Below are positions 1 to 31,493 of a stretch of DNA of 31,493 nucleotides, one piece after another; position 1 is the first letter of the stretch, and each line of letters begins with the position of its first letter. This stretch comes from a virus. The position numbers and the translations under genes were made by a program. Under the pieces are notes generated by a model that worked only from the letters and a program-made list of their open reading frames with translations, made no database searches and was not told the origin of the DNA. The stretch spans positions 1-31,493 of the IMG/VR virus record IMGVR_UViG_3300042449_002151. The stretch is one strand, 5' to 3'.

Positions 1-1423
1 ATTCTGTTGAGTTGTATGAAGATGGTTTAAAATCCTCGTCAATGTTAGTAACATCCCCTCCAATTCCTACTTTCTTTCCCGCGTTACCTCTATACTTTGG
101 TGATACCCATGTGAAACCTCCTTCAATGCCTCCACCATTACTGTAAGTTGGACCGTTTGCACCTAATCTAACCTCTTGACTTGGCCCTTCGTATAATTGA
201 GCAAGTTCGGAAGGTCCATATACAGGTGATTGTTGTTCTACACCAAACTCGTTGACAGGGATTTGTCCTTCAGGTGAGAATACTTTCGATGGGTCTGATG
301 TGTTAGAACCAACGTAAAAATTACTGTTGTTTGTTGTTGAACCAGCAATAACCCCACCTACTCTATCAAACAAGGTTCTATCGAAACTCGGCTTATATTT
401 GTTGTAATCAATGTTACCAAACAATCTCGACTTTTGTCCCCCTCCCATGTTGTTATACATGATTTGAGAACCCGTTTTGTTTGCACCTAATAATCTTGTG
501 AAAAACTTACCAGTGTCACTTCTTTTAAATGCGTTCTGAAGTTGTTGTATGGTTGTTGGTTGTCCCTGATTTACAGATGTATCCCAATATGAACCAGGTA
601 TTGGGGAAACAGGTATATAACTTCCGGCTAATCTTAAGGCAAAATCAGTTGCGGCTACAATTGGATTTGCGGGTATTGTAATTTGATAATTAGGTTCAAT
701 TAATGGAACTCTACCAGTAACTAAATTTAATATATCAGTACCACTTCTTACATTGAATACGTTAGCCCTTCCTACAGTTTCCCTTCTAATTTGAGTTGCT
801 ATTCTATCTAAAAACAACTTTTTAAGGTTCGAAGCACCAAATCTTTGTATGAAAGAGTCGGAACTTAGTAGTCCGTTACTTCCTTGTGGGTCTGGATTCA
901 ATAAAATTGAAACGGGTCCGTATGATGAAGGTACGAACTGAAGTGGTTGGTATGGGTTTCCATTTGGTAATCTGTCTTGGTCAACTCGAACTGTTTCTAA
1001 TGTACTTATTACCTCACTACTATCTAAAAAATTCTGGCCGGCATATGCATTGAGTGGTTGCCACGCGGGTGCGATTCCAGGAAATCCTTTTTGTGCGGCA
1101 ATTAAACTTTCGTCAACTAAATTAGCATCTTGATACCCATACTCCCCTTCGTTGGACTTTGAGTTTAGTAAAGCAGATGGGTCAGGAACTTGTTTATATC
1201 CACCATCGGCACCATATTGATTTAACGGATAAAGTTTGTTAGCTAAAGATGGGTCATCTATTAAACCATCGGGCGAATCTGTTACTGCTAAATCTGACTG
1301 AATATACTCGAAATTGATTGGAGGCGTAGTTCTTCTCGGAGATTTAGGATAAGGTGCTAAATTTCTAGTTATGATTTTTTTTCTAAACGCTTCTGAACTC
1401 GCAAAATCGAGGGTTGTACTCAT
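1..1423 (-). CDS. Virion structural protein, likely tail/baseplate (3' end outside window)
   Basis: Reading the minus strand from ATG at 1421-1423 gives an uninterrupted frame of about 474 codons that runs off the left edge, so the C-terminus is missing. It begins MSTTLDFASSEAFRKK and is rich in Pro, Asn, Gly, Ser and Gln, with many short polar stretches and no signal peptide or membrane segment. I do not recognise a named family. It lies directly downstream of the tape-measure gene on the same strand, 53 nt after its stop, and has its own TATTTATA motif 13 nt before the ATG. Composition and position suggest a baseplate or tail-tip structural protein; that is inference from context. The open frame itself is certain. 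Confidence 0.72.
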   Translation of the reverse strand, partial: MSTTLDFASSEAFRKKIITRNLAPYPKSPRRTTPPINFEYIQSDLAVTDSPDGLIDDPSLANKLYPLNQYGADGGYKQVPDPSALLNSKSNEGEYGYQDANLVDESLIAAQKGFPGIAPAWQPLNAYAGQNFLDSSEVISTLETVRVDQDRLPNGNPYQPLQFVPSSYGPVSILLNPDPQGSNGLLSSDSFIQRFGASNLKKLFLDRIATQIRRETVGRANVFNVRSGTDILNLVTGRVPLIEPNYQITIPANPIVAATDFALRLAGSYIPVSPIPGSYWDTSVNQGQPTTIQQLQNAFKRSDTGKFFTRLLGANKTGSQIMYNNMGGGQKSRLFGNIDYNKYKPSFDRTLFDRVGGVIAGSTTNNSNFYVGSNTSDPSKVFSPEGQIPVNEFGVEQQSPVYGPSELAQLYEGPSQEVRLGANGPTYSNGGGIEGGFTWVSPKYRGNAGKKVGIGGDVTNIDEDFKPSSYNSTE

Positions 1424-1436
1424 CAACTATTTTCTA

Positions 1437-1444
1437 TATAAATA
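1437..1444 (-). promoter_or_regulatory. Late-promoter-like TATTTATA motif
   Basis: The sense (minus) strand reads TATTTATA 13 nt ahead of the ATG at 1423, in the short gap after the tape-measure gene. It is one of eleven similar motifs in the window, all placed ahead of a gene. Function as a promoter is inferred from recurrence. Confidence 0.4.
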
Positions 1445-1476
1445 GGTTAAGTGAAATTTTTTGAAAGAATTAATCA

Positions 1477-3333
1477 TCATCGTTTTTTTCCCAACTCAAG
1501 GTCCTTTTGTTGAACATACTTATATATCGTTTCTTTGAATTCTTCGGTATTCAAATAAGTTTCGAGTTGTTGTTTTGATACACCTGGAGGTGCGTCTACG
1601 ACAAATCTTACTGTACCGGTATAATCAATCGTCTTCTTTTCCTCTGTTATATTTACACTGTTCTGAGGAATTGTCACCGATTGAAGTTGTCTTTGTTGTT
1701 CACTAAATAAAATTGATTGTGGAGAAACTTGATATGTTGTAGGTGTCTGTGGTTGTGTTGCCGAAATTCGTGATGCTGTTGCAGTAACAGGTGTGTTTGC
1801 TCTTACAAATTCCTGTAATTTTTCTGTAAGGGAACCGAAGTTCTTACCAACAAATGAAGCATCCTTTAATTGTTCTTTGTCTTTGGCTATTTTATCAAGA
1901 GCTCTTGCTGCAATCCCATATAAAGTACCTCCAGCACCTTTCATAGATTCTTTCAATTCTAACCCAAGTTGTTTGATTGCCTCAACAGGGTTAGCTCCTT
2001 TATTTATTATAGCATCTGCAGTTGTACCAAGTTTGGTTGTAATATCTTCAAGTCCTGTTCTAAACAAATCGGTTCTAGCCAAACCACCGCTAACGGCCCC
2101 TGAAGTGATTGTCGCCGCTTTACCTAACTCAGCTAAATTTTCTCTTACTATTCTAACTGAAGCAATTCCATTATAATATGCTTTAGATATTGATTCTAAG
2201 GAAGCCCTTGCAGCGTCGGATGATTTGAGTTGTGCTCTTGCAATATCCTCAACAGTTTTTGGTGCTTCTTTTTGTTGTTTAATTAAATCATCAAATTCTG
2301 TTTGTGTTAAATCTGTAAGTTTCTTTTCAATACCACTATCTAACTTAATCGTATACTCACCCTTTTCATTCATTGCCCCCAAGTTGGCCAAGTATTGTTT
2401 GTCCTCTTCACTACCGAATTTTATTTGTGGTGAAATTTGTGATAATCTTTTATCAAGTTCTGCAGCACCCAAAGATGTTTTGGCTAAATTATCGTAACTT
2501 ATACCAGTTTCCTTCGACAATTCTTTCATCGTAAGAATACCTTGTGGGCTTATCTTAAATGATTTAGTTTTTTCATCGAAATAACTAAATTGTTTAGTCA
2601 TGTTGATTAAAGATTCTTGTAAAGCTCCAGGGTCGTTAATTGATGCATTCATAAGTGCAAATGGGTCCGCCAAAGCACCTGCCGCCACACCCAATCTTTG
2701 TAAACCTGCAGCCATTTGTATCGCACCTTCAGGGTCTTGTACTTTGTTTGCAAACTCAAGAGCGTCCGCCATGTTAAACCTAACCATCGCAGCCTGAGCA
2801 GCCATTTTAGTTAGTCCTTGAATACCATTACTGAAATTAAACTTGTTTAGTTCTGACATATTATTCAGAACCGTACCCATAATTTGTTTGGTATTCAAAC
2901 CAAGGTTTTGTACTTGAATCACAGCTTCGCTGGCTTCCGGCCCTATTCTTGCCGCTTGATATCCTGCATCTGCAAAACTTTTAACTAGAGTATCCGCATC
3001 TTCACCTAAAACTTTTGATGTCGCATATAGTTGTGAAAGTACGTCTTCTGTAACCGTCACATTTCTTTGAAGGGTTTCCGCAACCGCTCTCATTGTTTCG
3101 AAGGTTGCTGAGATATTACCTCCCAATCTTATGATTCTTGGTTCAGCATCTGCGACAGTTTGCATCAACTCAGATATCCTCTGTTTGGATTGCCCAAAAA
3201 CATTATTGAGTTGTCTACCATACTCAGTCATGTTGGCAATCGCATTCCTTAGCTCTGTTCCACTGAAAGGGTTTGCCTTGCCGAGGGTTTCCTTGAGAAA
3301 ATCTTCACTTGATTGTTGTCCTGCGTCTTGCAT
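1477..3333 (-). CDS. Tail tape-measure-like protein
   Basis: This 618-residue, mostly helical protein is rich in Ala, Gln, Lys and Glu with long heptad-like stretches (roughly residues 30-110 and 350-420). Several weakly hydrophobic Ala/Gly segments lie in the middle (about 190-230 and 395-480). The C-terminal part (about 515-570) is a Pro/Thr/Gln-rich linker followed by a short globular end. Tape-measure proteins sit inside the tail tube, set its length and are ejected with the DNA. Its position just after the gp26-type chaperone gene matches the universal order chaperone then tape measure. It is short compared with many tape measures, but T4 gp29 (590 residues) is of similar size. No peptidase or muramidase motif was seen. 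The start is the ATG at 3331-3333, with no Shine-Dalgarno. Confidence 0.7.
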   Translation of the reverse strand: MQDAGQQSSEDFLKETLGKANPFSGTELRNAIANMTEYGRQLNNVFGQSKQRISELMQTVADAEPRIIRLGGNISATFETMRAVAETLQRNVTVTEDVLSQLYATSKVLGEDADTLVKSFADAGYQAARIGPEASEAVIQVQNLGLNTKQIMGTVLNNMSELNKFNFSNGIQGLTKMAAQAAMVRFNMADALEFANKVQDPEGAIQMAAGLQRLGVAAGALADPFALMNASINDPGALQESLINMTKQFSYFDEKTKSFKISPQGILTMKELSKETGISYDNLAKTSLGAAELDKRLSQISPQIKFGSEEDKQYLANLGAMNEKGEYTIKLDSGIEKKLTDLTQTEFDDLIKQQKEAPKTVEDIARAQLKSSDAARASLESISKAYYNGIASVRIVRENLAELGKAATITSGAVSGGLARTDLFRTGLEDITTKLGTTADAIINKGANPVEAIKQLGLELKESMKGAGGTLYGIAARALDKIAKDKEQLKDASFVGKNFGSLTEKLQEFVRANTPVTATASRISATQPQTPTTYQVSPQSILFSEQQRQLQSVTIPQNSVNITEEKKTIDYTGTVRFVVDAPPGVSKQQLETYLNTEEFKETIYKYVQQKDLELGKKR

Positions 3334-3348
3334 TCAAAATGATTTAAA

Positions 3349-3356
3349 TATAAATA
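3349..3356 (-). promoter_or_regulatory. Late-promoter-like TATTTATA motif
   Basis: TATTTATA on the sense strand, 15 nt ahead of the tape-measure ATG and immediately after the hairpin at 3358-3385. A terminator followed by a promoter would give the tape measure its own transcript. Inferred from recurrence of the motif. Confidence 0.4.
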
Positions 3357-3357
3357 G

Positions 3358-3385
3358 AAGAAGGACTGTTTTTTCAGTCCTTCTT
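3358..3385 (-). terminator. Hairpin, possible intrinsic terminator before the tape-measure gene
   Basis: An 11-bp perfect inverted repeat (AAGAAGGACTG and its complement) surrounds a 6-nt A/T loop, followed on the minus strand by CTATTTATATTT, a loose U-rich tract. The stem contains the stop codon of the +1 chaperone frame (3374-3376). It could end the chaperone transcript or tune read-through into the tape measure. The lack of a clean U-run keeps the terminator call moderate. Confidence 0.5.
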
Positions 3386-3538
3386 ATTAGTTTCTAACCA
3401 CTTGTCTAATAGATATTTTCTAACAAACAAGGGCATTTCGTTAAAATCTTGCCATGTTATCTTGAGTAGTGTATTCAAATAGAAAAACTCATCAAGTTGT
3501 CCTTTTCTATAGTCCGAAGAAAGGGCGAAAAAACTCAC
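3374..3538 (-). CDS. Tail assembly chaperone extension in the +1 frame (T-like part of a G/GT pair)
   Basis: A short frame overlaps the end of the gp26-type gene in the +1 frame and ends at 3374. Read after the frame-0 stop at 3507-3509 it encodes about 44 residues, with the core FFYLNTLLKITWQDFNEMPL then R-K-Y-L and a terminal Lys-rich end. Small tail chaperones before tape-measure genes commonly have this look: a helix, a W/F-x-x-F-x-x-M-P turn, then Arg and aromatic residues. The coordinates use a possible GTG start at 3536-3538 (54 residues). I think it more likely that it is made by a +1 ribosomal frameshift near CTA-TAG (3507-3512), which would give a fusion of about 293 residues. The frame and its position are visible; the frameshift is inference. 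Confidence 0.6.
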   Translation of the reverse strand: MSFFALSSDYRKGQLDEFFYLNTLLKITWQDFNEMPLFVRKYLLDKWLETNKKD

Positions 3539-4256
3539 CCCCAAAACCAACGTTGACAGTTAGTTTTTCTCCTGATGGGGTAGTTACTTCTCTTCTCATG
3601 TCCAATCTAGGTTCATTTTCATCTAAGAATCTTCTGATGTGTTTAGAGTCCAAGATTGGCATGGCCTCAATAAACTTCGCAATTTCTCCTTTGTTTGTCT
3701 CTCCGTCTACTTCAATTATCTCCTTTTGTAATCTCCAAGTAACCGATGGAACAACTCTACCCTTCGGATATGTTTCTTCCATTTTTCTTAAATCAATAAT
3801 ATCCCCATATGTTAGAGGTTTAACTTTTACAAATTTTCCACTTCTTGGTAGTGTCGTTGTAAATGTTCCGTCATCATTTGGTTCATCCCCTTTTCGTATG
3901 TTCAATTCATCCAACATAACAGTTGTTGAAAAGGATTTCCCTGTCTTTGGGTCAATTGCATTAACATTAATTTCGGGGCCAAATGATGTGTTTCTTAAGA
4001 ACACTAAAATGGCTTCAACGTCTCCTTCCATTAAGTCCTCGATTCTAATGTCCGGTTCAAATATCTTGTTTCTTAATAAATTTGTTGTAATATCAGTTCC
4101 TCCTGCCATTAGAATATTTTCGTCCGATGCAGTTAGGTATCCAACTTTTAATGTTTTTTTCTTGTTTTTGTAGAATACACCTTGTGATGGTAGAGGTACA
4201 ACATCATGTGGAATTGTTAAATTTTGTTGTCCGTATTCTCTAGCTTGATTTTCCAT
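3507..4256 (-). CDS. T4 gp26-type baseplate hub/tail assembly protein
   Basis: This 249-residue protein has the features of the T4 baseplate protein family: N-terminal VPLPSQGVFY (residues 20-29), then a beta strand, then LTASDENIL, a Leu-rich segment with LMEGDVEAILVFLRNTSFGPE, and a C-terminal charged helical part. T4 gp26 takes part in baseplate hub assembly and may act as a chaperone for the hub and tape measure. The start is ATG at 4254-4256, which lies immediately after the U-tract of the terminator at 4259-4293, so the leader is very short and has no Shine-Dalgarno. The frame ends in Phe-Phe-Gly-Leu-TAG and overlaps the +1 frame at 3374-3538. The exact T4 counterpart (gp26 or gp51) is less certain than the family. 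Confidence 0.7.
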   Translation of the reverse strand: MENQAREYGQQNLTIPHDVVPLPSQGVFYKNKKKTLKVGYLTASDENILMAGGTDITTNLLRNKIFEPDIRIEDLMEGDVEAILVFLRNTSFGPEINVNAIDPKTGKSFSTTVMLDELNIRKGDEPNDDGTFTTTLPRSGKFVKVKPLTYGDIIDLRKMEETYPKGRVVPSVTWRLQKEIIEVDGETNKGEIAKFIEAMPILDSKHIRRFLDENEPRLDMRREVTTPSGEKLTVNVGFGGEFFRPFFGL

Positions 4257-4258
4257 AT

Positions 4259-4293
4259 AAAAAAATAACCGTAAAGTTTATGTCTTTACGGTT
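4259..4293 (-). terminator. Intrinsic terminator after the tail tube gene
   Basis: On the minus strand AACCGTAAAG pairs with CTTTACGGTT (10 bp, 7-nt loop) and is followed directly by seven U residues. It lies downstream of the tube gene and abuts the start codon of the gp26-type gene, so any transcript of the latter must read through or start very close by. Confidence 0.85.
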
Positions 4294-4327
4294 AAATATA
4301 AAAAGTATTGATTTTTTATAAAGGGTA

Positions 4328-4816
4328 TTAGTAAACTAATACACAACGGTCCATTCTAAGCGAAGCTGTAATATCCGCCAAAGCGTCTGCGGCATAACTC
4401 AAAGAACCAAAGTTAACATCTGTTAAGAATGTTCCATAGAGAATCCATTTTTCTACAACCACCCCTGTTGGGTCCAACATCTCGAGGTCGATGTCTTTTT
4501 TATAACCCGCAGCATATCCCATACGACCTGTTACGGATTCAGCGTGAAGACGAACCCACTCCATAAGTGCCTGAGCAGCAGATGGTCCGATTGGGTCTCT
4601 AAATTTAACAGAGATTGGGTCCCAGTTGAATCTTCCTGCAACGAAAGTCGACGTGTTGAGGAACTGTATTTCTGTTGCACCTATTTTGATTGATGGTCTT
4701 GCTGCAGTTTCAACAAACCACTCATTGATACCTAAACTAGAAGGGAATCTCAAAATAAATCGATTCTGACGCTTCGGTTCGTACGGTATCGGCATTTTCA
4801 TTAGTAAATCCGCCAT
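4328..4816 (-). CDS. Tail tube protein, T4 gp19-like
   Basis: The 162-residue product is the size of T4 gp19 (163 residues) and shows the tube-protein pattern. It has a basic N-terminal segment with RFILRFPSSLGI (19-30), a W-F-V-E-T-A strand with a Pro-Ser-Ile-Lys turn, a central WDPISVKFRDPIGPSA (65-80), a helix ALMEWVRLHAE, and a C-terminal strand pair around LYGTFLTDVNFGSLSYA. Tube subunits stack as hexameric rings inside the sheath and carry DNA on ejection. It is flanked by HAD and sheath genes upstream and the chaperone gene downstream. A TATTTAT motif lies 35 nt ahead and a strong terminator follows, so it can be made as a single-gene transcript, as fits an abundant protein. Confidence 0.88.
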   Translation of the reverse strand: MADLLMKMPIPYEPKRQNRFILRFPSSLGINEWFVETAARPSIKIGATEIQFLNTSTFVAGRFNWDPISVKFRDPIGPSAAQALMEWVRLHAESVTGRMGYAAGYKKDIDLEMLDPTGVVVEKWILYGTFLTDVNFGSLSYAADALADITASLRMDRCVLVY

Positions 4817-4851
4817 ATATTAAAATTTTTTTGTTTCTTTGTTTATATTCC

Positions 4852-4859
4852 TATAAATA
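4852..4859 (-). promoter_or_regulatory. Late-promoter-like motif in a 14-nt palindrome
   Basis: The core TATTTATA lies inside the near-perfect palindrome CCTATAAATATAGG (4850-4863), 35 nt ahead of the tube ATG. Because of the palindrome both strands carry similar cores, so direction is not decided by this copy alone. Confidence 0.4.
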
Positions 4860-4907
4860 TAGGATGTTGAAAAATATTTCTATTTACTTTGTTTTTGAAA
4901 CATTTAT

Positions 4908-5735
4908 TTATTTTCTTAATTCCTTTTTGCCTTTACCAGTAAAATAAGATTTAACTATATTATCTGGTTTATCTTTATAATGTTTATACATTTTTTCTAA
5001 ATTCTTTAAGTCATCATCTGAAAAACCAATTGTTGGTTTTTTTGGTATGAATGCATTTCTTACGTCATTTTTTAAAAAGGCTTTCTTATTCAGTTGGTGT
5101 GATAGTTCTTTCACATAAGTTACAAATTCATCCATAGCCATAACCTTTAACTCCTCGGGACTTTGTGCCCCTGATTCACTTGCAAAGGATACTGGATAAT
5201 ATCTGTTCATATCTAAGTATGACTGAATAAGTTCTTCATCAGACATCATTTCTTCATCAGTAAAATTTCTATATTTTCTTAAATTCTTAATTAATTGTTC
5301 TTTATCTATACCCCCAAAACCGTCAACAATATAATTGTAAACCGCTTCTCTCAGAACCTTTGGATTGTGACCTCTAGCGGTGATTATGGAAAAAATGGAA
5401 CCGTTTTCCACCGCTTCTTTAAAATCTTGGAAAGCCGGTCCTTGTTTTGCTTTCATTGCATCTCTAAGGAATTGAGTATCTCCAGGTCCTCTGAAATTTC
5501 TGAATGGGTCATTTGCAAAATTAACAATAGTTTCTCCTTTGTATTCGAATGGTTCTTTACCTACCTTCTCTCTGAAATGAGCAAAATCATCAGTTGACAT
5601 ACCTACTTCTTCTCCCTCATCGTTTTTTAACATAATCTTTGTGGGCATATGAACTATATTGTCGTCCCAATCAAAAGAATAATACTTCATATCGGGAGTA
5701 CTTTCATCGACAAAACCTTCAGTTATATTTCTCAT
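4908..5735 (-). CDS. HAD-superfamily hydrolase/phosphatase
   Basis: The 275-residue protein carries HAD motifs: motif I FDWDDNIV (D22 nucleophile and D24 acid/base), motif II in SIITARGHNP (T119), and a possible acidic motif IV GFSDDD (D240-D242). Lys residues for motif III are plausible in the 145-155 region but not assignable by eye. HAD enzymes hydrolyse phosphomonoesters through an aspartyl-phosphate. The substrate here is unknown; nucleotide or nucleic-acid 3' phosphates and phosphoproteins are all possible. It lies between sheath and tube genes, 38 nt after the sheath terminator region begins, and has no TATTTAT motif of its own, so expression probably depends on read-through from the sheath gene. 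Confidence 0.72.
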   Translation of the reverse strand: MRNITEGFVDESTPDMKYYSFDWDDNIVHMPTKIMLKNDEGEEVGMSTDDFAHFREKVGKEPFEYKGETIVNFANDPFRNFRGPGDTQFLRDAMKAKQGPAFQDFKEAVENGSIFSIITARGHNPKVLREAVYNYIVDGFGGIDKEQLIKNLRKYRNFTDEEMMSDEELIQSYLDMNRYYPVSFASESGAQSPEELKVMAMDEFVTYVKELSHQLNKKAFLKNDVRNAFIPKKPTIGFSDDDLKNLEKMYKHYKDKPDNIVKSYFTGKGKKELRK

Positions 5736-5747
5736 AATTTATTGGCT

Positions 5748-5772
5748 AAAAAAAGGGGGGAGAACCCCCCTT
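5748..5772 (-). terminator. Strong intrinsic terminator after the tail sheath gene
   Basis: On the minus strand AAGGGGGG pairs with CCCCCCTT around a 4-nt loop, and the A/T end merges into a run of seven U residues. This is a textbook rho-independent terminator 8 nt after the sheath stop codon. Confidence 0.9.
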
Positions 5773-5779
5773 CTTATTA

Positions 5780-8700
5780 TTAGATATTTTCGAACGATGC
5801 ACCTGTAGGTGTGATAAAGAATTCAATATCAATAAATTCAAGTGCTTTCGTTGGTTTAAGGTAAATTTTACCTGTAAGTGTGTTTCTATCTAAATCCTCA
5901 GGAGAAGAGGAAACTGTTACTCTGAAATCGTATAGACCTCTGTCTCTTCTGATACCATCTAAAATTGGGTTAACAGAATCTAAGAACTGTTGTCTTACGA
6001 TTTGGTCGTTCTGTTCAAACAACAATCTAACAGCAACCGCAGAAATCAACTTACGAGCTTGTAACAACAATCTTCTAACATTCAATCTGTTAAGTGCTGT
6101 GTCAGCAATCTGAAGAGTTTTGTTACCCCAAATTACAGTTCCAACATCTGAGAAAGTTGCGATTGGGTTGATTCTACCTTGATAAAGTGTGTCTCTATCT
6201 TCTTGAGTTAGTTTCTGCCTAGCTTTGATTGAATTAACAAGACCTCTTGTGTAACCCGCCGAAGCGAACCATGGGAAAGCAATGTTATCTGTCAAAGCCA
6301 AGTTTCTACAAACCTCACCTGTTGGTGGTAAGTAGATTTGTGTGTTATTAACAGTATCTCTTGTTAAAATCCAAGGATAGTAAGTTGCGGTGTAGTTAGA
6401 ATCAATTCCTGTGTTATCCAAATTATCTACAGCTTCTTGAGAATAAATCACATCGAATTGATTAGATGAATCAGGAGTGTACATCTGATAGTCAGGAGTT
6501 GTAACAATATAAACCGAATCCGCTCTTTGATATTGAATCATATCGATAGCTTCTTCACAAAGATTGGAATTGTTTACATAATCGATACTACCGGTTGCAA
6601 AAACATTTATGTTTGTTGCCTCAGGATTTTGATAAGTCAAAATACCAAGTAAGTAAGCATAATAGTCAGTATTAGCAAAATCAGTAGTATTATTTTGTAC
6701 TGTAATTCTCTTGAATAGACCCTCACCTGTTGCGGTAGGATATCTTGAAGAAGGTGAAGCACCCGCTAAATAACCAGACGCACCTAATTGGAATCTATCT
6801 TGGTTAGTTCTGAACTCTCTATATATATCCCAACCATCAAATCCACCTGCAAAACATACTGTATATTTTCTTGAGTAAATGAAATAATATGGATTTTCTT
6901 GAGTTTCAGGGTCTGCTCTGAATTCTGCAGAACCACATTCGAAAGCTGTTTGACCTGAAGTTAAAGATGAATTTGATATTGTTACAACAGTCGCACCTGA
7001 GTCCATATGGAATCCTTTACTTAAGTAATTCCACTTTTGTCCTTCAACCTCTGTTGCACTTAACACCCAACTTGAAGGGGTTTGTCTTCCTTTGTAACTT
7101 AAGAAAGATTCATCAATTCCAAATTGAGATGAAAAACCTAAATAACTTCTTCTAATTATATCTCCGCTTGATTCAACCGTATTCGAACCGCCTGCGGCAG
7201 CACCGAAAGGAGGGTTTGCAATAGTTTCACCAGGATAATAATACTTAGTTTTATATTTTATCATCGGAGAAGGATTAAGAACATTTGCATACTCTCTTTG
7301 AGTGTATCCGTAGAATCCACAAGGAAGAGCATCTATCGGTGCTCCGTCCGCCATCTCAACCATGATATATTTTGAAATTAATGCATATTCACCGTTTGAA
7401 GAACCTATCTTCTTTGCAACGAAATTGTTAGAAGCCGGGTCCATATTACAGTTAGTGAACTTTTCAATTACTACAGGATTAGCATCTGTATCAAAGAAAT
7501 TTCTAACTAAAACATCAAATGTCATATTATTGAAAGACAAGTTTGCAATTGAAACTTTAACTTCAACGTTTGCAGAATCTCCGTCTGATATTGAAATAAA
7601 TTTGAAAAGATTATAAACCTTATTACCTCTTAATTCAGAAACTAAGAACGGTGTTTCAGGTGCTTGATATCTTTGTACATTATATGCAATTGAACTCGAA
7701 TCTTGAGAACGAGCTCCTGGTAAAGCGATTAATTCACAACTAACACCACGGATAAGACCTTGATTATATGCCTCATTCAGTGAAGTTGCGTAGATTTCCT
7801 CAACAAACAAAGGTACTTCATTTCTTGATTTACCAAAATTATCAACACCTAATACTTTGGTTATGAATTTAGATGAGGATGCCAAAAGATTTACTTCAAA
7901 TGAGAAGGTATCTGAATCTTTGGTAACACCTGAAAGTAAGAAAGTACCATAAGGGTTATTTGTAACACCAGAATATTGTTCAGTACAAACGAGTGTAACC
8001 CCTGTTGTTGCACTTACTTCATAAACTGGTCCGTGATTTACACTTGTTGAACTGTTCGTAAATAAAGAGATACCTCTTGAACGAAGAGTTGCTACAACCA
8101 TGTTGTTAAACTCAGGGTAAGCAGTACCTGAGAAAGTATATGAAGCACCTGAAATAGTCCCTGAAAAGGATTCAGAGGCCCCTGTTGAAAAGTTTGATAC
8201 TACAAAGAAAAATGAATAACCTGAATAACTGTTATCATTATAATTTGTGAAGTTTGCGTAATACCAAGAATCGTTGTCTCCTGCTGATAAATCATTGTAA
8301 GCCAAGTTTGTGTTATCTACACTATATGGATTAGTAACCGCACTGTAAGTTAACTCTACCGCTAAAGCGTCTGCGTTTGGTATTGCACCGAAAATATTAA
8401 CGGTAACTGCAGAAGAAGATGGTGTATCATATACACTTTGAATATAAGCATTAATCTGTGATTGAAGTGTTGATGTACTTCCGTCGGACAATCTATATTG
8501 TGTGTTCAATGCCGATTGAACAGGTAAAGGTAAATCTGTCGGGTCAATAAATGAAGTTGTATTACCTGAAGACGAACCACTGAAGTCCGCAGTAAAGCTA
8601 GCTCCTGCCGATGGATTTAAACCAATTGTAAGTGGGTCTACATTAGATGTAACCTTGATACTCCAAGAAGGACCTGCATCATATCCCGATAATCCCAAAA

Positions 8701-8995
8701 TTCTAGTTACAAACAATTGATTGGATTGTTGTAAATAAGATTTTGCGATATACGCAGCTTCATATTTAGGGATTTGAGTGTTAACAAACTTTGTAGGTTC
8801 AGTACCTCCAAAATACGCCTGAAACTCATCGTAATTAGTGATGAAAATAGGTTCAAAAGCTGGACCTTTTAGGGTTTCTCCAACTAAACCTAGAGTAGTT
8901 ACACCCACACTCTGTGCCACGAATGATAAATCCGTCTCGGATGTATATACACCGGGTGAAACGTAAACTTTTTGATTTGCTTGTGCTGTTGCCAT
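5780..8995 (-). CDS. Tail sheath protein, T4 gp18-like, with a large insertion
   Basis: The N-terminus VYVSPGVYTSETDLSF (about residues 10-25) followed by GLVGETLKGPAFEP is the typical start of contractile sheath subunits. The C-terminal 250 residues also fit: a W-G-N-K-T-L segment, a helix with NVRRLLLQARKLI, LDSVNPILDGIRRDRGL, and a final KALEFIDIEFFITPTGASF. The sheath forms hexameric rings around the tube and contracts to drive it through the envelope. At 1071 residues it is about 400 longer than T4 gp18 (659). The extra length lies mostly in residues 120-730, a Ser/Thr/Asn/Gly-rich, beta-looking region with little charge, which suggests added surface domains. Start ATG 8993-8995 has no Shine-Dalgarno. 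A strong terminator follows. Confidence 0.92.
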   Translation of the reverse strand: MATAQANQKVYVSPGVYTSETDLSFVAQSVGVTTLGLVGETLKGPAFEPIFITNYDEFQAYFGGTEPTKFVNTQIPKYEAAYIAKSYLQQSNQLFVTRILGLSGYDAGPSWSIKVTSNVDPLTIGLNPSAGASFTADFSGSSSGNTTSFIDPTDLPLPVQSALNTQYRLSDGSTSTLQSQINAYIQSVYDTPSSSAVTVNIFGAIPNADALAVELTYSAVTNPYSVDNTNLAYNDLSAGDNDSWYYANFTNYNDNSYSGYSFFFVVSNFSTGASESFSGTISGASYTFSGTAYPEFNNMVVATLRSRGISLFTNSSTSVNHGPVYEVSATTGVTLVCTEQYSGVTNNPYGTFLLSGVTKDSDTFSFEVNLLASSSKFITKVLGVDNFGKSRNEVPLFVEEIYATSLNEAYNQGLIRGVSCELIALPGARSQDSSSIAYNVQRYQAPETPFLVSELRGNKVYNLFKFISISDGDSANVEVKVSIANLSFNNMTFDVLVRNFFDTDANPVVIEKFTNCNMDPASNNFVAKKIGSSNGEYALISKYIMVEMADGAPIDALPCGFYGYTQREYANVLNPSPMIKYKTKYYYPGETIANPPFGAAAGGSNTVESSGDIIRRSYLGFSSQFGIDESFLSYKGRQTPSSWVLSATEVEGQKWNYLSKGFHMDSGATVVTISNSSLTSGQTAFECGSAEFRADPETQENPYYFIYSRKYTVCFAGGFDGWDIYREFRTNQDRFQLGASGYLAGASPSSRYPTATGEGLFKRITVQNNTTDFANTDYYAYLLGILTYQNPEATNINVFATGSIDYVNNSNLCEEAIDMIQYQRADSVYIVTTPDYQMYTPDSSNQFDVIYSQEAVDNLDNTGIDSNYTATYYPWILTRDTVNNTQIYLPPTGEVCRNLALTDNIAFPWFASAGYTRGLVNSIKARQKLTQEDRDTLYQGRINPIATFSDVGTVIWGNKTLQIADTALNRLNVRRLLLQARKLISAVAVRLLFEQNDQIVRQQFLDSVNPILDGIRRDRGLYDFRVTVSSSPEDLDRNTLTGKIYLKPTKALEFIDIEFFITPTGASFENI

Positions 8996-9028
8996 TATTA
9001 ATTAATTCTTTGCAGATTTATTTTATTC

Positions 9029-9035
9029 ATAAATA
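9029..9035 (-). promoter_or_regulatory. Late-promoter-like TATTTAT motif before the sheath gene
   Basis: TATTTAT on the minus strand, 33 nt ahead of the sheath ATG in the divergent gap 8996-9113. On the plus strand the same bases read ATAAATA, 78 nt ahead of the small plus-strand gene at 9114, so this copy could in principle serve either side. A plus-strand TTGACT at 9057-9062 is a possible -35 element for that gene, but I see no good partner. Confidence 0.38.
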
Positions 9036-9113
9036 TTCTTATCTGAATGAAAAAACTTGACTTTTACATATGTATTTGTAAACGGTGAGAATTAATTCTG
9101 CCTTTTTTCTACC

Positions 9114-9275
9114 ATGAAAACCAAGAAAGAAATCAAAAACATAAAAATTGACCCTGCAGTACATGATATACTGAAAAAATATTGTGATAAGAGAGGTATA
9201 AAAATATATAAATTTTTAGAAAATCTTATCTTGGAAAAATGTAAAGAAAAGAAGGATATCTACGGTGAGGATTAA
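9114..9275 (+). CDS. Small ribbon-helix-helix DNA-binding protein
   Basis: A 53-residue frame starts at ATG 9114-9116. It opens with a Lys-rich tail, then a strand-like IKIDPAVHDILKKYC, a helix, the turn residues G-I-K (28-30), and a second helix ending in Glu/Lys-rich residues. This alternating strand-helix-turn-helix layout and size match Arc/MetJ-type (RHH) repressors, which bind operators as dimers through the N-terminal strand. It is divergent from the sheath gene and its TAA overlaps the stop of the convergent gp15-like gene within TTAA. A role in regulating phage transcription or a strand-switch point is plausible but unproven. It is the only plus-strand gene in the tail module. Confidence 0.65.
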   Translation: MKTKKEIKNIKIDPAVHDILKKYCDKRGIKIYKFLENLILEKCKEKKDIYGED

Positions 9276-10312
9276 ATTAACTTATTAAGAAATAACAAAC
9301 TTGCTTCTTTAATATTATCTTGTTTTGTAATTTCAATCCTTAATTCATCATTAGTTGTAATTTGAATTGTTTGAACATCACTACCATAAAAATCATTATT
9401 GATATAAACGTCCCAACCTGAAACGTTGGTCGGTGACAACAAAGTCATATTTGCAGTATATTCAATAAACTCAGAAAGAACTGTATTACCTGTTACAAAT
9501 AACCAATTCATTTCAAACTCATTCGGATTCGGAGGAGTTTTGTCTCTTTTCTGTTTAAAGGTACTTGTATCCAATTCCATTATTTGAACCATTCTTTGAA
9601 TTGCGGGTTTAATCTCAAATTCCTCTTCGTCGATGAGGTAACCCAACATAGTAAAATCATAAGATTGAACATAATATTTTCTGGCGTCCATATTCATCTG
9701 TGATTCATCTCCAACATTATTCAAAATAATCGGAACATACTGACCCTTTATGAAAGTATAAGCCTGTCTCGATGAAAAAGTTTGCATTACAATTTTATTT
9801 AATTGATTCAGCTCTCTCATTCTGTTACAAATAATTTTTACACTGTAATTAATATCTACAGGTACAGGTTGAGGTATTGTATATATATCCATTCCTTGTT
9901 CGTTACCATTCCATGTTGGTACCGAAGCGTAATAGAATTGTTTTCTATTTGGTATTGTATACTGTAAAGACGGATTGGTACCATACTTCACTTCAGGTAC
10001 TCTTACAACAGTCATAAATGGAGGACTTGGGTTATAGTCCAAATCAACAAAAGACCAAGTTTCCAAATATTGAGACCAATTCTGAGTAGTTATAATTCTA
10101 TCTAGAAGTGGCACTATTTGACCCGCGGTAACAACTTGTAACTCTTCCTTAGTAAAATCTAACATACCTCTATCTAAATCCGCATGAAGAACAGATTTTG
10201 GCAAATATGTACCATCTTCATTAATATATTGTAGTAGTTGTTCACGTCTAGCGGACAACTCCTTTTTAGGTACTAATGGTAATGTCTTTTTTATTTGTTT
10301 CGGAAACGGCAT
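9272..10312 (-). CDS. Tail completion/sheath stabiliser, T4 gp15-like
   Basis: The 346-residue product has the gp15 pattern. A central NYSVKIICNRMRELNQLNKI matches the part of gp15 where a strand is followed by a helix that pairs subunits. A Pro-Ile-Ile-Leu-Asn strand with VGDES follows, then the segment YVQSYDFTMLGYLIDEEEFE ahead of an acidic C-terminal extension. In T4 gp15 (272 residues) forms the hexameric ring that caps the tail and joins it to the neck. A beta-rich C-terminal domain from about residue 285 is extra compared with T4. Its ATG shares one base (TAATG) with the stop of the phosphatase gene, implying translational coupling, and it lies upstream of the sheath gene as in other T4-like phages. 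Confidence 0.68.
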   Translation of the reverse strand: MPFPKQIKKTLPLVPKKELSARREQLLQYINEDGTYLPKSVLHADLDRGMLDFTKEELQVVTAGQIVPLLDRIITTQNWSQYLETWSFVDLDYNPSPPFMTVVRVPEVKYGTNPSLQYTIPNRKQFYYASVPTWNGNEQGMDIYTIPQPVPVDINYSVKIICNRMRELNQLNKIVMQTFSSRQAYTFIKGQYVPIILNNVGDESQMNMDARKYYVQSYDFTMLGYLIDEEEFEIKPAIQRMVQIMELDTSTFKQKRDKTPPNPNEFEMNWLFVTGNTVLSEFIEYTANMTLLSPTNVSGWDVYINNDFYGSDVQTIQITTNDELRIEITKQDNIKEASLLFLNKLI

Positions 10313-11022
10313 TATTTACTAAACTTTTCAATCATTTTATCCATTGGATAGAACGTATCTGCATATTTGTCATACCCGCTTCCGAAGAATCTGCCAGAAT
10401 CAATCATTCTTTTCCAACCATTATATTTTGTAGTGTAATTCCATAAGTCGTCCAAATCAGTCATTTTACCTGTCTTTTTCAAATACCCACCAACCAAACC
10501 ACCAGTTCTATCTGCACCGTGAGCACAGTGTATTAATGTATTACCTTCAGATAAAATAGGGATTATTTTTCTCAAAGACCCTACATACCCTTCACCTTCT
10601 TTATAACCTTCATGAGAACTTATTTTATGAAATTTACAACCCAAACTTTCACAAATTTTTTTCTCGTCGGAAATAGAAAGAGGTTCATGTGAACTTCTAT
10701 GCTTCGCATCAACCCCATCACCATTCAAACGTATAATATTTTTGATTCCAAATTTTTTGATAACTGCAGGAAGAACTGACCCTTCGATTTGAGCCGACCT
10801 AAAATTATTTTTACCGTCAGGAATTGAATGAAAATTATACTTTGTTTTCAAATCCTGAGGTACTTCTACTTCTAAATCTTTATCTTCTAACCCCAATTGG
10901 GACTTTAACTTTTCCAAAGATTCGGGACCCAACAAATCTTTCAATTTATCCATCAAAAAATCTGCAAGCCCTTCAGTTATAACAACCGCTTTATCTCCTT
11001 GCTTGTTAAAAATAAGTTTCAT
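10312..11022 (-). CDS. Dual-specificity/tyrosine phosphatase-like protein
   Basis: The 236-residue protein carries the cysteine phosphatase signature HC-x5-R as IHCAHGADRTGG, with catalytic C166 and R172. Upstream is FRSAQIEGSVLP (residues 74-85), the recognition segment commonly seen in dual-specificity phosphatases, followed by an IIRLNGDG strand. A candidate general acid lies in the 105-140 loop but I cannot choose it by eye. The first 60 residues are a separate Lys/Leu/Glu-rich helical extension. It probably removes phosphate from protein Ser/Thr/Tyr or from phosphoinositide/RNA 5' ends; the substrate is unknown. Both flanking genes (gp14-like and gp15-like) overlap it by a single base (TAATG), so it is made with the neck proteins. 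Confidence 0.8.
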   Translation of the reverse strand: MKLIFNKQGDKAVVITEGLADFLMDKLKDLLGPESLEKLKSQLGLEDKDLEVEVPQDLKTKYNFHSIPDGKNNFRSAQIEGSVLPAVIKKFGIKNIIRLNGDGVDAKHRSSHEPLSISDEKKICESLGCKFHKISSHEGYKEGEGYVGSLRKIIPILSEGNTLIHCAHGADRTGGLVGGYLKKTGKMTDLDDLWNYTTKYNGWKRMIDSGRFFGSGYDKYADTFYPMDKMIEKFSK

Positions 11023-11537
11023 TATATTCCTTTGAATTCGTTTTCACTCACATAAGTGGCAACCACAGTTCTATAGAACGGTTTGTACCCTCCGTAAGTA
11101 TGTTTATTATCGGACCTAACATAACCGTCATCACTCACAACATAATATCTTACCCTATCCTCAGTTTCATAATATCCCAAATAATCACCCATGAATATTT
11201 CTACACCCATATCTTCTAAAGTTTTTTGGTAGATACTGAATCTCATATTACCAGGTTCCTGTTGTTCCACTCTTGAATTGCCCAAAAATTTATTTGTTGG
11301 TGCCATAACTTGAACGTATCCCTTGAGTTCAACCGGTGCAAGAAATTGCACACCATCTTCGAGCACTTCCCCATAAACATCATCGGTTTTTGTTTTATAC
11401 CTATCAATTCGATATAAAATAACCGTGAAGTTCATATCACCTAAAAGCCATTCTTCCCCCATACTTATGTCCAACGCATAATCTTCTCCTCCGAAGAATT
11501 TCCCTAATCTTGTTATTGGTACTAAATTTTCTGGCAT
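11022..11537 (-). CDS. Neck protein, T4 gp14-like
   Basis: The 171-residue protein shares the gp14 layout: a conserved TDDVYGEVLEDGVQF near residue 50 (T4 gp14 has a D-T-I-F-G-E-D-L motif here), then a strand-rich domain with VELKGYVQVM, an Asp-Met-Gly-Val-Glu segment, MGDYLGYYETEDRVRYYVV and a final Y-x-R-T-V-V-A-T-Y strand. In T4, gp13 and gp14 join the filled head to the tail. It is shorter than T4 gp14 (256 residues) because the N-terminal part is reduced. The ATG (11535-11537) is only 4 nt downstream of a TATTTAT motif, which would give a nearly leaderless mRNA if that motif is a -10 element. Confidence 0.6.
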   Translation of the reverse strand: MPENLVPITRLGKFFGGEDYALDISMGEEWLLGDMNFTVILYRIDRYKTKTDDVYGEVLEDGVQFLAPVELKGYVQVMAPTNKFLGNSRVEQQEPGNMRFSIYQKTLEDMGVEIFMGDYLGYYETEDRVRYYVVSDDGYVRSDNKHTYGGYKPFYRTVVATYVSENEFKGI

Positions 11538-11541
11538 ATTG

Positions 11542-11548
11542 ATAAATA
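11542..11548 (-). promoter_or_regulatory. Late-promoter-like TATTTAT motif in a divergent gap
   Basis: TATTTAT on the minus strand, 4 nt ahead of the gp14-like ATG. The gap 11538-11580 also has to serve the plus-strand SET gene, for which the same bases read ATAAATA, 32 nt before its ATG. Confidence 0.38.
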
Positions 11549-11580
11549 CTTTACAGTTGATTATATTTAATCCAAAAATT

Positions 11581-11967
11581 ATGGTAATATATCCACCAAC
11601 TAAAATAAAACTTCAAAAAAGTAACACTCACGGGATTGGTGTTTTTTGTTCTAAACAAATATCGAGAGGTGAGATTATTGAACAATGTTCATTTTTGGTA
11701 ATTCAAAATCACAGAAATAAACCACTTCACGTTTTCATTGACCATGCATATGTTTGGCCAAAATCTGTCAATTGGAGAGAATATGTGTTAGTTATGGGAT
11801 ATGGTTCATTTTATAATCATTCTTCTGAACCTAATGTCGATTGGGTAACAAAAGAAAACGAAAATATTTTCGAATATTTTGCAATAAAAGATATCAAAGA
11901 AGGAGAAGAACTTTTTATTAATTATGGAATGGAGATAAATTTTCCAATCAAAAAACCGAATGGATAA
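11581..11967 (+). CDS. SET-domain protein, putative protein-lysine methyltransferase
   Basis: The 128-residue product is essentially a lone SET domain. THGIGVFCSKQISRGEIIE is the N-terminal SET strand with the AdoMet-binding G-x-G-V-F. GSFYNHSSEPNVDW contains the NHS-x-x-PN pseudoknot motif, and IKEGEELFINYG is the C-terminal G-E-E-L-x-x-x-Y-G motif with the catalytic Tyr. SET enzymes transfer methyl groups from AdoMet to lysine in proteins. The pre-SET and post-SET zinc motifs are absent, as in most bacterial and viral forms. I start at ATG 11581; a TTG 42 nt upstream would add 14 residues but is less likely. The gene overlaps the helicase gene by 8 nt, so the two are coupled. Confidence 0.85.
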   Translation: MVIYPPTKIKLQKSNTHGIGVFCSKQISRGEIIEQCSFLVIQNHRNKPLHVFIDHAYVWPKSVNWREYVLVMGYGSFYNHSSEPNVDWVTKENENIFEYFAIKDIKEGEELFINYGMEINFPIKKPNG

Positions 11968-13717
11968 AATAAGTTTAGAATCCAAAGCACTAATATTGTT
12001 GGAGTCCTATGATGGACCTAACAATTATTTGCTTGAACTAAAAAGAAAGTCACAAGTAAATAAAAAGTTTTACCCAACTAGGAGTCAATCTGAATATATA
12101 ATTAACAACCACGATAAAACCCCTAAGGTTGCCAAAAAGTGGATTATATTAGATTCATACTTTGCTCAAAAATTGGCAGATGACAAACTATACACGAACG
12201 TTCCCGAAAAAGTTTGGGTTGAAAAGTTATTAGCAGAAAAAGACAAGGCCTATCATATTTGGGGTAAAGTTTTTGAAACCGAACAACTCCACGACTTTTG
12301 GTTACCCAAAGCATCAATAATAAAAGACAATACAGTAAAAGATGTTGTAATTGATTATGAAAAATATTCAAAAAGACCTCCGTTAACTCATCAGAGAGAA
12401 GCTATCCAAAAATTAGTTGAAAATAAAAAATACATCTTGGCAGATGATATGGGTTTGGGAAAAACCACTTCAACAATAATTGCGGCTCTTGAATCTGGTG
12501 CAAAAAAAGTTTTAATCATTTGTCCGGCAACACTCAAAATAAATTGGAAGAGAGAGATTGAAAACTATTCTAACAAGTCAATTTATATTTGTGAAGGTAA
12601 AAATTTTGAAGGGAACCATGATTTTGTAATAATAAACTATGATATAATAAAGAATTTTCATGACACTAAAAAGAAAGATGATTCGCAAATTCTTAGGGCC
12701 AATTTTGATTTGGTGGTTATTGATGAAGCACACTATATCAAAAATGCTCAAGCTCAGAGAACCAAACTCATAAATGATATTGTAAAAAAAGTTGACAGGT
12801 TGTGGTTATTAACCGGTACACCAATGACATCAAGACCTATAGATTACTTCAACTTGTTGAGTTTGATTGATTCTCCTGTTGCTAAAAATTGGATGGCTTA
12901 TGTGATTAGATATTGTTCGGGTTATCAATTTAGAGTTGGTCCAAGAAAAGTTTGGAATGTAATGGGGGCCTCAAATTTAGAAGAATTAAGAGATAGAACA
13001 TCGAACCTTACCTTGAGAAGATTAAAAGAAGATGTTTTAGATTTACCTGATAAAATTATTACACCCGTATATCTGAGATTAAAATCTAAAGAATACGAAG
13101 AGGTTATGGGCGAGTATTATAATTGGTATGAAAAAAACCCTGAAGAATCTAAATCATTGACGGTACAATTTACCAAACTAACCAAGGTTAGGCAAATAAT
13201 TGCAGACGAAAAAATAAGTCAAACAATTGAATTGGCCGAAAATATTTTAGAACAAGATAAAAAGGTTATTATTTTTTGTAATTTCACAAACTCACTCAAT
13301 AAAATTACAGAGCACTTTGGAAAAACCGCAGTAAAACTTGATGGGTCTATGTCCAAACAAGAAAGACAATTTGCGGTAGACCAATTCCAAGAAAATGAAA
13401 AAGTTAAAGTTTTTGTTGGTAATATTAAAGCTGCTGGCGTGGGGATTACCTTAACATCTGCAGAAGCGGTTATCATGAACGACCTTTCATTTTTACCCTC
13501 AGACCACTCTCAAGCAGAAGACAGAGCATATAGATATGGTCAAAAAAATAATGTACTTGTATATTACCCAATTTTTGAAAATACAATCGAAGGAATAATT
13601 TACGACATATTAAATAACAAAAAACAAGTAATAGCAACCGTTATGGGTGACGTGTCAAATTCATCTGCCGATTACGTTGAAGAAATATTACAAAAAATAA
13701 ATGAAATGCGACATTAA
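11960..13717 (+). CDS. SNF2-family (SMARCAL1-like) helicase/ATPase
   Basis: The 585-residue protein has the full SF2/SNF2 motif set: motif Q/I region THQREAIQ then ADDMGLGKTT (Walker A Lys168), motif Ia IICPATL, motif II VIDEAH (255-258 DEAH), motif III WLLTGTP, then IIFCNF and DGSMSKQERQ, motif V AAGVGITLTSA and motif VI QAEDRAYRYGQ. The compact spacing without large insertions resembles the SMARCAL1/annealing-helicase and phage branch. Residues 1-140 are a helical N-terminal region I do not recognise. It probably remodels or reanneals forked DNA in replication and recombination, possibly in place of T4 UvsW. It overlaps the SET gene by 8 nt and lies 36 nt before the next gene. Confidence 0.9.
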   Translation: MDKISLESKALILLESYDGPNNYLLELKRKSQVNKKFYPTRSQSEYIINNHDKTPKVAKKWIILDSYFAQKLADDKLYTNVPEKVWVEKLLAEKDKAYHIWGKVFETEQLHDFWLPKASIIKDNTVKDVVIDYEKYSKRPPLTHQREAIQKLVENKKYILADDMGLGKTTSTIIAALESGAKKVLIICPATLKINWKREIENYSNKSIYICEGKNFEGNHDFVIINYDIIKNFHDTKKKDDSQILRANFDLVVIDEAHYIKNAQAQRTKLINDIVKKVDRLWLLTGTPMTSRPIDYFNLLSLIDSPVAKNWMAYVIRYCSGYQFRVGPRKVWNVMGASNLEELRDRTSNLTLRRLKEDVLDLPDKIITPVYLRLKSKEYEEVMGEYYNWYEKNPEESKSLTVQFTKLTKVRQIIADEKISQTIELAENILEQDKKVIIFCNFTNSLNKITEHFGKTAVKLDGSMSKQERQFAVDQFQENEKVKVFVGNIKAAGVGITLTSAEAVIMNDLSFLPSDHSQAEDRAYRYGQKNNVLVYYPIFENTIEGIIYDILNNKKQVIATVMGDVSNSSADYVEEILQKINEMRH

Positions 13718-13729
13718 CGAACTTCGGGT

Positions 13730-13737
13730 TATTTATA
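13730..13737 (+). promoter_or_regulatory. Late-promoter-like TATTTATA motif
   Basis: TATTTATA on the plus (sense) strand, 16 nt ahead of the SOD-fusion ATG. It sits inside a 7-bp inverted repeat (GTTATTT and AAATAAC) that spans 13728-13745. With the one at 15293 it shows the motif keeps its sense orientation on the plus strand too. Confidence 0.42.
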
Positions 13738-13753
13738 GAAATAACTCAGTTAA

Positions 13754-15286
13754 ATGAAAAAAGTAGAAGAAAAAATTATACAACTCCAAAGCCAAATACT
13801 TGAAAGTAGAATTGAAACCGAAAAAGAGTTGTTACTAACAGAAATGAAAAAAATTGGAATAGAAAAACTTCCATATTCCTATTCAGCCTTGAAACCATTT
13901 ATCGATTCAGAGACAATGGATTTCCATTATAACAAACATTATAAAGGTTATGTAGATAAGTTGAACGACGCTTTATCTAAAAAGAAATATGGTGACTTAG
14001 AATTAGAACAAATTATTAAAAACATAAGTCGTTACGATAAATCAATAAGAAACAATGCGGGTGGGGCCTTCAACCACGCACTTTTTTGGAATATGCTTTC
14101 ACCCAAAACACAAAAGTTGACAGGTGAACTTTATAAAAAAATAACAAAGAAGTGGGGAACGTTTACCAACTTTAAAAAAGAATTTGAAACCGCAGCTAAA
14201 GACCGATTTGGTTCAGGATGGGTATGGTTAGTTTTAACCGCTAAGAACCAATTGAAAATTATGACTACTCCGAACCAAGACAATCCATTAATGAATATTA
14301 TTGATGGTGGTGGTTTTCCACTACTCGGTCTAGATTTATGGGAACATGCTTATTATCTGAAATACAGAAACAAGAGAGATGAATATATTTTAAATTTTTG
14401 GAAAGTAGTTAATTGGGATTTTGTTACCAAAATGTATGAATTAAGAACCCAAACGAAATTATTAGAATCCACAGAGTTTAGGAATGTTATTTCAGAACAA
14501 AAGACCGCAAATTTTTGTGACGCCAAAGAGATTGTATATTACAAAGAACTTTTGAATCCATATAAAAATAAAAAATTTTATGAAGAAGAGGTTAGAAAAA
14601 CATTGAAATCTGTATTTGGACAATTTTGGGTTGAGGAAACTAAAGATGAGATGTCCGGATTTTATGGAATAGAATCACCTGAAGGTAGGTCAATACTTAA
14701 TAACCTAAACAGCAATATTAATACTTTCTGTCTACTTGTTAAAGCCGTAAACAAAGAAATTGATAAAATCGGAAAATCAGATAAAAAGTTCGATTTCACG
14801 AAAAAAGAAAAGTCGAACATGAAAGAATTATCAAGATTTTTGAATGCTTTAGATTATTTCAAAACAAACATTTACACGAAAAAGAATCCTGATTTTGTAA
14901 ATATTGTAAACGTTCTTTTGATTTTGTGGGAAAGAGGGCAAAAAAGTGAAAGAAAAGTTGAAGAAAAACTACAAAATTATTTTGGCGAATCATCCAAAGT
15001 AACCAGATTTGGTAAACATGGGTCGAAAAAAGATGCTTTTGGCGGTGTAGATATTGTTATAAATTTAGATGGTGTTGATTACACCGGACAAATTAAACCT
15101 TTCAACACCACAAAAACTGATGGTGATGAAATTGCTGTATTAGGTAATGCAAACTACGCAGATTACAAAACTGATTGGTTATTGTTTCATAATACCAAAA
15201 CAGACCAGATACTTATATTTGAAAATAAACCTATAGGTAGAAAGTACGTTTTTAAATTAAACTCGTTACTCCACGAAATAGAATAA
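13754..15286 (+). CDS. Superoxide dismutase fused to a C-terminal nuclease-like domain
   Basis: Residues 40-230 are a complete Mn/Fe superoxide dismutase. The metal ligands are all present: H58 (in FHYNKHYKGYV), H108 (GGAFNHALFW), D194 and H198 (LDLWEHAYYLKYRN). The Gly-Gly-Ala-Phe before H108 and the N-Q-D (Q175) follow the MnSOD pattern rather than FeSOD. It would convert superoxide to peroxide and oxygen in the cytoplasm. Residues 1-38 are a charged helix. Residues 235-510 are not SOD. The end shows E399-E404 helix, then GGVDIVINLDG (D433) and GQIK (Q446, K448), which fits a variant PD-(D/E)XK nuclease core. I know of no family with this fusion. The first domain is certain, the second inferred. 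Confidence 0.85.
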   Translation: MKKVEEKIIQLQSQILESRIETEKELLLTEMKKIGIEKLPYSYSALKPFIDSETMDFHYNKHYKGYVDKLNDALSKKKYGDLELEQIIKNISRYDKSIRNNAGGAFNHALFWNMLSPKTQKLTGELYKKITKKWGTFTNFKKEFETAAKDRFGSGWVWLVLTAKNQLKIMTTPNQDNPLMNIIDGGGFPLLGLDLWEHAYYLKYRNKRDEYILNFWKVVNWDFVTKMYELRTQTKLLESTEFRNVISEQKTANFCDAKEIVYYKELLNPYKNKKFYEEEVRKTLKSVFGQFWVEETKDEMSGFYGIESPEGRSILNNLNSNINTFCLLVKAVNKEIDKIGKSDKKFDFTKKEKSNMKELSRFLNALDYFKTNIYTKKNPDFVNIVNVLLILWERGQKSERKVEEKLQNYFGESSKVTRFGKHGSKKDAFGGVDIVINLDGVDYTGQIKPFNTTKTDGDEIAVLGNANYADYKTDWLLFHNTKTDQILIFENKPIGRKYVFKLNSLLHEIE

Positions 15287-15292
15287 TAAGAA

Positions 15293-15299
15293 TATTTAT
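15293..15299 (+). promoter_or_regulatory. Late-promoter-like TATTTAT motif
   Basis: TATTTAT on the plus strand 5 nt ahead of the gp13-like ATG. If it is a -10 element the mRNA would be almost leaderless. No Shine-Dalgarno is present. Confidence 0.42.
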
Positions 15300-15304
15300 T
15301 TGAT

Positions 15305-16432
15305 ATGGCAGTAATACCGGAACCAGAAAGAAGTAGAATATATACAAGAATTAAACATCTATTAGGTGCACCGCTCAGAAGTGTTGAGCTCACAGATGAA
15401 ATGATGGATTCACTAATGGAGTTATCTTTAGGTGATTATGAGGAATATGTTTTACAATGGTTAATTGATAGTCAATGGGTTAATTTGGTTAACCTAAATA
15501 TGAGTGAAAAATCTGTAGCAAGAGCACTTGTGACAAGGACTATGGATTTTGAACAACAATTTGCATATTCATATTCAAAAATTGTAGGACTACAAACTAT
15601 GGGTCCGTGGGTACTTAAAAAAGATTATTTTATTCTGAGTGCTAATACCCAGAATTATGAGATACCTGCTGGTAGAGAGGTAAACGAACTTTTATGGTTC
15701 TCTAACCAACCATGGACAGCCTTTGGATTAGGTGGAATTGGTGGGTTCGGATTTGGTGGAATTGGTTTAGGTGCGACTGAAGCCGGTTACGCTCAAATGG
15801 GATATCAAGGTTCTTATTTCATGATGTCAGGTTTTGACTATTTGATTAGAATGCAAGAAGCAAACATTTTGAATAGAATACTTGGTGGTTCGCTTACATA
15901 TAGAATTACAGGTTTACCTGACGGTAAGAAAAACATCTTTCTATACAACACACCAGGAGGAAGATTTGATTGGATGAATTACAGTCAATATGTTGGTAGA
16001 GCAGTATGGTATTGGTATTATGATGTAGGGCCTGACGACAGAGCTTCATGTTTAAAGGCAAACCCTGACATTATCAAGTTACCAACGGACGTACCTATCG
16101 AAGATTTAAGTTGGGAGGATTTAAACGTTCCAGGACAACAATGGGTTAGGAGATGGTTCACCGCTTATTGTAAAGAAACATTATCAAGAGTACGTGGTAA
16201 GTTTTCAGGTAATTTGAAGACACCTGACTCCGAATTGCAGATGGATTATCAGAGTTTATCAACTGAAGCAAAAGACGAAAAAACAAAACTAATAGAAGAA
16301 CTTACCGGTGCTGAAGGATGGTTAACAAGATTGAGACCTGAAAAAGTAATGGAGAGGGAAGCTTTGATTGCAGAAAATCTGAACAAACAAATGAAATTCA
16401 GAGCAATGCCGAGACAAATTTATGTAATTTAA
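15305..16432 (+). CDS. Neck protein, T4 gp13-like
   Basis: The start matches T4 gp13 clearly: a helix with RIKHLLGAPLRSVELTDEMM, then a helix ending GDYEEYVLQWLID (T4 has the related RRLGAP...VELT... pattern). The middle has a Gly/Phe-rich loop (residues 140-155, repeated GGIGGFGFGGIG), tolerated in neck rings. The C-terminal helices QQWVRRWFTAYCKETLSRVRG and the Leu/Glu/Lys-rich end fit the last part of gp13 (about residue 275 onward). T4 gp13 is 309 residues, so this one is about 65 longer, mostly in the central part. It forms the adaptor ring between portal and tail. It lies on the plus strand away from gp14/gp15-like genes, separated by the SET, helicase and SOD genes. Confidence 0.78.
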   Translation: MAVIPEPERSRIYTRIKHLLGAPLRSVELTDEMMDSLMELSLGDYEEYVLQWLIDSQWVNLVNLNMSEKSVARALVTRTMDFEQQFAYSYSKIVGLQTMGPWVLKKDYFILSANTQNYEIPAGREVNELLWFSNQPWTAFGLGGIGGFGFGGIGLGATEAGYAQMGYQGSYFMMSGFDYLIRMQEANILNRILGGSLTYRITGLPDGKKNIFLYNTPGGRFDWMNYSQYVGRAVWYWYYDVGPDDRASCLKANPDIIKLPTDVPIEDLSWEDLNVPGQQWVRRWFTAYCKETLSRVRGKFSGNLKTPDSELQMDYQSLSTEAKDEKTKLIEELTGAEGWLTRLRPEKVMEREALIAENLNKQMKFRAMPRQIYVI

Positions 16433-16433
16433 T

Positions 16434-16769
16434 ATGGGAATAGTTAAATCAATACCTTCAAGAAGAATTATAAACGGAATACAGATTAATACATCTGAGA
16501 TTTCCGTCGTATCGGAAAAAGAATACCGTACAAGCGGTGAAGCCTGTATTGTGGTAAGAGGAGTTGCCAGTTCAAAGGTTACTTTGGATTCATCAACCTC
16601 AGACCACATTGTAGTAAAATCAATGACTCGTCTGACTATTGTACCTGATGCAGGTTTAATAGATGAAGAATACGATGAAATAGAAATGGATAAATTTGCC
16701 TGTGTTGAGTTTAGATACGTTGGGGGTAACTGGTATATCCTTTCATCAGACGGACTTAAACAATCCTAA
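16434..16769 (+). CDS. Small beta-rich structural protein, unknown
   Basis: This 111-residue protein starts one base after the gp13-like stop codon (TAATATG), so the two are coupled. It has no signal peptide or membrane segment. The C-terminal half alternates strands and turns: DHIVVKSMTRLTIVPDAG, an acidic loop DEEYDEIEMD, then VEFRYVGGNWYILSSDGL. This Val-Glu-Phe-x-Tyr/Phe...Gly-Gly-Asn-Trp-Tyr-Ile pattern is typical of short trimeric fibre or decoration domains, which would fit a collar or head fibre near the neck; that is inference. Its last 24 bases overlap the end of the convergent DNA polymerase gene. Confidence 0.7.
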   Translation: MGIVKSIPSRRIINGIQINTSEISVVSEKEYRTSGEACIVVRGVASSKVTLDSSTSDHIVVKSMTRLTIVPDAGLIDEEYDEIEMDKFACVEFRYVGGNWYILSSDGLKQS

Positions 16770-19544
16770 TTTTTCTTCCCACCCTTCTTCCGCCAACTGA
16801 TACATGTAATCAGGACTTAGACCTCTTTTTTTCCAATACTCAAGTTCTAATTCTGTTATATCTAACACATCCTCTTGCAACTTGTCTTGGTCACCTTCTT
16901 CAAAAGGCATACCATTAATTAACTCACATTGTTCATTAGTGAATATTCCTCTTTCTGCCGGGTCTGATACTAACAACAAGTCACGTACATCTTGTTTGAA
17001 CACGACTAACAAAGGCTCAATTCTTTTGTTAAACGTAACAATTGCTCTCGGTACGTTATATTCACCTGTCATGTTGGGATTGGTTTCCAATATATTAGCA
17101 TCCAACATATAACAGTTTACAACAACTCCTTCATTAATTTCTTTCGCCTTTGGATTATCAAACTTTTGTAATTGATTATAATCTTTTATTTGCTTAGCAG
17201 TCATTTTCTGTACGTCACCTTGAGAAGCCTTTTTACCGTTATTTACGTACATAATAACATCACCTAAGTTAACACTTAAGTTTTGTTGAATTGCAAGTTC
17301 CATGTGTGCCATACGAGACATAGAATTACCTGCCTTGGTTTTTTGGGTTAACCTTTTTTTATAGTCATCCAAGGTGAGTTTTACTTTCGCCCTTTGTGCA
17401 ATCTGTGATAAAGGTATTTGTTGGTCGAATATTTTTTGAAGGTACTCGTAATAATATTCTATGAATTCCTTACCCTCTCCTTTCAATAAAAGTTTAATTC
17501 CCTTATCTAAAAAAGTTTCAATATATAATGGAAGTTTCTTAGATTTTATAGAATTGCCAGTCAATTTTATCTTTCCTTTAGCGTCCATAACCGCGTAATT
17601 TTTTCTGGCAAGATTTATACATGATGGCCAAACACCATCAGTGTCAAGCGCCATTTCACCTCTCATGAATATATCATTGTACTCTGCAACATCAGCATCA
17701 GGTCCCGTATATTCTTTACCCACCTTAACTTTCCAGTTCAAACCACGACCAATATATTTTCTTTCATCAACACCTTCTGGACTTGAGAAGTTCACGCCAT
17801 CCGTATCCATAACCAAAGGAGTATAACCCTTACTCATAAAGTACTTAATCATCTGACGTAGGTATTGACGACCAGTACATGTAATTTGCTCACCCATGTA
17901 CATGTCCCCCCACGCATAGACCTGAGGTGCCGACAACGCACCGAACATTGAGTTAATAAAAATCTTAATCGGTAATTGTTTATTGGAGTATGATGATGAA
18001 AGGGATGGGTCTGTCTTTTCGTACTGCTCCGCCAACTGTTTATATTTAATACGAGTATCACGGAAATATTTTAACATTCCTTTCATTGCTCCAGTCACAT
18101 CACAATCAGGAAAAACATCATGTACAAGTTGAATAGAGGGGTATAGAGACGAGAAGTCGAGTTTAAGTACATTCTTACTATAACCTACCTTTAGTAGTCG
18201 AGAAAGACCTCCTACGAAGTCAGTTTTGTCTTGTTTAGCTGGAATGGCAAGTCCGTGTTTGTATGACCATGCAAGCATCAACATCTTCCAAAGAGTTGCA
18301 GTACCCATAGTGGAAACTCTCTCATAAGTTGTAGGAATCATTGCTGCTAGCAAAAATGAACCCTGATTAAACTCCTTATCGACAGCTAAAGTTTCCTCCA
18401 AGTCATCGTCAAGATATCTCTCAACTAAGTTATCACCAGTTGTTTTTATATAGACATCATCCCTTTTTTCGCAAACCAAATCCACTTTTGAATCCTGTCC
18501 AACCTTTTTATATTTTCCATTTTGTATATTCAACCAATATTCTTCTTTGTTTGCATACATCTTACCAATGTCTGTATGGTCGATGTATACACGGTCAGGT
18601 GCTTCTTTACCTATAAAAGTGGTGATATATTTAAGACCCGCAGATTTAATGTTGGAATTAATTGCTTGAGCCCTACGAACCGCATGAATAATATCGATAG
18701 TATTATACCCCCAAATAGAGGTTTGTGTAAATTCTTCAACTTCGTTGGCAAGTTTTAGAATGGTTTCTTTTCTTGTATATGAATGTTGTGGATGTAAGGA
18801 TTTTACAGTTTTTCTCATATCAATACCCAATCGTTGAGCACGTTCAAAAATCCAATGCCAGTCGAAGTTCGCTGAGTTATAACCACCGATAATTGATGGT
18901 TTGAGTTGGTCAATCACATTAAGGAATTCTATGATGGCACCTTTTTCTTGGTCCTCATTCAAACACTCAATAACTCTATGATATCCTTTATTTGTCTTAA
19001 TTCCAATCATAAAGATTCTACCATCTTTGGGGTCAAGAGCATTTGTTTCCAAGTCAAATACTAATCTTGTGACATCATCATAATCAGTAAATCCTTTGAA
19101 TAATCTTTTCTCCTTTGCAATAAGATATTGTTCTACGGGCGGAAGAATTGAAATCTTGTCTTTCATTTTATCCCCCCATGGGTCACAGCCACCGTCTCTG
19201 AAAAATTGGATTAATTCTCTGTACCCTTTTAAGGATTTAACCATGAAAGTTAAACCTTTCTGTAATCTCTCGTTACCCTTGGTTTCCAATTTCTCGATAA
19301 CAATTCCATACTTTGTCATGGCCTCTTTTTGAGCCATCTTAGAATCATTGTAGAAATTAAGACCCCTTAGGTCACCAACCCAAGCAAATGGGATAAATGT
19401 ATCTTTTCTTATTTCTTTACCCTTACCAGGTATTTCTTTGATTTTGTAAATTGAGTTTGATACGTAGTCAAATTCGATTGCAACTATAAACTCTTCAGGG
19501 TCGTTTCCATGAAGAAACGATTCGATTTCTTGATAACTATTCAT
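16746..19544 (-). CDS. Family B DNA polymerase, T4 gp43-like
   Basis: All catalytic motifs are present in this 932-residue enzyme (T4 gp43 has 898). The exonuclease has Exo I FDLETN (D164, E166), Exo II NSANFD (D228) and Exo III YLDDD (Y377, D381). The polymerase has motif A LDFSSLYPS (D463), motif B KIFINSMFGAL and motif C VMDTDG (D580, D582). It is therefore expected to be a proofreading replicative polymerase. The N-terminal 150 residues correspond to the T4-type N-terminal domain. Start ATG is at 19542-19544, after a 63-nt leader containing a hairpin. It is transcribed toward the plus-strand neck genes and shares 24 bases with the end of the 16434 gene. It lies next to the glycosyltransferase block, unlike in T4. 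Confidence 0.95.
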   Translation of the reverse strand: MNSYQEIESFLHGNDPEEFIVAIEFDYVSNSIYKIKEIPGKGKEIRKDTFIPFAWVGDLRGLNFYNDSKMAQKEAMTKYGIVIEKLETKGNERLQKGLTFMVKSLKGYRELIQFFRDGGCDPWGDKMKDKISILPPVEQYLIAKEKRLFKGFTDYDDVTRLVFDLETNALDPKDGRIFMIGIKTNKGYHRVIECLNEDQEKGAIIEFLNVIDQLKPSIIGGYNSANFDWHWIFERAQRLGIDMRKTVKSLHPQHSYTRKETILKLANEVEEFTQTSIWGYNTIDIIHAVRRAQAINSNIKSAGLKYITTFIGKEAPDRVYIDHTDIGKMYANKEEYWLNIQNGKYKKVGQDSKVDLVCEKRDDVYIKTTGDNLVERYLDDDLEETLAVDKEFNQGSFLLAAMIPTTYERVSTMGTATLWKMLMLAWSYKHGLAIPAKQDKTDFVGGLSRLLKVGYSKNVLKLDFSSLYPSIQLVHDVFPDCDVTGAMKGMLKYFRDTRIKYKQLAEQYEKTDPSLSSSYSNKQLPIKIFINSMFGALSAPQVYAWGDMYMGEQITCTGRQYLRQMIKYFMSKGYTPLVMDTDGVNFSSPEGVDERKYIGRGLNWKVKVGKEYTGPDADVAEYNDIFMRGEMALDTDGVWPSCINLARKNYAVMDAKGKIKLTGNSIKSKKLPLYIETFLDKGIKLLLKGEGKEFIEYYYEYLQKIFDQQIPLSQIAQRAKVKLTLDDYKKRLTQKTKAGNSMSRMAHMELAIQQNLSVNLGDVIMYVNNGKKASQGDVQKMTAKQIKDYNQLQKFDNPKAKEINEGVVVNCYMLDANILETNPNMTGEYNVPRAIVTFNKRIEPLLVVFKQDVRDLLLVSDPAERGIFTNEQCELINGMPFEEGDQDKLQEDVLDITELELEYWKKRGLSPDYMYQLAEEGWEEKLGLFKSV

Positions 19545-19570
19545 ATGTATTTCCGAGTGGTTGATTGGCT

Positions 19571-19586
19571 TTCACACAATTGTGAA
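19571..19586 (-). promoter_or_regulatory. Leader hairpin before the DNA polymerase gene
   Basis: A 6-bp stem (TTCACA/TGTGAA) with a 4-nt loop lies 26 nt ahead of the polymerase ATG, with a perfect 10-bp palindrome CACAATTGTG inside. T4 gp43 represses its own translation by binding a hairpin just ahead of its start codon, so this may be the equivalent operator, or a repressor site. Both are inference. Confidence 0.35.
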
Positions 19587-19607
19587 GTTTACCTTACTCA
19601 TTCGTAA

Positions 19608-19614
19608 ATAAATA
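19608..19614 (-). promoter_or_regulatory. Late-promoter-like TATTTAT motif
   Basis: TATTTAT on the minus strand 63 nt ahead of the polymerase ATG, giving the longest leader of all copies, with a 6-bp hairpin between. Confidence 0.38.
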
Positions 19615-19639
19615 TAAAAAAAGCCGACGTATAATCAAA

Positions 19640-20020
19640 TTAGCAACAAGCAGTTTCAGAAATAAAACTATCTTGGACATTAATATAAAGTTCTTCACGG
19701 ATTGGTAGAATCAAGTTTCCTTCATCATTCTTGATTAAAAATTGTCCTTGGTATCTACCTACAGTATCGGTATTCCTCGAAGTAAATTTATAGTAAATAT
19801 AGTACTCAGTGGGAGCACCTAGTTCAAGATTTGTTAGTGCAACTATTTCACAAGGTGCAGAAACAATTTTCGGAACACCGGTATAATAATCAACCATAGT
19901 AAAATATATTGTCGATACTTCGAGTGATTCCATGAATGCAATATAGTCGGACCTACCATCCTGTACCACTTGCATTTTTAATATTGGTAACGTAGCATTC
20001 TTTTTGATGAAAAATTCCAT
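19640..20020 (-). CDS. BppU-like small virion protein, tentative
   Basis: The 126-residue product starts MEFFIKKNATLPILKMQVVQDG, then a strand with TIYFTMVDYYTG, a C-terminal YYIYYKFTSRNTDT turn, and GRYQGQFLIKND ending in a strand. This order (D-G, strands, Y-x-W/F, D-T-D-x-x-G-x-Y-x-G-x-F, then D/N-G) is the pattern of the Ig-like domain often seen in the N-terminal part of phage BppU/baseplate upper proteins. Two Cys close the C-terminus. It has its own TATTTAT 4 nt ahead and follows the HtrL-GT2 gene. A role as a small fibre-base or decoration protein is likely but not shown. Confidence 0.45.
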   Translation of the reverse strand: MEFFIKKNATLPILKMQVVQDGRSDYIAFMESLEVSTIYFTMVDYYTGVPKIVSAPCEIVALTNLELGAPTEYYIYYKFTSRNTDTVGRYQGQFLIKNDEGNLILPIREELYINVQDSFISETACC

Positions 20021-20040
20021 AACAATAAATATATTGTTAT
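20019..20040 (-). repeat. 22-nt inverted repeat covering stop of one gene and start of the next
   Basis: A 9-bp perfect inverted repeat (ATAACAATA and TATTGTTAT with a 4-nt loop) holds the TATTTAT motif, the TAA of the HtrL-GT2 gene and the first bases of the next gene's ATG. As RNA it would fold over the start codon of the 126-residue gene; as DNA it could be an operator. Confidence 0.5.
20025..20031 (-). promoter_or_regulatory. Late-promoter-like TATTTAT motif
   Basis: TATTTAT on the sense strand 4 nt ahead of the ATG at 20020, inside the 22-nt inverted repeat just described and overlapping the 16-nt gap after the upstream gene. Confidence 0.38.
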
Positions 20041-21707
20041 GACTCTTTACGAAGCGACCTATCGTAATGTTCGAATCTATCGTGTTCGGTAGGGGTAATT
20101 AAAAGTAAACCAGAAAATAATTCTCCCTTTTTAACGAGTTGGTACATATAACTCATCCAAGTTTGTTCAAACGGATGTGCCCAAGTTGTATCCAAAAACA
20201 TTTTCTTACTTCCTGGTTTGGTTACAACTTGTGGCCAGTTACAATAATAAACCTCACCTGTTGCATAAGGTATTTGTTTGTGAGACAAAATCTTATTGAA
20301 CTCTGTTTTAGGAGCGTTCGGGTCTAACCCAATTTGAGGTAATCTAGGTTTACCTGGCCAAAACTTAGACCTTACATCTTGTGGTACATTATACCAAGAC
20401 CATTGAGTCCCATTATCACCGAAAAATTCTGAGTAGTTTAATTTTAAAAAATCAAAATTTTCTTTTTTACTGATTTCCAAAGATTTTTGATATATGTTTT
20501 TGACATACCTATTGAATCCGTTTCTACAAATGGTTTCTTTTCCGTTATAAAAAAACATATCGTCTTCGAAAAAGAACATAAAATCATGCCCTGTGTTTTC
20601 AAAATGTTCGGCAATCCACTGTCTTCCCCCACAAATCCCTAAATTATCTTTTTTAATATGTTCAAAACCATGTTCATCACAAAGTTTCTGATATTCATCG
20701 AAAGTTGAATCATCAGTTGAATTATTTAAAAGATATTTTTTTGGTTTATTTAGAAAATCTGAATCATAATCTTGCATTGATTGAATCAAGGTACGGAATT
20801 GATTTGGACTGTTAAAAGTTATTACGTAAACACCGACGTTGTTTAAATCCAAGTTATTGTTCGAATTTACAACCGTCTCTGATTTAGTAATCAAATTATC
20901 ATTTTTCAAATCTTCGAAAAACTTTCCTATTAAACCATTACCCTCAATTTCAAAGTAATTTATAATGTCAGAATGTTTATAACACATTATTGAAAATATA
21001 GATTCTTCAGTTCCCATATAACCCTCGTCCAAAGTTGTTTTCAAAAGGCCGTAATAGATTCCATTTATCTCACCAATAGTATCTTTTGGCCCTCCAAAAA
21101 AACCCCCACGAGCAACTTTATTTACTTTTGCTCCCGCTAGTTCATTTAACCTATTATATTCAAAACCGTGAATTTCCTTTTCTGCACCATATGGGAAACA
21201 AATAAACGAAAACTTGGAGATATATTTTTCTAATTTATCTAAAACTTTATCATGAGTAAAATAACCAGGGTGTACTGTATTTGTTAAACCACCATCAATC
21301 CAAAACATGTATTGTGAATTGAATTTGTCCATAATCTTAGCGTCGTGAAGTAAAAAAACTTTAGACATTACTAAGGGGTTATACATCTCTAGTTTCGCTT
21401 GTGTAGAATCCTTTAACCACCCAACTTGATTGGTCCACTCTGTATCAGTTCTTATTTTTTGAATTTGATTATAAAATTCATTTTTGAACCACGACAAAGG
21501 ACGATTAATGAACTGAGTGTTTGATTTACTTCTTTTTTTAAAAACAAACTCTTCGAGTTCTTCTTCTCCAAAAATTATCAAATTAGCATCAACGTCTAAT
21601 AGCTTATCAAACTTTTCTAAATAATGAGAAAATGGTCTTGCCCATCCTTCAGACAATCCATCCCTCCCTATATTCCAAATTCCCGTAACTAAAGTTATAT
21701 TACTCAT
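20037..21707 (-). CDS. Two-domain glycosyltransferase: HtrL/YibB-like plus GT2-like
   Basis: Residues 1-265 belong to the HtrL/YibB (WlaTC-like) type: TLVTGIWNIGRDG at the start, YMFWIDGGLTN (135-143), a GGFFGG turn (201-206), and TEESIFSIM with the conserved acid pair near 235. Residues 290-556 are a GT-A fold: VGVYVITFNSPNQF as the nucleotide-binding strand, an LNNSTDDS turn, and MFFFEDDMFFYNG with the EDD (381-383) that acts as the DxD metal site. It likely transfers two sugars in sequence or one sugar with two acceptor steps. Acceptor and donor are unknown. It overlaps the upstream HtrL-like gene by 8 nt, so the glycosyltransferase genes form one coupled operon. Confidence 0.75.
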   Translation of the reverse strand: MSNITLVTGIWNIGRDGLSEGWARPFSHYLEKFDKLLDVDANLIIFGEEELEEFVFKKRSKSNTQFINRPLSWFKNEFYNQIQKIRTDTEWTNQVGWLKDSTQAKLEMYNPLVMSKVFLLHDAKIMDKFNSQYMFWIDGGLTNTVHPGYFTHDKVLDKLEKYISKFSFICFPYGAEKEIHGFEYNRLNELAGAKVNKVARGGFFGGPKDTIGEINGIYYGLLKTTLDEGYMGTEESIFSIMCYKHSDIINYFEIEGNGLIGKFFEDLKNDNLITKSETVVNSNNNLDLNNVGVYVITFNSPNQFRTLIQSMQDYDSDFLNKPKKYLLNNSTDDSTFDEYQKLCDEHGFEHIKKDNLGICGGRQWIAEHFENTGHDFMFFFEDDMFFYNGKETICRNGFNRYVKNIYQKSLEISKKENFDFLKLNYSEFFGDNGTQWSWYNVPQDVRSKFWPGKPRLPQIGLDPNAPKTEFNKILSHKQIPYATGEVYYCNWPQVVTKPGSKKMFLDTTWAHPFEQTWMSYMYQLVKKGELFSGLLLITPTEHDRFEHYDRSLRKES

Positions 21708-22581
21708 ATATTCTATTGAATTCTTCTAATATTCTATAAAAACTTTTATTTTCTTCAAACAATTTAGGATTTGTTCCTGGCGGACAATTGTCAGGACACC
21801 ACCAAATGTCAAAATGTTTTCTAACAAAAAGGTCTGGGTCGTTATGCCACATTACAGTCATGAGAACTTCTTCGTGATGTACCCTTTCTTCAGGAGTAAT
21901 CTTGTACGCATAATCTTCGAATAAAGTTACAACATCATCCCACAAATCTTTATGACCACCAAAGAGACCACCTATAACATGAATCTTTCTTTGATAATTT
22001 TTATACCATTTTGGGTTAACTGTACCTGACCAATAATTTCTATCGTTATCCTTTCCTAATATAAGAAACTTTCCTTCAGTGTCTTCGACTAAATTTTTAA
22101 GAAAATCATTGTTGAATAAATTACTTTCGTAGTATTTTCCTTGTGGATGGTCACTTCCTACTAAGTACTTATTAGGTATAAGTCCGCAATGTGATAAACC
22201 AGCATCAATCCAAAAATAATAATCGTAGGATTTATCCTCTAACCACCACCAACCAAACTTGGACCATTGAATTTCAATACATCTGTCCCCTGTTTTTGCG
22301 CTTTCATAATCTTTATATTTCAATAATAATTCTTGATATTTTGTTTGACGTAAATCAAAAACTTTGAATTCTAATTTTTGTGGTGAAACTCCGTGAGATT
22401 CATAAAAAAACCTTTGTAATCTTTCTATTTCTCTGTCAGAAGTATAACAAAGAAAATCTGCGTCGGTCATTTTCAAAAGTGATAATAAACTGTATTGATA
22501 ATGGCCTCCTCTTGATGGTCTTCCTCCAATTTCAGTCCCCGATAAATCACTATAAATGCAAGTAATAAATTTAACTTTCAT
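21700..22581 (-). CDS. HtrL/YibB-like glycosyltransferase
   Basis: This 293-residue protein resembles the first half of the neighbouring fusion: KFITCIYSDLSG at the start, an aromatic W-W-W-L segment, YYFWIDAGLSHCG (121-133, D126 as likely metal-binding acid), IGGLFGG (203-209) and HHEEVLMTVMWH (235-246). In bacteria these enzymes take part in LPS or capsule outer-core synthesis; the family is assigned to sugar transfer but few have tested donors. It overlaps both neighbours (8 nt and 11 nt). The pair with the fusion may have come from a duplication in the phage. Confidence 0.7.
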   Translation of the reverse strand: MKVKFITCIYSDLSGTEIGGRPSRGGHYQYSLLSLLKMTDADFLCYTSDREIERLQRFFYESHGVSPQKLEFKVFDLRQTKYQELLLKYKDYESAKTGDRCIEIQWSKFGWWWLEDKSYDYYFWIDAGLSHCGLIPNKYLVGSDHPQGKYYESNLFNNDFLKNLVEDTEGKFLILGKDNDRNYWSGTVNPKWYKNYQRKIHVIGGLFGGHKDLWDDVVTLFEDYAYKITPEERVHHEEVLMTVMWHNDPDLFVRKHFDIWWCPDNCPPGTNPKLFEENKSFYRILEEFNRIYE

Positions 22582-23302
22582 ATGTGTATTCTATATGTTG
22601 ATTTGATTTTTTTAATTGAGACATACTGTTAAAATCATAACAATTATTTGGAACTTTAACTGGTGAATACAAATTCCAATTATATGTCTGTGCATAGTAA
22701 TTATTATAGTTACCACCTGAAACATCAGACCAACCTGATTGTTGTGGTCCAATTGGTAGTATTGGACAATAACTTTGATGCTTTGACATTATTTCTCTAT
22801 AAATGTAATCATCGATGGCATAATAACCTTCTTTCCAAGGTTCGGTCATTTCCAGAACTCTATCATAGATTGAATGATGGTACATAATCATATTTGTGGC
22901 AAAAATACCACGTTCATGTTCTTTAGCGGGTGGTAAATTTGTTAGGTCTATCAATAAAGGATATTTTTCACTTCTGTTGACAGGTCTAGCAAGTGTTGGA
23001 GCAAGGTTAAAAACACCCCACTCAAACTCACCGATTTCTTCAATTTGTTTAATCAAAGATTTAGCATAAGGCATTATTACACAATCGTCTTCTATTACTA
23101 AAATACTTTCATACCCTTTTTCTTTTGCTTCTTTGATTAAAGTGGTATGTGAACGAGTACACCCAACATGACTGTTTGTATCAACCGCTCTAAAATGTTC
23201 GTAATCCCAACCAATGTATTCCATTTCTTTAACAATGGATTCTAATCTGTCGGGTCTTCTTTCAAGATTTACTACGAACTTTGGTATTGAATTGAATTTC
23301 AT
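22571..23302 (-). CDS. Glycosyltransferase family 25-like
   Basis: The 243-residue protein has the GT25 pattern: FVVNLERRPDRLESI at residues 9-23, then FRAVD, GCTRSHTTLIKEAKEKGYES at 47-66 (the G-C-x-x-S-H motif), and VIEDD (EDD at 71-73). GT25 includes bacterial LPS galactosyltransferases and the eukaryotic procollagen galactosyltransferases. Its C-terminal part (from about 170) is shorter and Tyr/Asn-rich. The gene starts one base into the stop of the GT60-like gene (TAATG) and ends overlapping the HtrL-like gene by 11 nt. Confidence 0.82.
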   Translation of the reverse strand: MKFNSIPKFVVNLERRPDRLESIVKEMEYIGWDYEHFRAVDTNSHVGCTRSHTTLIKEAKEKGYESILVIEDDCVIMPYAKSLIKQIEEIGEFEWGVFNLAPTLARPVNRSEKYPLLIDLTNLPPAKEHERGIFATNMIMYHHSIYDRVLEMTEPWKEGYYAIDDYIYREIMSKHQSYCPILPIGPQQSGWSDVSGGNYNNYYAQTYNWNLYSPVKVPNNCYDFNSMSQLKKSNQHIEYTYES

Positions 23303-24567
23303 TAACTTACGTGATTGTGGTTTAGTTGTCCTGTAATTCTATCACACCACCCTTTAGATTCGGAGTGTGGCCAAACCACCCAATACTTTGGTAAAACATC
23401 CGTTTGAAACTCTCTCCATATTTTACAATATTTATCAGGGTCTCTGAAGTATCCAGCAATTTCATTTTTATCAGAATCTTTCCTATATATAGTTTCATCA
23501 TTTGGACCATGGAATGCTACCACCCAAAAGTCATAATCCTTTTCAGGTACTTGAGAATATCCAATATCAATACAATGTTTGTAAACGGAGGCAAAATCTT
23601 TTTTCCAATCCTCTTCTGTTTCGTAATTGTAAGGGTTAGGAGGATAATTTTTATCCAAAGTATATTTTTGAACCGCTCTTTTTTCAAATAATAACCCAGA
23701 GTACTTTTCATAATCTCTTAAAGTTCTTACAGAACCAAACCCATAAGGACCGTCATGGCCTTCTTGAGTTTCTCCATCCATACCAAAGAGTTTTCTATTT
23801 GTTAAATGTGAATGTTTGTTTTTGTCACCCCAAGTTCTATCATCGTCCCACTGTTTTGTTCTACCCTTACGTGTATACTCATGATATACCACAGGTATGT
23901 GTGGATGGAATAAATCATATCCCCAAGTGTAAGCCCTTGCCGCAATTGATATTTCTTCACCGTGGAAATAATATTCAGGATTGTGTTGAACTTCTTTTGA
24001 AAACTCTCCCAAGGTAAAACAGAAGTGTGCGGAATAAAACCTAGCAGTAACAGGTTTTGTCATTTCTCTCCAGCCTGGAATTGTTTCAGGTAAGAAAAAC
24101 ACTGCACCTTCAGGAATAAATCTATCAAAAACCATTCTCCACGCATCCTGTGCTCTTCCCGCAGGGTCATTATCAGGGTCAAAGGAGGGTACATAACCCG
24201 TAAGTAGAGGTTTTTTATACCCATCCTTTTGAAGACCCTTTATCATTTTGATTAGGATGTCGTCCCAATCTTTTACAAATCTCATATGTGAATCAATTTG
24301 TAGTGTATAACTTTCACCACTATATAGTTGTTGAACTTGATGTCTCGCCCAACAAACTCCTTTGGCTTCCTGATATGGTATATCTAAAATTTTAAATCTT
24401 TTATCTTTTCTGAACTCGTCTAAATTATCAAAACCGTCGGTTTCGGAATATTGTCTTGCAATACCTAAAACCAAGTTTTTTGGTTTTTTTGCATTTTCCA
24501 ACATATTTTTTATGGTTGTTAGAAGTTGTGGGTCACGATAAGATGCAATCTGAACAAATATTTTCAT
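23302..24567 (-). CDS. Glycosyltransferase of the GT60/Skp1 GlcNAc-transferase type
   Basis: The 421-residue protein begins IFVQIASYRDPQLLTTI, contains a G-V-C-W-A-R-H segment, and LQIDSHMRFVKDWD (89-102, D-x-H as metal site), the hallmark of the GlcNAc family. Further on are FCFTLGEF and FHGEEISIAARAYTWGYDLF, also conserved there. In Dictyostelium the founder adds GlcNAc to a hydroxyproline of Skp1, and polypeptide GlcNAc-transferases of this type start O-glycans. The bacterial and phage members are not well characterised. The first gene of the glycosyltransferase operon, it lies after the terminator of the 24645 gene and has no TATTTAT motif of its own. A polypeptide acceptor such as the nearby fibres is inference. 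Confidence 0.82.
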   Translation of the reverse strand: MKIFVQIASYRDPQLLTTIKNMLENAKKPKNLVLGIARQYSETDGFDNLDEFRKDKRFKILDIPYQEAKGVCWARHQVQQLYSGESYTLQIDSHMRFVKDWDDILIKMIKGLQKDGYKKPLLTGYVPSFDPDNDPAGRAQDAWRMVFDRFIPEGAVFFLPETIPGWREMTKPVTARFYSAHFCFTLGEFSKEVQHNPEYYFHGEEISIAARAYTWGYDLFHPHIPVVYHEYTRKGRTKQWDDDRTWGDKNKHSHLTNRKLFGMDGETQEGHDGPYGFGSVRTLRDYEKYSGLLFEKRAVQKYTLDKNYPPNPYNYETEEDWKKDFASVYKHCIDIGYSQVPEKDYDFWVVAFHGPNDETIYRKDSDKNEIAGYFRDPDKYCKIWREFQTDVLPKYWVVWPHSESKGWCDRITGQLNHNHVS

Positions 24568-24585
24568 TGAATGTATTTTGTATGA

Positions 24586-24618
24586 AAAATAAAAAACCCT
24601 CCACGAAAGTAGAGGGTT
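24586..24618 (-). terminator. Intrinsic terminator after the 24645 gene
   Basis: On the minus strand AACCCTC pairs with GAGGGTT around a 10-nt loop (two further pairs possible inside), followed by six U and a second U-rich run. It lies 26 nt after the stop of the small gene and 18 nt before the glycosyltransferase operon, so the operon needs read-through or an unrecognised promoter. Confidence 0.85.
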
Positions 24619-24644
24619 ATTAATTTTATTGATAAAAGTTTTTT

Positions 24645-24860
24645 TTATGATTCGGGCGGAAAAACTCCTTCGTCTGTTAATACTATGGATGTATCAAAAG
24701 CTTCTGCCACTGTGTAAGTACCATCTATTAACCAAATTGTTTTAGTTTGGTCTGAAGATAAGGGCACTTGATATTCCCAAAGAGCATCATCACATCTTTG
24801 ATAACTGAAATTAACTTCAGTTTCTCCTGTGTTCGTTAAAATATATTTACTACATGCCAT
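24645..24860 (-). CDS. Small protein, paralogue of the N-terminal domain of the mucin-like protein
   Basis: The 71-residue product MACSKYILTNTGETEVNFSY... is over half identical, by eye, to residues 1-70 of the protein at 24901: C-S-K-x-I-L-T-N-T-G, then N-F-x-Y-Q-R-C, ALW-x-YQVPLS, QTKTIW-x-IDGTY and a final EGEFPP/EGVFPPES. The whole protein is just that domain. Two Cys (3 and 23) are conserved in both copies. It is unknown in function; the domain looks like a small beta unit, perhaps for anchoring or oligomerisation. It has its own TATTTAT 15 nt ahead and its own terminator. Confidence 0.75.
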   Translation of the reverse strand: MACSKYILTNTGETEVNFSYQRCDDALWEYQVPLSSDQTKTIWLIDGTYTVAEAFDTSIVLTDEGVFPPES

Positions 24861-24875
24861 AATTTGTGTTTTTTA

Positions 24876-24882
24876 ATAAATA
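24876..24882 (-). promoter_or_regulatory. Late-promoter-like TATTTAT motif
   Basis: TATTTAT on the sense strand 15 nt ahead of the ATG at 24860, in the 40-nt gap after the mucin-like gene. Confidence 0.4.
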
Positions 24883-24900
24883 GTTGTTTGTCATAAAAAA

Positions 24901-26463
24901 TTATGATGGTGTTGGTGTAGAAGTTGGTGTTTCAGTAGGAGTAGATGTTAAAGTTTCAGTTGGTGTGGAAGTTGGTGTTTCAGTAGGAGTTGGTGTCTCA
25001 GTTTCAGTAGGAGTAGATGTTAAAGTTTCGGTAGGTGTAGAAGTTGGTGTTTCAGTAGGAGTAGATGTTAAAGTTTCGGTAGGTGTAGAAGTTGGTGTTT
25101 CAGTAGGAGTGGATGTTAAAGTTTCAGTTGGGGTAGGAGTTGGTGTCTCAGTTTCAGTAGGAGTAGATGTTAAAGTTTCAGTAGGTGTAGAAGTTGGTGT
25201 TTCAGTAGGAGTTGTGGTTGGTGTAGAAGTCGGCGTTGGAGTCACCTCACATAACTCAATTGAATCGATATATCCTGTTCCTCCTGTTATCACATATACA
25301 TTTGTTCCATCTGAATAATATCCATCTGATGCATAAAACGCAGGGTCTGCAGCATAATCAGTGTAAATATGGTCTCCAACTATCAAAGATTCGCCAGGTA
25401 TTTGATAATAATCAGTTGCGATATTAGTACAAGCCTCGTTAGGGTCTGTAAAACTATAACCCAAAGGTACTATTGTTGGATTGTGTAACGATGGGTCTGT
25501 GCAAGTCCCTATATAGCTTATAGAACCGTCACCTGAAAGTACAATTGCGCTATCGTAGTTACCACAATAGATTGCACTCCAAGATGGAACACCATTCATT
25601 TGAATTGTGTTACCCGAACAATCTAAAAATTCAAATAAAGGTGCTGCTGGTCCATTATATGAAAAAGATATTTCCGAACAACTCTCAACTATATCTGTTG
25701 GAGTAGGTGTATTTGTTGGGGTTTGTGTTGCAGTTTCAGAAGGTGTAACCGTTGGTGTTGATGTAGGTGTTTCAGTTGGTGTTGATGTAGGTGTTTCTGT
25801 CATTGTTGGTGTTGGAGTTGGTGTAGGTCCACAATTTCCATAAGTAACAATTGTTGCTCCTGTGACACAACCAACTCCACATCCACCGTTCAAATAATAT
25901 ATAACATTATCTTCTACATAATAACCAATTGGGTCACCTGTGTTAGGCCCAACTAGGTCAGTCCATGCTAATGTAGAATTTGCAAAACTTGTTCCATTAA
26001 CAAATATTGACGCCACTTGTTGACAATCACAGGCTTCTTGAGCTGTATTTTCGTTATGACAAATATTAAACAATTGTGTTCTCACAACATTTGTTGGTGT
26101 TGGAGTTTGTGTGGGAGTGGAAGTTGGAGTTTCAGTGTTAGTTGGTGTTGATGTAATTGTCGGAGTTTGGGTATTACTTGGAGTTATAGAAGGGGTTGGG
26201 GTGTTAGATGGTGTTGGAGTTGGGGTGACAGAAGACGGTGTTGGTGATGGTTCTGCCGGTGGAAACTCACCTTCGTCAACCAACGAAACTGAAAATTCAA
26301 ATGATTCTGAAATTTGATACGTACCATCAATAACCCATATTGTTTTAGTTTGTCCTATAGATAGAGGTACCTGATATACCCAAAGAGCATCGGAACACCT
26401 TTGATAATTAAAATTAATTTCTGTACTACCGGTATTTGTTAAAATGAATTTACTACAAGACAT
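24901..26463 (-). CDS. Mucin-like Thr/Pro/Ser-rich repeat protein with globular domains
   Basis: The start is ATG 26461-26463, [10 protein letters not shown], because it matches the paralogue at 24645; an ATG 11 codons upstream would add a run of Lys and is unlikely. The 520 residues comprise an N-terminal domain (1-69), a T/P/S linker (70-127), a Cys-rich globular domain (128-212, six Cys), a second linker (213-258), a larger globular region (259-405, with several Cys and a Tyr/Asp-rich half) and a T/P/S/E tail (406-520) made of 16-residue repeats ([16 protein letters not shown]). Such tails are O-glycosylation-prone and extended. There is no signal peptide. It lies between the collagen-like fibre block and the glycosyltransferase operon, so it is a likely virion surface protein and a likely acceptor. 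Confidence 0.78.
24904..25242 (-). repeat. 48-bp tandem repeats encoding the T/P/S tail
   Basis: Near-identical 48-bp units (16 codons, [16 protein letters not shown] and variants) repeat through this stretch in frame. Units differ by synonymous changes and small in-frame insertions. Tail length is likely to vary between relatives. Confidence 0.8.
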
Positions 26464-26476
26464 CTTTTTTTTATTA

Positions 26477-26483
26477 ATAAATA
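26477..26483 (-). promoter_or_regulatory. Late-promoter-like TATTTAT motif
   Basis: TATTTAT on the sense strand 13 nt ahead of the mucin-like gene's ATG at 26463. Its position inside the longer open frame supports the shorter start. Confidence 0.4.
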
Positions 26484-26516
26484 CAACCAAAAACAAAAAA
26501 AAGTTTACTAAATATA

Positions 26517-27809
26517 TTAAAGATTGAACGGGTGACCTATTGTTACAGGTCGAGGTAATTTAATATCACCGAAAGATAAATAACCTTGCCATTCATTTTC
26601 AGGACCACCAGAGTCAATTTCAACACGAACAGTAAAGTTATTCGGGCCCCACGCACTCAAATCGAACTCAGCTTGAAATCCACCAGCAGCACTTGGAAAT
26701 GTTAATAAACAGTCGTATCTAATTGTTGTATCTATTTCGGATGTTGCAGTACCATTTTCATCAAAAACAGACATTGATTGTCTTGTAGCTGTTCCAGTAC
26801 CTGTCCCTAAAGCCATTCTATCTGGTGTTGTTGATGTACCTGCAGCACTTTGAGTTCTTAATGCTCCCATACTTGAAACTCCTCTCAAATAAAAAGGTAA
26901 TCCCGTAATTGCTGCCGTACGTCCTGAATCTTGTCTTATGGTGTAAGACCCCACTTGCCATCCTCCTCCTTTTATTGCCATGTAAATATATCTTCTATTT
27001 GTAGTTCCTCTTGCAATCCAGTTTAATGTAAAAAGGTCTGTACCAAATGCCGTCAATTGAGCTCTAGCATTAGGATTTCCTCCTGCGACAACAATCATAG
27101 CTAAACATTCTCCTGCTCTTGAGTATCCTACTGTATCCATTGTTGCTGAACCATCATCTGAGTTGCCCAAAACTACAATATTATTAGCCGTAGCAGTTCC
27201 ACTTGCAAATCCGACACAAAAACCAGAATCGTTTGCTTGACCAGTATTTAGAGCTGCTGTGGATTGAACTCCCGCAATCATGACAACTTGGTCATTTGTT
27301 ATCACGGAACTGAATCCTGTTGCTGTGTAGTTTTGGTTACCTGTCGCTGCTGGCTCCGCAATATCTCCTATTGTCACATATGCAATATCATCACCACCCC
27401 AAACCTCATAAAAAATTGTTAAGTTAGCAGGTGTTGCATCATCTACTATTAAAGTGAATCCATCACTATCAAAACTACTCACATCTAATTTTCCATCAAT
27501 TGTACCCGTACCATTTACCGTAATGACTACACAATCATTAGCAGCAACAGAACCACAATCAGAATCTGCAACGTTATCGGCACTAAATGTCCCTACGGAA
27601 CGTCTTACTGTTGCCGATGATGCAAATCCAATACCTCTTCTTTCAGACACTGCTTGAGATGCGAGAGCTGTTGGTGAGTTGGATTGAATGCCCATCCAAT
27701 AAAATCTTATTGCACGCGGAGGAAAACCAAGACCTGAAATTACTTTTGTTGAATTTAACGCGTCTGTAGTTAACCACTGAATTGAACCGAAATTGAAAAG
27801 TAATGACAT
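26517..27809 (-). CDS. Three-repeat beta-domain virion protein, likely fibre or adhesin
   Basis: The 430-residue product is Gly/Ser/Thr/Ala-rich with low charge and no signal peptide. It contains three copies of a domain of about 130 residues (about 25-165, 165-300, 305-430). Each has a G-x-G/GFASG-T-A-type strand, an acidic Asn/Asp turn, a D/T-x-x-Y-x-x-C segment, then an A-x-x-L/F strand, an F-T-x-x-x strand and a closing Y-x-x-G strand. Examples are FASSATVRRSVG, GFASGTATANNI and GTGTGTATRQSM. It starts one base after the stop of the collagen-like gene (TAA-T-ATG), so the two are coupled and the product may attach to the fibre. No known family recognised. Confidence 0.72.
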   Translation of the reverse strand: MSLLFNFGSIQWLTTDALNSTKVISGLGFPPRAIRFYWMGIQSNSPTALASQAVSERRGIGFASSATVRRSVGTFSADNVADSDCGSVAANDCVVITVNGTGTIDGKLDVSSFDSDGFTLIVDDATPANLTIFYEVWGGDDIAYVTIGDIAEPAATGNQNYTATGFSSVITNDQVVMIAGVQSTAALNTGQANDSGFCVGFASGTATANNIVVLGNSDDGSATMDTVGYSRAGECLAMIVVAGGNPNARAQLTAFGTDLFTLNWIARGTTNRRYIYMAIKGGGWQVGSYTIRQDSGRTAAITGLPFYLRGVSSMGALRTQSAAGTSTTPDRMALGTGTGTATRQSMSVFDENGTATSEIDTTIRYDCLLTFPSAAGGFQAEFDLSAWGPNNFTVRVEIDSGGPENEWQGYLSFGDIKLPRPVTIGHPFNL

Positions 27810-27810
27810 A

Positions 27811-30800
27811 TTATACTCTTGTATAAGTTATTCTTATTGATAATAATTCTGCCGTTGCAGCTAATGTGTCGCCAGCAGCTGCCGGATTCCTATATGCTCT
27901 GAATTGAACAAAGTTACCTGCGGCTGGTGTTCCTCCTATTGTAATTGCGGCAGTTGCCGAGGATATGTTTACATCATCATTTGCTTGGTTGGCGTCTGTA
28001 ACTTCTTGAGCAGTACCAAAAGCTTGGTCTAACACATCACCATCAGCATAAGCCCGCGCCTGCAATCCCCAAACTACAGAGTTTGTTGATACATTACCTG
28101 CTACCCAATAAAATACTGCAGTTATTGTCCCACCATTATAATCTGAAGGCATCGGTAACGACCAGTTGGCGTATGTTGTTGTTGCACCATCCAAAAATCC
28201 TAAGTAGTAAAAATTGACTTGGTTGGTTGTTGTCTGTGTTAAAGTTGGTGGTTGACATCCGTTTGTCAAAGAAGGCCATCCACCCGCACCTGTCAAAATA
28301 ATTTGTCCTGTCGGAGGAGGTCCTTGAGCTCCTTGAGCCCCTTGAGGTCCTTGTGGTCCTATCGCGCCTTGTGCACCTATCGCACCCTGAGCACCTATTG
28401 CTCCTTGAGCACCTGTGGCACCTTGAGGACCTACCGCACCTTGTTCACCTGTTGCACCTTGTGGCCCAACTGCTCCTTGGGCTCCTATTGCTCCTTGAGC
28501 ACCTGTGGCCCCTTGAGGTCCCTGTGGCCCTACCGCACCTTGTGCTCCTGTTGCACCTTGTGGACCAACTGCTCCTTGGGCTCCTATTGCTCCTTGAGCA
28601 CCTGTGGCACCTTGAGGACCTACCGCACCTTGTGCTCCTGTTGCACCTTGTGCTCCTGTTGGACCTTGTGGCCCTACCGCACCTTGTGCACCTGTTGCTC
28701 CTTGAGCACCTGTTGCTCCTTGAGCACCTGTTGGTCCTTGTGGCCCTACCGCACCTTGAGCACCTGTTGGACCTTGTGGCCCTACCGCACCTTGAGCTCC
28801 TTGTGGACCTACTGCTCCTTGAGCACCTTGAGGTCCTTGCGGCCCTACTGCACCTTGGGCTCCTGTTGCTCCTTGTGGTCCTACTGCACCTTGAGCACCT
28901 GTGGCTCCTTGAGGACCTACCGCACCTTGAGCTCCTTGTGGACCTTGTGGTCCTACTGCTCCTTGAGCACCTTGAGGTCCTTGCGGCCCTACTGCACCTT
29001 GGGCTCCTGTTGCTCCTTGAGCACCTGTTGGTCCTTGTGGTCCTACTGCACCTTGAGCTCCTGTGGCTCCTTGAGGACCTACCGCACCTTGAGCTCCTGT
29101 GGCACCTTGTGGCCCAACTGCTCCTTGTGCTCCTGTTGCACCTTGTGGCCCAACTGCTCCTTGAGCACCTGTGGCACCTTGAGGACCTACCGCACCTTGT
29201 GCTCCTGTTGCACCTTGTGCTCCTGTTGGACCTTGTGGACCTAATGCTCCAGATGTTCCACTTGTACCTGAACTACCAGCGGCACCTTGTGCTCCTTGAG
29301 GTCCTGTTGCTCCCTGTGCACCTGTTGGACCTTGTGGTCCTACCGCACCTTGAGCTCCTTGTGGACCTTGTGGTCCTACCGCACCTTGAGCTCCTTGTGG
29401 ACCTTGTGGTCCTACCGCGCCTTGTGCACCTGTTGGACCTTGTGGACCTACCGCGCCTTGTGCACCTGTTGGACCTTGTGGACCTAATGCACCAGATGTT
29501 CCACTTGTACCTGAACTGCCAGCGGCACCTTGTGCACCTTGAGGTCCTACTGCACCTTGTGCTCCTGTTGCACCTTGTGCTCCTGTTGGACCTTGTGGAC
29601 CTACGGCACCTTGTGCTCCAGTAGCACCTTGTGCACCTTGAGGTCCTACTGCACCTTGTGCTCCTGTTGCACCTTGTGCTCCTGTTGGACCTTGTGGACC
29701 TACGGCACCTTGTGCGCCAGTAGCTCCTTGGGCTCCTTGAGGACCTTGTGGTCCTTGTGGACCTACCGCGCCTTGTGCACCTGTTGGACCTTGTGGACCT
29801 ACCGCACCTTGTGCACCTTGAGGTCCTTGTGGGCCTAATGCACCAGATGTTCCACTTGTACCTGAACTGCCAGCGGCACCTTGTGCACCTTGAGGTCCTA
29901 CTGCTCCTTGGGCTCCCTGAGGTCCTTGTGGACCTACCGCTCCTTGTGCTCCTGTTGCTCCTTGTGCTCCCTGAGGTCCTTGTGGACCTACCGCTCCTTG
30001 TGCTCCCTGAGGTCCTTGTGGACCTACCGTACCTTGTGCTCCTGTTGCTCCTTGGGCACCTGTTGGACCTTGTGGCCCTACTGCTCCTTGTGCACCTTGA
30101 GGACCTAATGCTCCAGATGTTCCACTTGTACCTGAACTACCAGCGGCACCTTGTGCTCCTTGAGGTCCTGTTGCTCCCTGTGCACCTGTAGCTCCTTGGG
30201 CTCCTTGAGGTCCTGTTGCACCTTGTGCTCCCGTTGCTCCTTGTGCTCCTTGAGGTCCTGTTGCTCCCTGTGCACCTGTCGCTCCTTGGGCTCCTTGAGG
30301 TCCTGTTGCACCTTGTGCTCCCGTTGCTCCTTGGGCTCCTTGAGGTCCTGTTGCACCTTGTGCTCCCGTTGCTCCTTGTGCTCCTTGAGGTCCTAAAGCT
30401 CCTGATGTTCCTGACGAACCAGTTCTTCCTGAAGAACCTGATGTACCACTTGTTCCTGTTGTACCGCTAGTACCACTAGTACCGCTAGTACCTGTTGTTC
30501 CTGATGAGCCAGATGTTCCACTTGTACCTGAACTACCAGAAGCTCCTTGCGCTCCCTGAGGTCCTGTTGCACCTTGTGCTCCCTGAGGTCCTGTAGCGCC
30601 TTGGGCTCCTTGTGGACCTAATGCTCCAGATGTTCCGCTTGTTCCTGAAGTACCAGCAGCACCTTGTGCTCCCTGAGGTCCTTGTGGACCTACCGCACCT
30701 TGTGCTCCCTGAGGTCCTTGTGGGCCTAATGCTCCAGATGTTCCACTAGTTCCTGTAGTACCGCTAGTACCTGTTGTTCCTGAAGAACCAGATGTTCCAC

Positions 30801-31493
30801 TTGTTCCTGTAGTACCACTAGTACCTGTTGTTCCTGAAGAGCCAGATGTTCCGCTAGTTCCTGTAGTACCACTAGTACCTGTTGTTCCTGAAGAGCCAGA
30901 TGTTCCGCTAGTTCCTGTAGTACCGCTAGTACCTGATGTTCCTGACGAACCAGTTCTTCCTGAAGAACCAGATGTACCACTAGTTCCTGTAGTACCGCTA
31001 GTACCTGTTGTTCCTGAAGAACCAGATGTTCCACTTGTTCCTGTAGTACCGCTAGTACCTGTTGTTCCTGAAGAACCAGATGTTCCACTTGTTCCTGTAG
31101 TACCACTAGTACCTGTTGTTCCTGAAGAGCCAGATGTTCCGCTAGTTCCTGTAGTACCGCTAGTACCTGATGTTCCTGACGAACCAGTTCTTCCTGAAGA
31201 GCCAGATGTTCCGCTAGTTCCTGTAGTACCGCTAGTACCTGTTGTTCCTGAAGAACCAGATGTTCCGCTAGTTCCTGTAGTACCACTAGTACCTGTTGTT
31301 CCTGAAGAGCCAGATGTTCCGCTAGTTCCTGTAGTACCACTAGTACCTGTTGTTCCTGAAGAACCAGATGTTCCGCTAGTTCCTGTAGTACCACTAGTAC
31401 CTGTTGTTCCTGAAGAGCCAGATGTTCCGCTAGTTCCTGTAGTACCACTAGTACCTGTTGTTCCTGAAGAGCCAGATGTTCCGCTAGTACCTG
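27811..31493 (-). CDS. Giant collagen-like (Gly-X-Y) virion fibre, N-terminus outside window
   Basis: One minus-strand frame is open from the right edge to the stop at 27811, at least 1227 codons, and the start lies beyond 31493. It is a Gly-X-Y protein. The right third (30733-31493) is a Thr/Ser type ([15 protein letters not shown]), the middle an Ala/Gln/Pro/Val type ([18 protein letters not shown]) broken by [14 protein letters not shown] spacers, then [12 protein letters not shown] joins a C-terminal domain of about 165 residues (27811-28310). That end domain is beta-rich, with [27 protein letters not shown] and a final RITYTRV, and is likely the trimerising or receptor-binding tip. Collagen-like triple helices form tail or head fibres in many phages. 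It has almost no charged residues, apart from a few Arg. It is coupled to the next gene. Plus-strand open frames here are artefacts. Confidence 0.88.
28303..30732 (-). repeat. Gly-X-Y coding repeat, Ala/Gln/Pro type
   Basis: Nine-base-period coding repeats (GGN CCA CAA, GGN GCA CAA and relatives) run through this stretch. A higher-order unit of roughly 250-350 bp is marked by [14 protein letters not shown] spacers at about 29232, 29485, 29837, 30105, 30390 and 30622. Synonymous differences show that units have diverged unevenly, with some near-identical pairs (for example 29530-29600 and 29640-29710). Confidence 0.8.
30733..31493 (-). repeat. 54-bp tandem repeat, Thr/Ser Gly-X-Y type
   Basis: About a dozen 54-bp units (18 codons, six Gly-X-Y triplets) follow each other to the right edge and probably continue. 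Variants with an extra Arg-containing segment (GRTGSSGTS) occur near 30955 and 31190 and once before, near 30425. Copies are almost identical, which points to recent expansion or gene conversion. Confidence 0.88.

Follow-up and report, generated by a model that had tools for sequence, protein, structure and literature searches.

The window considered here is a stretch of 31,493 nucleotides of viral DNA that ends within a long collagen-like reading frame. The question it raises is what kind of protein this frame encodes, and how a nearly uncharged collagen could serve as a stalk.

The collagen-like gene and its C-terminal domain

Two parts of the gene can be distinguished:

28315..31491, minus strand: collagen-like stalk of 353 Gly-X-Y triplets, from Pfam Collagen matches and repeat analysis; the N-terminus lies beyond the contig end
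27811..28314, minus strand: C-terminal domain of 167 residues plus stop, from 20 relatives, an alignment and a predicted structure; predicted jelly roll resembling carbohydrate-binding modules (CBM)

On the minus strand, the frame 27811-31491 is free of stops for 1226 residues and runs past the contig end, while the other five frames contain 31 to 49 stops each across the region, which excludes chance as the source of the open repeat frame. The preliminary description had read at least 1227 codons of Gly-X-Y; the open frame stands but not the length, since the repeat comprises 353 triplets (1059 residues) in unbroken Gly register and the last 167 residues are non-collagenous. Neither a stop codon nor a frameshift, events that had been named as speaking against a fibre, was found in the contig sequence over these triplets. 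All 24 matches to Pfam Collagen (PF01391) in the frame lie above the cut-off. The NCBIfam models of the streptococcal adhesins SclA and SclB (NF038329, NF038330) also score above their cut-offs on the repeat alone; this identity was rejected, as the C-terminal end is globular and has no LPXTG.

The repeat is rich in Thr, Ser and Gln and, as had been noted, almost devoid of Lys, Asp and Glu (none, none and one, respectively, with three Arg); Pro occupies X in 79 triplets and Y in a single one, in keeping with the position first assigned to it. The 54-bp units were recovered as a tandem repeat of period 54 at 31183-31493 (5.8 copies, 96% matches). A division into a Thr/Ser block and an Ala/Gln/Pro block had been proposed: the first 84 triplets from the N-terminal side are indeed Thr/Ser only, plus a few Arg, but the layout is not cleanly two-block, the Ala/Gln/Pro part that follows being interrupted by recurring short Thr/Ser islands. 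The codon difference claimed between the blocks holds for Thr, with ACT used 44 of 117 times in Thr/Ser triplets and twice in 48 elsewhere (Fisher p 2.8e-6), but not for the two main Gly codons, which are used alike in both triplet types. Separate expansions, suggested on this basis, fit the Thr codons but not the interleaving of the triplet types, which are mixed in relatives too. The copy number of the repeat is uncertain because short-read assembly of such repeats can collapse; a 52-base piece of the 54-bp repeat, with which the missing 5' end was sought, had no exact match in viral_contigs.

Structure prediction, proposed earlier as a check of the C-terminal region, gave a confident jelly roll (pLDDT 91.6) closest to the carbohydrate-binding modules CBM36, CBM6 and CBM35 (Z up to 12.6); with 7ay3 (Z 12.6, rmsd 2.7, 123 aligned, 8% identity) the likeness is one of fold only, and Eph ligand-binding domains and Cry toxin domains scored similarly to the CBMs. 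The model thus predicts a beta-sandwich of CBM6/35/36 type, a fold compatible with a possible role as receptor-binding tip. At 20 viral loci the same domain closes fibre-like proteins whose stalks count between 0 and 723 triplets; full-length examples are 987 to 3195 residues long. Judged from these sequences, it is a modular unit common to very different stalks. The alignment (A1) leaves out L011 and L015, which are near-copies, as well as L025 and L028. Four relatives (L009, L010, L013, L017) carry non-collagen domains at the N-terminus, and those scanned matched PHROG families of unknown function only, or none.

The window also encodes T4-like sheath, tube, baseplate and DNA polymerase genes. 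The contractile sheath family PF17482 scored 27.0 bits (cut-off 26.9), PF12322 was above its cut-off and PF06841 below. Sheath matches in 2366 phage records include Flavobacterium phages and Microcystis phage Mel-JY01, and the DNA polymerase is nearest to those of Salinibacter and cyanobacterial phages, at less than 30% identity. The source is a virus of freshwater type that infects bacteria, probably a T4-like myovirus of large size; a Bacteroidota host is only a guess, the bacterial homologues of the glycosyltransferase described below being found in Saprospiraceae MAGs. With T4-like tail genes in the window and the same C-terminal domain on fibre-like proteins of relatives, the earlier identification of a collagen-like fibre is near certain; the repeat most likely forms the stalk of a fibre on the phage tail.

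A GT60-type glycosyltransferase and its Thr/Ser-rich neighbours

Downstream of the collagen-like gene the following features were recognized:

26517..27809, minus strand: 430-residue protein; starts 1 nt past the collagen stop and follows the same C-terminal domain in relatives
24901..26496, minus strand: Pro/Thr/Ser-rich mucin-like protein (phrog_15511), proposed second O-glycosylation acceptor
24645..24860, minus strand: 71-residue duplicate of the mucin-like protein's N-terminal domain, lacking its repeats (coordinates counted by hand)
24595..24618, minus strand: intrinsic terminator-like hairpin ahead of the glycosyltransferase genes, from spacer analysis
23302..24567, minus strand: GT60-type (PF11397) glycosyltransferase with a DxH motif, proposed initiating polypeptide O-glycosyltransferase
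22571..23302, minus strand: GT25 family glycosyltransferase (PF01755), its start overlapping the GT60 stop
21700..22581, minus strand: 293-residue protein without family match, by eye resembling an HtrL_YibB-type glycosyltransferase
20037..21707, minus strand: 556-residue two-domain protein, HtrL_YibB with a glycosyltransferase-like C-terminal half; conserved partner of the GT60-type enzyme

An AlphaFold model of the 430-residue protein was too poor to use (pLDDT 35.6) and was set aside. The product of 23302-24567 matches PF11397, which we take to be equivalent to GT60, with an E value of 3e-66 (224.6 bits, cut-off 21). Enzymes of GT60 start mucin-type O-glycosylation. A DxH motif replaces DxD in 179 of the 180 glycosyltransferase proteins examined, and D92-S93-H94 is invariant across 13 aligned GT60-type sequences (alignment A3, from which L150 was left out for a stop in its stretch); a PDB sequence search with the enzyme found no homologous chain. 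The same substitution is described for GT60 and GT27, both presented as polypeptide Ser/Thr O-glycosylating families (PMC7185993). By this analogy, the enzyme is proposed to be an initiating polypeptide O-glycosyltransferase.

The gene neighbourhood was surveyed at 174 loci, made up of the window itself, one additional locus, two phage records and three sets of related viral loci (80 of 366, 73 of 73 and 17 of 17); 104 of the 174 have 4 kb on both sides. Genes were taken as longest open frames rather than gene-finder calls, and the threshold for a Thr/Ser-rich gene was set after inspection of the first loci. At all 71 clade loci whose upstream DNA extends for at least 1 kb, a mucin-like or collagen-like gene rich in Thr/Ser was present no more than 4 kb upstream; each of the six clade loci without one has less than 760 bp on that side. 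Where 4 kb were available on both sides (n=43), such a gene was present upstream 43 times and downstream once. With one locus per 70% cluster, 13 of 64 genes at upstream ranks 1-2 were Thr/Ser-rich, compared with 11 of the 221 genes at ranks 4-8 (p 0.0004), and after dereplication at 90% the peak was at upstream rank 1 (28/71, against 1/69 downstream). The usual neighbour is mucin-like, a collagen being found within 4 kb upstream at 14 of the 71 loci; at L029, where the glycosyltransferase is 84% identical, it is a GSS/GTS collagen and not a mucin that directly precedes it. Collagen is present in 14 of 16 long clade contigs, not counting two further near-copies of L048. The spacer ahead of the GT60-type gene is terminator-like in 50 of 52 distinct clade spacers, so that acceptor and glycosyltransferase genes are not simply co-transcribed.

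This link recurs in bacteria and weakens in distant phages. Outside the clade, a Thr/Ser-rich gene was upstream in 10 of 26 and downstream in 3 of 26 of the 70% clusters (sign test p 0.065), and in 5 versus 1 of ten 60% clusters. Mucin-like genes stand beside the GT60-type gene in three bacterial chromosomes (L213, L214, L217), with the same partner enzyme and no tail-fibre region seen; two other bacterial loci (L216, L246) have the enzyme and lack a Thr/Ser-rich neighbour. No report of such a link was found by title or abstract start in the open-licence literature.

Mel-JY01 carries a Thr/Ser-rich collagen and gave no PF11397 match, which shows that a collagen of this type can do without that family. 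Downstream of its collagen, with two genes between, a 1226-residue protein ends in a TibC-type O-heptosyltransferase domain (TIGR04414, 317 bits, cut-off 200; PDB TibC, E 2e-69). TibC-type enzymes were therefore considered as a second protein-glycosyltransferase family generally found near Thr/Ser-rich genes, and rejected: on viral contigs (80 of 300 loci kept) ranks 1-2 and 4-8 were Thr/Ser-rich in 14/192 and 18/235 cases for 52 representatives at 90% (p 1.0), and in 10/96 and 10/133 for 26 representatives at 70% (p 0.48). Mel-JY01 is thus a single example.

A proposed glycosylated fibre and the competing readings

The reading that we favour, and hold to be somewhat probable, is a long trimeric T4-like tail fibre combined with phage-borne mucin-type O-glycosylation of the mucin-like and Thr/Ser-rich collagen proteins. 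That the phage O-glycosylates its own Thr/Ser-rich fibres is inferred from the gene neighbourhood, and some results stand against it. The collagen gene would encode both stalk and tip of a myovirus tail fibre, whose virion location and trimeric state are presumed. Collagen triple helices rise by about 0.29 nm per residue, and a fully triple-helical stalk would reach about 300 nm. The C-terminal jelly roll may trimerise the stalk, bind a host sugar, or both. The GT60-type enzyme would place the first sugar (GlcNAc by analogy) on Thr/Ser of the mucin-like protein and of the Thr/Ser-rich collagen, and the GT25, 293-residue and HtrL_YibB/GT2-like proteins could lengthen or vary the glycan; the collagen as acceptor and the identity and role of the sugar are likewise presumptive. 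Such glycans might make a stalk that lacks charge and hydroxyproline stiffer and more soluble, and protect it against proteases or against sticking too early. The earlier guess that stability comes from glycans rather than hydroxyproline gains real weight, because a GT60-type enzyme is nearby and a scan of 20 window proteins yielded no prolyl hydroxylase family. At L180 a neighbour that resembled an oxygenase was followed up as a candidate for prolyl hydroxylation and dropped, Pfam giving no families.

Phage glycosyltransferases are mostly interpreted as modifying host LPS or phage DNA (PMC7029224, PMC7824862). An ordinary collagen-like tail fibre, with glycosyltransferases that alter the host O-antigen or capsule against superinfection and adjoin the fibre only through a shared host-recognition region, is a rather unlikely alternative. 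Published accounts assign a host-surface role to the glycosyltransferases that pelagimyophages carry in their host-recognition cluster (PMC7029224) and to those of jumbo cyanophages (PMC7824862), and the fading of the link in distant phages and the terminator that parts the genes agree with it. It accounts less well for the 5' position of the Thr/Ser-rich neighbour, for characterised family members that act on polypeptides, and for the recurrence of the pairing, partner enzyme included, in bacterial chromosomes. Modification of hypermodified phage DNA, with an unrelated collagen fibre, is improbable: the 556-residue protein has, over its C-terminal half, a match to phrog_842, 'beta-glucosyl-HMC-alpha-glucosyltransferase' (E 9e-6), and its bacterial homologue has a weak TET-Associated Glycosyltransferase match under the cut-off (E 0.0037), but a scan of 20 window proteins detected neither a hydroxymethylase nor any other enzyme of base modification, and on bacterial chromosomes the pair of GT60-type and 556-residue-type genes is found next to mucin-like ones. 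That the repeat is decaying or an artefact of assembly, as suggested by the contig ending within it and by the unmatched 52-base piece, is very improbable given the uninterrupted triplets, the conservation of the C-terminal domain and the following gene in relatives, and comparable long repeats in many contigs.

Beyond the glycosylated fibre of this phage, a broader proposal is tentatively advanced, as one we regard as possible but not probable: a widespread group of aquatic phages of large size, together with a small number of bacteria (Saprospiraceae-type, Gemmatimonadota), would run GT60-started mucin-type O-glycosylation on interchangeable acceptors, PTS mucins and GTS/GSS collagens, with fibres of several hundred nm forming a virion glycocalyx and HtrL_YibB acting as a pathway enzyme. 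If true, mucin-type O-glycosylation exists in phages and bacteria, the use of an uncharged collagen without hydroxyproline as a stalk is explained, and a function is suggested for the uncharacterised family HtrL_YibB. Phages with collagen-like fibres are already known, and so, though rarely, are phage glycoproteins; what the recurrent gene link adds is a directly testable acceptor, the Thr/Ser-rich fibre-type proteins, for a family of polypeptide O-glycosyltransferases.

Comparison with known systems

The fibre can be likened to the collagen-like prophage tail proteins of pathogenic E. coli (EPclP), described in PMC3368898 and proposed to be trimeric side-tail proteins: their Gly-X-Y stalk likewise has Pro at X but lacks it at Y, and globular domains flank it. 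EPclP is rich in charged residues (Asp/Glu 36% at X, Arg/Lys 31% at Y; PMC3368898), unlike the repeat analysed here, and abundant Thr/Ser/Gln and adjoining glycosyltransferases are features of the window. The recombinant prophage collagen is described as unglycosylated (PMC3368898), which counts against the glycosylation reading. Among mycobacteriophages, virion glycans are described on capsid and tail tube subunits (Freeman 2023, via PMC12619734); these are structural proteins, as proposed here, but not mucin- or collagen-repeat fibres as far as PMC12619734 relates. The isolated jumbo phage XacN1 of Xanthomonas has at least two glycoproteins detected by proteomics and, according to PMC5852040, no fibres were seen on it. 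Its ORF334 is 47% identical to the GT60-type enzyme of the window; in XacN1 and its nearer relatives the enzyme has no Thr/Ser-rich neighbour, and no collagen was found in the two records of the group that were searched; both results, like the lack of visible fibres, weigh against the glycosylation reading.

Precedents in favour of the glycosylation reading are the glycoproteins of XacN1, SgtA of Clostridioides difficile and an enzyme of Trypanosoma cruzi. We know of no relation between SgtA and PF11397. Encoded beside the collagen-like BclA3, SgtA adds GlcNAc to BclA3 Thr (PMC7157674), and the two systems have in common a collagen-like surface protein, Thr in the repeat and an adjoining glycosyltransferase gene; BclA3 is, in contrast, a bacterial spore protein, and its glycan is described as beta-linked GlcNAc (PMC7157674). 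In Trypanosoma cruzi, the pp-alpha-GlcNAcT, assigned to GT60 (PMC6939170), adds alpha-GlcNAc to mucin Thr (PMC3769586); together with Skp1 Gnt1 it shares the enzyme family and the DxH motif with the window enzyme (PMC3769586, PMC6939170, PMC7185993), and its mucin-like, Thr-rich acceptor resembles the mucin-like protein of the window (PMC3769586). Those enzymes are eukaryotic; here, phages and some few bacteria carry the gene, and a Thr/Ser-rich neighbour takes the place of a Golgi system. The parallel suggested is that phage fibres may be sugar-coated as the mucins of animal cells are.

The collagen-like fibre gene and its setting

The flagged gene is followed, on the same strand, by the genes listed here together with its own parts.

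27811-31491, minus: flagged open frame, 1226 residues without a stop, 5' end cut off
28315-31491, minus: Gly-X-Y repeat, 353 uninterrupted triplets
27811-28314, minus: C-terminal domain (tip)
26517-27809, minus: 430-residue gene
24901-26496, minus: Pro/Thr/Ser-rich, mucin-like gene
24645-24860, minus: small copy of the mucin-like protein's N-terminal domain, without repeats
23302-24567, minus: PF11397 enzyme

The reading of the collagen-like gene as a fibre gene is secure. The 1227 Gly-X-Y codons of the preliminary description were an overcount, the 353 triplets being followed by 167 residues of another, non-collagenous kind, and its two clean repeat blocks oversimplify the gene; the 54-bp units, the near absence of charge and the placement of Pro at X instead of Y were all recovered. 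The X position holds Ala 158, Thr 89, Pro 79, Ser 23, Arg 3 and Glu 1, and the Y position Gln 138, Ser 86, Thr 76, Val 35, Leu 7, Ala 5, Ile 5 and Pro 1; Thr and Ser therefore account for 274 of 1059 residues, with Thr codon use differing between the two triplet types.

Twenty viral loci are related to the C-terminal domain. The L009 protein (tip 91% identical to that of the window) has 3195 residues, with 723 triplets, mostly GTS, GSS and GAN, and non-collagenous head and middle parts; L010 (also 91%) has a single long run of 84 triplets within 987 residues; and L014, L016 and L018 (79-81%) bear the tip on a protein without collagen. The tip is thus conserved, and the stalk varies in kind and length. 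The 430-residue gene is conserved together with the tip (L205-L208). The predicted tip model is confident (pLDDT 91.6), and its closest solved structures are CBM36, CBM6 and CBM35 modules (Z up to 12.6), with almost equal scores for Eph-receptor and Cry-toxin domains, which share this type of sandwich; among viral models, Catovirus and Klosneuvirus collagen proteins match (TM 0.71 and 0.69). The fold suggests that the tip may bind sugar.

The window, a linear virus record of 31493 bases, is probably a fragment. Its genes for a sheath protein, a baseplate protein of T4 type, a tube-like protein and a family B DNA polymerase place the phage among the T4-like myoviruses; contigs bearing close relatives of its glycosyltransferase gene reach 326 kb. 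The sheath protein (5780-8995) has 1071 residues, and the other phage sheaths among the matches listed span at most 68% of it, which points to putative inserted domains. At 13754-15286, iron/manganese superoxide dismutase domains are joined to about 280 more residues that match no family, and a SET-domain protein (11539-11967) directly precedes an SNF2-type helicase (11960-13717), both unusual phage cargo.

The glycosyltransferase and its Thr/Ser-rich neighbours

The small N-terminal-domain copy is directly followed by a terminator-like hairpin, beyond which four end-overlapping genes encode the PF11397 enzyme, a GT25 enzyme, a protein of 293 residues and an HtrL_YibB protein of 556 residues (20037-21707) whose second half is glycosyltransferase-like. 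HtrL_YibB is a family of unknown function. The PF11397 family is, we assume, CAZy GT60. GT60 includes the GlcNAc-transferases that act on Skp1 hydroxyproline and on T. cruzi mucin Thr (PMC6939170, PMC3769586), and polypeptide Ser/Thr O-glycosylation has been described as common to GT60 and GT27, with DxH replacing DxD (PMC7185993). The phage enzymes have the DxH motif: it is present in 179 of 180 proteins examined, bacterial ones among them, and is invariant in 13/13 aligned sequences.

Relatives of the enzyme are encoded by 366 viral contigs, of which 80 were taken; two more searches seeded with distant homologues gave 73 and 17 loci and, with four other loci, 174 were examined. The window clade (at least 80% identity) comprises 82 loci, of which 71 have at least 1 kb of upstream sequence. 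In every one of these 71 a Thr/Ser-rich gene of the same strand lies no more than 4 kb upstream: mucin-like genes alone in 56, mucin together with collagen in 13, mucin together with another type in 1 and collagen alone in 1. Across all clades, such a gene lies upstream in 69 and downstream in 6 of the 104 loci with 4 kb on both sides. With one vote per cluster, the upstream and downstream counts are 29 versus 4 at 90% identity (n=55; sign test, p 1.6e-6), 10 versus 3 at 70% (n=26; p 0.065) and 5 versus 1 at 60% (n=10). When genes are ranked by their distance in genes from the enzyme, each 70% cluster being represented by a single locus, 13/64 genes at upstream ranks 1 and 2 are Thr/Ser-rich versus 11/221 at ranks 4-8 (p 0.0004). 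The link is therefore strong inside the clade and moderate beyond it. At one locus (L029) a GSS/GTS collagen gene immediately precedes that of the enzyme, and the same record carries a relative of the window fibre (L013).

HtrL_YibB, fused to the glycosyltransferase-like half, accompanies the GT60-type enzyme in 79/82 clade loci, 17/18 loci at 55-80% identity, 16/74 more distant viral loci and 4/6 bacterial loci.

The enzyme is rare in bacteria: in the order that was searched, 2 of 396 genomes gave a strong match; six bacterial loci came from the genome collection. A Pro/Thr/Ser-rich protein is the divergent neighbour of the enzyme in a Saprospiraceae MAG, where it carries a Por_Secre_tail secretion domain, and in a Bacteroidia MAG; in a Gemmatimonadota MAG the gene of a Pro/Thr/Ser-tailed protein stops 24 bases before the enzyme. 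The downstream HtrL_YibB partners in these MAGs are 64, 59 and 44% identical to that of the window, respectively. No Thr/Ser-rich neighbour was found at L216, L246 or the distant L218 (29% identity), and L215 is cut off upstream of the enzyme; a mucin-like neighbour is thus present in 3/5 of the bacterial loci that have upstream sequence and an enzyme at least about 50% identical. The cluster around the GT60-type gene of L246 (G202:C1:896000-909000), which has no mucin-like neighbour, resembles a bacteriocin exporter operon on visual inspection. At L217 the Pro/Thr/Ser-tailed protein encoded upstream of the GT60 enzyme (6591-7475) has an N-terminal part that, by eye, resembles a PqqD domain.

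Proposed fibre glycosylation and known systems

Of the 18 clade contigs longer than 100 kb, two near-copies were left out, and collagen matches are found in 14 of the remaining 16. GTS and GSS predominate in their repeats. Thr/Ser makes up 73 to 96% of X+Y in most of the stretches retrieved; where Ala/Gln triplets are interspersed, as they are in the window (39%), the share is 21 to 50%. The fragmentary records L009, L010, L012 and L019 contain Thr/Ser collagens and gave no PF11397 match.

Family function, gene order and precedents underlie the proposal that the fibres are glycosylated by the phage itself. The main results against this proposal are the hairpin between the acceptor candidates and the glycosyltransferase genes, the weak link in distant clades, and phage XacN1, which has the enzyme but neither a Thr/Ser-rich neighbour nor a collagen match. 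The complete Microcystis phage Mel-JY01 (L273, PP395634.1) also argues against it, having a Thr/Ser collagen but no PF11397 match.

In Mel-JY01 a gene for a TibC-type protein O-heptosyltransferase lies downstream of the collagen, with two genes between, and is suggestive, since TibC is reported to glycosylate the adhesin encoded in its own operon (PMC3835316); taken as a whole, TibC-like genes show no enrichment near Thr/Ser-rich ones. The collagen-like frame (2-3049, plus strand) has 1016 residues, in a region mostly annotated as two minus-strand hypothetical proteins, and the TibC-type domain forms the C-terminal end of a 1226-residue protein (4750-8430) annotated as 'methyltransferase FkbM'. 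TibC-type heptosyltransferase relatives (L275-L354) occur in 300 viral contigs, including the one with L017 and L030.

The viral collagens of a published table are charge-rich (PMC3368898), and the window collagen differs from those listed there in this respect. For the proposed glycosylation of phage fibres, the precedents invoked are BclA3/SgtA, the T. cruzi mucins and the XacN1 glycoproteins.
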